A stretch of DNA of 55,172 nucleotides from Gemmatimonadota bacterium (GTDB lineage: Bacteria; 4572-55; J002), in NCBI GenBank assembly GCA_003697105.1, contig RFFQ01000170.1, positions 1-55,172 on the forward strand, written 5' to 3'. The notes below the pieces were generated by a model that was not told where the DNA came from, did not search any database, and saw nothing but the letters and a program-made list of their open reading frames with translations. How positions within the stretch are numbered: the first letter of the stretch is position 1; each line of letters begins with the position of its first letter. The position numbers were made by a program, and so were the translations under genes. Positions 1-55,172 of the stretch are shown one piece after another.

Positions 1-95
1 AGTGTGATAATTGCATGATAGCTCCTTTCAGTAAAGTGAGCAATAATCAAACTATTTGATTCAATTTTATTCAAGTGCAGATTTCTGCGGAGACT

Positions 96-455
96 TCAGG
101 ATGCTTTTGACAATCGTGAGATCAAGCCGTTCAACATTTTGCCGATTTCAGCGATAGTATTTACCAGATGCTGGTACTCCTCTCCATTGAGATACGATAA
201 ATTCCGGGCGATAACTACTTGTGTTTCAACTTCATACCGCGACCCTCTTGCAATCCGTAAAAAACGAATGTAATCAGTGGTAGTAGCACGTCCCCACCCT
301 TCAGCAATATTTGAGGGGATGGAAACCGCTGCCCGCCGTAGTTGTCCTGCCAACCCGAACACTTCACTTTTAGGAAACGTGCGGGTCAAAACATAAATTT
401 GGTTCACCAGTTCAATTGCATTTTGCCAGACCTTCAACTCACGATACGATTGCAT
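96..455 (-). CDS. four helix bundle protein (S23 / 23S rRNA-intervening-sequence family)
   Basis: About 119 residues from the ATG at 455, which sits on the family's usual N-terminus (MQSYRELKVWQ). An in-frame upstream start at 476 would only add residues read from the repeat array. Family hallmarks are visible: the 'YRELKVWQ' opening, 'FPKSEVFGLAGQLRRAAVSIPSNIAEG' spread over the second helix, and a late helix with 'EVETQVVIARNLSYL'. Members were first found inside 23S rRNA intervening sequences, and relatives include the Avd protein of diversity-generating retroelements. Here it is an orphan just downstream of recJ, with no rRNA or reverse transcriptase in view. Molecular role unknown. The leader is made of GAGTT-type tandem repeats, so the gene and repeat may have arrived together (inference). 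Confidence 0.85.
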   Translation of the reverse strand: MQSYRELKVWQNAIELVNQIYVLTRTFPKSEVFGLAGQLRRAAVSIPSNIAEGWGRATTTDYIRFLRIARGSRYEVETQVVIARNLSYLNGEEYQHLVNTIAEIGKMLNGLISRLSKAS

Positions 456-468
456 CCCACTATCTCCA

Positions 469-512
469 ACCCCCAACTCGTAAAACTCATCAACTCCCCA
501 ACTCCCTAACTC
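469..512 (-). repeat. GAGTT-type short tandem repeat array A
   Basis: Read on the minus strand, this stretch is a run of 7-9 nt units each beginning GAGTT (GAGTTAG, GGAGTTGG, GAGTTGAT, GAGTTTTAC, GAGTTGGGG). It starts at the recJ stop codon and runs to the leader of the S23-family gene. The same unit types occur in the larger array at 30173-30383 on the other strand. Confidence 0.85.
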
Positions 513-2240
513 CTACTCACTAAATTTCAAGTCTTTGAGTCGCCCTTGAAGGGTGATCCGGCCATGCCAGCGATTTTCTTCCACGACATAGGCAATATCC
601 AATTTGGGGCGGGCGTAAGTGAGTTCATCCACTAAAGCGATAGTACCGAAACCAAAGCCGATAATTTCTAAGGTAACATCCCCTTGCCCGACGGTAAACT
701 TCAGATGATTACGCCCAACAATGCGTGGCGTCCCGACAACGTCCACACGGCGGGTCACCAGCACCGGACGCATATTTTGGGGTCCAAAAGGCGCAAATTG
801 TTTAAGATAAACATATAATTTGCCATTGATGACATCATCCAACGTAACTTCGCCTACCACTTCTAAATGGGGAATCAAATCCTCAGGTGTCAACGCATTG
901 GTTGCAACGGCATTGAAGCGTTCGCGGAAAGCGTGGATTCTCTCTTTACGAATGGTCAATCCCGCCGCGTGTTGGTGCCCACCGAATTCATCCAGCAGGT
1001 CACTACACTGCACCATCGCTTCATACAGATGAAAGGTGGGGATGCTGCGTGAACTTCCTTTACCCGCGCCGGTTTCAGGGTCTATCGAGATAAGGACAGT
1101 CGGACGGTAGTATTTTTCCACCAACCGGCTCGCGACAATTCCGATCACACCGGCGTGCCACTCTTCTGAGGCAAGGACTAGCCCCCGAGTATGTTCAATA
1201 TCGTACATCTCCTCGACCATGCGTTTCGCATCTTCGTAGATAGTTTCATCAATGTTTTGGCGGCGTTTATTTTCAGCATCCAGACCGTTGGCAATCTTCA
1301 AAGCGTGGGAATAGGTTGTCGCCATCAGCAATTCGACCCCGCGTTTAGCATCACCGATTCGCCCACCGGCATTGATTCGCGGCGCCAAGTTAAACACAAT
1401 TTCAGAACTACCGATCCGCCGCTGTTTCAGTCCGGCAACATGAATCAATGCCTTTAGCCCAACTCGAGGTGAAGTGTTGATCAAGCGCAATCCATAATGA
1501 GCAATCACCCGATTTTCATCCACTAAGGGCACAATGTCGGAGATCGTTCCGAGAGCGACAATGTCCAAATAATCGAACACAATTTGCAAGGGCTTATTCA
1601 TTACCCGGGTCACGGCACAAAGCAGTTTGAACGCCACCCCCGCACCGCATAAATCCGTAAAGGGATAGGTATCATCCGTCTGTTTGGGATTGATCACCGC
1701 CAATGCTTCCACGGGATTTTCACCGGGTTCGTGGTGATCGGTCACAATCATATCAATTCCGACCTTTTCCGCAAATTTTGCTTCGTCGGTGGCTCGAATG
1801 CCACAATCTACCGTGACAATCAACGAAATCCCATCTCGAAGTGCCTGCCGGATGCCTTCAATAGAAAGTCCGTAGCCCTCATTCATCCGGTCGGGGATGT
1901 AAAAATCGACATCACCACCCAAACGTCGCAACACAGAAAGAAGTAGAGACGTCCCGGTGATGCCATCGACATCATAATCACCATAGACCATGATCCGTTC
2001 TTTGTTTTGAAGCGCTTTGGCAAGGCGGTTTGCTGCTATAGCAATATCTTTCATCAAGAACGGGTCATGCAAACTCTCCAAGCTGGGATTTAAAAACTGG
2101 TGCGCTTTTTCAGGCGTGTTCCAACCCCGCTGTAATAAAATTTTGGCAATGACAGGCGGCACATCTAGGGCATCCATTAACTGATTTTGTAACCCGGCAT
2201 CCACCGGGGGCGGGAATACCCATTTTTTCTGTCCTCGCAT
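513..2240 (-). CDS. recJ: single-stranded-DNA-specific exonuclease RecJ
   Basis: A 575-residue protein of normal RecJ length. It degrades single-stranded DNA 5' to 3' in recombination and mismatch repair, in the cytoplasm. DHH-family motifs are intact: DYDVDG at residues 88-93, VDCG near 144, TDHH at 167-170, and the DHHA1 motif GGHQHAAG near residue 428. An OB-like C-terminal part follows. The ATG at 2240 has GAGGA upstream. The stop codon is embedded in repeat array A, so the gene end abuts the repeat. No lesions seen. Confidence 0.95.
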   Translation of the reverse strand: MRGQKKWVFPPPVDAGLQNQLMDALDVPPVIAKILLQRGWNTPEKAHQFLNPSLESLHDPFLMKDIAIAANRLAKALQNKERIMVYGDYDVDGITGTSLLLSVLRRLGGDVDFYIPDRMNEGYGLSIEGIRQALRDGISLIVTVDCGIRATDEAKFAEKVGIDMIVTDHHEPGENPVEALAVINPKQTDDTYPFTDLCGAGVAFKLLCAVTRVMNKPLQIVFDYLDIVALGTISDIVPLVDENRVIAHYGLRLINTSPRVGLKALIHVAGLKQRRIGSSEIVFNLAPRINAGGRIGDAKRGVELLMATTYSHALKIANGLDAENKRRQNIDETIYEDAKRMVEEMYDIEHTRGLVLASEEWHAGVIGIVASRLVEKYYRPTVLISIDPETGAGKGSSRSIPTFHLYEAMVQCSDLLDEFGGHQHAAGLTIRKERIHAFRERFNAVATNALTPEDLIPHLEVVGEVTLDDVINGKLYVYLKQFAPFGPQNMRPVLVTRRVDVVGTPRIVGRNHLKFTVGQGDVTLEIIGFGFGTIALVDELTYARPKLDIAYVVEENRWHGRITLQGRLKDLKFSE

Positions 2241-2385
2241 TGATTTTCCTCAAATAGGTATGGAGTCAAGAGTCATCTTAATTGACCGTATTTTTAATCG
2301 CATTTTTCCGAAATCGCAAGGTTTTTTTAGGAAGTTATGAGAATCGAAGATGGGCACACCTGCCCGTCCGAACCGCAATTGTCTG

Positions 2386-2414
2386 TTGACAAGTGTACCG
2401 CATTATGCTATTCT
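2386..2414 (+). promoter_or_regulatory. sigma-70-type promoter, TTGACA-N17-TATTCT
   Basis: A perfect -35 TTGACA (2386-2391) lies exactly 17 nt before TATTCT (2409-2414), with an extended -10 TG at 2406-2407. It is placed to transcribe the small gene at 2476. The -10 hexamer and spacing are identical to those at 24107-24135 and on the minus strand at 31204-31232. Confidence 0.8.
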
Positions 2415-2475
2415 ATGTCCGATTTGATACCAACTCATCAATATATCATACGTTATAGCACTAAGGATGTTCAGA

Positions 2476-2895
2476 ATGTTTGATCCGAAAGAAGCCATCA
2501 ATACGTTCATGTCACAGGAAAATCTCCAGGAGGCCTACCCGATGGCGTCCTTTTTTATCCATGCTCATTCAGGGACAGTGGTACGGCGGGGCCCCTTTGA
2601 TATTATCAGCTTGGAACCCCTCGATGATGGGTATCATATTAAACTCTATATCCTTGATGAGGCGGAAATTCCGGCGAACCCGCTGGCGCGAAATCCGTTA
2701 TATTATAACAAAGTGCTAGAAGCCCGGCGTGCCGCCGATATTATCCGGAAGGGGCCGTTCGATTTTGTGATAAAAGGACAAGATGAGCGAAAGCAGAAAT
2801 TACACGCTAACGACATAAAAGCAATTACGGCTTACCAACTACTTTATTCCGCCAAGAAAAAAAAGGCATCTATCGGTGAAACCACGACGATATAA
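2476..2895 (+). CDS. conserved-looking hypothetical protein, 139 aa
   Basis: I do not recognise this family. The start at 2476 is preferred over the in-frame ATG at 2467 because AAGG at 2463-2466 is 9 nt from 2476 but touches 2467. The protein is soluble, with no signal or membrane segment. It has a central stretch that looks like beta strands (FDIISLEPLDDGYHIKLYIL) and an R/K-rich second half containing 'RRAADIIRKGPFDFVIKG'. The phrase 'R(R/K)GPFD' occurs twice (near residues 37 and 92), hinting at an internal duplication. The C-terminus is lysine-rich (AKKKKA). It has its own strong promoter and is probably monocistronic, since a terminator-like hairpin follows. Confidence 0.65.
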   Translation: MFDPKEAINTFMSQENLQEAYPMASFFIHAHSGTVVRRGPFDIISLEPLDDGYHIKLYILDEAEIPANPLARNPLYYNKVLEARRAADIIRKGPFDFVIKGQDERKQKLHANDIKAITAYQLLYSAKKKKASIGETTTI

Positions 2896-2958
2896 GATGC
2901 ATATGTGGCAACTTTCAATTCAGAGTACCCTTAATATGGTAGAATGGTATTCCGTATT

Positions 2959-2998
2959 AAACCCGTCATCCCCAACCGGTTGGCGGGTTTTATTTTAG
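2959..2998 (+). terminator. possible intrinsic terminator or leader hairpin
   Basis: AAACCCG (2959-2965) pairs with CGGGTTT (2984-2990), enclosing a CCAACCGGTTGG palindrome, and is followed by TTATTTT. It lies between the 2476 gene and the kinase start at 3010. It could end the upstream gene or act as a leader hairpin for the kinase. Confidence 0.45.
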
Positions 2999-3009
2999 GA
3001 GCGAAGCAG

Positions 3010-4902
3010 ATGCCTACTATTGCGGAATTAGAACAGCGGCTCGAAGATGGTGAAGATAATTTAGACCCTCGCCAGAGGATCGATATCATGAATCAGTTAG
3101 CCGCGGCTTGGCGGAATCAGGATATCCAACAGGCGATTGAATGGGGTGAACGTGCCCACCAGCAGGTAACCAAACAGCAACCGTTCTATACGGCAGGATT
3201 GGCGGAAAGTCTGCGCCAACTGAGTATCTGCTATGTGATGACCTCCAAATATGACCAAGCACTGGCATTCGCTTTAGAAGCATTGGAACTGTTCTCAGAC
3301 TTACCGGATCAGGAAAAACAAGCGTCTGTACTCACTATTATCGGGAATGTTTATCAGGGTTTAGGTCATTTTACGGAAGCATTGTCGTATCACTTGAAAA
3401 GTTTGAAAATAAAAGAAGAGCTATCGGATCAACGTGGACAAGCGGTCTCGCTCGTCAATATCGGAAACGCATATCATGAACTGAAAGATTACCAGCAAGC
3501 ACTCCAATGTTATGAGGAAGGCTTAATCCGGTATCGGGAAATCAACTACCAACAAGGCATCGCCGCGATCCTCTCCAATATCGGTAGTACCCATTTTAGC
3601 ATGGGCAATAATGAACAAGCCCGGCAAGCCTACCACCAAAGTTTAGAAATCTACCGCGATCATAAAAATCAAATTGGGGAATCCGCCACATTGAACAATT
3701 TGGGAAATGTGTACGAACATCTGAACCAACTCAATGAGGCGCAACAGGTGTATGCCAAAGCCCTCACGATTAAAAGACAGATCGGTGACCGGCACGGTGA
3801 ATCCGTCAGTTTAGAAGGATTAGGGCGGGTATATACCCGCCAACGGCAATATGATCTGGCACAAACACATCTGGAACAGGCAAGGGAAATTGCCGAAGCC
3901 ATCAAATCCAAAGCCCGCCTTTCCCGAATCCAAAATGATCTGGCCACCCTGTTTTATGAGCAGGGTAATTACCACCACGCATTTGACGCACTAAAAGCCT
4001 CGTACCAGCAAGAACGGGACATCCTCAATGATGAAAGTGACCGCCGTGCCAAAAACCTCCAACTGGCATATCAGGTAGAAAAAGCCCAAAAAGAGGCGGA
4101 AATCTACCGGCTACGCAATGTGGAATTGGCGCAGTTGAATGAACAATTACAAGAGGCTCTCAAAACCGCCGAAATCCAGCGTAACCGTGCCGAACAAGCA
4201 AACGAATTTAAAGGTGAACTCATCGATATTGTCGCCCACGATCTGCGTAATCCCTTGCAAACAATCTTAGGCTATATCCAACTGACACTCCGTCACACGG
4301 ACCCAGACACGAACATCGCCAAGTACCAACAACGGGCGCAAGAATCCGCACAACGAATGATCATGTTGGTCCAAAAACTCATGAACGCCAGCCTGATTGA
4401 AAGCGGTAAATTCAAACTGGAACCAGAGTCCGTCGATTTTTACCAGTTGGTTTCGGATCAAATCGATCACTATCAAGCAATCGCCAAACGGAAACACCAG
4501 ACAATCCATTTTACAGGACACCCCCCCTGCTGGGTTTATGGCGACCCCATTTGGCTCCGGGAGATTGTCGGAAACTTATTGAGTAACGCCATCAAATATT
4601 CGCCCTTTCAAAAATCGATCTGGGTGGAACTGGTCACCAGTAATGGCTTGGCACGGTTTCAGGTAAAGGATGAAGGACTTGGTCTTACCGAAGACGACAA
4701 ACACCGGCTATTTGGTAAATTTCAGCGCCTTTCCGCCAAACCCACCGGTGAAGAAAGCTCAATTGGATTGGGATTATTCATTGTCAAACAACTCGTACGG
4801 ATGCACGGCGGTGCCATTCAGGCTAAAAGCAGCGGACAATATCAGGGGAGTACCTTCACCATTGAATTTCCGTTATTAGACCCACCAAAACCATTGACAT
4901 AA
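3010..4902 (+). CDS. soluble TPR-domain sensor histidine kinase
   Basis: A 630-residue protein. Start at 3010 is chosen because AGGAGCG lies 8 nt upstream; the longer frame from 2944 would run through a hairpin and has no ribosome site. About residues 20-350 are TPR repeats of the 'A-x-x-Y-x-x-A-L' type, followed by a coiled coil (about 350-395). The HisKA box has the phospho-acceptor His at about 410 (IVAHDLRNPLQ). An HATPase_c domain follows with N-box 'GNLLSNAIKYSP' (about 520), 'DEGLGL' and 'GLGLFIV'. There are no membrane helices or signal peptide, so it senses an internal cue, perhaps through a protein bound to the TPRs. No response regulator is adjacent. The layout resembles hybrid-free TPR kinases known in Bacteroidetes-like lineages. 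Confidence 0.9.
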   Translation: MPTIAELEQRLEDGEDNLDPRQRIDIMNQLAAAWRNQDIQQAIEWGERAHQQVTKQQPFYTAGLAESLRQLSICYVMTSKYDQALAFALEALELFSDLPDQEKQASVLTIIGNVYQGLGHFTEALSYHLKSLKIKEELSDQRGQAVSLVNIGNAYHELKDYQQALQCYEEGLIRYREINYQQGIAAILSNIGSTHFSMGNNEQARQAYHQSLEIYRDHKNQIGESATLNNLGNVYEHLNQLNEAQQVYAKALTIKRQIGDRHGESVSLEGLGRVYTRQRQYDLAQTHLEQAREIAEAIKSKARLSRIQNDLATLFYEQGNYHHAFDALKASYQQERDILNDESDRRAKNLQLAYQVEKAQKEAEIYRLRNVELAQLNEQLQEALKTAEIQRNRAEQANEFKGELIDIVAHDLRNPLQTILGYIQLTLRHTDPDTNIAKYQQRAQESAQRMIMLVQKLMNASLIESGKFKLEPESVDFYQLVSDQIDHYQAIAKRKHQTIHFTGHPPCWVYGDPIWLREIVGNLLSNAIKYSPFQKSIWVELVTSNGLARFQVKDEGLGLTEDDKHRLFGKFQRLSAKPTGEESSIGLGLFIVKQLVRMHGGAIQAKSSGQYQGSTFTIEFPLLDPPKPLT

Positions 4903-4923
4903 AGGAATTTTTTTCCATAGTTT
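4894..4923 (+). promoter_or_regulatory. weak sigma-70-type promoter candidate
   Basis: TTGACA (4894-4899) overlaps the end of the kinase gene; TAGTTT (4918-4923) follows at 18 nt. The -35 is perfect and the -10 poor. It would serve the pair at 4991-6057. Confidence 0.35.
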
Positions 4924-4990
4924 TAACGATTCCAAACCGGAGCCTCAGCACCGTACATTATCGCCATCCCATTTTGATTGGAGGAGACCC

Positions 4991-5290
4991 ATGCCCGAAT
5001 TAAAAACCTACGAAACCCCATTGACCGATGCCGCCATTGATGAACTGTTTGAGGAAAATAAAGCCCAATTTAGCAAGATGAACACTGCCGCCGGCAATAT
5101 GGTCAAAAGTCTGTTATACGAGTTACAACGCAAGGGACGTAACACCTACATCCAACTGTATGATGCCGTAGAAGATGGTCATGTGGTGCACTACCGGGTC
5201 GTGCAGGGCAATGCGGAACTCATTCCTAAAGCCGCTCGTGCCCTACGATTTAAAAGTTGGACGGCAGATCAACTGGAGGTGAACTCATGA
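4991..5290 (+). CDS. hypothetical protein, 99 aa
   Basis: A small soluble protein of unknown family. The ATG at 4991 is preceded by GGAGGAG, an excellent ribosome site. The first half is helical and charged (AIDELFEENKAQFSKMNTAA), and the middle carries a likely beta hairpin (TYIQLYDAVEDGHVVHYRVV). No catalytic motif is visible. Its stop overlaps the start of the next gene by 4 nt (ATGA), so the two are translationally coupled and may act together at the membrane (inference). Confidence 0.7.
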   Translation: MPELKTYETPLTDAAIDELFEENKAQFSKMNTAAGNMVKSLLYELQRKGRNTYIQLYDAVEDGHVVHYRVVQGNAELIPKAARALRFKSWTADQLEVNS

Positions 5291-6057
5291 TCAAATTTGT
5301 GATTGCCCTGTTGATTATCATCGCCCTGTTAGGGTCATTTTCATCCTACTTTTTTGTCAAATCCGAAATGCAGGCAAAGATCACGGAAGCCGAAGTCAAA
5401 ATGGCGAACCTCAAAAATGAACGCCAACAGGTCGAAGATAAAGTGGCAGAAATTGAACGCCAAAAAGCAGAATTACAAGCCCAAATTGCCCACCTCACCG
5501 CCGAACGAGACAGCCTGAAAGCCGTTGTCGATTCCCTTGAAACTCAACGCCAGCGCGAAGAAGCCGCCCTAGACGACCTGTTTGCCGTAGATGACCTCGC
5601 CCAGAAAATGCAGGAAACCTTCCCAGAATTGGGGGATGAGCCCCTCGGCACGATTGAACTCTGCTATAACGATGAAACCAACACGTACGGTACCTGCTCC
5701 CCAGACGATTTTGGTATCGAGTATTTTGTCTTTCCGGTGCAATTTGTGGCAACCTTCATCGATAATGCCCAACAGGCGCAAAATCTTGCCCAACAAAATG
5801 AAGCCCTCCGCAAAATTGAGTCTAATTTAGAGCGAAACTTAACACTTTCCGATCAAATCACGTTGCTGACCGAGCAAAAAGCCAAAGCCTATCAGGAGGG
5901 TTACGAAAAAGCGTATCTCCAATACCAGCAGTTAAATCAGGAGTATATCAGTGTCCTCAAACAACCCCCGACCGTAAAATTTGGGTTACCGTCATGGCAA
6001 TTTGGCGTTGTGACCGGTGTGTTAGGTTTTGCCGGTGGGGTCATTTTAGCGAAATAA
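5287..6057 (+). CDS. membrane-anchored coiled-coil protein, 256 aa
   Basis: The start at 5287 overlaps the previous stop, with GGAGGTGA 6-13 nt upstream. Residues about 2-22 form a transmembrane helix. Residues about 28-100 form a long coiled coil rich in E/K/Q (KITEAEVKMANLKNERQQVE). A globular middle contains a 'CYNDETNTYGTC' segment whose two cysteines could pair. A second helix region follows, and the C-terminus (about 238-256) is hydrophobic and glycine-rich, ending ILAK, like a second membrane segment. Family not recognised. A hairpin-like protein with both ends in the membrane and a coiled body outside or inside is plausible. Linked to its 99-residue partner by a start-stop overlap. 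Confidence 0.75.
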   Translation: MIKFVIALLIIIALLGSFSSYFFVKSEMQAKITEAEVKMANLKNERQQVEDKVAEIERQKAELQAQIAHLTAERDSLKAVVDSLETQRQREEAALDDLFAVDDLAQKMQETFPELGDEPLGTIELCYNDETNTYGTCSPDDFGIEYFVFPVQFVATFIDNAQQAQNLAQQNEALRKIESNLERNLTLSDQITLLTEQKAKAYQEGYEKAYLQYQQLNQEYISVLKQPPTVKFGLPSWQFGVVTGVLGFAGGVILAK

Positions 6058-6064
6058 GAGTACC

Positions 6065-6529
6065 ATGCCGGAGCCACGTATCTTACATAGCGGTATTATT
6101 GATGTGAATTTTGGTGAGAACGTCACGATCGTGCAACCGGTCAATTTGTACGGATGTACCATCGGAGAGCAGTCATTCATAGGTCCTTTTGTAGAGATTC
6201 AACGCGGGGTCGTGATCGGTGAACGGTGCAAAATTCAATCTCACACTTTCATCTGCGAGCTGGTGACCCTAGGGGATGACTGCTTTATCTCGCACGGGGC
6301 AATGTTCATCAACGACACCTTCGCCAGTGGCGCACCGGCTGGTGGGGATAAAACCCGCTGGCGCACAACCACCCTTGGGAATCGGGTCAGCATCGGTACA
6401 AACGCCACCATCTTACCGGTAACCATTTGCGATAATGTGGTCATCGGCGCCGGCGCCGTTGTGACAAAATCAATTGAAATACCCGGAATTTACGCCGGGA
6501 ATCCGGCACGTTTAATCCGCAAACTTTAA
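6065..6529 (+). CDS. hexapeptide-repeat acyltransferase (WbpD/FdtC-like)
   Basis: 154 residues forming a left-handed beta-helix: imperfect [LIV]-G-x-x-x-x repeats run from 'FGENVTIVQP' through 'IGDGCFIS'-like turns to 'IGTNATILP', 'ICDNVVIGAGAVVTKS' and the typical ending 'GNPARLIR'. The 'SHGAMFINDTF' segment, and an insertion before 'IGTNATILP', match N-acetyltransferases acting on nucleotide-linked amino sugars (WbpD/WlbB, FdtC). Acetyl-CoA would be the donor. It sits 7 nt after the previous gene and 26 nt before pyrB, so it may be cotranscribed. It could serve surface glycan synthesis, but the glycan island is 25 kb away. The exact substrate cannot be read from sequence. Confidence 0.8.
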   Translation: MPEPRILHSGIIDVNFGENVTIVQPVNLYGCTIGEQSFIGPFVEIQRGVVIGERCKIQSHTFICELVTLGDDCFISHGAMFINDTFASGAPAGGDKTRWRTTTLGNRVSIGTNATILPVTICDNVVIGAGAVVTKSIEIPGIYAGNPARLIRKL

Positions 6530-6555
6530 CTTCAGGAGGGAACCGCAACGGTAAA

Positions 6556-7458
6556 ATGAACCATTTAATATCTATGCGCGATTTGACCAAAGCGGAGATT
6601 CAGCAATTTATCTCCACGGCGGCAAAAATTGAAAAGGGCGAACTCCAGCCCGACTTAACCGGTCGGGTGATGGGCGCCCTATTTTTTGAACCGTCCACCC
6701 GGACCCATTTGTCATTTGAGACCGCGATGAAGCGGCTCGGGGGCGAGGTGATTTCCATGAGCGGTACGAAAGGTACCTCCGTGGAAAAGGGGGAAACTCT
6801 GGCAGACACAGTCAAAGTCATTAATCAATATTCGGATATTATTGTCATCCGCCACGCTTTAGAAGGCGCGGCACGGTACGTCTCTGAACAAGTCACTGTA
6901 CCGGTCGTTAATGCAGGCGATGGCGCGAACCAGCACCCAACACAATCCTTGCTAGATTTGTACTCCATCTATAAAACACAAAACCGGTTGACGGGTTTAA
7001 CTATTGCCCTCATCGGTGATCTAAAGTACGGGCGCACCGTCCATTCCTTAGTCCACGCCCTAGCCCATACCCAGCCAAAATTTTATTTTATCTCCCCACC
7101 CTCTTTGCAAATGCCACGCTACATCAAGGACGAACTCCGCGAAATGAAGGTCGATTTTGAAGAAGGCGAACATGTGGAAGATGTGATCAACCAACTGGAT
7201 ATTCTGTATGTCACCCGCATTCAACGCGAACGATTTGCCGATCCGGTGGATTATGAACGGGTCAAAAATGCCTATGTGATCAGCCGGGCACTGCTGCAAA
7301 ATGTTAAACCCAACCTGAAAGTACTCCACCCGTTGCCGCGGGTCAATGAAATCAGCACTGATGTGGATCAAACCAAATACGCCTATTACTTTCAACAAGC
7401 GAAAAATGGCGTATTCATGCGTCAGGCAATTCTTTCCATTCTATTGGGGGAGATATAA
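6556..7458 (+). CDS. pyrB: aspartate carbamoyltransferase catalytic subunit
   Basis: 300 residues, standard length. It joins carbamoyl phosphate and aspartate in the first committed step of pyrimidine synthesis. The carbamoyl-phosphate loop FFEPSTRTHLSFE (PSTRT at 46-50) is intact, as are the 80s-loop lysine region (KGTSVEKGETL), HPTQ at 127-130, the 'GDLKYGRTVHSL' segment and the 'HPLPRVNEI' signature. AGGAGGG lies upstream of the ATG. It is followed after 2 nt by pyrI, so the enzyme is probably the allosteric dodecamer type. Confidence 0.97.
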   Translation: MNHLISMRDLTKAEIQQFISTAAKIEKGELQPDLTGRVMGALFFEPSTRTHLSFETAMKRLGGEVISMSGTKGTSVEKGETLADTVKVINQYSDIIVIRHALEGAARYVSEQVTVPVVNAGDGANQHPTQSLLDLYSIYKTQNRLTGLTIALIGDLKYGRTVHSLVHALAHTQPKFYFISPPSLQMPRYIKDELREMKVDFEEGEHVEDVINQLDILYVTRIQRERFADPVDYERVKNAYVISRALLQNVKPNLKVLHPLPRVNEISTDVDQTKYAYYFQQAKNGVFMRQAILSILLGEI

Positions 7459-7460
7459 CG

Positions 7461-7952
7461 ATGATGAACGACCGTAAAACGATGAAAGTAGATGCCATCC
7501 GCAACGGCACGGTGATCGATCACATCCCTGCCGGGCGCGGTCTGCGTGTGCTGGAAATTCTGGAATCCGAAGAAGACCAGCAAAAGGATTTGATTACCAT
7601 TGGCTTGAACCTCATTAGTGGTGCATACGGACGTAAAGATATTATTAAAATTGAAAACCGTGAATTGACCGTGAATGAAGTCAACCAGATTGCCCTGATC
7701 GCGCCCGAAGCCACCCTGAATATCATCCGAGATTTTGAAGTCACGGAGAAAAAGACCGTTGAATTACCGGAAAAGATCGAGGGATTGATGCATTGCCCCA
7801 ACCCAAATTGTGTCACCAGCGACGAAACCATCCACACGCGGTTATTGCGGGTCTCTCGTACACCGGTACGCTTGCGCTGTGCCTATTGCGAACGCGTGTT
7901 TAACGTGGAAGAAATGAAATTGGTGGGGATTAGCGGCAAATATGAAGAATAG
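7461..7952 (+). CDS. pyrI: aspartate carbamoyltransferase regulatory subunit
   Basis: 163 residues. The N-terminal nucleotide-binding domain carries the usual 'I-x-x-G-T-V-I-D-H-I-P-A-G' opening. The C-terminal zinc domain has the four ligands at Cys112, Cys117, Cys140 and Cys143 (CPNPNC...CAYC). It binds CTP or ATP and holds PyrB trimers together. PyrI is common in gamma-proteobacteria and archaea and patchy elsewhere. The stop overlaps the purK start by 11 nt, coupling pyrimidine and purine genes in one transcript. Confidence 0.96.
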   Translation: MMNDRKTMKVDAIRNGTVIDHIPAGRGLRVLEILESEEDQQKDLITIGLNLISGAYGRKDIIKIENRELTVNEVNQIALIAPEATLNIIRDFEVTEKKTVELPEKIEGLMHCPNPNCVTSDETIHTRLLRVSRTPVRLRCAYCERVFNVEEMKLVGISGKYEE

Positions 7953-9081
7953 ACCGGATCGAATCGGCATTTTAGGCGGCGGACAGTTAGCCCGAATGTC
8001 CGCCTACGCCGCTTACCGCCTCGGCTTTGAAGTGGCGATTATGGAAAAACACCCCAACTCGCCCGCCGGACAACTGACCCACCATGAAATTGTGGGATGG
8101 CTCCATGATGATCATCTTATGCGGGATTTCGCCGCCAAAAGCGATGTGATCACCCTCGAAAATGAGTTTGTGGATTATCAGCGACTGGAATTTTTGGAAG
8201 CGCTGGGCACACCGGTGGTACCACATTCCGCCACAATTGCCAACATTCAGGATAAATATTTGCAAAAAAGTGCCCTTGCGGACCAAAATATTCCCGTACC
8301 GGAGTTTATGGCAGTCCAGAGCCTTGCCGATTTTGAAGCGGTAAAATCCCGCTTAGGTGTGCCCTTTGTCCTCAAATCCCGCAAAATGGGTTACGATGGG
8401 TACGGTAATGCCCAGATCGAATCCCAAGCGGATTTTGACACGGCCTTTAAACGGCTGACCGCACGACACGCCGCACTTTTTGCGGAAAAATTTATCACCT
8501 TTCACATGGAATTGGCAGTGATGATCGCCCGCACTCCGGCAGAAATTCGAGCGTACCCGGTGGTGCAAACCATTCAAAAAAACCATATTTGCCATACGGT
8601 GATTGCTCCGGCACCCATTGACCCTCAATTGGCGGCACAAACGGTCGAAATGGGTATCGCCGCGGTCAAAGCGGTGGATGGTTTCGGGATTTATGGGATT
8701 GAATTCTTCCTCACGGAAGATCATCAAATTTTACTCAACGAGATGGCGCCGCGCCCGCATAATTCCGGGCATTATACCATTGAAGCGTGTGTGACATCAC
8801 AGTTTGAAAATCACATCCGAGCTGTCCTTGGATTGCCCCTCGGCACTACGGAGATGATCAAACCCCATGCGGTGATGGTCAATTTATTAGGCAAAAAAGA
8901 AGGTACGGGAGTAATCCCGAATTATGCGATTGCCTTAAACCATCCCGAGTTGCATCTGCACATCTATGGCAAAGCACAATCGCGGATCGGGCGAAAAATG
9001 GGACATATCACGATGCTGGGTGATAATCTGAATCCCATTTTAGATCAATTACACACCATCGAATCTCAAATTTGGCTTTAG
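7942..9081 (+). CDS. purK: 5-(carboxyamino)imidazole ribonucleotide synthase
   Basis: 379 residues, ATP-grasp fold. It carboxylates AIR to N5-CAIR with ATP and bicarbonate. The opening GILGGGQLARM, the ATP-grasp lysine region (VLKSRKMGYDGYGN) and the 'LNEMAPRPHNSGHYTIEA' metal-binding signature are all intact. It begins inside the end of pyrI (11-nt overlap) and precedes purE by 36 nt, which is the classic purK-purE pair. Confidence 0.96.
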   Translation: MKNRPDRIGILGGGQLARMSAYAAYRLGFEVAIMEKHPNSPAGQLTHHEIVGWLHDDHLMRDFAAKSDVITLENEFVDYQRLEFLEALGTPVVPHSATIANIQDKYLQKSALADQNIPVPEFMAVQSLADFEAVKSRLGVPFVLKSRKMGYDGYGNAQIESQADFDTAFKRLTARHAALFAEKFITFHMELAVMIARTPAEIRAYPVVQTIQKNHICHTVIAPAPIDPQLAAQTVEMGIAAVKAVDGFGIYGIEFFLTEDHQILLNEMAPRPHNSGHYTIEACVTSQFENHIRAVLGLPLGTTEMIKPHAVMVNLLGKKEGTGVIPNYAIALNHPELHLHIYGKAQSRIGRKMGHITMLGDNLNPILDQLHTIESQIWL

Positions 9082-9117
9082 AAATAACACCTTAACCCTA
9101 AAGGATGAACAAAAAGA

Positions 9118-9639
9118 ATGAACCCCTCAACCCCTCTCGTTGGCATCATTATGGGCAGTGATTCCGATCTGAACGTGATGAAAGCCGCGGCAGATATTTG
9201 TGATGAATTTGATGTACCTTACGAAATCCGCGTGGTATCCGCCCATCGCACGCCACACGTCATGGCAGAATATGGTTCTACTGCCCACGAACGCGGCATT
9301 AAAGTGATTATCGCTGGCGCAGGAGGTGCGGCACATTTGCCGGGCATGACGGCAGCCTATTCCCCCTTGCCGGTGATTGGCGTACCGGTCAAATTGAAAT
9401 CCTTAGATGGGCTGGACTCGTTGCTTTCCATCGTACAGATGCCGCGGGGCGTACCAGTCGCCACCGTAGCCATCAACAACGCCCAAAATGCCGGCTTGCT
9501 GGCAATTGAGATTTTGGCAACCAGTGACCCCACCCTGCGACAAAAGGTAATCGATTACAAAAAACAGATGGCAGCGGTATCAATTCAAAAAAATGAGACA
9601 TTGCCAGCAAAACTCACCGCTTTATCACCCTCAAGATAA
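9118..9639 (+). CDS. purE: N5-carboxyaminoimidazole ribonucleotide mutase
   Basis: 173 residues, class I PurE. It moves the carboxyl group of N5-CAIR to give CAIR, partnered with Pur[11 protein letters not shown], the catalytic histidine in SAHRTP, and '[12 protein letters not shown]' followed by PVIGVPV are all present. Weak AAGG lies upstream. It ends the pyrB-pyrI-purK-purE run. No terminator is obvious, and an XRE-cupin regulator starts 160 nt later. Confidence 0.97.
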
Positions 9640-9711
9640 ATGAAACTATCGTGAGCCACAACCCGCGTGCCGCCCGATCCGCCCCCATCCGTTATGGTGA
9701 ACTGTAAAACT

Positions 9712-9735
9712 AAAAGTTGACAAAATCAAACTTTT
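9712..9735 (+). promoter_or_regulatory. inverted repeat over a -35 element: probable operator of the XRE-cupin gene
   Basis: AAAAGTT (9712-9718) and AACTTTT (9729-9735) form a perfect inverted repeat with a 10-nt centre. TTGACA (9717-9722) lies across its left arm, and a TTATAC-like -10 is at 9744-9749. The position, about 65 nt before the regulator's start, fits an autoregulatory operator bound by a dimeric helix-turn-helix protein. Confidence 0.5.
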
Positions 9736-9799
9736 GGTACATGTTATACGGTAACGGGCTCACTGAAACACTGAATCCCCCATTCACACGAGGTTGCTC

Positions 9800-10393
9800 A
9801 TGGAATCGTTACAGATGGATTTTGATATTGGTAAACGCATTAAAGCGTTGCGGGAGGACCAATCTCTCTCGTTACGGGCACTGGCTAAAAAATGCGGTCT
9901 TTCATTTAATGCGATTAGCCGCATCGAACGGGGCGAGAATTCACCCTCCGTCGTGACCTTGCACCGGTTAGCAACCGCCTTTGGTGTACCGATTACCTAT
10001 TTTTTTATGAAAGAGGTGGAACAAAAGATCATTTTTACCAAACATAATGAAGGGATCGTTTCGCGATCCAGTGGATTTGAGATGCAAAGCCTCGGCAGCG
10101 GGTTGATCCACCAGCAACTTGAACCATTTCACATGCTGATCAAACCCGGCGGACGCCGTTTTACAGACCCAGTGAGCCACGCCGGCGACGAACTCGTCTA
10201 TTGCTTGGAAGGCAAGCTGGAATATAAAGTAGAACATCAAGTATTCACCCTAGAAAAAGGCGATTCGCTCTTTTTCAAAGGCGACCAAGGGCACTGCTGG
10301 CGAAATCCGTTTTCAGCGGAAGCACGGGTGTTGATCATTTTTCAATCCACCCCGAACAAACACAATCTGTTTCAAGGACATCTAACCAATTAA
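9800..10393 (+). CDS. XRE-family transcriptional regulator with cupin domain
   Basis: 197 residues from the ATG at 9800, with GAGG 7 nt upstream (an in-frame TTG at 9794 is less likely). Residues about 8-66 are an XRE helix-turn-helix (RIKALREDQSLSLRALAKKC, then 'GLSFNAISRIERGENSPSV'). Residues about 115-190 are a cupin_2 barrel (HAGDELVYCLEGKLEYKV, 'FKGDQGHCWRNP'). Proteins of this build usually sense a small metabolite with the cupin and control nearby catabolic, polyamine or amino-acid genes. Here it follows purE and is closed by a strong terminator. Target unknown; self-regulation through the inverted repeat at 9712 is likely. Confidence 0.9.
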   Translation: MESLQMDFDIGKRIKALREDQSLSLRALAKKCGLSFNAISRIERGENSPSVVTLHRLATAFGVPITYFFMKEVEQKIIFTKHNEGIVSRSSGFEMQSLGSGLIHQQLEPFHMLIKPGGRRFTDPVSHAGDELVYCLEGKLEYKVEHQVFTLEKGDSLFFKGDQGHCWRNPFSAEARVLIIFQSTPNKHNLFQGHLTN

Positions 10394-10424
10394 ACCACGG
10401 ATTTGACCCGCGACCACCATTTTC

Positions 10425-10452
10425 AGGGGCGTTCTTTCAACGCCCCTATTTT
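10425..10452 (+). terminator. intrinsic terminator after the XRE-cupin gene
   Basis: AGGGGCGTT (10425-10433) pairs perfectly with AACGCCCCT (10439-10447) around a 5-nt loop and is followed by ATTTT. It lies between the regulator and glgX and rules out an upstream glgX start. Confidence 0.85.
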
Positions 10453-10483
10453 CATACCACCTCACCCTAAAACGTGCAGCACC

Positions 10484-12670
10484 ATGAAACCCACTTTCAA
10501 AACAAAACAGGGACACCCCTTACCCTTGGGAGTTTCCATTCAACCGGATGGACTGAATTTCGCGATTTTTTCCCGGCACGCCACCCATGTCTGGCTTCTC
10601 TTGTTTGAATCCGAAAAGCACGATCCCCTTGTCGAAATCGAACTCGACCCCGCGGTTCACCGCACCGGTGATGTCTGGCACATTCTGCTCTCAGATTTGC
10701 GGGGACTGCATCCCGCCTTCCAGGCGGACTTCCGCCGGACTACCGACCTGAAATCTGCCCTTCAACACCTAAGATCAACGTTACGTTACGGCTACCGGAT
10801 GGACCGCCAACCTAATGAAGCACCTCACATCTACCGGTTTGATCCCAATGAAGTCCTGATTGATCCCTATGCCAAAGCGTTGACCGGCGGCGAACGCTGG
10901 GGGGTATGGCAACGCCGTCAGGGAGACGATCATCCCAAAATATCAAGCCGAAATGTAGAAGTCCGCAAATACCGGAATCTGATCATTGAAGACGATTTCG
11001 ATTGGGGTGCGGATCGACCGCTCAATCGCCCAATGTCAGAATTGGTGATTTATGAACTCCATGTCCGCGGTTTTACCCGGCATAAATCGGCGCAAGTCGA
11101 TCATCCCGGCACCTATCGCGGATTGATCGAAAAAATCCCATACCTGAAAAATCTAGGCATTAACGCCGTAGAATTATTACCCATTTTTGAGTTTGAAGAA
11201 CTGGATCGGGACACATTCAACCCCCAGACGGGGGAGCGACACCTCAACTTTTGGGGCTACCACCCGATCAACTTTTTTGCACCCAAAGCCGGATATGCCG
11301 CTGAAGGTAAAAATGGTAATGCGGTACGAGAATTTAAGGAGATGGTCAAAGCATTCCACCAAGCGGGAATTGAAGTCATTTTGGATGTGGTGTTCAATCA
11401 TACCGGTGAAGGTGACGAAACGGGGCATATCTTTTCATTCAAAGGTATTGATAATCCGATCTACTACATGTTGGATGAGCAAGGGCACTACCGGAATTAC
11501 GCCGGTTGTGGCAATGTACTGAACTGCAATTATCCGGTCGTGCATGACCTGATCATCGATGCCCTGCGCTACTGGGTGACCGAGATGCATATTGATGGCT
11601 TCCGGTTCGATTTAGCATCCATTTTAACCCGCGGGCGAGACGGTCAACCGATGGCAAATCCAGCCTTAATCGATCACATTACCGCCGACCCCATTTTAGC
11701 GGATACAAAGCTGATTGCCGAAGCATGGGATGCGGCGGGATTGTATCAGGTAGGCACCTTTCCAGCATGGGGACGGTGGGCAGAATGGAACGGCAAGTAC
11801 CGGGATGACATCCGCCGGTTTGTCAAGAGTGACCCCGGTCTGGTACCAGCACTAGCACAACGGCTACTTGGCAGCCCCGACATTTATGAGCCAAGCGGAC
11901 GTCACCCCTTCCACAGCATTAACTTTATTACCTGCCATGATGGCTTTACCCTGCATGATCTGGTCAGTTACAACGAAAAACACAACTGGGAAAACGGCGA
12001 ACAAAATCAAGATGGAAGTAATGATAATTACAGTTGGAACTGTGGCGTAGAGGGCGAGACAGACAACCCGCAAATCCAGCGCTTGCGGCGGCAACAGATG
12101 AAAAACTTCCTGACCTTACTGATGCTCTCCAACGGGGTGCCCTTGCTCACAGCGGGGGATGAATTCGCCCGTACCCAACAAGGCAATAACAACGCCTATT
12201 GCCATGACAGCCCGCTCACGTGGGTTGATTGGACATTGGCGGATAAACACGCTGAGTTATTCCGGTTCACGCGCGAGTTGATCGCCTTCCGGCACGAGAT
12301 CAAACATTTACGGCTACAATACTACCATGATCCGGCAGTGGAAATCTATTTTCATGGGGTAAAATTACACGAGCCGGACTGGTCGTATGACTCCCGTAGC
12401 CTAGCAATGCAGATTATTAGTGGCGATAAGCGTCACCGGATTCAACAAATGATGATCATCTGCAATGCCCATTGGGAATCCCTGAAATTTGAACTACCGA
12501 TACTGCCAAAGGGCAAAAAATGGCATTTGAAGATTGACACATCTTTCGTAAAACCGTATGATATTATGGAAACTGGCAAAGAAAAGTCCGTGCGCAACCC
12601 GCAACATTATAAAATTGCCGCCCGCAGTACGGTGGTACTGGTGGCAAAGTCTTCTAGAAAGAAGAAATAA
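10484..12670 (+). CDS. glgX: glycogen debranching enzyme GlgX (GH13, isoamylase type)
   Basis: 728 residues from the ATG at 10484; a longer frame from a TTG at 10403 would read through the terminator hairpin. It hydrolyses alpha-1,6 branches of phosphorylase-trimmed glycogen. An N-terminal CBM48-like domain (about 10-110) precedes the GH13 barrel. The barrel has 'DVVFNHTGEG', the nucleophile Asp376 in GFRFDLAS, the acid Glu413 in IAEAWD, and 'CHDGFTLHDL' with the third acidic residue. The cysteine-containing 'GCGNVLNCNYP' loop and 'AGDEFARTQQGNNNAYC' are GlgX/TreX hallmarks. It stands alone, without other glycogen genes nearby. Confidence 0.92.
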   Translation: MKPTFKTKQGHPLPLGVSIQPDGLNFAIFSRHATHVWLLLFESEKHDPLVEIELDPAVHRTGDVWHILLSDLRGLHPAFQADFRRTTDLKSALQHLRSTLRYGYRMDRQPNEAPHIYRFDPNEVLIDPYAKALTGGERWGVWQRRQGDDHPKISSRNVEVRKYRNLIIEDDFDWGADRPLNRPMSELVIYELHVRGFTRHKSAQVDHPGTYRGLIEKIPYLKNLGINAVELLPIFEFEELDRDTFNPQTGERHLNFWGYHPINFFAPKAGYAAEGKNGNAVREFKEMVKAFHQAGIEVILDVVFNHTGEGDETGHIFSFKGIDNPIYYMLDEQGHYRNYAGCGNVLNCNYPVVHDLIIDALRYWVTEMHIDGFRFDLASILTRGRDGQPMANPALIDHITADPILADTKLIAEAWDAAGLYQVGTFPAWGRWAEWNGKYRDDIRRFVKSDPGLVPALAQRLLGSPDIYEPSGRHPFHSINFITCHDGFTLHDLVSYNEKHNWENGEQNQDGSNDNYSWNCGVEGETDNPQIQRLRRQQMKNFLTLLMLSNGVPLLTAGDEFARTQQGNNNAYCHDSPLTWVDWTLADKHAELFRFTRELIAFRHEIKHLRLQYYHDPAVEIYFHGVKLHEPDWSYDSRSLAMQIISGDKRHRIQQMMIICNAHWESLKFELPILPKGKKWHLKIDTSFVKPYDIMETGKEKSVRNPQHYKIAARSTVVLVAKSSRKKK

Positions 12671-12726
12671 CCGTGTTCCGGTTTTGAGGCAAATATCTGC
12701 TTTTCACCAAAAGGAGAACTTTTCAA

Positions 12727-13772
12727 ATGACACATAAGAAAAAATCAGAAAAAGTGCCCTCCAAGATGAAAGCACGTTACGAGGAGATTATCACGTTGAC
12801 AAACACCTTCTGCGCGGAACATCTGGACGAGGAATATGCCCAACTTTGCCGTTATGCCGCGGCGGCTTTGGCACGGAAACGTCCTTCACCACTGGAAAAG
12901 GGACGGGTTAAAAGCTGGGCGTGCGGTATTGCGTATGCCATGGGGTATGTCAATTTCCTCTCCGACTCCAGCCAAGACCCCCACATGTCTATGGGAGACC
13001 TGTGTGCGGCATTTGGGGTCAGTACAAGTACCGGTAGCACCAAATCCAAAGAAGTTCGGGAAGCCCTTGGTGGTATCGAACGCCTAGACCCCGCATGGAC
13101 AGTACCAAGCCAAATTGAAAATAACCCATTTGCGTGGATGGTGGAAACTTCAGAAGGACTCATTCTGGATTCCCGCTCGTTCCCTGCCATTATACGACAA
13201 GCCTTATACGAAGAAGGTATTTTGCCCTTCCCCCCGAATGAAGAAGAGGTGATAGAAAACATCATGGAACTGATGACAAATGAGCCAGACGACGAATTGG
13301 ACGACACCCCCCCTCGGTCTTCTGCACCCGCATCTCGAAAAACCTCAAAACCTAAAAAAAGCAACCCCAATAAACCGCGCTGTGGCTTAGGTGGAAAACA
13401 GGAAAATCTAACCCGAACCCCCTTTGTGGGGAATGGATTTGTGATGATGCTCACGAATACCAGTTATTTTCCTACGCCCGAAATAGCGGTTACCGCAACC
13501 ATGACCGGCACACCTTGTGTTCCTTTCATTACCATGAGGGGCACAAAGGGAACTGGCAAGATTGCGAAGAGTGCAAAGCCAAGTTCGATACCGAGATGTA
13601 TGTCTGGTACGGCACAAATGAGTATAATTTTACTGTGCTGGAAAATCCCCCGGAATACGAACCCACCCATTGCGCAAAATGTGGCAAGGTAATTCCGCTG
13701 GTCGATGGCGGGTACTCGGTAAGATGAGAAAAATATTTTTGTTATGACTGTACAGATTTCTTCCACTCTTAA
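12727..13772 (+). pseudogene. decayed DUF6398 / zinc-ribbon protein gene with frameshift and stop
   Basis: The first frame (12727 to about 13420) encodes a DUF6398-type helical domain (WACGIAYAMGYVNFLSDSSQ, 'SMGDLCAAFGVS') and a basic linker. From about 13420 the family sequence continues in the -1 frame: CGEWICDDAHEYQLFSYARN, then 'CSFHYHEGHKG', 'CEECKAKFDTEMYVWYGTNE' and 'CAKCGKVIPL'. A 5-C run at 13418-13422 is one C short of keeping frame. A TGA at 13725-13727 then interrupts 'YSVR*EKYFCYDC', with the natural stop at 13770. The zinc knuckle before the shift reads CGLGGK where CxxC is expected (one Cys to Gly). Three independent lesions argue for a pseudogene rather than recoding. AAAGGAGAA precedes the start. 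Confidence 0.8.
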
Positions 13773-13804
13773 ATTAATACCTCAATAACTTCATGGAGTG
13801 TTAC

Positions 13805-14254
13805 ATGGGTAAATTGATCGGCAGTATGTCTTTGTTTGCCCTAGCGGGTTTTATGCTGGTGGGCTTTTTTCAATCTGGGATTGGGTTTACGGCAACCGGA
13901 CTTGCCGCCCTGCTCATTGCGGTCGGATTACCGGCAGCAGGGGGTGCTTATCTGCTATACAGCCATTACCGGCAAAAACAGCAACTGAAGGGCAGTAAAA
14001 AACGCTTGAAGATGCAAACGCTTGAAGCCGAGATCATTAAATTAAGCGGTCAAAAAGGGGGCAAACTAACCGTGGTCGAGGTCGTCAGTGCGCTCGCGGT
14101 TGATAATCAGATCGCCAAAGAAGCGTTGGAATCCCTCAGTGTACAAGGGTTGGCAGAACCGGAAGTAACCGAACGTGGCATGATTGTTTACTCCTTCTAT
14201 GATGTGCAAAATCTACCGGATAAATCCACCGCGAAAGGAGTGTTAGATGACTAA
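13805..14254 (+). CDS. small membrane protein with cytoplasmic winged-helix-like domain
   Basis: 149 residues from the ATG at 13805 (GGAG 6 nt upstream; the earlier in-frame ATG at 13793 overlaps that site). Two membrane helices span about 5-27 and 30-53. A basic linker follows. A C-terminal domain of about 65 residues (EAEIIKLSGQKGGKLTVVEV, then 'ALESLSVQGLAEPE') has the alternation of a winged-helix fold. Its stop overlaps the next start by 8 nt, so the membrane protein and the double zinc-finger protein are probably made together. Function unknown; possibly a membrane-tethered regulator. Confidence 0.7.
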   Translation: MGKLIGSMSLFALAGFMLVGFFQSGIGFTATGLAALLIAVGLPAAGGAYLLYSHYRQKQQLKGSKKRLKMQTLEAEIIKLSGQKGGKLTVVEVVSALAVDNQIAKEALESLSVQGLAEPEVTERGMIVYSFYDVQNLPDKSTAKGVLDD

Positions 14255-14954
14255 ATTTGAAGAACGGTACGACTGCCCGGTCTGTTTAGGGGTAAAAATG
14301 GACAAACTGAAAGTGGCACCACAGGCAACGTTTTTGGTCGATCACTGTCGCCGGTGCGGGGGAATGTGGTTTGATCAAGGTGAAGTGCAACTCCTGCGGC
14401 AAACCAGTGCCAAAGTGCTGGCACGGAAGATCAACCTCAAGCCAGAAGCGTATCAGATGCAATGTCACAGTTGCCACACCCGCATGGACCGCAATCTGGA
14501 TAAGTGCCCCAACTGTAATTGGAAAAATATCATCAATTGTCCCTGTTGCCACCAGCCCCTCAAACCGGTGGAACATAGCGGGTTGCGGTTGGATATCTGC
14601 AAAACGTGTAAAGGGGTCTGGTTTGATCAGATTGAGTTAGCCCAAATCTGGAACATCCAACTAGACCACCTGGCAAAACGCAAAAAAGGTGTGCTCACAA
14701 CCGCGGGTGAAGCCGGTGAGGAGGCCGCAGAACTTTTCACCGAAGCCTTGATCTACGACCCCTTTTTGACACTTATCGCCGTCGATACCGCCTTAGATGT
14801 GGGGGCGGCAGTTGGCGGAACCATTTTGGATATTTCCGGCGAGGCGATCTCCAACGCGCCGGAGATGGCTGGCGCGGTATTTGAAGGCGGTGCGGAGCTT
14901 GCCGGTAGCATTTTTGAAGCAATTGCCGAGATCATCGCCAGCCTTTTTGAATGA
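14247..14954 (+). CDS. double zf-TFIIB zinc-finger protein with hydrophobic tail
   Basis: 235 residues. Two zf-TFIIB motifs are clear: CPVCLG...CRRCGGMWFDQGE (about 10-50) and CPCCHQP...CKTCKGVWFDQIE (about 99-135). A third zinc pair lies between them (CHSCHTRMDRNLDKCPNCNW). The C-terminal 75 residues are Ala/Gly-rich and amphipathic (AVGGTILDISGEAISNAPEM) and may lie on a membrane. zf-TFIIB proteins are widespread but poorly understood. The gene overlaps the previous membrane protein by 8 nt and is 7 nt from the next gene, forming a three-gene unit. No DNA-binding role is proven. Confidence 0.8.
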   Translation: MTKFEERYDCPVCLGVKMDKLKVAPQATFLVDHCRRCGGMWFDQGEVQLLRQTSAKVLARKINLKPEAYQMQCHSCHTRMDRNLDKCPNCNWKNIINCPCCHQPLKPVEHSGLRLDICKTCKGVWFDQIELAQIWNIQLDHLAKRKKGVLTTAGEAGEEAAELFTEALIYDPFLTLIAVDTALDVGAAVGGTILDISGEAISNAPEMAGAVFEGGAELAGSIFEAIAEIIASLFE

Positions 14955-14961
14955 GAAGACC

Positions 14962-15483
14962 ATGACCATTATCCGTGAATTTCCGGTGAACCCGCAAATT
15001 TTGATCTACCATGTACGGGATCGCCTCACCTCAGCTATCATTGAAACGTATCACCCCCGATCCCAAGCAAAGCCACCGGATTTTGTCCATAAGTTGCTGG
15101 AAATAAATGATATTATTGAGATCAACATCATGCCTTACCGCATCTGGTTGCGCAAAACAAAATCCGCCGGATGGCAACCGTTAATTCCACCGATTGAACG
15201 CATATTGAGCACTCAATTTGATGTCTCGGAGGTAGGTCAACCTGTGTTGGGCGACCAAACACGATCCTTCCACCATTCGCTACCCCATCTCCAGCAAAAA
15301 CAGGTTTACGAAGCACCGGCAATGGTTAAATCCGATCCCCTTGCCATAGAACTTTTTGCGATTGATGGCGTTCAGGCAGTCACCATCACCCCGGAAGAAA
15401 TTCAAATTAAAAAAGCCCAGCTCTTTTCATGGTCTGAACTGATTCCCCAAATTGAATCTACGCTTTCAGGAAAAGCCATCTAA
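14962..15483 (+). CDS. tandem Nfu-N-like domain protein without the NifU cysteines
   Basis: 173 residues from the ATG at 14962. The second half (about 118-172: 'SDPLAIELFAIDGVQAVTI' then 'SWSELIPQIESTLSG') matches the N-terminal domain of Nfu iron-sulfur carriers in pattern (SPLA..LF.I.GV.SV....W..L.P.I). The first half (about 5-85: 'PDFVHKLLEINDIIEINI', 'GWQPLIPPIERIL') looks like a diverged copy of the same fold. The CxxC NifU domain that carries the cluster is absent, so this is not a complete Fe-S scaffold. It may be a partner-binding module. It forms the end of the zinc-finger unit. Assignment is by my own pattern comparison only. Confidence 0.55.
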   Translation: MTIIREFPVNPQILIYHVRDRLTSAIIETYHPRSQAKPPDFVHKLLEINDIIEINIMPYRIWLRKTKSAGWQPLIPPIERILSTQFDVSEVGQPVLGDQTRSFHHSLPHLQQKQVYEAPAMVKSDPLAIELFAIDGVQAVTITPEEIQIKKAQLFSWSELIPQIESTLSGKAI

Positions 15484-15519
15484 CAGGGGTCATTCCTCCG
15501 AGAAGCGGAGAAACTCTGC

Positions 15520-15548
15520 TTGACATCCTCTTCACATTTTGGTAATAT
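15520..15548 (+). promoter_or_regulatory. sigma-70-type promoter of the pseudokinase gene
   Basis: TTGACA (15520-15525), a 17-nt spacer and TAATAT (15543-15548), about 55 nt before the expected leader end and 62 nt before the GTG start at 15610. Confidence 0.8.
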
Positions 15549-15609
15549 TTTAAACTGAACAATGCATAATATAGCAGCCATTTGTCTTTGAACCATTTGA
15601 GGTGGTACG

Positions 15610-18600
15610 GTGAAAACTATCGGCAAATATGAAATTGTGGAAGAACTGGACAAAGGAGATGTCGGGACATACTATCGAGTGCAGGATTTGGTTAATGAAA
15701 CATCATTTTTAATTCAGGAATTATACCCCAAACATGCCAACGATGATAATTTTGTCCGTCGCTTCCAACGAGCAGTAAAAGCCTCAGAATTTCTGCAACA
15801 TGATAATATTCTGAATACATTTGAATTTGGAAAATCAGAAACTTCAGTGTTCAATGTTTCGGACTACCACGACGGGTTAACCGTAAGCAAACTGTTGGCA
15901 CGTGTCAAGAAAATCCCGCTGGAAGTCAGTTGTGAGATTATCATCCAAAGTTGCCAAGGCTTGAAAAAAGCGCATCAGGAGAACATTATCCACCGGAACT
16001 TAAAACCCAATTTTATTTTGGTCGGCCGGGATGGCATTGTGCGCATTTCTGATTTTGGCCTAGCCTACAACGATGAAAAACTCGGGTCCATTCATTTGGT
16101 ACCCGCCCAGATTGGCACGGCGCATTATTTATCCAGTGAATTAGCTCTGGGGATGAAGCTGGATCAGCGGGCAGATATTTTCTCCTTGGGAATCATCTTT
16201 TATGAGATGTTGACCGGAGTGAATCCTTTTGCGGCAGAGACGTTTGCCGCTACGTTTACCAAGCTGAAATCCGAGGAACCGCCGGAAGCATTGATGAACC
16301 TCAACCCGGAGCTTCCAGAACGGATAAATACCATCGTCCAAAAGATGCTCAAGAAAAACCGCAATGACCGGTATAAAACATGCGATGATGTTCTGGATGA
16401 TCTGGCGTCATTCCTAAAATCGGTGGCGTTGCCCAGCGGCAAAGAACTACTAATACAATACATGCAAAGTCCAGAAAGCTATGCTCCAACACCGATTCCT
16501 GCAGAAAAACCACCTATCGTGGCGCCACCACCCTCTACTCCGGTAGAAACACCGGTTACCAGCGAAGAGACCGCTTTTTTTGAAGTTGATGTTCCCGCAT
16601 CGCCGCCCGTACAACCTGTCACTCCAGCAGATGAGAGCTTTGATCTGGATTTGGATATGACACCGGATGTGCCGGTAACCAGCCCCCCACCCGCCGAACC
16701 GGTAGCTTCTACCGCTAACGATTTTTTAGACTTAGATACGCCCGCCGCACCGGCACCACCGGTGGAGACGGTATCTTCCAGTGCGGATGATGATTTTCTG
16801 GATTTGGATATTCCAGCCCCAACACCCGCCCCGCCGGTAGCGGATCAGGTCGATGGGGGCACCCAACCCGTCTCATCCAGTACCGACGATGATTTTTTGG
16901 ATTTAGATATTCCGACAGCGGTCACAACACCGGAACCCACGCCTGCTTCCACCACAGATGATGACTTTCTGGATTTAGATACACCTCCGCCAGCCTCTGA
17001 AACCCCGGGGACACCTCCTGAACCCGCCACTCTCGACGATGATTTTTTAGATTTGGATGCACCCGCACCGGAAATTACACCCGCATCACCACCCCAACAA
17101 GAAGAAGAAACCTCCTTTTTTGACGTTGGTGCACCACCGGCCGCACCCGCTTCTGAACCGGCAGGGGTTGAAACGCCTGATACGGCTGAAGATGATGCCT
17201 TTTTCAATACGGTTGAAGGTCCACCAGAGCAGGTGACTCCCGAAGAAGTCGATGAAACCGCCGTATTTGAAAATCCACTCTTCCAAACCGGGGAACCGGT
17301 AGCAGCAAAACAACCACCCAGTGATACATCTGACGATCTGATTTTTACGGAAAAAACGGATGAGATCGAACTTACAGCGGGGGTCACTGCTAGTGAAGAA
17401 ACCTCCATTTTATCCGATGTTGATCTGGCAAGTGAGTTCAAAGAACCCACTCCCGTAGAGGCACCCAGCGCCCGCTCCGAAGAACCCCCCATGCCACCAC
17501 CAGAGCCATTGGACGAAGATTTACAATTCACGGATTTTAACGAAGATGTCGAAATTTTAGAGGACATCCCTGAGCTGGAAGATACAAAAGTCATCGAACC
17601 GGTACCTCAAACCGCCAAAGCGGAGCCGAAACCAAAACCAGAGCCAAAACCAGAGCCTCCCAAACCAAAAGCGGAAACACCAAAACCGAAACCGAAACCA
17701 GCACCTCCCAAACCAAAAGCGGAAACACCAAAACCGAAACCGAAACCGGCACCTCCCAAACCAAAAGCGGAAACACCAAAACCGTCCGAACCCGAACCCA
17801 AAGCGGTAAAACCCCACCCCTCGTCGCCAGTCGATGAAAAGTGGGTAAAATACCTGGTGTGGGCGGCAGGTCTCCTGATTCTCATCAATGCCGGTCTCTT
17901 TTTCGGACTTCGGAACCCGCAGGAAGCCGTGCTACTGGTGGAAAGTACCCCGGACAATGCCAAAGTCGCCGTTAATGGAATTGTGCGGGCATCTCAAACT
18001 CCAGCCATTATACGAGCGTTGAAACCCGGCGAGCATTTGATCGAATTGACAAATGGTGATCTGGTGTTTCAGCATACCGTCACCCTCGAAGGTGGAAAAA
18101 AATACCGGCTCGTCGCCACGTTGTATGACCCCTCGCTATTGGAAGAGATGGAAGAACCGGCATCCACGCCAACGGTCATCGCCGAAGAGAGCGAAAATTT
18201 ACGGCAAGTTAAAATATTATCGGAACCTTCGGGAGCGTACATTTATATCAATGGTGAGCCGGCAGGCACCTCACCCAGCACAGTAAATTTACCTTTGGGT
18301 ACCGTTGAAGTCAAACTGATCGCCGTGGGATATGAAGATTACGTGACCGAAATCGGGCATACCGAGACGCCTCAAGAACTTAAAATTACGCTCACGCCCA
18401 TAGAACAACCGGCAGAGGTTGTGGCGGAAACCCCCACCACACCGGACCAGCCCGAAGAAACAACCTTTTCCACAACGATTTCTACGAATCCACCGGGCGC
18501 AACGGTGTATGTCCAAGGGAAAGCATACGATCAAAAAACCCCACTGTCCTTGGAGCTACCTACCGGAGATTATCCGGTACGGATCGAAATCGAAGGATAT

Positions 18601-19110
18601 AAACCGGTCACCAAAAACATCTATCCGGGTTTAGGGGAGTTGACGGTGAATTTGGAAGCAGAGACACCTCGTTTAGCCACCGCTCCGGAAACACCCGCAC
18701 CGGAACAACCGGTAAGCCGTCCCCCGTTATTGGCATCTGCGAGTATCAACGGCAATATGGGGCGAAGCGGCGCCCAGAAGATCGATCTCACAAAACCCAG
18801 CACCCAATTAACCGCGCTACCAACATCCTACCGGCGGGGAGTTAAACTTCTAGGGTCAACCGCACAACTACCCGCCGAATTAACCCAATACGCCGAATTA
18901 CGGGTCGCTATTGACACCGTAACAGATATTTATATCAACGGGCACTATCAAGCGAGTACGCCACTAAGCAAACGTATCAAACTGGCACCGGGGGATCACA
19001 TCATCCGAATCGTGGACCCGCAAGGGATTTATCGCGATTATGTGAAAAAGGTCAGTGTGAACGTCGGGGATCAAATCTCGATCTCTACCTCAGACTTGAA
19101 ACACCGGTAA
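15610..19110 (+). CDS. Ser/Thr kinase-like protein (predicted pseudokinase) with transmembrane segment and PEGA repeats
   Basis: 1166 residues, GTG start with GAGGTGG upstream. Residues 7-265 form a PknB-like fold, but catalytic residues are lost. The VAIK Lys is Gln36, HRD reads HRN (Asn130), the catalytic-loop Asn is Phe135, and the helix-C Glu appears replaced; DFG (148-150) remains. About 290-690 is a Pro/acidic linker with six copies of a motif like DDDFLDLD(I/T)P, then a PKPKPE tract (683-725). One transmembrane helix lies at about 745-767. At least three PEGA domains follow (about 775-1000) and a fourth at the C-terminus (about 1100-1160). The kinase fold is cytoplasmic and the PEGA part extracytoplasmic, perhaps wall- or envelope-binding. 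Terminator at 19141 closes the gene. Confidence 0.88.
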   Translation: MKTIGKYEIVEELDKGDVGTYYRVQDLVNETSFLIQELYPKHANDDNFVRRFQRAVKASEFLQHDNILNTFEFGKSETSVFNVSDYHDGLTVSKLLARVKKIPLEVSCEIIIQSCQGLKKAHQENIIHRNLKPNFILVGRDGIVRISDFGLAYNDEKLGSIHLVPAQIGTAHYLSSELALGMKLDQRADIFSLGIIFYEMLTGVNPFAAETFAATFTKLKSEEPPEALMNLNPELPERINTIVQKMLKKNRNDRYKTCDDVLDDLASFLKSVALPSGKELLIQYMQSPESYAPTPIPAEKPPIVAPPPSTPVETPVTSEETAFFEVDVPASPPVQPVTPADESFDLDLDMTPDVPVTSPPPAEPVASTANDFLDLDTPAAPAPPVETVSSSADDDFLDLDIPAPTPAPPVADQVDGGTQPVSSSTDDDFLDLDIPTAVTTPEPTPASTTDDDFLDLDTPPPASETPGTPPEPATLDDDFLDLDAPAPEITPASPPQQEEETSFFDVGAPPAAPASEPAGVETPDTAEDDAFFNTVEGPPEQVTPEEVDETAVFENPLFQTGEPVAAKQPPSDTSDDLIFTEKTDEIELTAGVTASEETSILSDVDLASEFKEPTPVEAPSARSEEPPMPPPEPLDEDLQFTDFNEDVEILEDIPELEDTKVIEPVPQTAKAEPKPKPEPKPEPPKPKAETPKPKPKPAPPKPKAETPKPKPKPAPPKPKAETPKPSEPEPKAVKPHPSSPVDEKWVKYLVWAAGLLILINAGLFFGLRNPQEAVLLVESTPDNAKVAVNGIVRASQTPAIIRALKPGEHLIELTNGDLVFQHTVTLEGGKKYRLVATLYDPSLLEEMEEPASTPTVIAEESENLRQVKILSEPSGAYIYINGEPAGTSPSTVNLPLGTVEVKLIAVGYEDYVTEIGHTETPQELKITLTPIEQPAEVVAETPTTPDQPEETTFSTTISTNPPGATVYVQGKAYDQKTPLSLELPTGDYPVRIEIEGYKPVTKNIYPGLGELTVNLEAETPRLATAPETPAPEQPVSRPPLLASASINGNMGRSGAQKIDLTKPSTQLTALPTSYRRGVKLLGSTAQLPAELTQYAELRVAIDTVTDIYINGHYQASTPLSKRIKLAPGDHIIRIVDPQGIYRDYVKKVSVNVGDQISISTSDLKHR
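17656..17785 (+). repeat. 48-nt in-gene tandem repeat (PKPKAETPKPKPKPAP)
   Basis: CCTCCCAAACC starts at 17656, 17704 and 17752, giving a 48-nt period and about 2.7 near-identical copies. Each codes 16 residues of the Pro/Lys linker just before the transmembrane helix. Such tracts change length easily by slippage without shifting frame. Confidence 0.9.
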
Positions 19111-19140
19111 CATGGAACATCTCGCCGGTAAGGGAGGATG

Positions 19141-19176
19141 GCGACATCGAGTTAAACATCTCGATGTCGCTTTTTT
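19141..19176 (+). terminator. strong intrinsic terminator after the pseudokinase gene
   Basis: GCGACATCGAG (19141-19151) pairs perfectly over 11 nt with CTCGATGTCGC (19160-19170) and is followed by six T. Confidence 0.93.
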
Positions 19177-19221
19177 CGCAAAAATCACCCTTACGACCTC
19201 AACACAGAAATAGGTAGCACT

Positions 19222-20922
19222 ATGGCTCTTCTTATTTATACCGATGAACACGGAAAGGAACACCAAGTCCCTATCGAACGTTCAAAACTGTTGATAGGAC
19301 GCAGCAAAGATAATGATTTAGCGTTGCTTGATATTTACGTTTCACGCTATCATGCAAAAATTACCGTGGAGAGTGATCGATATTACATAGAGGATTGCGG
19401 AAGTACCTATGGCACGTATGTCAACGGTACACAGGAAAAACGGGTATTGTTGGAATATGGAGATGAAATTAAAGTCGGTGAAACCGTACTCCATTTTGTT
19501 AGCGATGAGGTGGAACAGACAAATGAACAATTGGCACAATTGGTCAATAAGCAAAACGCCGGTCAGGCAATGAAGGCATTTAACCAAATCGAACACGAAT
19601 TTGATGATATTCGGGATCAACTCCAAGCCGTTCGTGACTCAAAAGCAGTAGATGTGACCACACTTTTGGAACGCGTCGATCATCTCGGTCAAACGATTGC
19701 CGAAATTCATACTAATTTGGCGGAACTGGAAAAGGCAAGTCAAATCAACGCCACCTTGTACGAAGTGGGCAAAATGATCAATACCGTCTTCGAGTTGAAC
19801 CGCTTGCTCAATCTGGTAATGGATTTAGCTCTGAAAGTGATGAATGCGGAACGAGGGTTTATCATGTTGATCGATCAAGAGACCGGCGAACTGCGAACGG
19901 AAGTTGCCCGCAACATGGATCCCGAAGATGATCAAAGCCTGCTCCAATCCGAATCTTCTGGAACATCCATCAGTCAGGGTATAGCAACCCAAGTGATCGA
20001 AACCGGTGAGCCGATTCTAACAACAGATGCCTCCAATGACCCGCGTTTTATGCGTCAGGCAAGTGTCATTATGTATAACATCCACTCCGTGATCTGTGTC
20101 CCGTTGCGCTCTAAAGAGCAAGAGATCATTGGTGTGATTTACGTGGATAATCGTATTTCCAAAGGCTATTTCACCCAAGATGATTTGGATTTTCTGATGG
20201 CGTTTACCAATCAAGCCGCGTTAGCGATTGAAAATGCCCAGTTGTACAACAGTATTCAGGAACAAGAGCGCATCCGGGAGAATTTACAGCGCTATCTACC
20301 GGCAGAATTGGCAAATCAAATGATGAATCAGGGACAGATTCAATTGGGCGGAGAAGAATGTTTTGTTTCGATTTTGTTCTCGGATATTCAAGGTTTTACC
20401 TCCCGAGCCGAAAAAATGCCGGCAGGGGAAGTGGTGCAAATGCTAAACGCTTATTTTAGTCTCATGACCGACGAAATTTTTAAGCAGGAGGGCACTCTCG
20501 ATAAATTTATGGGGGATGGTATTATGACCATCTTCGGGGCACCCATCCCGCATGAAGATCATGCGCTACGGGCAATTAAAGCCGCTATTGGGATGCGAGA
20601 ACGCCTTAAAGAATTGAACGCGGAGTGGGCTAAAGAAGGCAAAGAACCGCTGGTAATCCGAATTGGAATTGCCAGTGGAACGGTGGTTGCTGGTAACATC
20701 GGTTCGGAACGCCGCATGGATTATACCGCCATTGGAGATGCCGTCAATTTGGCATCCCGATTGGAAAGCGCGGCTTCTGGAGGACAAATTTTGATTGATG
20801 ATATGACCTATGAACTCGCCGCCGGAGTCATTAAAGCCAACCGCTTAGTCCCCATCCGTGTCAAAGGCAAAAGTCGTCCTATTCAGGTATATGAAGTTGT
20901 GGGTCTGGAAACCGATGTGTAA
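19222..20922 (+). CDS. FHA-GAF-class III adenylate/guanylate cyclase
   Basis: 566 residues. An FHA domain (about 5-95; LLIGRSKDNDLALLD, 'VSRYHAKI') binds phosphothreonine peptides. A helical linker follows, then a GAF domain (about 180-345). The C-terminal class III nucleotide cyclase (about 375-560) has both metal aspartates in place (FSDIQGFTSR and FMGDGIMTIFGAP), the substrate lysine in 'LDKFMGDG', and 'DYTAIGDAVNLASRLE' with the transition-state Asn and Arg. It is probably active, most likely making cAMP; base specificity cannot be fixed by eye. It is soluble. It follows a kinase-like protein that seems unable to phosphorylate, so the FHA ligand probably comes from elsewhere. It overlaps the next gene by 8 nt. 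Confidence 0.92.
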   Translation: MALLIYTDEHGKEHQVPIERSKLLIGRSKDNDLALLDIYVSRYHAKITVESDRYYIEDCGSTYGTYVNGTQEKRVLLEYGDEIKVGETVLHFVSDEVEQTNEQLAQLVNKQNAGQAMKAFNQIEHEFDDIRDQLQAVRDSKAVDVTTLLERVDHLGQTIAEIHTNLAELEKASQINATLYEVGKMINTVFELNRLLNLVMDLALKVMNAERGFIMLIDQETGELRTEVARNMDPEDDQSLLQSESSGTSISQGIATQVIETGEPILTTDASNDPRFMRQASVIMYNIHSVICVPLRSKEQEIIGVIYVDNRISKGYFTQDDLDFLMAFTNQAALAIENAQLYNSIQEQERIRENLQRYLPAELANQMMNQGQIQLGGEECFVSILFSDIQGFTSRAEKMPAGEVVQMLNAYFSLMTDEIFKQEGTLDKFMGDGIMTIFGAPIPHEDHALRAIKAAIGMRERLKELNAEWAKEGKEPLVIRIGIASGTVVAGNIGSERRMDYTAIGDAVNLASRLESAASGGQILIDDMTYELAAGVIKANRLVPIRVKGKSRPIQVYEVVGLETDV

Positions 20923-22189
20923 ATATGGCATCTTCATGGTGCTGGCGTTCCTCTGGATACCGGTTTCGCGCACTGGGGCAATCTCTCTGATGGAGTACCG
21001 CCCACCCATTAGCAAAAGTGAAAATTTGCAACTGGATGCATCCTATAATTATGCCGGACAAGATTCCACTACCTCAGATGTGGGTAGTGCCTCTGTCCGG
21101 TATTTTCGTATATTTGACTCCCAACCCTTTGCGTATCGCCTCGAATTTAACTCCGTTTTGGGCTATGACGGTCTGAATGAAGACCAAACGGTTTATAACC
21201 CAACCACCCAACAAACGGTGGTATTGAACCGTCACAAAACCACCTTGACGGTGGATGCCCGTAGCGAATTCCGAAAATATATCCTGCTTGAAAAGCTATT
21301 TGGGACAATCAGTTCCCAAATGCGGTATGTAAGAGGCAAAGGCGAATCTTTGAAAAAACAAGTTACCGGAAAGGATACAACCTATGCCGTCCTGAGCGAA
21401 ACATACGCCCGCCCCGAGGTAATGCTGGCAACTGGTATCGGTTATGGAAAGTTTGTGAACGCAACCCCCTTAGTCCGGGCAATCCGGGTAGAACAGGAAT
21501 TGGCACGTATTGATGCCTTGATGGGTAACTTGCCCAACGAAACCTTAATTGAGCTGGCTAAACTGCTGACCCCCGAAAAACAACGGGAATACCAAAATCG
21601 ATTTGAGCCTTCCGTATGGGAACGCTACTATTATGCGGATATTCAAAAAGTGCTGCTAACATCTGGATTGCTAAAAGGAGACCGGCTTTCGGCGTTTGCC
21701 GTCCTGCGGATTCAACAGGTATTGGCAGAAAATATCAATGACCGCTCGTATGGCTGGGATGCGGCGGTTGTGACCCAATATGTCGTTATCTCCCGCCGGT
21801 CTGGAGAAAGCGATCAAAATGCCGGAATGGGATTATACACCAATTATGCCTACCCATTTAATTCTAAAACCCAACTGTCGCATAACCTCTCTTTATTGAC
21901 CCGCTTTTCACCCTTATTGAAAGAAAATTCATTGCTTTCTACTTTGAATGTAACGTATGAAGCCAGTGATCGGGTGGATTGGCGCACCACGTACCAGCTA
22001 TCATTAGAATTCACGAATCTTCACCGGGCAGAACTCGCCCAACATGCCATTAGTACAAATCTGATTTTTTACGTGGAAGGACACATCAATTTAACGCTGT
22101 CTGGTTCGTTGAGTAAAACAATAATTCAGAACAGCAGTGAAGCCTGGTTAAAAAAGATAAACCTATCCCTTACATACGACATAATCTAA
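20915..22189 (+). CDS. predicted outer-membrane beta-barrel protein
   Basis: 424 residues from the ATG at 20915, overlapping the cyclase stop by 8 nt. This start gives a signal peptide (MCKYGIFMVLAFLWIPVSRT then G-A). The mature part alternates polar and hydrophobic residues with many Tyr/Phe, typical of barrel strands (ASVRYFRIFDSQPFAYRLEF; 'YQLSLEFTNLHRAEL'), and the last strand ends NLSLTYDII. A helical insertion at about 175-260 may form a plug or periplasmic element. No family recognised. Translational coupling to a nucleotide cyclase is unusual and may link envelope state to signalling. Confidence 0.65.
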   Translation: MCKYGIFMVLAFLWIPVSRTGAISLMEYRPPISKSENLQLDASYNYAGQDSTTSDVGSASVRYFRIFDSQPFAYRLEFNSVLGYDGLNEDQTVYNPTTQQTVVLNRHKTTLTVDARSEFRKYILLEKLFGTISSQMRYVRGKGESLKKQVTGKDTTYAVLSETYARPEVMLATGIGYGKFVNATPLVRAIRVEQELARIDALMGNLPNETLIELAKLLTPEKQREYQNRFEPSVWERYYYADIQKVLLTSGLLKGDRLSAFAVLRIQQVLAENINDRSYGWDAAVVTQYVVISRRSGESDQNAGMGLYTNYAYPFNSKTQLSHNLSLLTRFSPLLKENSLLSTLNVTYEASDRVDWRTTYQLSLEFTNLHRAELAQHAISTNLIFYVEGHINLTLSGSLSKTIIQNSSEAWLKKINLSLTYDII

Positions 22190-22195
22190 CAAAAA

Positions 22196-22227
22196 CGCCC
22201 ACCGTACCGGAATCAATACAGTGGGCG
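22196..22227 (-). terminator. terminator between convergent genes
   Basis: CGCCCAC (22196-22202) pairs with GTGGGCG (22221-22227), extended by a GTA/TAC pair inside. On the minus strand five T follow, so it best serves the lipoprotein gene ending at 22258. It may also act for the plus-strand gene ending at 22189. Confidence 0.75.
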
Positions 22228-22257
22228 AAATTTGAATATTTGATTTTCAAGCTGGTA

Positions 22258-22650
22258 TCAGTTGGTACTGGCGTTTTCCAACGCCATCATGGCTTCTTCC
22301 AACTTTTTCCCTAATTCATCCATCCGCTCCGGAGGGAGGGAAGTCGGATATTGTGCCGCATCAGGATATTTCTGGTCTAACGCCAGCATTTGCTCCTGAC
22401 ACTGGCGTATCTGCTCCACATCATTCTCCTCACGTGCCTGCTTTAACTTATCCTTCAATTGGGTATATTCCACCACATAAGTGATATAATCGTCATCGGT
22501 AATTACCTTTTGGGACACCGGTGGTGTTTCTTCTTCGGTAGAGGATGCACTTGTATTCGATGGGGTGGATTCTGTTTGGGACTTTTGACCACATCCCGCC
22601 ACAAGCAGACCCAATACGAGAGCAACCATCCAGATAAAGCGAACATTCAT
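22258..22650 (-). CDS. small lipoprotein, 130 aa
   Basis: The start at 22650 gives a lipoprotein signal (NVRFIWMVALVLGLLVAGC) with cleavage before the Cys and GGGAGAATAGAG upstream. The remainder is a Ser/Thr-rich tether (QTESTPSNTSASSTEEE) then a helical domain with charged residues (VVEYTQLKDKLKQAREENDV). It starts 4 nt after the OmpA-family gene, so both are one operon. Probably an envelope partner of that protein; not a recognised family. Confidence 0.75.
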   Translation of the reverse strand: MNVRFIWMVALVLGLLVAGCGQKSQTESTPSNTSASSTEEETPPVSQKVITDDDYITYVVEYTQLKDKLKQAREENDVEQIRQCQEQMLALDQKYPDAAQYPTSLPPERMDELGKKLEEAMMALENASTN

Positions 22651-22654
22651 GACT

Positions 22655-23911
22655 CTATTCTCCCATTTCATTGAAAGTACTATCCATGACATCAATGACA
22701 GTGCGGCGATTCTTCCGACGGTTTTCTTCACTGGTATTGGGCACCAACGGTTCAGATTCACCTTTCCCAATAACAATCATGCGTTCTTGGGAAATATTGA
22801 AATTCCGCGAAAGGTAATCTGCTACCGCTTGTGCTCGTCTTTCAGATAATTTCTGATTATATTCTGCACTTCCCAAATCACAGGTATGTCCAGTAATACG
22901 GATGGGACTGTTCGGGTGGTTTTGCAGCGCCATACCTACTTCATTTAACAGGGCTTGCGCCTCTGGTTTTAAGTCAGCTTTGTTTAGGTCAAACATCACT
23001 TTGTCGGAAAGTTCAAAGGTTTCCAGCGGGATATTGCTGGGGCGCATGGGGACATATACATCTTCCGGTTCAAGCAAAATCGATAAGATCGCCAAACTAT
23101 CAGACTCAAACCGAATCCGTCGTGATTGCAAGATGTAACCTTCTTTTTCCGCGGTCACATCATGGATATGGGCAAGGTCTATTTTGATGGTCACCGGACT
23201 CGCTCCAACGTATGTTTGTCCAAGATAGACCTCAGCCGGGGAGGGGTCGGTTTGAATCAACACCGAGGGACGGGTATCGGTTTGAGTTTGGGTACAATCG
23301 CCATCCAAAATACCGTCGGGATCCGCAAAATCTGCTTCTAACCGCCGGGTAGTGTTCGCATGGAGTTGTGCTTTTTGCCGATACTCTTGTTTTAGGCGCG
23401 GGTCACTTTCGTTTTCGAGCAACCGGCAATAGGTCAGAGCCAAATAATAAAATCCTTCCGCCCGGTCGGGGCTGAGTTCAATTGCCCGGAGCAGGGTCTG
23501 TTCGGCATGGGAAAGCATATTTTTTTTGAGGTATGTTCGCCCCAACCCAATGTATGCCGGTCCGAAAAACGGGTCATAATCAATAGCCATCAAAAATTCC
23601 TGCTGGGCTTTGTCCAGTAGCCCCACCGAAAGATACCGCTCACCATCGATCAAATTACCTTCAGTATCCCCATATCCGGTAAACCACGTTTGCCGGATGG
23701 CTTCCACGTCTTTTCCAGAGGTAGAACGTCGCTTGGGATCATATTGTACTTCACCCTCTTTAGCATCGCCGTTCTGCACACCCCGTGCAAACACATCAAA
23801 CTCGTTTTGGGGGGGCTGATAGGTCTCGCGGGGTTTACCGGCGCAACTGGCAACCAGCAAAACAACCCCCAACAGGGTAAAAAAGCGCCCCCATAAAATA
23901 TTTTTTCTCAT
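22655..23911 (-). CDS. OmpA-family lipoprotein with TPR and PEGA domains
   Basis: 418 residues. The signal ends at LLVASC, a lipobox. TPR repeats occupy about 90-165 (EFLMAIDYDPFFGPAYIGLG). A PEGA domain spans about 215-280 (VLIQTDPSPAEVYLGQTYVG). The C-terminal OmpA domain (about 295-415) has the peptidoglycan-binding pattern: FDLNKADLKPEAQALLNEVG, 'ITGHTCDLGSAEYN' and 'LSERRAQAVADYL'. It would tie the outer membrane to the wall, as Pal does. Upstream lies a strong promoter (23964-23992) and, divergently, a candidate small RNA. GTGGAGG precedes the ATG. Confidence 0.9.
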   Translation of the reverse strand: MRKNILWGRFFTLLGVVLLVASCAGKPRETYQPPQNEFDVFARGVQNGDAKEGEVQYDPKRRSTSGKDVEAIRQTWFTGYGDTEGNLIDGERYLSVGLLDKAQQEFLMAIDYDPFFGPAYIGLGRTYLKKNMLSHAEQTLLRAIELSPDRAEGFYYLALTYCRLLENESDPRLKQEYRQKAQLHANTTRRLEADFADPDGILDGDCTQTQTDTRPSVLIQTDPSPAEVYLGQTYVGASPVTIKIDLAHIHDVTAEKEGYILQSRRIRFESDSLAILSILLEPEDVYVPMRPSNIPLETFELSDKVMFDLNKADLKPEAQALLNEVGMALQNHPNSPIRITGHTCDLGSAEYNQKLSERRAQAVADYLSRNFNISQERMIVIGKGESEPLVPNTSEENRRKNRRTVIDVMDSTFNEMGE

Positions 23912-23963
23912 TCGATAAAACCTCCACTATATCAGAGCACAAGATTTTGTGATTGCTATATTT

Positions 23964-23992
23964 AGTGTAGCATACCTCAAGTAATTTGTCAA
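23964..23992 (-). promoter_or_regulatory. sigma-70-type promoter of the OmpA-lipoprotein operon
   Basis: On the minus strand TTGACA (23992-23987), 17 nt, then TACACT (23969-23964), with an extended -10 TG. The leader holds a small inverted repeat CACAA-N4-TTGTG (23937-23950). The rest of 23912-24106 shows no other feature. Confidence 0.8.
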
Positions 23993-24106
23993 ATAAAATT
24001 TTACATATACGAACAATAGGTAACTATCTGATAATAAACTAATTAAACCTGATATAGATCGGCGCGAGCAGGCGCGGCTACCCGCAAAACCATCCGGAAA
24101 AAGGGC

Positions 24107-24135
24107 TTGACAATAAAAAGCCACTATGTTATTCT
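24107..24135 (+). promoter_or_regulatory. promoter of the candidate small RNA, TTGACA-N17-TATTCT
   Basis: Perfect -35 (24107-24112), 17-nt spacer, TATTCT (24130-24135) with extended TG at 24127-24128. It is near-identical to the promoter at 2386-2414. No plus-strand gene lies downstream. Confidence 0.85.
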
Positions 24136-24141
24136 TTGCTC

Positions 24142-24233
24142 TCAGATGTTGAAGGGCATGATTCAACATCAGTTTCATTTTGGTTTCTCCTTTCGAAAGC
24201 AGGTACTCGTGGGCGCAAGTACCTGCTTTTTTT
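24142..24233 (+). ncRNA. candidate small regulatory RNA, about 92 nt
   Basis: A self-contained transcription unit. After the promoter at 24107-24135 comes a perfect 9-bp hairpin (GATGTTGAA 24145-24153 with TTCAACATC 24162-24170, loop GGGCATGA). A 25-nt U-rich single-stranded linker containing TTTCTCCTTT (24185-24193) follows. It ends in a 12-bp terminator hairpin (24196-24207 with 24218-24229) and seven T (24227-24233). The only reading frame in it has no stop before the terminator, so it is unlikely to code. UCUCCUUU is complementary to strong ribosome sites (AAAGGAGA), the usual seed type for repressing RNAs. It lies between the OmpA-lipoprotein operon (divergent) and polX (convergent; the T run overlaps the polX stop). 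It matches no RNA family I recognise; expression is inferred. Confidence 0.75.
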
Positions 24234-25920
24234 ATCTCTTAAAAAACGCTCGGATGTGCTCCAGTGTGAAACAATTCAGCACATCATCCTTCCGTAATCC
24301 CCCTTTCCGTGCAATCGGAATCCCATATTGGGTGGTATCGGTTAAACCCCCCATTCGATGCGCATCGGGTCCTATCAGGATTTTCACGCCCCGTTCGGTC
24401 GCTTTCCGTAACCAACGCCAATCCAAATCCAACCGGCGCGGGTTTGCATTGAGTTCAAGTGCAACATGATACTCCGCCGCAGCGTCTATTACGGCTTCGA
24501 GATTCACAGGATAGCTCTCACGTTGCAATAACAACCGTCCCGTGGGATGCCCCAATACCCGCACATAAGGATTCGACATTGCTCGGATAATCCGTTCCGT
24601 CATTTCCCCTTCCTTCATATTGAATTTGGTATGAACGGAAGCAATCACAAAATCAAATTCTGCCAGTAGGTCATCGGAATAATCTAGCGAGCCATCGGCT
24701 AAAATATCGCACTCAATCCCCTTCAGAATCTCGATGGTCTCCAAGCACGCATTGAGTCGATCAATTTCCCTCAATTGAGCATAGACCCGTTCCGGTTTCA
24801 TTCCATTTGCCACCGTAGAAGATTGGCTGTGGTCGGTAATTCCCACGTAGTGATAACCTAAACCGGCGGCGGCTTGTGCCATCTCTTCCACCGAGTGCAC
24901 ACCATCACTGTAAGTGGTATGCACGTGCAACACGCCCCGTAGGTCACCGGCATTAATAAGATTCGGCAGATGCCGAAAATCGGTCCATTCCGGTTCACGT
25001 ATTTCGGGGGGGAGATACGGTAAATCCAATAGATTGAAAATGGCGGCTTCATTCGCAAACAACAAGGGTTTACCTTGTTGTAAAATTTGGTCCCACTCCA
25101 AGGTCAAACCGGCCTGTTCAAGCTGGGTCTGCCATTGTTTCACCACTGTTTTATGTCCGGTAGTATAAAAAAGTGCTACCGGGAATCGCTCCGGTGCCAC
25201 CAGACTCAGGTCAACTTCTTGCCCACCCGCCAAGCGGGTTTGGATTCGCTGCGAGGAGCGGTCAATCACCTCGCCAAACGCAGGGTGTTCACAAATAGAC
25301 TGGGTCAAACCGGCGGGATCATCCGTACCGATCAATATATCAATATCGCGGACAACCTCACACCGGCGGCGCAGACTGCCCATAAAACTAAGCGCATCTA
25401 CCCGAGAGTCATTTTGTAAGATCGTCATTAGGGGTTCGGCGAGGCTTAGGGCTTGGTCATACCGCATTTTACCGGCATACTGTTTCAAGAGCGCAATACC
25501 TTCCAGGATGTTTGTTTGGGTTTTTCGTCCAAAGCCGGACATTTGGGCAATCCGTCCCGCGTGACAGGCGCGTTCCAGTTGGTCAACGGTCTCAATACCG
25601 GCTTCATAAAGCTGCCGGACTTTTTTTGCTCCCAACCCTTTAATGCGGATCATCTGTTGCACGCCGGCAGGCACTTCCGCCCGCAGTTCATCAAGCAACC
25701 CTAAAGTGCCACTATCCAGCAGCTCAATGATATTTTCCTGAGTGGCTTTCCCCACACCACGAATTTTTTCCGTGCGAAGTGCCTCCACGTTGCCGGTAAA
25801 GGTTTCCACAGCACGTGCCGCATTGGCGTATGCCTGCGTTTTGAACTTATTTTCACCTTTGAGTTCCAGCAAGATACCAACTTCTTTAAGTACGTGGGCA
25901 ATCTGTTTCTTATCCATCAT
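24232..25920 (-). CDS. polX: DNA polymerase X family protein with PHP domain
   Basis: 562 residues, the usual length of bacterial PolX. Helix-hairpin-helix segments (about 50-125, 'GVGKATQENIIELL', 'IKGLGAKKVRQLYEAG') precede the nucleotidyltransferase palm with GSLRRRCEVVRDIDILIG (about 183-200), which holds two catalytic Asp, and a third in 'EVDLSLV'. The C-terminal PHP domain (about 335-560) starts VLHVHTTYSDG and has 'VGITDHS', 'IASVHTK', 'LGHPTGR', 'ELNANP' and 'IGPDAH', i.e. its metal ligands. It acts in gap-filling base-excision repair with 3'-5' exonuclease activity. AAGGATACC precedes the start. It is the last gene of the bacillithiol operon. Confidence 0.93.
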   Translation of the reverse strand: MMDKKQIAHVLKEVGILLELKGENKFKTQAYANAARAVETFTGNVEALRTEKIRGVGKATQENIIELLDSGTLGLLDELRAEVPAGVQQMIRIKGLGAKKVRQLYEAGIETVDQLERACHAGRIAQMSGFGRKTQTNILEGIALLKQYAGKMRYDQALSLAEPLMTILQNDSRVDALSFMGSLRRRCEVVRDIDILIGTDDPAGLTQSICEHPAFGEVIDRSSQRIQTRLAGGQEVDLSLVAPERFPVALFYTTGHKTVVKQWQTQLEQAGLTLEWDQILQQGKPLLFANEAAIFNLLDLPYLPPEIREPEWTDFRHLPNLINAGDLRGVLHVHTTYSDGVHSVEEMAQAAAGLGYHYVGITDHSQSSTVANGMKPERVYAQLREIDRLNACLETIEILKGIECDILADGSLDYSDDLLAEFDFVIASVHTKFNMKEGEMTERIIRAMSNPYVRVLGHPTGRLLLQRESYPVNLEAVIDAAAEYHVALELNANPRRLDLDWRWLRKATERGVKILIGPDAHRMGGLTDTTQYGIPIARKGGLRKDDVLNCFTLEHIRAFFKR

Positions 25921-25929
25921 GGTATCCTT

Positions 25930-27054
25930 CTATTGGTCTAAGATGCGTTGGTAGTAAGCTTCATAACGTGGGATAATCACCTGCGGAGAGAATGATCGCA
26001 AGGCATGTTCGCGCCCTTTACGTCCCATTTCACGCCGGAGGTCGTGATCTTTCAGCAACCGGATCGCATAATCAGCCATCGTATCCACGTCACCGACTTC
26101 CGCCAAATAACCGGTCTCCCCGGATAGTACCACTTCTCGCAGACCACCCGCATTGGAACCGATTACCGGCACACCCGAACTCATGGCTTCCAACGCGGAA
26201 AGCCCAAAACTTTCGTGTTCGCTGGGGAAAAGCATCAGATCACTGAGGGCTAACAAATCGGGTATGCCATCTTGCTTCCCCAAATAGCGAATTTTATCAC
26301 AAATCTTGAGTTGCCGGCAATAGGTTTCCGAAGAAACCCGTTCTGGACCATCACCGACCATCAGCAAAATGGCATCAACTTCTTGTTGGACCCGGTAAAA
26401 AATATCCACCACATCTTTGATCCGCTTGACCGGACGGAAATTGGAGATATGAATCAGCACTTTTTTACCCCGAGAAAGCTGGCAACGACGCATATTACGG
26501 GAGAGAACTCCAGAGAACAAATCTGTATCAATAAAATTCGGAATCACCTCAATGGGTCGCTGGATTTGCAAAGTGCGGATCGTCTCCTGACGCATCCACT
26601 CCGAAACGGTCGTGACCCCATCACTTTTTTCAATAGAAAATTGGGTGATCGGCAAAAAAGAGGCGTCTGTACCCACAATGGTAATGTCCGTACCGTGTAA
26701 GGTAGTGATAACTTTAACCTTATCCGCCCCGACAATTTGTTGTGCCAGATACCCACTGGTCGCATGAGGGATGGCATAATGAACATGTAGCAAATCGAGG
26801 TTTTCGTGGCGGATAATATCGCTCATTTTGGCGGCTAACGAGATCGCATACGGTTGGTACTCAAACAGAGGATATTTCATGACCTCCACTTCGTGAAAAA
26901 AGATATTTTCATGAAAGTAATGATGAAGGCGAGCCGGCATAGCATAGCTAATAAAATGCACCGCATGACCTCGATTGGCGAGTTCCTTGCCCAACTCCGT
27001 CGCAATGATGCCGCTACCGCCATAGGTCGGGTAACAAGTGATACCGATTTTCAT
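25930..27054 (-). CDS. bshA: N-acetyl-alpha-D-glucosaminyl L-malate synthase BshA
   Basis: 374 residues from the ATG at 27054 (AAGGAACTTGC upstream). GT4-family glycosyltransferase that couples UDP-GlcNAc with L-malate, the first step to bacillithiol. The opening [20 protein letters not shown] is the BshA signature, followed by '[15 protein letters not shown]', '[12 protein letters not shown]', and the E-x7-E motif in [14 protein letters not shown]. It lies 23 nt after bshB1 and 9 nt before polX. With bshB1 and bshC beside it, the assignment is secure over other GT4 enzymes. Confidence 0.95.
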
Positions 27055-27077
27055 GCAAGTTCCTTTTGACAAATAGG

Positions 27078-27809
27078 TTATAATGACAAAATAGCCATGA
27101 CATTCTGGGTTGAAACCGGTTCGGACATCCAAAACGGTTCACCATAGCGCACTTGAATTTTGGAGCCCCAATAACTTGCCCGTCCGGTAATGCCTTCCCA
27201 AAACGTTTTACTGCTGATGTACGTCTCCGGCTCACCGGTGGAAGCATTGGCTTGATAAAATTGGCTCTGGTATGCTTGAATGGCGACAAGTTTGTACTCA
27301 AACACATCCGAGACATCCACAATAATCGTGGGTTGCACTGGGATGTAATGGGTAAAATAATAGAGAATCTTAAGCGGTCGATACGGTGTTTGACCGGTAT
27401 CAATTGCCCGCAATCCACTATAAAAAGCGGCTTCTTTTACCAAGTAGCTCGCATGGACGTGATCGGGATGGCGGTCTTCTGGATAGGGGATCAAAATCAA
27501 GTGAGGTTGAAATTCGCGTAACGTCTGAATCACTCGTAACCGGTGTTCGGGAGTCTGCGCAATACCCCCATCTGGGATTTCCAGATTAACACGAACATCC
27601 AACCCCAGAAGCGTACTTGCCGCTTGTGCTTCTTCCGCACGGATTTCGGGTGTCCCGCGCGTGCCCATCTCACCGCGGGTAAGGTCGCAGATACCGGTAC
27701 GATACCCGTGTTGTTTGGATTTGAGCAAAGTTCCACCGCAAAAAAGCTCCCCATCATCTGGATGTGGAGCAAACACGAGGATATCCAATTTCGTGCTTGA
27801 ATCCGGCAT
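27078..27809 (-). CDS. bshB1: bacillithiol biosynthesis deacetylase BshB1
   Basis: 243 residues, LmbE/PIG-L fold. It removes the acetyl group from GlcNAc-malate. The zinc motif APHPDDGELFCGG (about 14-26) and the second motif DRHPDHVHA (about 112-120) are intact, and 'RGEMGTRGTPEIRAEEA' is a family signature. GAGGTCATT precedes the ATG. Between bshC (8 nt) and bshA (23 nt) on one transcript. Confidence 0.94.
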   Translation of the reverse strand: MPDSSTKLDILVFAPHPDDGELFCGGTLLKSKQHGYRTGICDLTRGEMGTRGTPEIRAEEAQAASTLLGLDVRVNLEIPDGGIAQTPEHRLRVIQTLREFQPHLILIPYPEDRHPDHVHASYLVKEAAFYSGLRAIDTGQTPYRPLKILYYFTHYIPVQPTIIVDVSDVFEYKLVAIQAYQSQFYQANASTGEPETYISSKTFWEGITGRASYWGSKIQVRYGEPFWMSEPVSTQNVMAILSL

Positions 27810-27817
27810 AATGACCT

Positions 27818-29425
27818 CTATAATTCAATAAGTCGGTGCGCTACCGGTCGATCATCGATTGCGCCATAAATGGTTTTTATCAGATCAAAGCCATAGCGAA
27901 TCAGGTAATACACAATGTTAAACACACGTTCTTGCAAATTCCCATTCGGGTAGAGGTGAGCTTGTATTTTGGCGAGCTGTCCGGTGATCACCTTCTGGTT
28001 TTTTTGTTGAGCCGCAATGGAACGCTCTTCCAACTTATCAATTTGATATTTAATCTTTTGTAAAGCGTTCTCGGTGGCAGACGCCAAATTGGGGTCAATT
28101 GACCCCACCAATTGTGCCAACGAGCGCAACTCGGCACTCATATTCGCATGAACCTGCGCAAACACCGGCGCTAAATCGATATCCACATCACCGATAACCC
28201 GCCGGAACAGACTTTTACTATCCAGAAACACATCGGTCAGTGAGAGATGATATTTGGCTAAGGATTTACGAATTTTGCCTTCTATAATCGTAAAGGACGC
28301 CCGTGGATAGATCAACGGCATCGCCTGTTCATACAAGTGATACGCCGCTTTGAGTTGGGCAAAATAGGCAATTTCCCCCGGACCTGCCACGTATGCCACC
28401 GTCGGGAACAGTATATCTTGCAGAATGGGGCGCAACACTACATCCGTCGTAAATTTTAACGGATGTGCTTCTATTTCCTGACATAATTCCGTTTCACTAA
28501 AAGCGTGAAGTCCCGCCTGAAACTGATCCCCTTCAATCCGGATACGCTGACGTATTCCATCAACAGTATAAAACAGATGAAGTTGAGAATCTCGTAGCTG
28601 AATCTGTTGGTGGTAGCCGGCATCTTTTAGAGCGTTGGTTTGAGATTGAAGGGCAGAATCCAAAGCGGAGGCGTCACTCACGGCTTTTTGGAATACCGGT
28701 ATATATAGATTCGCACAGGCTTCATCCAATGGATTGAACAACACCAAGCCATAGGTTGCCATTAACTGCGCCAAAAATCGCCCAAAAGCCCCGGAAAACG
28801 TGTATTCTGGGCGGTAGGTATCGTTCAAAAGCGCCAATACGGCAGGTAAAAAATCAGTTACGGGATTATCATCTACAAACGAGTCAATAATCTTGCGAAT
28901 TTCATCGCCCAATCTCCGTTGGCTCACAATTTGTGCCGAATTATCGGGTTGGGGGAGGCTCAGCCGGCGTAACTCGTTTTGCAGAGTGGCATAATCGATG
29001 TGATTCACTTCCGCAAAGTCATGATCAAAGGCTTCCAACCAAAAAACGGGCACACAAGGGACATCATACATCTCCTGCCATTGCGCCGCCAACTTGCAGG
29101 CAGTTAATGCTTTATAGATTGTGTACAAGGGACCGCCGAAAAGCCCAAGTTGTTGTCCGGTAACGATGGTACGAGCACCGTTTTTCAAATGTTGGATGTG
29201 CGTGAACGTCAATTCACTACTTCCAAATTCTCGATTTTGACGTTCCAGAACCGTAATCAACTGGGGGGAACACACCGGCAGGAACGACTCCTCCTGCAAG
29301 AAAAGGTGATCCACATCTGAAAAGCGATATTCAAAAAACGGGGTAATAGATTCGGTTTGATTCAAATAATCCTGATACAGTGAGCTGGTACCGGGCAATT
29401 CGGAGGCATTCACGGTGTGAGACAT
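27818..29425 (-). CDS. bshC: putative cysteine ligase BshC
   Basis: 535 residues, the usual BshC length. It adds cysteine to glucosaminyl-malate, the last step to bacillithiol. The hallmark 'TIVTGQQLGLFGGPLYTIYK' is at about 90-110. Also seen are 'CVPVFWLEAFDHDFAEVNHI' and a long C-terminal coiled coil (LEERSIAAQQKNQKVITGQL), both characteristic. AGGAAATCATC precedes the ATG. It starts 15 nt after a methyltransferase gene and precedes bshB1 by 8 nt. In Bacillus bshC lies away from bshA-bshB1, so having all three together is a useful feature. Confidence 0.96.
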   Translation of the reverse strand: MSHTVNASELPGTSSLYQDYLNQTESITPFFEYRFSDVDHLFLQEESFLPVCSPQLITVLERQNREFGSSELTFTHIQHLKNGARTIVTGQQLGLFGGPLYTIYKALTACKLAAQWQEMYDVPCVPVFWLEAFDHDFAEVNHIDYATLQNELRRLSLPQPDNSAQIVSQRRLGDEIRKIIDSFVDDNPVTDFLPAVLALLNDTYRPEYTFSGAFGRFLAQLMATYGLVLFNPLDEACANLYIPVFQKAVSDASALDSALQSQTNALKDAGYHQQIQLRDSQLHLFYTVDGIRQRIRIEGDQFQAGLHAFSETELCQEIEAHPLKFTTDVVLRPILQDILFPTVAYVAGPGEIAYFAQLKAAYHLYEQAMPLIYPRASFTIIEGKIRKSLAKYHLSLTDVFLDSKSLFRRVIGDVDIDLAPVFAQVHANMSAELRSLAQLVGSIDPNLASATENALQKIKYQIDKLEERSIAAQQKNQKVITGQLAKIQAHLYPNGNLQERVFNIVYYLIRYGFDLIKTIYGAIDDRPVAHRLIEL

Positions 29426-29440
29426 GATGATTTCCTGTGG

Positions 29441-30172
29441 TTAAGATTTATGAGCAAATAAAATCATGCGGTTACTTTGTTGGGGGTCATAAGGTTCACC
29501 GGTGTAAGAACCGTATATCTCATCAAGGGTAAGTCCCACATTATCAAACAAATCCTGCATTTCAGGTAAGGAGTACAGCCGCACGGATTCTAAAAATGTT
29601 CGGACACTCTCCCCATCAGAGACGGTAATCTCTTTTTCTACCCGATGGTGCGCAACCCAACGACGTTGGGTGACATGATACTTCCCGACATGCTTTTCGT
29701 CGAACGGGACTAAATGCGCGATAACATACGATGGATTCAGATAATCTAAGATCAATGTTCCATCGGGCTGGAGGACTCGGGCATATTCGAGGAACACTCC
29801 TTTATTTTCATCATCATCAAAATAGCCAAAACTGGTAAACAGGCTTAGCACGGTCGAAAAAACCTGATCTCGAAACGGTAATTGGCGCATATCTCCTCGA
29901 ACAAAAGGGACATCTAATTTTGCCTTATGAATAGCTTTTTGCGCTACGCGGAGTAAATCTGGGGATAAATCCATCCCAATAACCGGATACCCTCGTTTTG
30001 CCAATTCCAAGCTATGCCGTCCGTTTCCGCATCCACAATCTAATATCCATGTTGTTGATGATTGTAAAAGCCGGTTTTGGATCAATTCTAACAATTGCCG
30101 GGCATCTGCCACATTCCGGTGAGCATATACCCGAAGATAAATTTCGTTGAACCAGTCACGATACCAAGTCAT
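29441..30172 (-). CDS. class I SAM-dependent methyltransferase (candidate N-methyl-bacillithiol synthase)
   Basis: 243 residues. Motif I is WILDCGCGNGRHSLELAKRG (about 42-61), motif II 'VIGMDLSP', and motif III 'VLSLFTSFGYFDDDENKGVF'; the C-terminal half is beta-rich. The N-terminus TWYRDWFNEIYLRVYAHRN fits a common bacterial subgroup. Placement 15 nt upstream of bshC suggests it acts on the thiol. In Chlorobi, NmbA, a SAM methyltransferase, converts bacillithiol to N-methyl-bacillithiol; equating this gene with NmbA is inference. The leader is entirely GAGTT-type repeat (on the other strand) and there is no Shine-Dalgarno before the ATG (AACTCCT-ATG). Another possible role is a general metabolite methyltransferase. 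Confidence 0.8.
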   Translation of the reverse strand: MTWYRDWFNEIYLRVYAHRNVADARQLLELIQNRLLQSSTTWILDCGCGNGRHSLELAKRGYPVIGMDLSPDLLRVAQKAIHKAKLDVPFVRGDMRQLPFRDQVFSTVLSLFTSFGYFDDDENKGVFLEYARVLQPDGTLILDYLNPSYVIAHLVPFDEKHVGKYHVTQRRWVAHHRVEKEITVSDGESVRTFLESVRLYSLPEMQDLFDNVGLTLDEIYGSYTGEPYDPQQSNRMILFAHKS

Positions 30173-30383
30173 AGGAGTTTTACGAGTTTGGGAGTTGATG
30201 AGTTTTACGAGTTTTACGAGTTTGGGAGTTGATGAGTTTTACGAGTTGATGAGTTTTACGAGTTTTACGAGTTTGGGAGTTGATGAGTTTTACGAGTTCA
30301 TGAGTTTTACGAGTTTTACGAGTTTATGAGTTTTACGAGTTTATGAGTTTTACGAGTTTATGAGTTTTACGAGTTTGATGAGT
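30173..30383 (+). repeat. GAGTT-type short tandem repeat array B (about 25 units)
   Basis: About 25 units of 8-9 nt, each GAGTT plus TTAC, TGG, GAT, TAT or CAT (for example GAGTTTTAC, GAGTTTGG, GAGTTGAT). The middle shows higher-order repetition of the block GAGTTTGG-GAGTTGAT-GAGTTTTAC. The array abuts the methyltransferase start codon at 30172. Unit types are the same as array A near position 490. It translates to a low-complexity Ser/Thr/Phe peptide and is not a gene. Confidence 0.95.
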
Positions 30384-30418
30384 TCATCCTTCATCCTTCA
30401 TCCTTCATCCTTCATCCT
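30384..30418 (+). repeat. heptamer repeat (TCATCCT)5
   Basis: Five exact TCATCCT copies in tandem, directly following array B and ending 16 nt before the stop of the SDR gene. Arrays B and C together fill the whole gap between the two genes. Confidence 0.95.
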
Positions 30419-30434
30419 TCCGATGCCTTCCGCC

Positions 30435-31151
30435 TTACTTTTGGTGAGTGGGGCGAATATCAATATCGCTGACCAAAGCTCGTTCCGGCATTATCAGGGC
30501 ACTGATGATCACATCGGCGACGTCCTTTGGATGGAGGATTTTATCTCGATTTGGTGGTTCAAAGCCCGCATTATCGAAAAACGGGGTATCAACTGATCCC
30601 GGGCAAACCGATAACACCCGGATATTGTGTTTTCGGACTTCCATCATCAGTGATTTGGTAAAGCCGAGTACCGCATGTTTGGTAGCACAATAACCCGAAC
30701 CACCCGGTACCGGATTTTTACCCGCCAAGGATGCCACATTGACAATAGCGCCTTGCTGGTTACGAATCATGGTGGGTAACACCGCTTTGGTGCAAAGGAA
30801 CAATCCCCGGACATTCACATTCCACATCAAATCCCATTCTTCAACCGTTGCTTCCACCACCGGCTTGAAAATCCCCAACCCGGCATTGTTGACCAAAATA
30901 TCAACGGTGTCCATCATTCGCAAAGTTTGATCGATCATCGCCGCAATCTGGTCTTTATCCGTCAGATCGGTGGGGATGACAATGCACTTTCGCCCAAACC
31001 GTTGAATGCGGGCGGCAACGGCTCGCAATTCCTCTCGGGAGCGGCTTGCCAGCGCCACATGTGCTCCCTGTGAAGCCAGTTTTAAAGCTACAGCTCGCCC
31101 AATACCCCGGCTTGCCCCTGTGACCAATGCCACCTTATTTGTGAGTGTCAT
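30435..31151 (-). CDS. short-chain dehydrogenase/reductase
   Basis: 238 residues from the ATG at 31151 (AAAGGACGGTT upstream; an earlier in-frame ATG at 31169 contains this site). Classical SDR: NAD(P) motif TGASRGIG (about 12-19), NNAG near 90, the catalytic Ser in 'NVASLAGK', and Y-x-x-x-K in GYCATKHA (about 152-159). The basic residues after strand 2 (ASRSREEL) suggest NADPH. The substrate is unknown; sequence resembles FabG/3-ketoacyl reductases and sepiapterin-type reductases. It has its own promoter (31204-31232) and may be the first gene of the transcript into the bacillithiol genes, if transcription passes the repeats. Confidence 0.9.
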   Translation of the reverse strand: MTLTNKVALVTGASRGIGRAVALKLASQGAHVALASRSREELRAVAARIQRFGRKCIVIPTDLTDKDQIAAMIDQTLRMMDTVDILVNNAGLGIFKPVVEATVEEWDLMWNVNVRGLFLCTKAVLPTMIRNQQGAIVNVASLAGKNPVPGGSGYCATKHAVLGFTKSLMMEVRKHNIRVLSVCPGSVDTPFFDNAGFEPPNRDKILHPKDVADVIISALIMPERALVSDIDIRPTHQK

Positions 31152-31203
31152 AACCGTCCTTTCCCGCATTCATGCTAAAAGAGATAGTCAAATTCCCAGC
31201 GAT

Positions 31204-31232
31204 AGAATAACCGCGGAGATGCATAATGTCAA
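31204..31232 (-). promoter_or_regulatory. sigma-70-type promoter of the SDR gene, TTGACA-N17-TATTCT
   Basis: On the minus strand TTGACA (31232-31227), 17 nt, TATTCT (31209-31204). The start codon is about 50 nt downstream. The rest of 31152-31435 holds no other clear element; the thioredoxin promoter was not located with confidence. Confidence 0.8.
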
Positions 31233-31435
31233 GCCCGAAGGCATTTAAGCTGTAGCGTTCTACATTCAAGAGGTTCACGTTGTGAGCATCCCCATAAAAA
31301 TCTTGTTTATTTCAGCGTAACCGATTATCTTTTCCGGCAAATTTGTGATTATTTCCAAATGACTTCGTGAGATTTATTCGGCAGAATAGAATTTTAATTC
31401 CTCATTATTTCTTAACCTAGAAGGAGTTTATTGCA

Positions 31436-31759
31436 ATGTCAATGGCAAAACTGAACACTGATAATTTCGAGGCAATAATTATAAATGCCGGTAAACCTGC
31501 CGTACTGGACTTTGGGGCAGGCTGGTGCGCACCTTGTAAAAAAATTGAACCTATTTTGGAAGAGCTTTCCGAAGAATATGGAGACCAAGCGGTATTTGGG
31601 AAGGTTGATATTGATAATTACCCGGATATTGCCGCCCAGTTCAATGTGATGAGTGTACCCACGGTGATTTTTCTGAAAAACGGAGAAGAACAGGATCGGA
31701 TTATCGGCTTGGAAAAGAAACCCAAGATTGTGAAGCGATTAGAAGCCATACTAGGATGA
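31436..31759 (+). CDS. thioredoxin
   Basis: 107 residues with a complete thioredoxin fold. The active site is W-C-A-P-C (about 31-35) rather than the usual WCGPC, the cis-proline is in 'SVPTVIF', and the buried Asp is replaced by the 'LDFGAGW' context. It is a cytoplasmic disulfide reductase. AGAAGGAG lies 9 nt upstream. It is monocistronic, ended by a strong bidirectional terminator. It sits between the bacillithiol operon and the glycan island; a link to thiol metabolism is possible but unproven. Confidence 0.92.
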   Translation: MSMAKLNTDNFEAIIINAGKPAVLDFGAGWCAPCKKIEPILEELSEEYGDQAVFGKVDIDNYPDIAAQFNVMSVPTVIFLKNGEEQDRIIGLEKKPKIVKRLEAILG

Positions 31760-31780
31760 ACTTACACGGCATAATTGCCT

Positions 31781-31817
31781 AAAAAGACCTGCTGAAGTGG
31801 TGCCAGCAGGTCTTTTT
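31781..31817. terminator. bidirectional terminator between thioredoxin and wecE-like gene
   Basis: AAAAAGACCTGCTG (31781-31794) pairs perfectly with CAGCAGGTCTTTTT (31804-31817). It has T runs on both strands and lies between convergent genes. Confidence 0.92.
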
Positions 31818-32944
31818 TATACCGTAAAGGTTTGAATAGCCTCAATCACGCGTGCTTGATCGGAGGGAGTCAAATCGTTGTAAAACGGAAGGCGAACAAG
31901 CCGGTCACTCACCGACTCGGTGACCGGACACATCCCCGGCTGGCCGCCCAATTGGCGTCCCATTTTAGAGAGATGGAGCGGCAAATAGTGAAAAACAGTT
32001 TGCACACCCCGGTCTCGCAGAAATGAGATAAACCGGTCCCGGCTTTCCAGCGTAGGCAATAGTAAGTAAAAGAGATGTGCGGAATGATGACAATGTGCGG
32101 GTACCACCGGCAATTGGACATCTTGTGCCGCTGCCCAATCCGAAAGTCCGGTGTAATACGTTGACCAGATTTCGTGCCGTCGCTTTTGAATCTGGTCTTT
32201 ATGTTCAAACTGAGCAAATAAAAATGCGGCTAATAGGTCGGAAGGTAAAAAGCTTGAACCAACATCCACCCACGTATATTTATCGACTTGACCTCGAAAA
32301 AACCGGCTACGGTCTGTGCCTTTCTCCCGGATAATTTCAGCGCGTTCAATAAACCTTTCCGCATTGATGAGCAACGCGCCCCCTTCGCCACAATGAAAAT
32401 TTTTGGTCTCATGGAAGCTTTGTGTCGCCAGAGCGCCAAACGTACCCAAATATTGACCATAGTAGGTTGCAAATAACCCGTGGGCATTATCCTCAATAAC
32501 TAAAATGTTGTGGTGGTTTGCGATGGACACAATCGCATTCATTTCGCACGCGACCCCCCCATAATGGACGGGTACAACGGCTCGGGTTCGCGGGGTTATT
32601 TTGGACTCCAATAGGGTTTCATCCAAATTGAGTGTGTCCGGACGGACATCAATAAACACCGGGGTTGCTCCTCGCACTAAAAACGCATTGACCGTCGAGA
32701 CAAACGTAAATGCCGGCACAATCACCTCGTCCCCGGGCTGAAGATTGAGCAACAGTGCGGACATTTCCAACGCATCGGTACAAGATGTTGTCAGCAATAC
32801 TTTTTTCACACCCAACGTATCTTGTAAAAACGCATGACATTTTTGAGTGAACACGCCGTCACCCGAAATTTTGCCGCGTTCTACTGCTTCCGTCATATAC
32901 TGCATTTCTTTCCCCGTCATGTGGGGTCGATTAAACCGGATCAT
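31817..32944 (-). CDS. wecE: dTDP-4-amino-4,6-dideoxygalactose transaminase (WecE/RffA type)
   Basis: 375 residues, DegT/DnrJ/EryC1/StrS fold. It closely follows WecE: 'SGDGVFTQKCHAFLQ', 'VLLTTSCTDALEMSALLL', 'GDEVIVPAFTFVSTVNAF', 'FIDVRPDTLNLDETLLE', 'PVHYGGVACEMNAI', the PLP lysine in SFHETKNF, and 'EIIREKGTDRSRFFRGQVDK'. It would convert dTDP-4-keto-6-deoxyglucose to a 4-amino-4,6-dideoxyhexose for a surface glycan. Partner genes rmlA/rmlB are not in the window. It overlaps the flippase-like gene by 14 nt and is last in the glycan operon. Confidence 0.9.
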   Translation of the reverse strand: MIRFNRPHMTGKEMQYMTEAVERGKISGDGVFTQKCHAFLQDTLGVKKVLLTTSCTDALEMSALLLNLQPGDEVIVPAFTFVSTVNAFLVRGATPVFIDVRPDTLNLDETLLESKITPRTRAVVPVHYGGVACEMNAIVSIANHHNILVIEDNAHGLFATYYGQYLGTFGALATQSFHETKNFHCGEGGALLINAERFIERAEIIREKGTDRSRFFRGQVDKYTWVDVGSSFLPSDLLAAFLFAQFEHKDQIQKRRHEIWSTYYTGLSDWAAAQDVQLPVVPAHCHHSAHLFYLLLPTLESRDRFISFLRDRGVQTVFHYLPLHLSKMGRQLGGQPGMCPVTESVSDRLVRLPFYNDLTPSDQARVIEAIQTFTV

Positions 32945-33917
32945 GGACTGTTTCTATCCTCGCTTGAATAGACCGTAATGACAAACCTTCCTGAATGAAA
33001 AAGATGCCCCCCAGTGCCGAAACTACCCAAACCACCACCCGGTTTAAAAGCGCAACAGCCAGCCCCTGAGGTAACGCTACACCAAACATCGCAAGTGAGA
33101 CCGTGATAGTACCTTCCCGAATCCCCAAAGAACCCAACGTTACCGGTAACATCGAAACCAACGTCGTCAAAGACAAAACAACCACTAAATCCAAGAGATG
33201 AATATCTGCGCCAAAAGCACGTATAAAAAAATAAAATCGGAGTAACCGGGCAATATTGAATAAAACGGCAACGAAAAATGCGGAACTAAGCCGGGTGAAT
33301 GGAATACCAGCGATAATGTGCCGGAAAGAATCGTATTTCTCCCAGCCTAACCGGAGAAACCGGTCAAACCATGACTTTTTGAAAAGGAAAAAGTAACCCC
33401 CGATGAGGATGCCCAAACCTGCGCATACCAATAACCAGACGGGGTGAATGTTAACCTGCAAACTAAGTTGGTGCTGACGTGCGAGGTCAACAATCCGGTT
33501 GAAATCCATTAATACGATCAAACAACCCGCAGTGACCAATATCCCGAGTCCCATCAAGCGATCAAAAGAGATCAGAACAATGGGTTTCATCCATTCATCA
33601 TATTTTTGCCGGAGTGCAAATACCCGGTAGGCATCCCCACCGACATTGCTAAACAAAAAGTTGCTAAAAAATAGCCCAACAAAATAGAGCCTAAATACAA
33701 AACGGAATGATAACTCATATATTCTCAATAGGATATAAAGTCTTAGAATATCAAAGAACGTGGCACATATAAAAAAGACAAGCCCGATAAAAAAGGGTTG
33801 AAACCTTAAATTTCGGAAACTTTCAACGAGATTGCTGAAATTTACATGATAAATTAACCCGCCAAATAACCCCAGAACCAAGACGAGTTTAAGAATAAAA
33901 AAAACGTTTTTTTTCAT
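32931..33917 (-). CDS. LPG_synthase_TM / UPF0104 membrane protein (AglD-like flippase domain)
   Basis: 328 residues from the ATG at 33917. Eight or so membrane helices span the whole protein. Family signatures: 'SNFLFSNVGGDAYRVFALRQ' (about 85-104) and 'VVLSLTTLVSMLPVTLGSLGIREG' split across the second half, both typical of PF03706. Members are the transmembrane part of lysyl-PG synthases and the C-terminal part of archaeal AglD. In glycan loci they are suspected of moving lipid-linked sugars. It overlaps the upstream methyltransferase by 29 nt and wecE by 14 nt, so it is tightly coupled. Confidence 0.88.
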   Translation of the reverse strand: MKKNVFFILKLVLVLGLFGGLIYHVNFSNLVESFRNLRFQPFFIGLVFFICATFFDILRLYILLRIYELSFRFVFRLYFVGLFFSNFLFSNVGGDAYRVFALRQKYDEWMKPIVLISFDRLMGLGILVTAGCLIVLMDFNRIVDLARQHQLSLQVNIHPVWLLVCAGLGILIGGYFFLFKKSWFDRFLRLGWEKYDSFRHIIAGIPFTRLSSAFFVAVLFNIARLLRFYFFIRAFGADIHLLDLVVVLSLTTLVSMLPVTLGSLGIREGTITVSLAMFGVALPQGLAVALLNRVVVWVVSALGGIFFIQEGLSLRSIQARIETVHDPV

Positions 33918-34755
33918 GTGGGCATTCGTTTTTTCGGGCAACAAATAGACAGCTCGTCCCGGTTGGGATCGTCTTTCCCTGTTTAATTTTAGCAAGTTCC
34001 GGGCGTAGCAACCGGCGAATCAGTTTAGAATCTACACCGCCAGACGTACCATGTTCGGATGTACTCGATAATAACCGGTTATTCCGGAAGAGTCTCAACC
34101 GGAAGGGGAGTGTCCGTAGCAGAAAAATCGGAACAATTAACGGCTGAAAAAAATAGGTAAAAAACACCATTTCGAATCGATCCAGTAAGCATTTTTGTAA
34201 CGTTTTGAAGGTGTAACGCCGGAAATGACCCGCCCGAACATCACTAAATGACCAGAGCCACGAGTACGCGGGTACCGTGCCATAAATAAGCCCGTGATCC
34301 GTTAAAATGGTGTGAATCAATTGAATAAAGCGGTCGTCATCTGGAATATGTTCCAGCACATCAAAAAATCCGACCGCACTCACCGATTTCGCCGGGAAAT
34401 GGGCATCTTCTAGTGTACTACAAATCACATTTGGGATTTGGCGATACGTTTTAGCATTGAACGCACCCGTAGCCCCCGGTTCGAGTAAGATAGCCTCCAC
34501 CCCATCGTCCAAGAGGCGGCGTGTAACAAACCCGTTCCCCCCACCGACATCCAACAAGATACCAGTTGGCGGGAATCGACGTACAATCGTTGAGATGCAC
34601 TCATTACGGTGTTGGAACCAAAACGAATCATCTTCAATTTGAAAACAATTCAGATTACCATCTTCAGGATATGAGATGGCAGACGTACTCCTCTCACTTC
34701 GCCAAATTCCGAGATCATCTTGATATAAATTTGGATTTAATTGATTTACATTCAT
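33889..34755 (-). CDS. class I SAM-dependent methyltransferase of the glycan island
   Basis: 288 residues. Motif I is GILLDVGGGNGFVTRRLLDD (about 64-84). Then come 'ILLEPGATGAFNAK' and 'FFDVLEHIPDDDRFI', the Methyltransf_23/11 arrangement, and 'GTVPAYSWLWSFSDVRAGHF' seen in sugar- and lipid-glycan methyltransferases. A hydrophobic patch at about 213-235 could touch the membrane. The product is probably an O-methylated sugar or lipid carrier. It overlaps the flippase-like gene by 29 nt. Confidence 0.85.
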   Translation of the reverse strand: MNVNQLNPNLYQDDLGIWRSERSTSAISYPEDGNLNCFQIEDDSFWFQHRNECISTIVRRFPPTGILLDVGGGNGFVTRRLLDDGVEAILLEPGATGAFNAKTYRQIPNVICSTLEDAHFPAKSVSAVGFFDVLEHIPDDDRFIQLIHTILTDHGLIYGTVPAYSWLWSFSDVRAGHFRRYTFKTLQKCLLDRFEMVFFTYFFQPLIVPIFLLRTLPFRLRLFRNNRLLSSTSEHGTSGGVDSKLIRRLLRPELAKIKQGKTIPTGTSCLFVARKNECPHEKKRFFYS

Positions 34756-34788
34756 CTTGAAGTTCTGAAGTATTGCGCACTACATGGT

Positions 34789-35685
34789 TTAAGCAAGCGG
34801 TACAGGACGCCCATCCCCTAAAATGACAGGCGAGTTCTGAAAAAGTTCATCTACATAGCGGTCATCGGAATGGAACATCTCCGCAACTCGCTGGTAATCC
34901 CTTTCGGAGTATTTATCTTCAGTGGGTGGTTTTGGCGCTGTTGAAGTTTGGGTAGAACCCAAATAATCAAACCAATTTCGGACAACGCGAAGAACCGGTG
35001 CCGGCATAGTTTTGATTAGGGCATCCACAACACCCCGTTTTTGCAACAGGCGGTCAAACCACTCAATCCGGCGACGACCCCGCGCATTTATTTTTTTATT
35101 GGTGTAATTTCCTTCTTCAAAATAAGGGGGAACACCGATAAACCGTTCAAGCGCTTGCAACAAGGCTAAGGAATGCGTGCCTAAAATGGAAAAATCGTAT
35201 AAAAACAAGTTTGAGCCAAATTCATCCCGAAAGCGGGAGATGGTATTGCGAATTTTACCATCATCAAAATTAAAAATGACCTGTTTTCCTTCGCGTTCTA
35301 CCGTGCACCCATTTAAAAATTCTTGGAACGGCGGCACCACAAAATTTCCGTCGTATTGTTCGTATAAGGAAAAAATCCATTCAGTCGGTTTTCGGATCCC
35401 CAGAATAATTTTGGAATCTGGGTTAAAGTCTAAGATGCGGTCAATCGCTCGTGGGTCCATGAAATAATTTCCACAAATATCAATTGCCATTTGGTTATCC
35501 CGCATGTCAGTGAAAAAATTTAGATACCATTCCAACCCATTATCAAAATTATAAGCAAAATACGCCAGCTCCTTACGCTGAGGTACGTAGATATGCGGGT
35601 GCTTTTGAAGATTATGATATAAAAAGGTCGTCCCAGATCGGGACATCCCAGCATGAATTACAATCCGATTTCGATCTACCATCAT
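34789..35685 (-). CDS. sulfotransferase (PAPS-dependent), first
   Basis: 298 residues (a second ATG follows immediately). The 5'-phosphosulfate loop is HAGMSRSGTTFLYHNLQKHP (about 11-30). The 3'-phosphate motif is 'ILGIRKPTEWIFSLYEQY' (about 94-111). It would transfer sulfate from PAPS to a hydroxyl or amine, here most likely on the island's glycan. It is 21 nt from a second, only distantly similar sulfotransferase. No PAPS-synthesis genes are nearby. Confidence 0.88.
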   Translation of the reverse strand: MMVDRNRIVIHAGMSRSGTTFLYHNLQKHPHIYVPQRKELAYFAYNFDNGLEWYLNFFTDMRDNQMAIDICGNYFMDPRAIDRILDFNPDSKIILGIRKPTEWIFSLYEQYDGNFVVPPFQEFLNGCTVEREGKQVIFNFDDGKIRNTISRFRDEFGSNLFLYDFSILGTHSLALLQALERFIGVPPYFEEGNYTNKKINARGRRRIEWFDRLLQKRGVVDALIKTMPAPVLRVVRNWFDYLGSTQTSTAPKPPTEDKYSERDYQRVAEMFHSDDRYVDELFQNSPVILGDGRPVPLA

Positions 35686-35706
35686 GTGATACCTATCCTG
35701 TTGAAA

Positions 35707-36840
35707 TTATAAAACAGATTTCAGCGTATAAAAGACATCTTCAAATAAAAAATAAGCCGTATGGTGGGGTAATAACTCAGATTCATTACAGAGGAGTTGG
35801 ATTCGAGTTTGTTCCTGAGCAACATGCACCGGGTCTGTGCTATAATTTAGCGAAAAATGGGCACGTTGAATGGACACCGGTTCCGTAAACGAACGGGGGT
35901 CATAACTGGTTTTGATGTCAGGGTACATTAACGGATATTCCAGAGCCAGCATCTCGGGGAAACAGGTATATTCGGTATATTGGATGAGGTCCGGCGGCAA
36001 TAGGGCTTGATATTTCCCCACGGATTGAGGCGTTACTCCCGCTACCGGTTGAAATGAGGAGTTCCCCATCCACGGTTCACCATTTTGATCCAAAATGCCC
36101 GCCTGAAATAGATCAGAAGGAAAGCTTGCGATCTCCAGCCAATTCGCCAGTCGGTTGAGCATCTCCACCGGCTTCGCTACGATATCCTCATACCGCACCC
36201 AGACAAAGTTTGGGTGGTGTTGCAGGTGCAACGCATACGCCACACTTTTACGCCAATTTCGGAGATTAAATAAGGTGGGGCGTGCGCTCCCAATATAGGT
36301 CTTTCCGTTTCCATAACCCATCGAGGTCAGTACATCGCGCGGATCACGAATTACAATCAAACATTTAAAGCCCTGATCGAGGAGAAACGGTAAAAATTCC
36401 TCACAAAGGACCTCTTTTGAGCCTACATATTCTACAGATTTTCCCTTTTGGCGAAAGAAATATAAAAACGCCTTAAAAATGTGGAGCCACACCCCCTTAG
36501 TAAGATGATCGATAAAATCAGAGAGACGATCCAACCTTGTGTTTTGCCCAGTGTACCCTTCCATCGCGATAAATAGACGTTCTACTTGATGCGGCGTCAA
36601 CGTATAATCCTGTAAAAAGCGATGGAATTGATCCAGAGTATATCGAGTTTCTAAGAAGCCATGCGTCAGCGCATAATATTCATCTTCACCACATTCTTGG
36701 CGGAGAAAATCACGTTTGGCTTGAATAAATAAATACGGGAAGGGTTGCGATAACACCGATAGTTGAGGATGGTTACAGAGTAATTTATCCAGCAAGGTTG
36801 TCCCCGACCGTAACATCCCCGTGAGGAAAAGATACTTCAT
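35707..36840 (-). CDS. sulfotransferase (PAPS-dependent), second
   Basis: 377 residues. The 5'-PSB loop is LTGMLRSGTTLLDKLLCNHP (about 6-25) and the 3'-PB motif 'LIVIRDPRDVLTSMGYG' (about 159-175), the Sulfotransfer_3 arrangement. 'FVWVRYEDIVAKPVEMLNRL' is also typical. The start overlaps the stop of the GT2 gene by 4 nt (ATGA), so it is translated together with the glycan assembly enzymes. The two sulfotransferases are quite different in sequence, suggesting two acceptor positions. Confidence 0.9.
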   Translation of the reverse strand: MKYLFLTGMLRSGTTLLDKLLCNHPQLSVLSQPFPYLFIQAKRDFLRQECGEDEYYALTHGFLETRYTLDQFHRFLQDYTLTPHQVERLFIAMEGYTGQNTRLDRLSDFIDHLTKGVWLHIFKAFLYFFRQKGKSVEYVGSKEVLCEEFLPFLLDQGFKCLIVIRDPRDVLTSMGYGNGKTYIGSARPTLFNLRNWRKSVAYALHLQHHPNFVWVRYEDIVAKPVEMLNRLANWLEIASFPSDLFQAGILDQNGEPWMGNSSFQPVAGVTPQSVGKYQALLPPDLIQYTEYTCFPEMLALEYPLMYPDIKTSYDPRSFTEPVSIQRAHFSLNYSTDPVHVAQEQTRIQLLCNESELLPHHTAYFLFEDVFYTLKSVL

Positions 36841-37784
36841 GCCTCCAATCCTTGCTGCTGGCGGATCACATAGGTGGGTTTATGTTCTACACCGGATATA
36901 ATACGGAGAAGGTATTCGCCAATCACACCAATCGCAAACAGCAATAGCCCTCCGATAAATAAAATGGTTACCATCAGCGAAGACCAGCCCGCAATGGCGA
37001 CCCCCCAAACCACCTTTTTAATCAGGATATAAAGCGCCAGCAAAAAGCTAAATAGAGAAATTGTAATACCGATATAGCCAATTGATTTTAATAAAAAGGC
37101 AGAATTATTGATAATCAAATTACTAAATACACGGACCAACTTACCAAAGGTATATCCGGTTTTACCTTCTTTCCGTTTCCCATGTTCTGCCGGCACGCCC
37201 ACAATATCCTTGCTGACATAAAACATCAATGCCGGAATAAATGGATTGGGGGTATGAATGGTGAGCATAGCGTCAATGACGGATCGCCGGATTAACCGGA
37301 ATGAGGACAGTTGAATATGCTTGGGTTTGCCAATTAAAATATGGTCAAACCAACCTTTTAATTTGCTGGTGATACGCTTAAAAGCACTATGGTACTTTTT
37401 GCGAAATTCAATAATGACAATATCATGATGTTGCTGGGCAATCAGTTTGGGAATATCTTCGGGGTAATGTTGTAAATCATCATCCATGGTAATGATATAA
37501 TCGCCGCGGGCACGTGCCATTCCGCAAAGTGTCGCCGCTTGCTGACCAAAATTCCGCATTAACTGAATAATTCGGATGTGCGAATTGGATTGAGCCAATT
37601 GGGTTAATACCCGCCAGGTCTCTGGACTGGGCGAAGCATCATCAATAAATATTAATTCATAATCCGCCGCTGGTAGTTGTTCAAAAACGGCATGGACCCG
37701 ATCCGAAAGTTCGACCAAACTCTGCGCAGTGTTGTAAACCGGAACCACTATCGAATAAAGGGTAGAGGGGGCAGATGCGTTCAT
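36837..37784 (-). CDS. GT2 polyprenyl-phosphate glycosyltransferase (GtrB/ArnC/DPM1-like)
   Basis: 315 residues. The GT-A domain opens YSIVVPVYNTAQSLVELSDR, has 'IFIDDASPSPETW' and the DxD motif in 'IITMDDDLQHYPEDIPKLI' (about 94-112). Two C-terminal transmembrane helices (about 231-255 and 264-290) are the GtrB/ArnC layout. It probably loads a sugar onto undecaprenyl- or dolichyl-type phosphate, giving a donor for transfer on the outer face. It overlaps both neighbours by 4 nt. Confidence 0.92.
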   Translation of the reverse strand: MNASAPSTLYSIVVPVYNTAQSLVELSDRVHAVFEQLPAADYELIFIDDASPSPETWRVLTQLAQSNSHIRIIQLMRNFGQQAATLCGMARARGDYIITMDDDLQHYPEDIPKLIAQQHHDIVIIEFRKKYHSAFKRITSKLKGWFDHILIGKPKHIQLSSFRLIRRSVIDAMLTIHTPNPFIPALMFYVSKDIVGVPAEHGKRKEGKTGYTFGKLVRVFSNLIINNSAFLLKSIGYIGITISLFSFLLALYILIKKVVWGVAIAGWSSLMVTILFIGGLLLFAIGVIGEYLLRIISGVEHKPTYVIRQQQGLEA

Positions 37785-38479
37785 GAGTGGGAAAAGCTTT
37801 TCATGTACTTTGTGGCGTCCGGTCCCGTATTGAAAATCAGGTCAATAATACTGACCTCATGGGCAAACGGCGGATACAACTGGGGATATTCAGGGTAACC
37901 GGAATAATCCATCCATTCTAACTGTATGTTCTCCGAACGAAATACTTCCTCGGATAGATAGGCTTTAGCGGCGGGTCCCGAGAGATAACTTGTCGCGTTG
38001 ACTTTTTTGAGTAGTTCAATGACACGTTCGGCTTTTTTGTGGGTTAAAGCATAATTTTCGGAGTTATCAAATTCAGTCGTGATCCCCAATATATGGTGGC
38101 TGATAAATTTAATAAAAGTTTGATTTAATTCGGATAATCTCCGCCACGTCTGCCCCCAATAAAAATCTTTGATGACCGGTGCGTACTGTTTGAAAAAGGG
38201 TGCTTTGGAATAATTCGCTTCAATAATATTCCAATGTTTGCGTTGCCATGAAGAATCCCGCAACTCAACTTCATTGATCAACCGGTGTTCATCCGTACCA
38301 CACGGGATTGACAACCATTTTAGCCCTTGGGGAGTTTTTATTCGATTCCGATTGCGCCAATCCAGCTTTGTATATTGGAGGTCATCATGAAAAATAAAGA
38401 GATCGACCTGATTAATAATGTCAAAATATCCTTTCCACGGGATATAATTGGACTGGAGAATTGCCACTTTTTTACCCAT
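37781..38479 (-). CDS. WbqC family protein
   Basis: 232 residues. Signature 'AILQSNYIPWKGYFDIINQ' at the start and 'DLFIFHDDLQYTKLDWRNRN', both characteristic of the family. WbqC-like proteins are found in O-antigen and other surface-sugar loci, but their reaction is not settled. Soluble. It starts 9 nt after the STT3-like gene and overlaps the GT2 gene by 4 nt. Confidence 0.93.
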   Translation of the reverse strand: MGKKVAILQSNYIPWKGYFDIINQVDLFIFHDDLQYTKLDWRNRNRIKTPQGLKWLSIPCGTDEHRLINEVELRDSSWQRKHWNIIEANYSKAPFFKQYAPVIKDFYWGQTWRRLSELNQTFIKFISHHILGITTEFDNSENYALTHKKAERVIELLKKVNATSYLSGPAAKAYLSEEVFRSENIQLEWMDYSGYPEYPQLYPPFAHEVSIIDLIFNTGPDATKYMKSFSHS

Positions 38480-38488
38480 CAGTTCATC

Positions 38489-40687
38489 TCATCTCAAATC
38501 AAATTGCAAAAAGCCGGCATTCTGAATCATCTCTTCCGTGACTTCAAACGTAACGGTGTCCTGTTCGGTGGTGACCGTGTACGGACCCGCCGTTGTAATA
38601 TCAGACATATTCACTGACAAATCAACCGTCGCATAGGGAACAACCGTTTGAACGATGCCGGTACTATCAGCAACCAGATGTTGTTGATATTCATAATGAC
38701 TACCGGTATTTGTCGTTAAGGGAGCAGTTAGTTTTAAGGATGCCTCCGGTAGCGTGTGGAATACCAGTTTGGCACCCGGCACCCGCTCATAAACTAAATA
38801 AGCCACATAAGAACCGGTGACTACCTCATTTGTCATCAAGTATGAACTTTCAAACACAAGCCGAAAATGCGATAAACCTTGCAATTGGTCTTTATCCAAA
38901 AGATACTGATGCCCTTTCATTTCCCCTAACGCGGTACCCATTGTTCGATAAAAGCGATCATAAAGCTCAAATTGAACATACCCTTCTTCGCTTTCATCAC
39001 TATCAAAATAATCCTGCTGCAGACGACCTTCTTTTTCCAAAGACTCAAAAACCCGGTAGGAATAAAAGAAGGAACCGGGTACCATCACATACCGAACATT
39101 TAAATCTTGGCATAACTGGTATGCTTCAGATTCATCTTCGGAAAGCAAAAAGGTATGGTATGCTCGATTACCGGCACTTTCCATCCGCATGTTGCTACCG
39201 GTAGTCGGTCGGTGCGCATGAAAAATAATGGAAAACCCATCGTTATAATGGGTCAAAATACCATATTCCGGGACATGCTCGGAAGTATAATAGCAACAGG
39301 TTGGGGGAGTATGCTCTTTTAGCCACGCTCCAACTTCATTAATGGCTTCGTAATGTGCGGGTTTAAAGATAATTTTGATGGAATAATAGCCCATAGCCAG
39401 AATCGATACAAACCCAATCAGGAAAAAAATCGCTACCCGAGACCGTATCCGGTCGGTACTATCTAGTTCCTGATATATATCCCAGAGTTTCACCATCACA
39501 AACGCCAGCAATAGAGCTAAAACCAGCGAAAACCCCTCGGCAAACCGGAACCCTTGGATGGCTAACGCACCAAATAAGATGCTCCAGATACAGAACAATA
39601 ACACGAGTTTTCGGTTATTCAGTTGGTAAAAAAGAAAACCCAATATAAACGGTAAAGAAACAACACTATATGAAAAATGCTGGAAAAACTCATCGGCACT
39701 CAGGTTTTCAAATTCTAAAATGGAAGTACCCGCCACAAAGTTAGCCCCCCCCATCACGGACTCAAGCACCTGACTCATAAATAGAATGACAACACCGATC
39801 AACATCACGTTAATGATAATCAGATTAGCGGGACGAACCTGTAGATATAAGCGATAGAGGAATAACGCCAGAAAGGTATAAAAAAACAGCAAAAAATGAA
39901 GACCCGAAAGCTGGTTAAAAATAAAGCGATCCAAATGGACAGACGTATCCAAAAGATAATAGGGTAAGATACTTACGCATGTGATAAAAAATCCCAGAGC
40001 CATAAACGACGTGAACGCTTTATGCTCCTTAAAAAAGAAAAAATACAGATAGATAAAAATCAAAAAAATGGTGAGAAAAACAACAATAAAGGTAAAGTTT
40101 AGTAAGGCAAGCGTAAGTGATATACCGAAAACAACCGCCCACCGGATGGCTTTCCACTCACTTTGAATCCCTTTTACCATTGACAAAACAAGACTCATAT
40201 AAAAGATGGCTTCAATACAGTGATGATCGGGGCGTCCAAATAACACGTATGCCAAATGGGGGGAAAAGAACATGAATAAAACTGCCGCCCAAAATCCGGT
40301 GCGGCGGTCCGCAATCGTTTTTCCGAGGTAATATAGTAACCAAATGGAAAAAATATTCATTAATGGAGGTACAACCGCTGCCGCCCATTCAAACTTTTCA
40401 CCAACGGGGTCTCCTAAGGTCAACAGAAAGGTGAGGCCGGCAAGTAAATAACTAAAAAGATGTTGCCGCATCGGCAACCCTTCGGGATAGTTATTATAGA
40501 AATCCAACGGCGCAATATACCCTTGATGCAGGATCATCTGGGCATGCCTCATATGATAATACCCATCAAATCCATAAAAGGTTAAAACGCCATTTTGGAC
40601 AAGGATTACATAATAGAGAGCGGGTAAGAAGAAAGCAAGAAGAGCTAAAAGAAGGTAAACAACTGGTTCCGTCCGATCATTAGCCAT
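38489..40687 (-). CDS. STT3/AglB-like oligosaccharyltransferase, divergent
   Basis: 732 residues: about 12 membrane helices (to about 455) then a globular extracytoplasmic domain. The first catalytic motif is FYGFDGYYHMRHAQMI (Asp41). The second is FGRPDHHCIEAIF (about 152), matching the 'G-x-x-D-H-H-x-x-E' STT3/AglB pattern. The soluble-domain WWDYG signature that holds the acceptor Ser/Thr is not present; 'VPEYGILTHYNDGF' is in the same place. It would move a lipid-linked glycan to protein asparagine. It lies 23 nt after a pilin-like gene. Such enzymes are rare in bacteria outside epsilon-proteobacteria and some deltaproteobacteria and candidate phyla. A GT-C enzyme with another acceptor remains possible. 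Confidence 0.85.
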   Translation of the reverse strand: MANDRTEPVVYLLLALLAFFLPALYYVILVQNGVLTFYGFDGYYHMRHAQMILHQGYIAPLDFYNNYPEGLPMRQHLFSYLLAGLTFLLTLGDPVGEKFEWAAAVVPPLMNIFSIWLLYYLGKTIADRRTGFWAAVLFMFFSPHLAYVLFGRPDHHCIEAIFYMSLVLSMVKGIQSEWKAIRWAVVFGISLTLALLNFTFIVVFLTIFLIFIYLYFFFFKEHKAFTSFMALGFFITCVSILPYYLLDTSVHLDRFIFNQLSGLHFLLFFYTFLALFLYRLYLQVRPANLIIINVMLIGVVILFMSQVLESVMGGANFVAGTSILEFENLSADEFFQHFSYSVVSLPFILGFLFYQLNNRKLVLLFCIWSILFGALAIQGFRFAEGFSLVLALLLAFVMVKLWDIYQELDSTDRIRSRVAIFFLIGFVSILAMGYYSIKIIFKPAHYEAINEVGAWLKEHTPPTCCYYTSEHVPEYGILTHYNDGFSIIFHAHRPTTGSNMRMESAGNRAYHTFLLSEDESEAYQLCQDLNVRYVMVPGSFFYSYRVFESLEKEGRLQQDYFDSDESEEGYVQFELYDRFYRTMGTALGEMKGHQYLLDKDQLQGLSHFRLVFESSYLMTNEVVTGSYVAYLVYERVPGAKLVFHTLPEASLKLTAPLTTNTGSHYEYQQHLVADSTGIVQTVVPYATVDLSVNMSDITTAGPYTVTTEQDTVTFEVTEEMIQNAGFLQFDLR

Positions 40688-40710
40688 ATGGGTCTAGTTT
40701 ATAAAAGTTA

Positions 40711-41166
40711 TTAATCATTGGTGTATTGATAATCCAACGCATGGCAAGGAAACTTATCATACTCCGCATCCGGCGGATCATAGGGCCACGGGTCTCCGTT
40801 ATCGGGCCGGACCCCAGGACCTAAAGGCGACCAGACAATAATATTCCCCGTAGAGACATCCCCCCAAATTCCATATTGCTGCCCCGGTTTACCACCAGCA
40901 ACTTCAGGTATCTTGGTAAAATGATGTGCGTTGATCAGGTTTGTCCAACCGTCCGTACTACCATCCACATTTTGCTGGGTAAACTGCATGTACAATTCAA
41001 TCTGGAGAACGATTTCGCGCATGTCCTTTTTAGCTCGGGCACACAATGCTTTCTGCTGAACCGTACCAAATGAACGGATCGCAATGGTAGCAAGCACGCC
41101 GAGAATAACTAAGACAATAATGAGTTCGACGATAGTAAAACCGACAGATCGTTTCATCATGAGCAT
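40711..41166 (-). CDS. type IV pilin-like protein, second
   Basis: 151 residues; several in-frame starts (GTG 41169, ATG 41166, 41160, 41157) cannot be separated because no clear ribosome site exists. The class III signal is short, with cleavage G|FTIVE, so Phe at +1 and Glu at +5. Then comes the hydrophobic helix (LIIVLVILGVLATIAIRSFG). The C-terminal region has 'CARAKKDMREIVLQIELYMQ', like pseudopilins. Cys in the stalk and near the end could pair. No N-x-S/T sequon is present. It lies between the pilin and the STT3-like gene. Confidence 0.85.
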   Translation of the reverse strand: MLMMKRSVGFTIVELIIVLVILGVLATIAIRSFGTVQQKALCARAKKDMREIVLQIELYMQFTQQNVDGSTDGWTNLINAHHFTKIPEVAGGKPGQQYGIWGDVSTGNIIVWSPLGPGVRPDNGDPWPYDPPDAEYDKFPCHALDYQYTND

Positions 41167-41181
41167 CACGATTAAATAGGA

Positions 41182-41216
41182 ACAAGAAAGGGTAGGTTTG
41201 TTTAGAACCTACCCTT
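41182..41216 (-). terminator. terminator between pilin and pilin-like genes
   Basis: On the minus strand AAGGGTAGGTT pairs with AACCTACCCTT (plus coordinates 41206-41216 and 41188-41198) across a 7-nt loop, followed by TCTTGTT. It would make the pilin message abundant, with partial read-through to the genes downstream. Confidence 0.75.
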
Positions 41217-41253
41217 GCTTCTACGTGAACAAAACGCTAGTTCGTCCAATTAA

Positions 41254-41652
41254 TTATTGCAACACACAGCACTTACCAACACCATTGTTTGCGGCAGCAA
41301 CGTTGATCTTACCATTAGCAATACTTGTAGAGATCACATAAGCAGTGGCATTGCTGTCATTGTTGAACGGATTCGCCGGGATCGACTTCAGATACGGGCC
41401 ATCATAGCCAGACGGACCCGTTGCGGCTACTAAATTCGCCACACTCGAAACATCGGCGCTGGTATCGGTCATGTACTTGTTAGCCGCGTCCAAAATCTGC
41501 TTCAGGTTAGCAATACAAGCTTTGCACTTCGCTTTATTCTGAACTTTCAGGAAGTTCGGAATCGCGATAGCGGCAAGGATACCGATGATGACCACAACAA
41601 TCATCAACTCGATGAGCGTGAAACCGCTCTTGCTATTACGAAAGTTCTTCAT
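41254..41652 (-). CDS. type IV major pilin
   Basis: 132 residues from the ATG at 41652 (AAGGAGGATGTCTC upstream, a very strong site). The leader KNFRNSKSG is cut before FTLIELMIVVVIIGILAAIA, with Glu at +5. The mature protein is about 122 residues, with Cys pairs (KCKACIANL; C-terminal GKCCVLQ) probably forming a loop. It carries D-S-N-A-T near residue 103, an extended bacterial N-glycosylation sequon, overlapped by N-D-S. The pilin has a sigma-54-like promoter at 41746-41762. No pilus assembly genes (pilB, C, D, Q) are in the window. Confidence 0.93.
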   Translation of the reverse strand: MKNFRNSKSGFTLIELMIVVVIIGILAAIAIPNFLKVQNKAKCKACIANLKQILDAANKYMTDTSADVSSVANLVAATGPSGYDGPYLKSIPANPFNNDSNATAYVISTSIANGKINVAAANNGVGKCCVLQ

Positions 41653-41745
41653 GAGACATCCTCCTTGAAGATTGAAGAAAAGTGAATTGAGAAAGAATTT
41701 ACACATCGGTGTTTTTTTATTTCCACCATCTGGGCAAGGAGAAAC

Positions 41746-41762
41746 CGCAACCCTTATACCAT
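41746..41762 (-). promoter_or_regulatory. sigma-54-type promoter of the pilin gene
   Basis: On the minus strand TGGTATAAGGGTTGC has GG and GC exactly 10 nt apart, the -24/-12 arrangement (consensus TGGCACG-N4-TTGC). It is 94 nt before the pilin start, and pilin genes are classic sigma-54 targets through PilS/PilR. The -24 half is less than ideal. Confidence 0.55.
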
Positions 41763-41846
41763 ACCGGCAGTAACCTTTGTAACTAACTGATATTAAATAC
41801 CGGTAAAAGCTTAAAGCTACGAACGTTTACGTTTTTTTAATCTGGA

Positions 41847-41887
41847 TGCAGGTTGCAAGATACAAATCATATTTGCAATTTGCAATT
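41847..41887 (+). repeat. degenerate heptamer array (TGCAATT-type)
   Basis: Units TGCAGGT, TGCAAGA, TACAAAT, CATATT, TGCAATT, TGCAATT run almost in 7-nt register. It ends 7 nt before the stop of the VWA gene. Confidence 0.6.
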
Positions 41888-41893
41888 TTAGGA

Positions 41894-44773
41894 TTATTGG
41901 TGTTTCGCTCGTTGTTTTGCCTTCAATAATCGTGACGTATAGCTTTCGGTCTCATCCGGCGGTTCATGCTCCGTCACATCACGTTGTGGAGGAGCGGGGG
42001 CTTCGATATCCGGTATATCGGGCATAAACACCGTACCGGTGGTTTCGGTGGAATGTGAGGAAAGGTCAGGTTCTTCAGAAGTGGATATAGCGGGCGTCTT
42101 GTGATGCTTTAATTCTTGTTTGCGGTGGATCAATTGTGACATCCCGGCACTCCGAGAAGGACGGTTTTCCGGACGCGGTTTGGGGGTCAGATAACTCCTC
42201 ATCCCAGCTAATTTCGCCACAAGTGGGTCAAATTGGTGCCACTCGATCATCAACCGGCGGATGAGAACATCCAGAAAAAAAAGCACAATCGCAATTTGAA
42301 CTAGGTACTCCCAAATATCTACCGGTAACGTAACGGTCTCTAAATTGTGTTGGTACACCTCTTCAGGAGACCGGATCAGTGTCCCTCCGGTCTGTTGGGC
42401 GGCATGTTGCAACAAATTGGGGTCACTCTCAAAAGATTGAAATTCAGAGGAATACGGAATTTTTAAGCCGGCAGTCTCAAATCCGGTTTGGTCTTTAGCG
42501 AAAATATGAACTAGGTAAATTCCGGGTTCATTAATGGCAAACTCACTTTCATACCGTCCCGGGGCGGTTTGGCGGATGCGTAGCGGTTTATTTTCCAGTT
42601 TTGGATTGACCAACACACCTTCTAATTCCAAAAAATTACGGAAATTACCGGCGGCATCTATGGCATCGATAACCACGTGCCCCTTTTGTTGGATGGCTTC
42701 TAACCGCACATCAAAGGGCTGAGTGGAAACCTTGCGCATCGTCCAGCGGAGAACTTGCTGCCAAAAGGGCTGAAAATATGCCCAATTCAGCCAATTGACC
42801 GCCCAACGTGTGTCTGCATCGGAAGTAAATGCCACCGACCGACCCAAACCAAATTGCCATGCTGCCAGCAGTGGAGCATCATGGTGGGTAACCCAGATCG
42901 TCTCTGCGGTGGACTTGGGGGAGGTCCCTACATAGCCTAACAGTGGGGGTACTAGCGGGGGAATTCCCTTCAACATTGGGTGCGGTTGCACCTGCCGCGG
43001 GACAAATTCTTCCTCAATCAGGTACGAACGCGATGCCAAGAGGGTCTCTTTCGTGAATATCTGGGGAACACGACGCGCATTTTTACTGGCATAATACCGC
43101 CCGCCCCCGCGTTGGGCTAGTTGTTGCATTAATAGGTCATCCGCATCCCCACCAATCGCCACTGTAGAGATGGTAATATTGGCGCCGGTTGCCTTCTGCA
43201 CCAATGAATCAAAATTTCCCGGGGCAGTGCGTCCATCGGATAAAATAATAATATGCTTAAGTTGGGTTTCGAGCGTTTTCAAGGCGTTAATAGCTTCTGC
43301 CAATGCCGGTTCTAGGTTTGTCCCGCCTCCCGGACGCAGAGTCGCCACCTCGGATATAATTCGTTTACGCTCATTTGTCGCCCGCATCTTCACGATCCAT
43401 TTTGCCGCGCCATCGAAGCCGATAACACCTACCCGGTCGGTATCAGAAAGTAAAGAGATAGAGGCAATAGTAGCTTCCTTGGCAATTTCAATCTTTTCCA
43501 CACCGCCACTCAAATCTGCCATACTACCCGATTTATCGATCACGAACACAATCCCCAGCGAAGGAAAATAGGTTTTGCTCTTCAAATCCATATTGACCGG
43601 TAAGGCACGCTCAACAGGTGTTTGATAGTAACCTCCCACGCCAAAGCTATTTTCTCCCCCGACCATGATAAAGCCCCCGCCAAAATCCCGCACGTAGCTT
43701 TCCACCGCCCGCATTTGGTCATCCGAAAACTGAAGGGCAGAAACATTGTTGATCAGAATGGCGTCGTAATTTTGTAACGCGATCAACGAGCCCGGCAGTT
43801 GTCCCGCCGAACCCACATCAATATCCAGCGAAGTGGTGAGCGGCAAGAGTGCCTGCTGAAGTGGCTCCGAAGGGTTAATCAGTAAGACCTTGGAACGCCC
43901 CACAACCCGCGTGAACGAACCCGCCCGGTTATTTTCGACAATCTGATCCGAATCCGTTTCTAAACGCACATCATAGGTAAATAGACCCGTCTCATCGAGA
44001 ACTTCCCGAAAACGATAGACTTCTTTCCCGGGATCGAGTTTTACCATTACCGGTTCACGAACCGGGCTGCCATTCCGGTAAAGCCAAAGAGTACCTTTCG
44101 CCTTGCCGGAACTCCGTAAAATCGTTGCCACCTCAAAGGGTTCGCCGGGGTTGATCGTTTGCGGAGTAATGACATCTTCCACTAGAACCTCTTGAGTAAC
44201 TTCCATCTGGAGCGGAATCACACTGATTTCGATACCATTTGTGCCCGCTAACGAGGCTTCCTGCAACAAGTCACCCTCCGTTTGATTCCCATCACTGATG
44301 ATCACAATCCGTTTTTGGGCGTCTGGTGGGAAAAGCCCCATCCCTAAACGCACGGCTTCCGCCAGATTGCTAGCCGTCCGTATTGGAGTCGATGTAAACG
44401 TACCTAATACAGGGGTCGCTACAGGAGTTTGTTCGACCAGTGCATTCTTCCCGAATAAAATAATACCCAAGATGTCATCCGCCGGTTTTTCTGCCGCCAC
44501 CAACTGGATAAAACTCTGTGCAAACGGTTCGCTTTGGTGGCGAATACTATCCGACACATCAACCAAAAAGATCACCGCTAATTTCTGGCTGGATTTGACC
44601 CACTGTATCCCTGCCAAACTGAAGATCAATAACAAAAAGAGAGTCACCCGCAAGATCAAGGAAATGACCCGTCGAAAAAAAGGTATATCAGATAAACTGT
44701 GACGATACCATTTAAATATCCAGTAAAGCAACGGTAACAGCAGCAAAAATAAGGGCTTAGAAAAGGTGATCAT
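41894..44773 (-). CDS. membrane protein with two VWA domains and a GATase1-like domain
   Basis: 959 residues. Two N-terminal membrane helices (about 5-20 and 36-58). A VWA-like domain with a MIDAS-type 'IFLVDVSDSIRHQ' (about 67-79) follows. Then a beta-rich middle, a glutamine-amidotransferase-like segment with 'YVRDFGGGFIMVGGENSFG' (about 355-373), and a second VWA with an intact MIDAS 'VFVIDKSGSMADL' (about 405) and 'GVIGFDGAAKWIV'. One late transmembrane helix lies at about 815-835, and the tail is disordered. The layout matches a family often placed near BatA/YegL-type membrane proteins, of unknown function. The start codon directly abuts a GGGATCA repeat on the other strand, with no Shine-Dalgarno. 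Confidence 0.88.
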   Translation of the reverse strand: MITFSKPLFLLLLPLLYWIFKWYRHSLSDIPFFRRVISLILRVTLFLLLIFSLAGIQWVKSSQKLAVIFLVDVSDSIRHQSEPFAQSFIQLVAAEKPADDILGIILFGKNALVEQTPVATPVLGTFTSTPIRTASNLAEAVRLGMGLFPPDAQKRIVIISDGNQTEGDLLQEASLAGTNGIEISVIPLQMEVTQEVLVEDVITPQTINPGEPFEVATILRSSGKAKGTLWLYRNGSPVREPVMVKLDPGKEVYRFREVLDETGLFTYDVRLETDSDQIVENNRAGSFTRVVGRSKVLLINPSEPLQQALLPLTTSLDIDVGSAGQLPGSLIALQNYDAILINNVSALQFSDDQMRAVESYVRDFGGGFIMVGGENSFGVGGYYQTPVERALPVNMDLKSKTYFPSLGIVFVIDKSGSMADLSGGVEKIEIAKEATIASISLLSDTDRVGVIGFDGAAKWIVKMRATNERKRIISEVATLRPGGGTNLEPALAEAINALKTLETQLKHIIILSDGRTAPGNFDSLVQKATGANITISTVAIGGDADDLLMQQLAQRGGGRYYASKNARRVPQIFTKETLLASRSYLIEEEFVPRQVQPHPMLKGIPPLVPPLLGYVGTSPKSTAETIWVTHHDAPLLAAWQFGLGRSVAFTSDADTRWAVNWLNWAYFQPFWQQVLRWTMRKVSTQPFDVRLEAIQQKGHVVIDAIDAAGNFRNFLELEGVLVNPKLENKPLRIRQTAPGRYESEFAINEPGIYLVHIFAKDQTGFETAGLKIPYSSEFQSFESDPNLLQHAAQQTGGTLIRSPEEVYQHNLETVTLPVDIWEYLVQIAIVLFFLDVLIRRLMIEWHQFDPLVAKLAGMRSYLTPKPRPENRPSRSAGMSQLIHRKQELKHHKTPAISTSEEPDLSSHSTETTGTVFMPDIPDIEAPAPPQRDVTEHEPPDETESYTSRLLKAKQRAKHQ

Positions 44774-44807
44774 GGGATCAGGGTTTAGGGATTAGGGATC
44801 AGGGATT
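44774..44807 (+). repeat. GGGATCA heptamer array
   Basis: GGGATCA, GGGTTTA, GGGATTA, GGGATCA and GGGATT in perfect 7-nt register (4.9 copies). On the minus strand it ends at the ATG of the VWA gene, replacing a ribosome site. Confidence 0.9.
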
Positions 44808-44884
44808 GACAACTCGTGAAGAATAAAATGTAACGCGGATCGGAATGGGAATCAAGAAAAATAGGCATAATTACCGGATTTTAC

Positions 44885-44913
44885 TTGACATTTAACCGGA
44901 TCAGAGAAATAAT
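44885..44913 (+). promoter_or_regulatory. sigma-70-type promoter candidate of the TPR gene
   Basis: TTGACA (44885-44890), 17 nt, AATAAT (44908-44913), about 50 nt before the start at 44964. The -10 is non-ideal. Confidence 0.5.
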
Positions 44914-44963
44914 TTAAGAGTAATCAGCAATGCAACCTTATGTCATTGAAGGTGGGTCAGGTC

Positions 44964-46649
44964 ATGTCACTTTCCCCGGAATCGATTAGCGCGGAACAAA
45001 CAGAATTACAATACCGGCGTCAGATTGCGCAAAATCCACAAAACCCAGAAAATCATTATTTTTTAGGAAAGCTACTGGAAAACCGGCAGGAATTGGATCA
45101 GGCAGTGGAGTGTTATTACTCCGCACTACAATATGATCCCCAAAATTATGATTACCACATCACCTTGGGCAATGTCCTTCGCCATTTGGAGCGATACGAG
45201 GATGCCGGATCGATTTTCAAAACAGCGATTCAGTTACAGCCCGAACGTAGCGAGGCATATTATGAGCTGGGTCTCCTGCTCAAACAGCAACAGCGTTACG
45301 AAAGTGCTTTGCCCAATTTGGTCTTGGCACATAAGTACAAGCCCAGTGATGTAGAGATCGCCCAAACACTGGGATCATTGCAACATCTGTTACACCGGTT
45401 TGACGATGCAGAAGTCATGTTGCGCCATGCCCTCAAACTCAATCCAGACAACGGTGAGGTACATTACCGGCTGGCCCTATTATACCGCGATCAGGAGCGG
45501 TTTGAGGAAGCCATGCAGCACCTGCACACCGCACAAAGCCTCGACCCCAAAGACATCCGCTACCGGACAGCGCTTGCGAGCATATTTTTGCGGGAAAATC
45601 ATGCCGCTCAAGCCATTCAAGAACTAAAGGAAGCAATCCTTATTGATTCAGAAAACTCAGAAGTCTATTATCATTTAGGCGTCGCATACTATCTGAAAAA
45701 GGATTTTTCCATTGCCCAAGGACACCTCGAACACGCTATCGATATTAATCCCAATGATTCTGCCGCACACGTTTTGCTCGGTAACATCTATTATCATCAA
45801 CGGGACTATAACCGCACAGAAAAGGCTTATTGCCGTGCAATTGCGATTAAACCGGATAACATCCACCACCATATGTTACTGGCAAATTTTCTGCGGGATC
45901 GGCAGCGCTACTCCGAGGCAGAAAAGGTTTACCGGCAAGCCCTAGCAAAAGAACCCCATAACATCCAGATTTATCTTGAGTTAGGTAAAAATCAAGAACA
46001 AAACAACGAGATCGATAAAGCCGAGCAAACATATCGCCAAGTTCTGGAAATGGAGCCGGATCACCCGCAAGTACTGTGGATCATGGGCAATGTGCTGAAA
46101 AAACAGTGTCGCTATGATGAAGCAGAGATATTTTTCCAGCGAGCAATCAAACAAAACCCGCAAAATCCTGAATTGCAAGGTGATTATGGGGAGCTACTCT
46201 ACCGGTTGAAACAGTACGAAAAAGCCCGGCAATATTACGAAAACGCCATTCAACAACGACCAGAAGATGCGTTATTACGGTATCGCTTAGCCACCGTGCT
46301 GGACAAAGCCGAATTATACGATTTAGCCCATCAACAATATGAAGAATTGGTGCAACTCAGTGGACAAAACGGTCGTAGTCGAGAGGCACTGGCGGAGTTT
46401 TTGGTGGAACTGAAGCATATTTCCCGCAATGAACAGCAAACCATTGACAAACTGCTCTCAAACCAACAAGATATTTTGATGATGAATAAAATGATTGAAA
46501 AACGGCTAGACCAAATGAGTGCCATGCAAGACCGGCTATTGCAAAAACTAGAAGAAATTGAAAAACGTAATCACCAATTGATGGCAATGATCGAGCAACT
46601 CCCCGAGCACATGAACGAAGAAAAGTCCAAATGGACGTTTTGGAGATAG
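44964..46649 (+). CDS. large tetratricopeptide-repeat protein
   Basis: 561 residues from the ATG at 44964 (AAGGTGG 8 nt upstream; an ATG at 44940 lacks a site). About 13 TPR units fill residues 20-465, mostly with canonical A-x-x-x-Y/L-x-x-A and Pro32 positions ('LDQAVECYYSALQYDPQNYD'). A C-terminal coiled coil (about 485-555, 'MIEKRLDQMSAMQDRLLQKL') ends in EKSKWTFWR. There is no signal peptide. It is presumably a cytoplasmic protein-binding scaffold. The next gene starts 10 nt later and encodes an exported protein. Confidence 0.9.
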   Translation: MSLSPESISAEQTELQYRRQIAQNPQNPENHYFLGKLLENRQELDQAVECYYSALQYDPQNYDYHITLGNVLRHLERYEDAGSIFKTAIQLQPERSEAYYELGLLLKQQQRYESALPNLVLAHKYKPSDVEIAQTLGSLQHLLHRFDDAEVMLRHALKLNPDNGEVHYRLALLYRDQERFEEAMQHLHTAQSLDPKDIRYRTALASIFLRENHAAQAIQELKEAILIDSENSEVYYHLGVAYYLKKDFSIAQGHLEHAIDINPNDSAAHVLLGNIYYHQRDYNRTEKAYCRAIAIKPDNIHHHMLLANFLRDRQRYSEAEKVYRQALAKEPHNIQIYLELGKNQEQNNEIDKAEQTYRQVLEMEPDHPQVLWIMGNVLKKQCRYDEAEIFFQRAIKQNPQNPELQGDYGELLYRLKQYEKARQYYENAIQQRPEDALLRYRLATVLDKAELYDLAHQQYEELVQLSGQNGRSREALAEFLVELKHISRNEQQTIDKLLSNQQDILMMNKMIEKRLDQMSAMQDRLLQKLEEIEKRNHQLMAMIEQLPEHMNEEKSKWTFWR

Positions 46650-46658
46650 GAGGTTTGG

Positions 46659-47444
46659 ATGAAGTACGCCGTACCGTTGGTACTTTTTATTGGACTGATA
46701 AGCGCGGGTACTCTTTTAGCCCAAAAAGCCGTACCCCCCGGTAAGATTGACTACATGAAAGGCATTGTCACTGCCACCGGCATCGGGACGCTCAATCCCA
46801 ATGTACCGGAACAGATGCGACGCCCCGTGGCAATTAAAGCCGCTAAATTGGATGCTTTTCGGAATCTGCTGGATCAGGTCAAGCGGGTGCAATTAGATGG
46901 CACAACTACCGTTGAGAGCCAAATGTTAGCCAGCGATTACCTCCACACGCAGGTGGAAGGGGTGGTCAAAAATTTTGAGGTTACCAATACCCAATACCGG
47001 AATGATGGCACTGTGGAAATCACCGTCCAACTGAGCTTATACGGCGAACTGGCGGATATCCTATTGCCCCCTCAATCCGCAGCGGAAACCCCTCCGACAG
47101 CGCGTGATGAGACGCCAACCTACACCGGCGTGGTTTTGGATGCACGCGGTTTGGATGTTCAACCGGCATTAGCGCCAAACGTGCTAAACGAGCAGGAACA
47201 ACCGGTCTATGGGTTTAATAAAGTGGCACGCACAGAAGCCATCACACATGGCGTTGTGGGGTATTATACCGACCCAGAACAGGCAAAAAAAGACCCCCGC
47301 CACGGGGATAAACCGTTGGAAATAAAGGTAATACGGACAACAGAAAACAAGGTTGATTTGATTATTTCCAATGCGGATGCGGCAACGTTGAAATCCAATG
47401 TAACCCTTTTGAAAAAGGCAAATGTGTTGGTGCTGATCGATTAG
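46659..47444 (+). CDS. exported LPP20-like protein
   Basis: 261 residues. Signal peptide KYAVPLVLFIGLISAGTLLA (cleavage after AQK region). The core has 'AIKAAKLDAFRNLLDQVKRV' and 'VEGVVKNFEVTNTQYRNDGT' then 'VEITVQLSLYG', the pattern of LPP20/FlgT-N-type domains (repeated beta-alpha with A-x-x-D-A-x-R-x-L). AGGAGG precedes the ATG. The C-terminal part (about 140-261) is a second alpha/beta domain with no recognised relatives. No lipobox Cys, so it is periplasmic. Function unknown. Confidence 0.75.
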   Translation: MKYAVPLVLFIGLISAGTLLAQKAVPPGKIDYMKGIVTATGIGTLNPNVPEQMRRPVAIKAAKLDAFRNLLDQVKRVQLDGTTTVESQMLASDYLHTQVEGVVKNFEVTNTQYRNDGTVEITVQLSLYGELADILLPPQSAAETPPTARDETPTYTGVVLDARGLDVQPALAPNVLNEQEQPVYGFNKVARTEAITHGVVGYYTDPEQAKKDPRHGDKPLEIKVIRTTENKVDLIISNADAATLKSNVTLLKKANVLVLID

Positions 47445-47454
47445 TGGCAAAAGG

Positions 47455-47919
47455 CTAAACTTGTAGGGTCAATAGGATCAGCAAAAGCAAAATTATGGTG
47501 TATCCGATTCCCCCCACTTTCAAACCCCAATCGACTGGAATCACGGGAACAAACTGCCGGATAATTAAAAAGACGTAGCTGATACTGACCGGCAATAATC
47601 CCAACCAGAAAGCAATCCCCACCGGACGGTGTAAGAGCATCACCACCGGAATTGCCGCCAACGACCCCACAACAAAGGCGGAAAATGTACGGCGCGCCAG
47701 TCCAACGGGTGTCAGGTTCAGGTAAATCTCCAGCCCCCCGGTCACTATCCCCAACGGAAGGACCGTCATCCACCAAATGTCCCGCCACCGGTGCAAACTC
47801 ACCAAATCGATCATCAAACTAAGAGCGATGCCGGCAAAGCTAGCGGCGCCAATAGCTAAAACCATCCGGGTAATCCGGTCGGATCGGCTCTGTTCTTCTA
47901 TTTCTTCTCTTGTGTTCAT
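47455..47919 (-). CDS. four-helix integral membrane protein
   Basis: 154 residues from the ATG at 47919 (GGGGGGTTGGTG upstream). A short charged N-terminus (NTREEIEEQSRSDRITR) is followed by four membrane helices at about 18-40, 48-65, 80-110 and 130-153. No recognised motif. It is convergent with the LPP20-like gene (10 nt apart). Confidence 0.65.
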   Translation of the reverse strand: MNTREEIEEQSRSDRITRMVLAIGAASFAGIALSLMIDLVSLHRWRDIWWMTVLPLGIVTGGLEIYLNLTPVGLARRTFSAFVVGSLAAIPVVMLLHRPVGIAFWLGLLPVSISYVFLIIRQFVPVIPVDWGLKVGGIGYTIILLLLILLTLQV

Positions 47920-47938
47920 CACCAACCCCCCAATAACA

Positions 47939-47972
47939 ACACCCCGATTTCAGCAAGTCAAAACCGGGGTGT
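47939..47972 (-). terminator. probable terminator after etfA
   Basis: ACACCCCG (47939-47946) pairs with CGGGGTGT (47965-47972), giving an 8-bp stem. On the minus strand TGTTATT follows, a weak T tract. It lies between etfA and the 4-TM gene. Confidence 0.55.
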
Positions 47973-48007
47973 CTCAAATCATCCTTCAATGTCTCGTCAT
48001 CATTCGT

Positions 48008-48988
48008 TTAACCGGTATATCCGGCGGCGGCAAGTTCCGCTTTTAATTGGGGTACGACTTCAAATAGGTCGCCTACAATGCCGTAGTTTGCCACTTTGAA
48101 GATCGGCGCATCGGCATCTTTGTTGATCGCCACAATACACTTGGAAGACGACATCCCTGCCAGATGTTGAATTGCCCCGGAAATCCCGATGGCAATATAC
48201 AACTGTGGGGAAACGGTTTTTCCAGTCTGCCCGACCTGATGATCATGGGAGACCCAACCGGCATCCACAATCGCCCGGGACGCGCCTGCCGCAGCATGAA
48301 GTTGTGCCGCGAGTTCTTCGATCAGTTTGTAGTTTTCGGCAGCACCCAAGCCACGACCGCCAGAAACAATAATATCGGCTTCGGTCAATTCAACGTGTCC
48401 CCCACCGGAGACATGGGTTTCCCGCACCTTCACCGGCACATCACCTGCAGGCACCGTTAAGTGCTCCAACACAGGCGAGGCACTGGTATCCGGTTCGCCG
48501 GGTAAAAAGTTGTTAGGGCGCAAAGTTGCCACTTTAATGGCGGAGGTTATTTCAATCGTCGCATTGATCTTTCCGGCATACATAGGGCGCCGGATCAGCA
48601 GGTTGCCACCCTCGACTTTAAATTCGGTACAATCGGTTGCGACCCCGGCATCCAGTTTGATTCCCACTCGTGGCGCGACATCACGCCCTTGCACCGAAGC
48701 AGAAAGAAAGACGATATCGGCACCGGTTTGTTGTACCGCATCAACGATAATCTGGGTATAGGGTTCGGCGGCATATTCAGCTAACTGGGGATCATCTGCC
48801 ACTAGAACTTTAGCCGCGCCATACTGTCCCAGTGTAGCTGCCATATCGCTCACCCCGTTCCCGATAACCACGGCAACACACTCACGGCCCAGTTGGTCGG
48901 CTACCCGTTTACCTTCGGCAACCGCTTCAAACGCCCATTTTTTAAATTCGTGATTCTGTTGTTCGGCATAAACTAGCACATTTCCCAT
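48008..48988 (-). CDS. etfA: electron transfer flavoprotein subunit alpha
   Basis: 326 residues. The C-terminal FAD domain contains the signature 'VSGGRGLGAAENYKLIEELA' and 'VDAGWVSHDHQVGQTGKTVSPQLYIAIGISGAIQH' spread over 240-285, with 'AINKDADAPIFKVANYGIVGDL' near the end. The N-terminal part (VLVYAEQQNHEFKKWAFEAV) is as expected. It shuttles electrons from acyl-CoA dehydrogenases and similar enzymes to the membrane. AGGAGAAAAAA precedes the ATG. It follows etfB by 28 nt. Confidence 0.97.
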   Translation of the reverse strand: MGNVLVYAEQQNHEFKKWAFEAVAEGKRVADQLGRECVAVVIGNGVSDMAATLGQYGAAKVLVADDPQLAEYAAEPYTQIIVDAVQQTGADIVFLSASVQGRDVAPRVGIKLDAGVATDCTEFKVEGGNLLIRRPMYAGKINATIEITSAIKVATLRPNNFLPGEPDTSASPVLEHLTVPAGDVPVKVRETHVSGGGHVELTEADIIVSGGRGLGAAENYKLIEELAAQLHAAAGASRAIVDAGWVSHDHQVGQTGKTVSPQLYIAIGISGAIQHLAGMSSSKCIVAINKDADAPIFKVANYGIVGDLFEVVPQLKAELAAAGYTG

Positions 48989-49016
48989 TTTTTTCTCCTG
49001 ATTTTAATGTCTCGAC

Positions 49017-49754
49017 TTATAAAACTTTCGCTTCTTCCCGAAGCAATCTAACCAATTCGGCGGCACTCTCAACAATTTTGCCGGCTTCACGGGGGGGCGG
49101 AGGTGTCATTTCTTTGATGACGACCCGTGGTTCGTCAAATGTAATATCGATGGTTTCCACCGGTTTCTTTTTTGCCTTCATAATATTCATCAGTTTGGGG
49201 TAACGGGGTTCAAACTCACCTTTTTGAGCCGTAATCACGCACGGTGTGGAAACCTCCACCACTTGGTGCCCACCATCAATTTCACGTTGGCAGATCAGTT
49301 TATCGCCTTCTTTTGTCACAGATGTTACAAAGGTCACGCACGGGATGCCGAGCATCGTCGCAATTAGTTGCCCGGTTTGGGCATCATCCGTATCGACCGC
49401 TTTCCACCCGAGCCAGAGCACGTCAAATCCTTTATCTTTGATGCTATCGGCAATTGCTTTCGCCGTGGTATAAGCATCTGGAGCCGGTTGGTCAGTTTTC
49501 AAATGAATCCCTCCATCGCCGCCCATGGCAATGGCTTTCCGCATGGATTCGATCACGGCATCGGAGCCAAGTGATAAAATCTGGACACTGCCCCCTTCTG
49601 CTTCCCGCAGCCGAATCGCCATCTCCACCGCAAATTCATCATAAGGGCTAGGTACAAACGTGACACCTTGGGTCTCAATACTAACACCATCACTTGCCAC
49701 TTTGATTTGTGCCGCGGTATCCGGCACATGTTTGACACAACAAATGCTGTTCAC
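49017..49754 (-). CDS. etfB: electron transfer flavoprotein subunit beta
   Basis: 245 residues, GTG start with AAGGAGGATATT upstream. Family motifs: 'CCVKHVPDTAAQIKVA', 'PYDEFAVEMAIRLRE', 'AMGGDGGIHLKTD', and the signature 'ICQREIDGGHQVVEVSTPCV'. With EtfA it binds FAD and AMP. It lies in a two-gene operon. No partner dehydrogenase or ETF-quinone oxidoreductase lies in the window. Confidence 0.96.
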   Translation of the reverse strand: MNSICCVKHVPDTAAQIKVASDGVSIETQGVTFVPSPYDEFAVEMAIRLREAEGGSVQILSLGSDAVIESMRKAIAMGGDGGIHLKTDQPAPDAYTTAKAIADSIKDKGFDVLWLGWKAVDTDDAQTGQLIATMLGIPCVTFVTSVTKEGDKLICQREIDGGHQVVEVSTPCVITAQKGEFEPRYPKLMNIMKAKKKPVETIDITFDEPRVVIKEMTPPPPREAGKIVESAAELVRLLREEAKVL

Positions 49755-49851
49755 AATATCCTCCTTGAGGCATCATAAAGTGAAAAAAATCATTACGGGA
49801 ACTGGGGCTGAAATTAAGCAGGAGACGGTTAAAACGCAAGAGTTTTCGGAT

Positions 49852-50700
49852 TTAGGTATGTTTACGGTCTTGCCAGTTATACAGGGTTCGGGTGGTGACA
49901 TTTAGGTGTTTAGCGGCGGCTTTATTGGTGCGATATGTCCGTATTGCCCACTCCGCAAGTGCTTTATGGTAATCCGCTAACATCTCTTTGGCGGTTCGCC
50001 CGCGCTCAAAGTTGAATTGGGGTGTTGGTGTTGGTGGTGGGGAATGGTACTTGGCAAATTCCTGTTGGGCAAATTCCAGCGCCGATTTGGCCGGGATAAG
50101 TTTTCGAGTGGCGGCATCAAAACTCAAGTATGTTTTGTAATAGATGGCGATTTTTTGCAGATCGCGATAATTACCCGGTAATTGTTCTTGCTGCAACCAT
50201 TCGATCAATTCTGCTTCTAGGGGGCATTCCATAGACTCCGAAAATCGCATCTGCTCCCAGATGGATTGCCAGTCTTGCACCTGGTCCTCAGGGGTTTCCC
50301 GTAAAGGTGGTAACTCGATCACCAATTGGGAAATCCGGTCATAAAAATCGGGAAGTAGCATCTCCCGCAATACCGCAATAGATTGGTTGGAGACAAAAAT
50401 AAGTTTGCACCGCACTCTTTCTGGTTTAGAAGCCCCTACCCGCAGGACGGAAAGGTAGTTATCCTGATCCGTTTCAATTGCTTTCATCAACTTGGCTTGA
50501 ACTCGTTTGGAAAGGTGGTGTACCTCATCCAAAAAGAGAATTTTTTCATGTGCTTCTTGAAAAAGCCCGGGTTTTCCACCTCTTTGGGCACCCGTGAACG
50601 TACCTTCCACATAACCAAATAACTCGGTCTCCGCCATAATATCATCAGCAAAAGCGGCACAATTTGCGGAAACGACCATTCCCGACTTTTTCTCTTTCGT
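49852..50700 (-). pseudogene. N-terminally truncated sigma-54 activator (NtrC-type) remnant
   Basis: Homology begins at about 50700 with 'SGMVVSANCAAFADDIMAETELFGYVEGTF' spanning the region just after Walker A, then 'TGAQRGGKPGLFQEAHEKIL', 'FLDEVHHLSKRVQAKLMKAI' (Walker B) and a C-terminal Fis-type helix-turn-helix 'AAKHLNVTTRTLYNWQDRK'. The GAFTGA loop reads GTFTGA. The N-terminal receiver or sensor domain and the Walker A loop are missing, so it cannot bind ATP. No start codon with a ribosome site is present. The upstream edge runs into a carbamoyltransferase fragment on the opposite strand, so a rearrangement cut the gene. Confidence 0.85.
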
Positions 50701-50714
50701 TCCGGCGGGAATTG

Positions 50715-50960
50715 GCTGGTGTCGTACACGTGGACGGTACGGCACGCATCCAGACCCTTTTTCAGCGGGAAAATAATCCATTCCTATTTGATCTATTGAC
50801 CTACTTAGACGACACATTGCAGATACCGGCACGGATTAACACCTTGTTCAACCGGCGCGGTGAACCTATTGTTCACACCACCACGGATGCCCTCCAAAGT
50901 GCTCGTGCCATGCGTCTGGATGCTGTGGTACTCAATGGCAATCTCACCGCTTTATCCTAG
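50715..50960 (+). pseudogene. carbamoyltransferase (NodU/CmcH family) C-terminal remnant
   Basis: About 81 codons open to a TAG at 50958. They read VVHVDGTARIQTLFQRENNP, then 'FLFDLLTYLDDTLQIPARIN', 'TLFNRRGEPIVHTTTDALQS' and 'MRLDAVVLNG'. This matches the family C-terminus (HVDGTAR.QTV..., LNTSFN.RGEPIV..P.DAL...T.LDAL.LGN), with Thr-Leu replacing the canonical Thr-Ser. More than 80% of the gene is missing. Its 5' edge meets the truncated sigma-54 activator head-on within about 15 nt. Confidence 0.8.
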
Positions 50961-50976
50961 CCTTATCATTTTGTTT

Positions 50977-51005
50977 TTGACAAACCTTCCGTTTTTTCGT
51001 ATGAT
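50977..51005 (+). promoter_or_regulatory. sigma-70-type promoter of the LprI-domain gene
   Basis: TTGACA (50977-50982), 17 nt, TATGAT (51000-51005). The leader to 51132 is about 120 nt and holds an AGGGC-N5-GCCCT hairpin (51045-51059) and a TGTAAA/TTTACA inverted repeat (51059-51088). I recognise no riboswitch. Confidence 0.75.
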
Positions 51006-51131
51006 CCCAACCAAACCTCACGACCGTGTAGAATGCGTTTTGGAGGGCTAGCCGCCCTGTAAAGCCAATATAAATAACGTATTTTACACAGGGTTCCGTC
51101 GAATGACATTTCCTTAAAAAAGGTACATCTC

Positions 51132-52046
51132 ATGCGAGTCTTTTCTCTCATAGTGATAATCATAATATTAAATATATCATCCGGTTACGCGGATTCACCT
51201 TTAACTTCCACGCCGTTTTATCAAGCGTATCAGGATGTTGATATAGTCGTTCAGGCTCGATCAAATCGGGTACTCAGTCCGGAAATTGCACAATTTTTAT
51301 CCGATCCGGCAAAGCCAATCGATGTGAAAGCGGCAATTATCAACGCTCTTGGTTGGGATATAGAGGGCACTTCCTATGCCGTTACTTACAAACAGTATCT
51401 GCAGACAAAATACAATCTTACTGATGACGCCCAATTGATGGAAAAATGTCAGGCAGACGAGTTATTCTGCTGGGGTTATCTGACAGCATTGAGTGATTAT
51501 TTCCATCCAGAGCAGGCTTTACCGCTGTTGGAAGCGGCAAAAGCCAAAAATCCCACTAGCTTGACCGTGAATCTGATCTACACCCTAACCGTCACCCAAG
51601 GGTTATCCGTTGAGGATTGGTGTGACCGCTGGGAATTACCCCGGGCAGTCGTAGAAAGCACCACCCTGACACCGGATTTACGCCAACCGGCAATCACGAT
51701 CATCATGGATTATATGCAACTTTATGAAGCCGATTGCAGTGATGACCCGTGTGCCAATGCCATGACTCAAGCGGAGATGAATGTTTGTGCGGCAGAAGCC
51801 TATGATGCCGCCGACGCAGAATTAAACCGCATTTACCAAGAAGTGCGTGCCCAATTAGATGCGGAAATGAAAGCTAAATTAACCACTGCCCAACGCGCTT
51901 GGATTGCGTTTCGGGATGCACATTGTGATTGTGAGGCATACGAATTCAGCGGCGGGACGATTTATACCGCCATTTACTATGGGTGTCTTACCGAGATGAC
52001 TGAGCGACGGATCGAGGAAATCAAGCAGTTGATCGAGGAATATTAA
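51132..52046 (+). CDS. exported protein with C-terminal LprI (DUF1311) domain
   Basis: 304 residues. Signal peptide RVFSLIVIIIILNISSGYA. The C-terminal 90 residues are the LprI/DUF1311 domain: 'MTQAEMNVCAAEAYDAADAE', 'LNRIYQEVRAQLD', 'TTAQRAWIAFRDAHCDCEAY', and a late Cys in 'YYGCLTEMTERRIEEI'; four cysteines probably pair. In Mycobacterium LprI inhibits lysozyme; other members are periplasmic with unknown roles. The N-terminal 200 residues are unrecognised, Cys-containing and helical. It precedes purC by 19 nt and may be cotranscribed, though the functions look unrelated. Confidence 0.85.
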   Translation: MRVFSLIVIIIILNISSGYADSPLTSTPFYQAYQDVDIVVQARSNRVLSPEIAQFLSDPAKPIDVKAAIINALGWDIEGTSYAVTYKQYLQTKYNLTDDAQLMEKCQADELFCWGYLTALSDYFHPEQALPLLEAAKAKNPTSLTVNLIYTLTVTQGLSVEDWCDRWELPRAVVESTTLTPDLRQPAITIIMDYMQLYEADCSDDPCANAMTQAEMNVCAAEAYDAADAELNRIYQEVRAQLDAEMKAKLTTAQRAWIAFRDAHCDCEAYEFSGGTIYTAIYYGCLTEMTERRIEEIKQLIEEY

Positions 52047-52065
52047 CTTAAACCGAGGAACGATA

Positions 52066-52785
52066 ATGAAAAAAGATTTTTTATACGAAGGTAAAGCCAA
52101 AAAATTATACACTACTGACGATCCTCACATCGTGCTAGTCATATATAAGGATGATGCGACCGCATTCAACCGCAAAAAAACCGGAACGATCCTCAACAAA
52201 GGAGTGGTGAATAACCGCATCTCAAATCACTTTTTCCAAATTTTAGCGGGTCATGGTATTCCTACCCATTTTATTGAGGAGCTTTCTGAGCGGGAAACGC
52301 TGGTCAAACGGGTGGAAATCATTCCGGCGGAAGTTATCGTTCGTAACCAAGTGGCGGGGAGCATGGCACGTCGCTTAGGATTGGAAGAAGGGCACGCTCT
52401 CGCCCATTCCACCATCGAATTTTCCTACAAGAAAGACGAGTTGGACGACCCCTTAATGGCAGATTCTTACCTCACGGCACTCAATTTATGCAGTCAGGAA
52501 GAACTGGATCAGATTAAAGGAATGGCGTTCCGAATTAATGAGATTCTACAACAGGAAATGCTCAATATCGGCATCAAATTGATCGATTTTAAATTGGAAT
52601 TTGGGCGAACCACCGCAGACGGTCAAATAGTGCTGGCGGATGAAATCTCCCCGGATACGTGCCGCTTCTGGGATGCAGAAACTCACAAAAAACTAGATAA
52701 AGACCGGTTCCGGCATGACCTAGGGGGCGTAGAAGAAGCCTATCAGGAAATGTATTACCGGCTATTGGGTAAAACCATCGGTTAA
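52066..52785 (+). CDS. purC: phosphoribosylaminoimidazole-succinocarboxamide synthase
   Basis: 239 residues. SAICAR synthase, which joins aspartate to CAIR with ATP. Signatures: LYEGKAKKLY (about 6-15), 'KDDATAFN', 'VEIIPAEVIVRNQVAGSMAR' and 'LIDFKLEFGRTTADGQIVLADEISPDT' across the metal site. CGAGGAACGATA precedes the ATG. It is next to purS. Confidence 0.97.
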   Translation: MKKDFLYEGKAKKLYTTDDPHIVLVIYKDDATAFNRKKTGTILNKGVVNNRISNHFFQILAGHGIPTHFIEELSERETLVKRVEIIPAEVIVRNQVAGSMARRLGLEEGHALAHSTIEFSYKKDELDDPLMADSYLTALNLCSQEELDQIKGMAFRINEILQQEMLNIGIKLIDFKLEFGRTTADGQIVLADEISPDTCRFWDAETHKKLDKDRFRHDLGGVEEAYQEMYYRLLGKTIG

Positions 52786-52827
52786 CGATAGCTCTAACAA
52801 ATAACGATCCTCACGAAGGGAATGGTA

Positions 52828-53079
52828 ATGGTGTTTAAAGCGAATATCAAAGTTTTACTGAAAAAATCGATTTTTGACCCGCAGGGAGCGACGATTAAGC
52901 ACTCGCTCAATACCATCGGGTTTGAGAACGCAGAAGAAGTGCGTGTCGGGAAATATCTGGAACTCAAAATCACCGCACCGGACCGGGCTACAGCGGAAAC
53001 CCAAGCCCGGGAAATGTGCGAAAAATTGCTGTATAACCCGATCATCGAAATCTATGACCTCGAAATTGTAGACATCTAA
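52828..53079 (+). CDS. purS: phosphoribosylformylglycinamidine synthase subunit PurS
   Basis: 83 residues from the ATG at 52828, with AAGG 8 nt upstream (an ATG at 52822 sits on that site). The pattern 'KVLLKKSIFDPQGATIKHSL' and 'VRVGKYLELKI' is typical. PurS links PurL and PurQ. Neither lies here: a terminator follows at once, so in this genome purS and purQ/L are separated, or lie outside the window. Confidence 0.93.
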   Translation: MVFKANIKVLLKKSIFDPQGATIKHSLNTIGFENAEEVRVGKYLELKITAPDRATAETQAREMCEKLLYNPIIEIYDLEIVDI

Positions 53080-53103
53080 ACCGCCTTATATATTCCGGTA
53101 TTA

Positions 53104-53137
53104 AAAAGCCGTCACACTGCCACTCGTGACGGCTTTT
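53104..53137. terminator. bidirectional terminator after purS
   Basis: AAAAGCCGTCAC (53104-53115) pairs with GTGACGGCTTTT (53126-53137) in a perfect 12-bp stem. Only 13 nt separate it from the next ATG at 53151. Confidence 0.9.
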
Positions 53138-53150
53138 GTATCTGATAAAT

Positions 53151-54029
53151 ATGGAAAAAATAACCAGCCGGGCTACCCGGATCACCATCCTGACAAATGC
53201 GTTGCTTTTCCTCGTCAAACTGCTGGCAGGAATCTTTGCCGGCAGTTTAGCGATTATCTCCGATGCGATGAACTCCTTCATGGATATTCTCTCATCGGTA
53301 GCCATTTGGGCGGCGGTACGGGTCTCCTACAAAGAGGCGGATTGGAATCATCCCTTTGGGCACTCACGCGCCCAGCCCGTTGCCGGATTAGTGGTCGCCG
53401 TGTTGGCAGGCGTGCTGGGGATTGAAATTCTCCAAACCGCCATTATGAATCTCATCACCGCGACGCACGATCATCAATTTAAGCTAGTACCTGTTTTGGT
53501 GTTGGTTATCTCCATCTTGAGCAAACTGTTTTTGGCGCGTTATCTGCAGCACGTGGGCACTCAGGCAGATTCTCCGGCGATTCGGGCCAGTGCCGTCGAT
53601 AGCCGCAATGATGTTCTCATTTCCAGCGTTGCCTTAATCGGATACCTGCTGGCAACCATGGGCTGGCTGGCGGTGGATGATGTCGCTGCGATGATCATCA
53701 GTGGGTTCATCATTTACGCCGGCTTTGATATCGGCAAGGAAAATTTGGACTACCTGATGGGGAGCATCCCGGCAGAAGAACACGTGGAACGGATGAAAAA
53801 ATTGATGTTAAACGTGGATGGCGTGCTCGATTTTAACGAAATCCGGGCGCACTATGTGGGGCACTTTGTCCATGTGGAAGTGCATATTGATGTTGCCAGT
53901 GAACTCACCGTCCGCGAAGCCCACGATATCGGCACCGCTGTACAAGCCCAGTTGGAAACCCTCGATATTGTGGACCGGGCATTTGTCCATATCGACCCGA
54001 TCTGCGTCACCAGAGAGGGTAAAGATTAG
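53151..54029 (+). CDS. cation diffusion facilitator (zinc/iron efflux)
   Basis: 292 residues from the ATG at 53151. Six membrane helices. The metal site lies in 'LAIISDAMNSFMDILSSV' (about 38-55) and 'AVDSRNDVLISSVAL' (about 148-162), with the interhelix motif 'WNHPFGHSRAQPVAGLVVAV'. The cytoplasmic C-terminal domain ('DGVLDFNEIRAHYVGHFVHVEVHIDVA') has His residues in place. It exports Zn2+ or Fe2+ using the proton gradient. It has no ribosome site, and the terminator of purS ends 13 nt before the start, so the promoter must overlap the hairpin or the transcript is leaderless. Confidence 0.9.
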   Translation: MEKITSRATRITILTNALLFLVKLLAGIFAGSLAIISDAMNSFMDILSSVAIWAAVRVSYKEADWNHPFGHSRAQPVAGLVVAVLAGVLGIEILQTAIMNLITATHDHQFKLVPVLVLVISILSKLFLARYLQHVGTQADSPAIRASAVDSRNDVLISSVALIGYLLATMGWLAVDDVAAMIISGFIIYAGFDIGKENLDYLMGSIPAEEHVERMKKLMLNVDGVLDFNEIRAHYVGHFVHVEVHIDVASELTVREAHDIGTAVQAQLETLDIVDRAFVHIDPICVTREGKD

Positions 54030-54053
54030 CAAGACATTACCACTATAATCCAC

Positions 54054-54083
54054 TTGACTTTTCCTGTGAATTATGAATAATAG
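54054..54083 (+). promoter_or_regulatory. weak promoter candidate before the TPR gene
   Basis: TTGACT (54054-54059) with TAATAG (54078-54083) at 18 nt. A start here would begin just inside the following hairpin. Confidence 0.35.
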
Positions 54084-54115
54084 ACCTGATAGATGGTGAT
54101 GTCAGGTCTTTTTTT
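54083..54115 (+). terminator. intrinsic terminator after the cation efflux gene
   Basis: GACCTGA (54083-54089) pairs with TCAGGTC (54102-54108), then seven T (54109-54115). It is followed 21 nt later by the TPR start. Confidence 0.8.
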
Positions 54116-54136
54116 ATAGAAAATATTGAGGTCAAC

Positions 54137-55024
54137 ATGCACACCGATCTTCACTCATTGCCAGAAAAACTCGCCTCCACAACCGGTGAAGAACGAGTCG
54201 CACTTCTGCTTGAACTCGCCAAAATCCGTTCGCGGAGTCACCACCAGCGCCAAACATGGACACAAGAAGCACTTGCGTTAGCAAAGAAATTTAATCTCCC
54301 TAAAAAAATCGGTGAGAGCTATCTGAGACTCGGCGAACTTGCCGAAGAGGTGGGTGAATATCAAAAGGCAATCTCTTATTTTCAACGGGCAGGCGACCTA
54401 TTTAAAACCGTTCCCGATTATGAGGGGCTTGCCATCAGCCATAACAAAACCGGTATTATCTATGGGCGGGAAGGGCAGTATTCCCAAGCGTGGGACTATT
54501 TTCATCAGGCGGTGCGTATCCGAAAAGCGCATCTCCACGGAAAAGGGTTAGAATACCCATACGATAATATCGGGATCGTTTATGCCGAACAAGGTGATTA
54601 TGCTCAAGCTCTAAAATTTTACCTGAAAAGCCTGAGCATAATTGAAAAAACAGGAGACCCGAAAAAGATCGCTCATTCCTATATTTTGATCGGCAACATT
54701 TACACATACCAGAACAAGTTTGAGCACGGTTTGGAGTATCATCAAAAAGCACTTGCGGTGTATGAACAAGTGGGAAACCGGTTGGGGTTGTCTGACTGCT
54801 ACATTAACATTGGTATCGCTTATCAAGGTTTGGGCGATTTAAATCGGGCACTCGAATACCATCTCAAAGCACTGGCAATTGATCAGGAGATGGCGGATAT
54901 GGGGCGGCAAACACAATCACTGAATAGTATCGGGCGTCTTTACGAAGCGTTGCAGAACCCTGAGCAGGCACTGGTATATTATCACCACACCATCGTCGAG
55001 CCGTACGGCAATATCGCACGCTGA
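54137..55024 (+). CDS. TPR protein, probably truncated at its 3' end
   Basis: 295 residues. The ATG at 54137 follows weak GAGGTC. TPRs cover residues about 55-290, many with the 'G-x-x-Y-x-x-A-L-x-Y-x-x-K-A-L' pattern (LEYHLKALAIDQEMADMGRQ). The last residues, 'HHTIVEPYGNIAR', break the pattern. Past the stop another frame reads RTLKQQMSEREAALINL, like a coiled coil that normally follows such TPRs, and transposase-like sequence begins at about 55041. So the gene seems to be broken by a frameshift and an insertion. It resembles the TPR part of the kinase at 3010-4902 and could once have been a longer signalling protein. Confidence 0.75.
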   Translation: MHTDLHSLPEKLASTTGEERVALLLELAKIRSRSHHQRQTWTQEALALAKKFNLPKKIGESYLRLGELAEEVGEYQKAISYFQRAGDLFKTVPDYEGLAISHNKTGIIYGREGQYSQAWDYFHQAVRIRKAHLHGKGLEYPYDNIGIVYAEQGDYAQALKFYLKSLSIIEKTGDPKKIAHSYILIGNIYTYQNKFEHGLEYHQKALAVYEQVGNRLGLSDCYINIGIAYQGLGDLNRALEYHLKALAIDQEMADMGRQTQSLNSIGRLYEALQNPEQALVYYHHTIVEPYGNIAR

Positions 55025-55040
55025 AACAGCAGATGTCTGA

Positions 55041-55172
55041 ACGGGAGGCGGCACTCATCAATTTGAGACCTTTTTGAATGAGCGTCACATTGAACATGAT
55101 CTGATTACCCCGTACTATCCCGAAAGCAATGGCAAGGTCGAAGCCTTGATCAAAATCATCAACCGCGAATGC
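55041..55172 (+). pseudogene. transposase integrase-core fragment, cut by window end
   Basis: Reading 55041 onward gives 'TGGGTHQFETFLNERHIEH', then 'DLITPYYPESNGKVEALIKI' and 'INREC'. This matches the C-terminal part of rve-type transposases: (D)NGT.F...FL.E..I.H....PY.PE.NGKVE...K....EC. There is no N-terminal part upstream; it follows a stop at 55038-55040, where a TPR gene ends. The element may be a relic, or the end of an IS whose other end lies beyond the window. The exact family (IS481-like) is a guess. Confidence 0.7.

Follow-up and report, generated by a model that had tools for sequence, protein, structure and literature searches.

To our knowledge, roles have been established for only a small number of bacterial pseudokinases. 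A kinase-like domain is counted as a pseudokinase when at least one of the VAIK Lys, the HRD Asp and the DFG Asp is replaced, and the bacterial families described in a review are ActPs1-3, GLW, CP1, DYD and DLHK (PMC12599244). In MviN of Mycobacterium tuberculosis, an ActPs3 protein, the pseudokinase tail recruits the FHA domain of FhaA once it has been phosphorylated by PknB (PMC12599244). Among solved structures, those closest by sequence and fold to the domain reported here are the PASTA kinases PknB and Stk1, which differ from it in being active and in having canonical residues.

We analyzed a stretch of 55,172 nucleotides from a Gemmatimonadota bacterium (contig RFFQ01000170.1; the whole stretch is called the window) and found one gene that encodes a predicted pseudokinase domain, a long linker, a transmembrane segment and PEGA repeats (Table 1). 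Its frame is uninterrupted from the GTG at 15610 to the stop at 19110 (1166 aa), in keeping with the first-pass annotation, which had described a frame intact over 3.5 kb, and a Shine-Dalgarno-like GAGGTGG lies just 5' of the GTG. The upstream promoter match is one of a set of sigma-70-like matches that, across the region, are overall not above chance, and no RNA family was found in the window at the gathering threshold. On the minus strand, an ORF of 249 aa (16845-17594) runs over the repetitive linker and is probably not a gene.

Table 1. Features of the predicted pseudokinase gene and its surroundings (positions in the window)
Feature	Coordinates	Strand	Remarks
Sigma-70-like promoter match TTGACA-17-TAATAT	15520..15548	+	10/12 matches; upstream of the pseudokinase gene
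Pseudokinase-linker-TM-PEGA gene (predicted)	15610..19110	+	One open frame, GTG start, 1166 aa
Predicted pseudokinase domain, aa 1-277	15610..16440	+	K36Q, E55A, D130N, N135F, G14D, V21Y, M84S, T162H, P176S
Post-kinase helix and motif GKELLIQYMQSPESYAPT, aa 277-294	16438..16491	+	Counterparts in PEGA-kinase relatives, e.g. EALSRYISAPLSYVP
Acidic Pro/Thr-rich linker, aa about 295-660	16492..17590	+	Five DFLDLD motifs
Lys/Pro-rich juxtamembrane stretch, aa about 660-747	17587..17852	+	48-bp tandem repeat at 17631-17784
Single transmembrane segment, aa 749-767	17854..17910	+	Top hydropathy window
Four PEGA repeats	17929..19086	+	17929-18123, 18205-18396, 18475-18654, 18925-19086
Intrinsic-terminator-like hairpin and T run	19140..19177	+	12 pairs; intergenic fold z -4.5; between pseudokinase and cyclase genes
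FHA-GAF-class III adenylate cyclase, 566 aa, candidate partner	19222..20922	+	Next gene after the pseudokinase

Pfam matches the protein to Pkinase at aa 7-256 (E 5e-34) and to PEGA (E 8e-37), and a genome-wide scan counts four PEGA copies in this gene. Because hydropathy gives a single transmembrane segment, the kinase fold probably lies inside, and the PEGA repeats outside, the cytoplasmic membrane. This arrangement of an N-terminal PknB-like domain, a transmembrane segment and C-terminal PEGA repeats is that of PEGA-domain transmembrane kinases, whereas PknB and Stk1 have PASTA instead of PEGA outside. A second PEGA protein, with TPR, PEGA and OmpA domains, is encoded close by (22655-23911, minus strand).

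We found four replacements in the active site by both HMM and MAFFT alignments: K36Q (codon CAG), E55A in helix C (GCA), D130N in the HRD motif (AAC) and N135F in the catalytic loop (TTT). The first-pass annotation had called the changes of Lys, Asp and Asn as we find them, had considered the helix-C Glu apparently lost (the position is Ala55) and had noted the retained DFG. Kept residues include the DFG motif (148-150) with D148, the HRD His and Arg, Lys132, Asp189 and Arg254. Further changes, beyond those first noticed, are G14D (the first Gly of the Gly-rich loop), V21Y, M84S, T162H (activation loop) and P176S (the Pro of APE).

The K, E, D and N at the four lost columns are kept in 65 of 65 relatives (alignment A1). 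Among 143 non-redundant kinase domains, a set collected by similarity to the window domain and so not drawn at random from kinases, the window protein alone lacks the VAIK Lys and alone loses all four residues; 10 other domains of the set lose at least one of Glu, HRD Asp, Asn and DFG Asp. Where a column is at least 90% conserved among the relatives, changes were found in 7 of 10 ATP/catalytic columns vs 4 of 27 other core columns (Fisher p=0.0026, with p=0.007 and 0.017 at cut-offs of 85% and 95%), the assignment of columns as ATP/catalytic being our own choice. The genome has 18 kinases over the Pfam cut-off, and all except the window protein retain both the Lys and the HRD Asp. In other phyla, some kinase-like domains (L039, L042, L057 and L086) have the HRD Asp replaced by Asn with the VAIK Lys kept, apparently through separate losses.

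AlphaFold2 predicts a confident kinase fold with an intact N-lobe (mean pLDDT 91.9, pTM 0.91), and the best PDB match of the predicted fold is PknB (TMt 0.89); structure prediction had been proposed as a check in the first-pass annotation, and it bears out the call. The alternative alignment that the same annotation had named as a threat to the call is not supported: the nearest Lys, K41, is past beta3, and both alignments (HMM and MAFFT), like the predicted structure, put Q36 and N130 at the catalytic positions. Since the predicted beta3 strand (32-38) contains Q36, no other register is suggested. We also rejected compensation of the WNK type, with no obvious substitute Lys, a Gly at position 19 and R23 (beta2) at a position where canonical relatives also have Lys. 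Sequencing error is unlikely, since the frame is clean apart from these sites and four independent non-synonymous errors would be required, one of which, N135F, takes two base changes.

By the definition above, K36Q and D130N qualify the domain as a pseudokinase, with D148 kept. Hence, on sequence, the proposal of a predicted pseudokinase with PEGA repeats holds: none of the four residues (Lys, Glu, Asp and Asn) remains, and the fold and DFG are kept. We regard the prediction as real and well supported; the window protein is of an ordinary kind but unusual in its combination of losses. Its kinase activity is probably absent, and the suggestion in the first-pass annotation that the domain probably binds and does not phosphorylate is reasonable.

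Compared by the review descriptions (PMC12599244), the window protein fits none of ActPs1-3, GLW, CP1, DYD and DLHK, because the DFG is kept while the Lys and HRD Asp are lost and because a transmembrane segment and PEGA are present. ActPs1 proteins have substitutions in all three catalytic residues, whereas the DFG Asp is kept here. ActPs2 proteins share the change of HRD Asp to Asn and a transmembrane segment C-terminal to the domain, but they have Arg for the beta3 Lys, lack the DFG through a deletion and carry large insertions (PMC12599244), none of which is found in the window protein, where the Lys is changed to Gln and the DFG is kept. In ActPs3, all three motifs are degraded and the activation loop has a deletion; here, the DFG is intact and the activation segment is not shortened. 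The DYD family also misses the helix-C Glu but has Arg for the Lys and DYD for DFG, where the window protein has Gln and DFG. DLHK proteins keep the HRD Asp, have degraded ATP and DFG motifs and lack a transmembrane segment, whereas the window protein has lost the HRD Asp, kept the DFG and has a transmembrane segment. CP1 is linked to COG3899 and has no transmembrane segment, whereas PEGA and a transmembrane segment are present here, and GLW has GLW for HRD where the window protein has HRN.

MviN with FhaA is the closest functional precedent, and we based a scaffold model on it. Both MviN and the window protein are membrane proteins in which a degraded PknB-like domain is followed by a transmembrane region. 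However, the HRD and DFG of MviN are degraded and its activation loop is shortened (PMC12599244), whereas the DFG and activation segment are kept in the window protein; moreover, the MviN domain lies within a peptidoglycan-synthesis protein (PMC12599244), whereas the window protein has PEGA outside and a cyclase as its FHA candidate. An FHA partner is known for MviN (FhaA) and only suggested for the window protein.

Relatives with the kinase-TM-PEGA layout were found in G059, G008, G267 and G130 (L002, L008, L139 and L141). They share the kinase, the post-kinase Y-[IM]-x-x-P motif, the transmembrane segment and the PEGA repeats with the window protein and are 30-38% identical to it over the kinase domain, but all keep the K, E, HRD Asp and Asn that are replaced in the window protein, and their linkers are shorter. 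In the tree, the window domain is nested in a 14-row clade with these canonical PEGA kinases (97/93), nearest to L002 and L008 (a grouping with only 93/72), on a long branch (1.24). Since relatives that share the layout have canonical residues, catalysis was probably lost in the window lineage, and we rejected a pseudokinase state of the whole family. Hence, the predicted pseudokinase state is lineage-specific and apparently derived from an active family of PEGA-domain Ser/Thr kinases, and the window protein is, as its sequence places it, a catalytically degraded offshoot of the PEGA-domain transmembrane kinases. The first-pass annotation had held that canonical relatives would mean a recent loss and tell against its call; such relatives exist and make the loss lineage-specific, and the call itself stands. 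No close relative of the window protein was found in 386 genomes, which include only two of the organism's class, or in a GTDB scan that requires exact 8-residue matches. A literature search on PEGA kinases, judged by title and abstract, gave nothing relevant. ORFs in L163, L021, L022 and L028 carry two kinase domains in tandem.

The linker has a net charge of -83 over aa 300-660 and contains 15 T-x-x-[DE] sites, which we counted, together with the five DFLDLD motifs, for the scaffold reading given below; because the linker is acidic and Thr-rich, such sites are expected by composition, which counts against that reading. Over all pairs of the five DFLDLD cores, we found 22 codon differences, every one synonymous, and the flanks have mostly non-synonymous changes. 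The zero non-synonymous change in the cores arises by construction, since they were picked for identical protein sequence; the divergence of their synonymous codons indicates that they are not fresh duplicates. We rejected DFLDLD as a docking motif common to other proteins of the genome, since its exact form occurs nowhere else in it.

In the neighboring protein, the FHA domain is most similar to GarA/OdhI, with its GR, SRxH and N motifs preserved, and the cyclase domain is most similar to solved adenylate cyclases, with its metal-binding and substrate motifs preserved. The terminator-like hairpin between the genes argues against an operon, so the pseudokinase and the cyclase probably form separate transcription units. 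Three other FHA proteins in the genome also count against the cyclase as partner. Among 19 loci with homologues of the cyclase protein, a kinase gene is adjacent in five (L200, L201 with a 724-base gap, L206, L209 and L213), which has a probability of about 1e-6 if 1% is expected, a rough estimate of ours, and <3e-5 at 2%. All five of these kinases keep canonical residues. Hence, pairing of a kinase with a cyclase needs no pseudokinase. In L200 (4354-8437) and L209 (5963-10386), a TPR-rich N-terminal region (judged by eye) and the kinase gene overlap or abut the GAF-cyclase gene.

Four PEGA-kinase relatives lie near a GAF-sigma54 activator. Its GAF shares 35-49% identity with that of the window, so that the GAF domain near the kinase belongs to a sigma54 activator in the relatives and to a cyclase in the window. 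The activator gene adjoins the kinase gene in L164 and L167; in L165 and L166 it is two ORFs away, and at both loci one of the intervening genes encodes a CarboxypepD_reg protein. We found no literature that treats FHA, GAF, cyclase, kinase and pseudokinase jointly.

In the reading we favor, with confidence a little better than even, the window protein is a membrane scaffold or allosteric switch whose linker is phosphorylated by another kinase and recruits an FHA protein. Phosphotransfer would have been lost when the residues that anchor ATP (Lys), catalyze the transfer (Asp) and bind Mg (Asn) were replaced together with the Glu of helix C, and the kinase fold would be retained inside. One or more of the 17 other kinases of the genome would phosphorylate Thr in the acidic linker, an FHA-domain protein would dock there, with the FHA-GAF-adenylate cyclase next door as the prime candidate, and the docked cyclase would couple the state of the envelope to cAMP synthesis. 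The pseudokinase would then be a docking platform that relays a cell-envelope signal to other signaling proteins, a role known for a few bacterial pseudokinases. This reading builds on what the sequence shows directly, namely which residues are lost, the predicted fold, the domain order and the neighboring genes; also counted for it are the kinase genes found near GAF-sigma54 activators and near homologous cyclases. By analogy to MviN, a scaffold role is likely; the phospho-Thr/FHA step and the cyclase as partner are speculative, and the FHA step is weakened because the two genes are probably transcribed separately and because the kinases adjoining homologous cyclases are canonical. It is unlikely that the protein represents an undescribed type of pseudokinase, in which a PEGA envelope sensor without phosphotransfer serves as a phosphorylatable platform controlling a cAMP-producing FHA-GAF cyclase; if it does, Ser/Thr kinase cascades would be joined to a second-messenger output via a docking platform. 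With an active ancestor family, defined lost residues and a candidate partner with an enzymatic read-out (cAMP), the scaffold role is directly testable.

The pseudokinase domain could instead pair with one of the cell's active kinases and activate or restrain it, with no FHA recruitment. The intact fold, including the N-lobe, with PknB as the closest fold, is consistent with such pairing, as are the 17 other kinases over the Pfam cut-off and the back-to-back dimers that MviN and other bacterial kinases are reported to form (PMC12599244); however, we recognized no kinase gene adjoining the pseudokinase gene, and the long acidic linker and the neighboring FHA protein would be left unexplained, which makes this alternative doubtful. 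Residual or atypical activity, with nucleotide bound via the DFG Asp and weak phosphotransfer or another ATP-dependent reaction, is quite improbable: the Lys, Glu, Asp and Asn are lost together, a bulky Phe occupies position 135, an Asp stands at the first Gly of the Gly-rich loop and there is no obvious substitute Lys, although Asp148 and the catalytic-loop Lys132 are kept and some pseudokinases, SelO and SidJ, have alternative activities (PMC12599244).

Neutral decay of an unneeded kinase, with the open frame as an accident of recency, would agree with the long branch (1.24) and with the lack of a close relative in the genomes searched. We consider it highly improbable, since the frame is open over 3.5 kb, 23 of 27 non-catalytic core columns are kept, and the DFLDLD motifs are kept while their synonymous codons have diverged (the zero non-synonymous change being partly due to the choice of motif).

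Elsewhere in the window, a gene for a protein of 731 aa (38489-40687, minus strand) matches the model of archaeosortase-associated STT3 oligosaccharyltransferases (E 3e-69), but its 234 bits fall short of the family cut-off of 450. This STT3-like gene lies in a stretch of lower G+C content (0.414 at 38001-40000).

Follow-up and report, generated by a model that had tools for sequence, protein, structure and literature searches.

A candidate pilin-glycosylation operon around an archaeal-kind AglB-type oligosaccharyltransferase with a degenerate sequon-reading site in a Gemmatimonadota bacterium

A run of genes in a Gemmatimonadota bacterium places two pilin genes ahead of a homolog of AglB, the archaeal oligosaccharyltransferase (OST), and of genes for building, tailoring and lipid-loading a sugar. 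We consider it somewhat probable that this run is a dedicated pilin-glycosylation operon built round the archaeal-kind enzyme, in which a sugar loaded by a family 2 glycosyltransferase (GT2) is passed to the first pilin. The window analysed is a 55,172-nucleotide stretch of contig RFFQ01000170.1. Within it, the ten minus-strand open reading frames listed in an earlier note were all present in the order given there, forming one operon-like run at 31817-41652 (Table 1), and Pfam and NCBIfam profiles returned the same families as that note for all ten. In transcript order, the gap between the two pilin genes is 84 nt with likely starts (96 nt to the likelier ATG at 41157), followed by 23 nt to the OST gene, 9 nt to WbqC, overlaps of 4 nt at WbqC/GT2 and 4 nt at GT2/sulfotransferase 1, gaps of 21 nt between the sulfotransferases and 33 nt to the methyltransferase, and overlaps of 29 nt (methyltransferase/UPF0104) and 14 nt (UPF0104/WecE).

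Table 1 Features of the pilin–OST gene run, in transcript order
Feature	Position	Strand	Basis
Pilin 1, type IVa-like prepilin, leader MKNFRNSKSG / FTLIE	41254..41652	-	Pfam N_methyl 7.3e-10
Overlapping sequon-like NDS-NAT in pilin 1, mature residues 88-93	41344..41361	-	read directly
11-bp hairpin with short U-rich tail, between pilin 1 and pilin 2	41188..41216	-	84-nt gap folds at z = -3.3
Pilin 2, pilin-like, MKRSVG / FTIVE	40711..41157	-	Pfam N_methyl 1.4e-5; start taken at ATG 41157
AglB-type oligosaccharyltransferase homolog, GT-C, 732 aa	38489..40687	-	Pfam AglB_L1, AglB_core and STT3
D41, catalytic residue	40565-40567	-	alignment; codon checked
D154, catalytic residue (D154-H-H)	40226-40228	-	alignment; codon checked
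E325, glutamate of TIXE motif (here SILE)	39713..39715	-	invariant in alignment; codon checked
R381, catalytic residue	39545-39547	-	alignment; codon checked
HYNDG, residues 480-484, at site of WWDYG sequon-reading motif	39236..39250	-	alignments; codons checked
WbqC-like protein	37781..38479	-	Pfam PF08889, 264 bits
GT2, ArnC/GtrB-like polyprenyl-phosphate sugar transferase	36837..37784	-	Glycos_transf_2; PDB ArnC 9hwj 2.9e-45, GtrB sll0501 3.4e-41
Sulfotransferase 1, RSGTT PAPS-type motif, no leader	35707..36840	-	Sulfotransfer_3 4.6e-14
Sulfotransferase 2, RSGTT motif, no leader	34789..35685	-	Sulfotransfer_3 27.4 bits, cut-off 27.0
Class I SAM methyltransferase	33889..34755	-	Methyltransf_23 3.4e-11
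UPF0104/LPG_synthase_TM, candidate lipid-sugar flippase	32931..33917	-	PF03706, 99 bits
WecE, dTDP-4-amino-4,6-dideoxygalactose transaminase	31817..32944	-	NF008687 575 bits, equivalog cut-off 375; PDB 4piw 2.5e-130

The central protein had been called STT3/AglB-like in the earlier note, and its domains, profile matches and predicted fold all identify it as AglB-type. It matched Archaeoglobus AglB (AfAglB, 5gmy) at 1.9e-90 with the C-terminal domain included, and scored 234 bits against TIGR04154, below the cut-off of that family. The predicted structure (pLDDT 78.6, pTM 0.80) has a GT-C fold with an AglB-type C-terminal domain and matched 7e9s with E 9.6e-29 and TMq 0.81; the 5gmy and 7e9s matches rule out an unrelated GT-C protein, an outcome that the earlier note had named as refuting its proposal. 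Compared with Campylobacter and Desulfovibrio PglB, the window OST shares bacterial N-OST catalytic logic and the GT-C fold (TMq about 0.5-0.56), but PglB still has the WWD motif, recognises N-X-S/T and works with a diphosphate donor; a survey of PglB (PMC4894442) makes no mention of pilin linkage. With archaeal AfAglB-L (5gmy/3waj/7e9s) it has in common the fold, the AglB_L1 C-terminal domain and equivalents of the DXD (D41; DHH), TIXE and Arg-375 elements, and it differs in its degenerate WWDYG and DK motifs, in an identity of about 17-18% in structural alignment, and in its location in a bacterial pilin operon.

In known N-OSTs, recognition of N-X-S/T is attributed to a conserved WWD pocket. 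The window OST carries both metal-binding DXD motifs and the TIXE/SVSE glutamate, and D41, D154, E325 and R381 are kept in 11 of 11 members of the bacterial clade around it. By contrast, HYNDG stands at the site of WWDYG. The first Trp of this motif was found in none of the 11 bacterial enzymes versus 61 of 63 archaeal ones (Fisher P = 1.9e-11, relatedness not corrected for), and the Asp in 3/11 versus 62/63. The DK motif is likewise lost, with VRYVMVPGSFF at its site; the strict DK pattern was matched by 0/11 clade members, which is a weaker test since this pattern catches only 28/63 archaeal proteins. Inspection by eye did not find the MI form of the +2 pocket motif in the window OST. Read against the known roles of these motifs (PMC8342417, PMC7226087), the alignments indicate that the +2 Ser/Thr pocket is lost, and the catalytic core kept, across the bacterial clade.

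Both pilins exceed the N_methyl cut-off and have a prepilin leader with GFTxxE followed by a hydrophobic helix. Pilin 1 is the best of 13 N_methyl matches in the 4.18 Mb genome, is preceded by a strong AAGGAGG ribosome site, and is likely the main acceptor of the island's glycan. The same genome holds 14 matches to the T2SSE family (PilB/PilT-type assembly ATPases), 12 of them above cut-off. No N-X-S/T sequon was found in pilin 2; pilin 1 has two against 1.55 expected from composition, without significant excess, which counts against the dedicated-operon model. A pilin structure prediction (pLDDT 55) was set aside. In the 84-nt gap between the pilin genes, 0/200 shuffles folded equally well as the native sequence. 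The hairpin there, a strong one that the earlier note did not list, is probably a partial terminator or attenuator, and from its position it looks as if it would allow pilin 1 output above that of the downstream genes. A scan for Sigma-70-type promoters gave matches no better than those in shuffles.

The gene order is in part shared. With the window enzyme alone as query, no relative was found in the named genomes, nor any match in the one other genome searched from the same class, a poorly sampled lineage; a profile from a three-member alignment was usable for finding relatives, one from five members being too divergent for scanning. Four further bacterial lineages (G365/G099, G064, L107 and L050), two of which represent separate acquisitions from archaea, have a type IV pilin gene next to an AglB-like gene. 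A pilin gene lay within 0.6 kb of the OST gene in 2/10 searched genomes, window excluded (0.075 expected, P = 0.002), and beside none in the other 8/10, a count that weighs against the dedicated-operon model. In L050, the OST and a GT2 sit between pilB-pilT-pilC-pilins and pilD, and a GT2 gene adjoins the AglB-like gene in five lineages, G095, L050, L068 and L070 among them. The phyla of G129, G365, G208 and G059 were sampled by 1-5 genomes each. The proposal that all bacterial AglB-like genes form one clade was rejected (AU test p = 4.8e-8), as those of patescibacteria and gammaproteobacteria branch apart from the others, in among archaeal ones. The linkage of AglB-like and pilin genes thus recurs in unrelated bacteria, whereas sulfotransferase, WbqC, UPF0104 and methyltransferase genes were seen beside no other bacterial AglB-like gene, and the sulfotransferase/WbqC/methyltransferase/WecE part was found at no other AglB-like locus examined, which again speaks against the model. 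The earlier note knew of no such bacterial combination. This holds for the full gene set within the material searched, and the literature searched contained no report of such an arrangement, but archaeal-type OST homologs of archaeal origin were already known in bacteria (PMC4973528).

The earlier note had also proposed transfer to Asn of the adjacent pilin. The AglB-type enzyme and its recurring pilin linkage agree with this, whereas use of ordinary N-X-S/T sequons is in doubt because both motifs binding the +2 Ser/Thr are degenerate in the window and related bacterial enzymes. That the enzyme still modifies N-X-S/T (the NDS-NAT of pilin 1), perhaps on many surface proteins as a general N-OST placed in the operon by chance, would account for the AglB fold, the complete catalytic set and the two overlapping sequons of pilin 1, as well as for L107, where a near-canonical AWWEIG is paired with a pilin bearing two sequons. 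We hold this to be rather unlikely, given HYNDG in place of WWDYG, the lost DK motif, a clade-wide loss too specific for noise by the above Fisher test (uncorrected for relatedness), and two other clade pilins (G365/G099 and G064) with zero sequons. The sequon counts available from OST-adjacent pilins are too small in number to demonstrate depletion.

The sequon-less pilins and lost pocket would also fit an AglB-derived enzyme switched to pilin Ser/Thr, functionally like TfpO or PglS, and the bacterial pilin glycans described in the literature consulted are O-linked (PMC12645811). Pilin-specific O-OTases are often encoded beside their target, as established by knockout for ComP (PMC3643930, PMC12645811), and likewise act on a periplasmic pilin with a polyprenyl-linked sugar. 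They belong, however, to the Ser/Thr-directed WaaL/Wzy_C family, and a Pfam scan of the window OST gave no match to Wzy_C (O-antigen ligase), the domain of PglL/TfpO enzymes. The Asp and Glu that polarise the Asn amide are invariant, and the sequon-less G365/G099 pilin could be explained by an O-OTase-like Wzy_C/TPR protein encoded on its side opposite the OST, so that a switch to O-linkage appears very improbable; this neighbour and the sequon-less pilins also stand against our own model.

Among the sugar genes, the GT2 matched 9hwj and 5eke over nearly the full length, across the catalytic domain and C-terminal membrane helices, as expected of the ArnC/GtrB family. Its 173 bits against the NCBIfam ArnC equivalog fall below the cut-off of 529, so that the match does not specify its sugar. 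ArnC-like GT2s are the usual partners of lipid A transferases, and sulfotransferases and WbqC are found in polysaccharide clusters. These points, with the ArnC match and the lost acceptor-peptide pocket, would suit an enzyme that had drifted from protein glycosylation to an ArnT-like activity, moving a sugar from polyprenyl phosphate onto lipid A, some other glycolipid or a polysaccharide, with pilin adjacency due to chance or shared surface expression. We think this unlikely, as the enzyme has kept both residues that bind the Asn amide as well as TIXE, the motif that holds the peptide main chain, and pilin linkage recurs, once within a full pilus operon.

Both sulfotransferases have the 5'-phosphosulfate-binding motif and Pfam membership, the first well above and the second just above cut-off; the first weakly matched tyrosylprotein sulfotransferase and the second heparan sulfate 3-O-sulfotransferase (1zrh, 1.2e-9). 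One APS-kinase match (1.4e-73) in the host genome is consistent with PAPS supply. The WbqC-like protein had no credible solved-structure relative, and a literature search on it yielded no informative paper. In archaea, UPF0104 genes have STT3-like and AglD-like genes nearby (PMC5898192), and their flippase activity is a prediction in the literature as well. Archaeal N-glycosylation in Haloferax similarly has a GT2 with a UPF0104 membrane domain (AglD) acting in the same pathway as an STT3-family protein (PMC5898192), but in the window GT2 and UPF0104 are separate genes and the GT2 is ArnC/GtrB-like. Gene annotations agree with the sulfated, methylated amino sugar of the earlier note and are its sole basis, since the tailoring genes were found beside no other bacterial AglB-like gene; the island thus possibly encodes a sulfated amino sugar.

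For the dedicated operon, we infer the following reactions and their order. In the cytoplasm, WecE would make dTDP-4-amino-4,6-dideoxygalactose, which the methyltransferase, the WbqC-like protein and the two PAPS sulfotransferases would tailor. The GT2 would load the tailored sugar onto undecaprenyl phosphate, giving a monophosphate donor like that of AfAglB, with the UPF0104 protein possibly flipping the carrier. Within the membrane, pilin 1 would then receive the sugar from the AglB-type enzyme, either ahead of pilus assembly or in the course of it. The acceptor is probably Asn because both acidic residues binding the Asn amide are kept, and recognition of the +2 position would be changed because the Ser/Thr pocket is lost. 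More tentatively, the bacterial AglB branch without this pocket may have become an N-glycosyltransferase dedicated to pilins that follows a different acceptor rule and draws on a single polyprenyl-phosphate sugar, here a sulfated 4-amino-4,6-dideoxyhexose.

Bacterial pilin glycosylation in the literature consulted is O-linked, by WaaL-family enzymes, and an N-OST route would, if true, be an addition. A natural clade with the N-OST core and no +2 pocket would then show how acceptor choice gets rewired, with possible use in glycoengineering, and its pilin-adjacent members in several lineages raise the question of Asn glycosylation outside N-X-S/T. Because related enzymes keep the core, lose the Asn-X-Ser/Thr pocket and repeatedly adjoin pilin genes, these results suggest a dedicated sugar-coating of bacterial pili under a different target rule.

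The product of the third gene of the island (OST) scored above the Pfam cut-offs for AglB_L1, AglB_core and STT3, and a profile of nine bacterial relatives, window protein included, matched A. fulgidus AglB (5gmy) at 1.9e-90, with the match extending over the C-terminal domain. The best PDB matches of its AlphaFold2 model (pLDDT 78.6, pTM 0.80; 29-row alignment) were four AfAglB structures (TMq 0.74–0.81), so the refuting condition of the earlier note, an unrelated GT-C fold, does not apply. Domains, profile and predicted fold thus support the STT3/AglB-like assignment of the earlier note. Its score of 234 against TIGR04154, below the family cut-off of 450, marks it as a diverged relative, not a standard archaeal STT3. 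A branch of a quick maximum-likelihood tree (SH-aLRT 98) separated 11 bacterial proteins, including this one, from the archaeal rows. Three patescibacterial proteins and one gammaproteobacterial protein grouped elsewhere, among archaea, and a single clade for all 15 was rejected by test. Because end branches are long (2.28 for the window protein), the 11-member clade is likely, not certain. Archaea-to-bacteria AglB transfer, at least twice, has been published (PMC4973528).

According to published work, metal and Asn amide are handled by a pair of DXD motifs together with the glutamate of TIXE, and the Ser/Thr at +2 by the WWDYG and DK/MI motifs (PMC8342417, PMC7226087). In an alignment of 78 full-length proteins, Asp-41, Asp-154, Glu-325 and Arg-381 occurred in all 11 clade members and in 61–63 of 63 archaeal proteins. 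The first Trp of WWDYG was present in 0/11 clade members versus 61/63 archaeal proteins, the Asp in 3/11 versus 62/63, and the Tyr in 0/11 versus 60/63; the motif P values count related proteins as independent and so overstate the case, although the contrast itself is plain. The window protein has HYNDG instead, aligned without gaps between conserved flanks (YGIL....G....RP), and also lacks the second Trp, retained by the remaining 10 members. No DK lysine was seen in the clade by pattern, a weak count since this pattern catches only 28/63 archaeal proteins. The change thus centres on the acceptor +2 pocket, and the catalytic residues are retained. Two archaeal AglB-like proteins (Methanoregulaceae loci L079, SSWDYG, and L122, APWEQG) also miss the first Trp, so the altered pocket is not strictly a bacterial trait.

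All ten genes described in the earlier note were present as ORFs in a single operon-like run, and family searches returned the same assignments (transcript order: pilin 1, pilin 2, OST, WbqC-like, GT2, sulfotransferases ST1 and ST2, methyltransferase, UPF0104, WecE). A strong ribosome site precedes pilin 1 and, together with the hairpin behind that gene, would yield abundant pilin and less enzyme. As the top N_methyl match among 13 in the 4.18-Mb genome, pilin 1 may be the major pilin. It carries overlapping NDS and NAT, about the composition-expected number, and pilin 2 has no N-X-S/T sequon.

Coordinates and arrangement of features in the window and at AglB-like loci elsewhere
Feature	Coordinates	Description
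Window island	31817-41652	minus strand
OST	38489-40687	minus strand; 732 aa
Hairpin	41188-41216	11-bp, short U-rich tail; between pilin 1 and pilin 2 genes; probable attenuator
bshA, bshB1, bshC	25930-29425	bacillithiol; adjacent; all above NCBIfam cut-offs
Ser/Thr kinase	15610-19110	PEGA-like repeats (by eye)
FHA-GAF-guanylate cyclase-domain protein	19222-20922	follows the kinase
G365/G099 (genomes)	L021:6066-17982 (G365)	pilin beside AglB-like gene, window's order, pilin first; pilC-pilS-pilR-Wzy_C/TPR-pilin-AglB-like-YfhO (G365)
G064 (genome)		pilin beside AglB-like gene, convergent
G064, G403, G404 (genomes)	L026:4497-8134; L040/L041	large TPR membrane proteins adjoin AglB-like genes
L107 (gammaproteobacterial MAG)		pilin 111 nt upstream of AglB-like gene
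L050 (Staskawiczbacteria MAG)	L050:55-14857 (JAPLYZ010000004.1)	complete type IV pilus cluster (pilB, pilT, pilC, five pilins, pilD, minor pilins); OST + GT2 between pilB-pilT-pilC-five pilins and pilD

A pilin gene adjoins the AglB-like gene in the window and in G365/G099, G064, L107 and L050, the last two coming from another collection, additional to the ten genomes tested. The test omitted the window, which had been picked for this very feature. A pilin gene lay ≤0.6 kb from the OST in 2/10 other searched genomes with pilin counts (expected 0.075, P = 0.002; at 1.5 kb, P = 0.013; both distances chosen after the data were seen). None adjoined the OST in eight genomes (G266, G129, G095, G208, G059, G286, G403, G404); the linkage therefore recurs without being a general rule. 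G266 and G129 each hold ~55 N_methyl pilin-like genes. As a confounder, an O-OTase-like Wzy_C/TPR protein flanks the same pilin as the OST in G365/G099; in G365, one sequon-less pilin thus sits between two putative protein-glycosylating enzymes of different kinds. The TPR membrane proteins of G064, G403 and G404 are possibly, by eye, another glycosylation enzyme of TMTC kind. The G365/G099 and G064 pilins lack sequons and those of L107 and L050 have several, a pattern that, in small numbers, is in line with a changed acceptor rule in the degenerate clade. L050 pilins have 2–5 each, with NVT at mature residue 23 common to four; its AglB-like protein carries ARCDVG.

The window GT2, a Glycos_transf_2 protein, matches ArnC (9hwj, 2.9e-45) and GtrB (5eke, 3.4e-41), both of which attach a single sugar to undecaprenyl or polyprenyl phosphate. 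ArnC acts on a 4-amino sugar, and such a sugar is the product of WecE; the two would fit together with a 4-amino sugar as donor, although the GT2 score falls well short of the equivalog cut-off for ArnC. A GT2 gene also adjoins the OST in G095 and at loci L050, L068 and L070. The AfAglB donor is monophosphate-linked (cited structural literature), and UPF0104 proteins, which are predicted to be flippases, are encoded in archaea near genes of the STT3-like and AglD-like kinds (PMC5898192). These features make up a plausible complete pathway that starts at a nucleotide sugar and ends on protein, in which GT2 would load the lipid phosphate, the UPF0104 protein, a candidate flippase, would flip the lipid-linked sugar, and the OST would move the sugar to protein. 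ST1 and ST2 both carry RSGTT and, having no leader, would act before flipping; ST2 is nearest to heparan 3-O-sulfotransferases, ST1 weakly matches tyrosylprotein sulfotransferases, and the genome has one APS-kinase match. No known function for the WbqC-like protein was found in the literature or solved relatives. Since the sulfotransferase, WbqC and other tailoring genes adjoin no other bacterial OST among the loci examined, sulfation and other tailoring of the glycan stand as annotation only.

Neither the motif loss nor the pilin linkage was described in the open-access papers searched, a set that excludes most subscription journals. The pilin N-glycosylation proposed in the earlier note is partly supported: the protein is an AglB-type OST with recurrent pilin linkage, but it lacks the WWDYG of a canonical N-X-S/T oligosaccharyltransferase; we therefore file the protein in an AglB-derived clade rather than with canonical enzymes. 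Its most probable mode of action is that of a pilin-specific OTase built on an N-OST engine.
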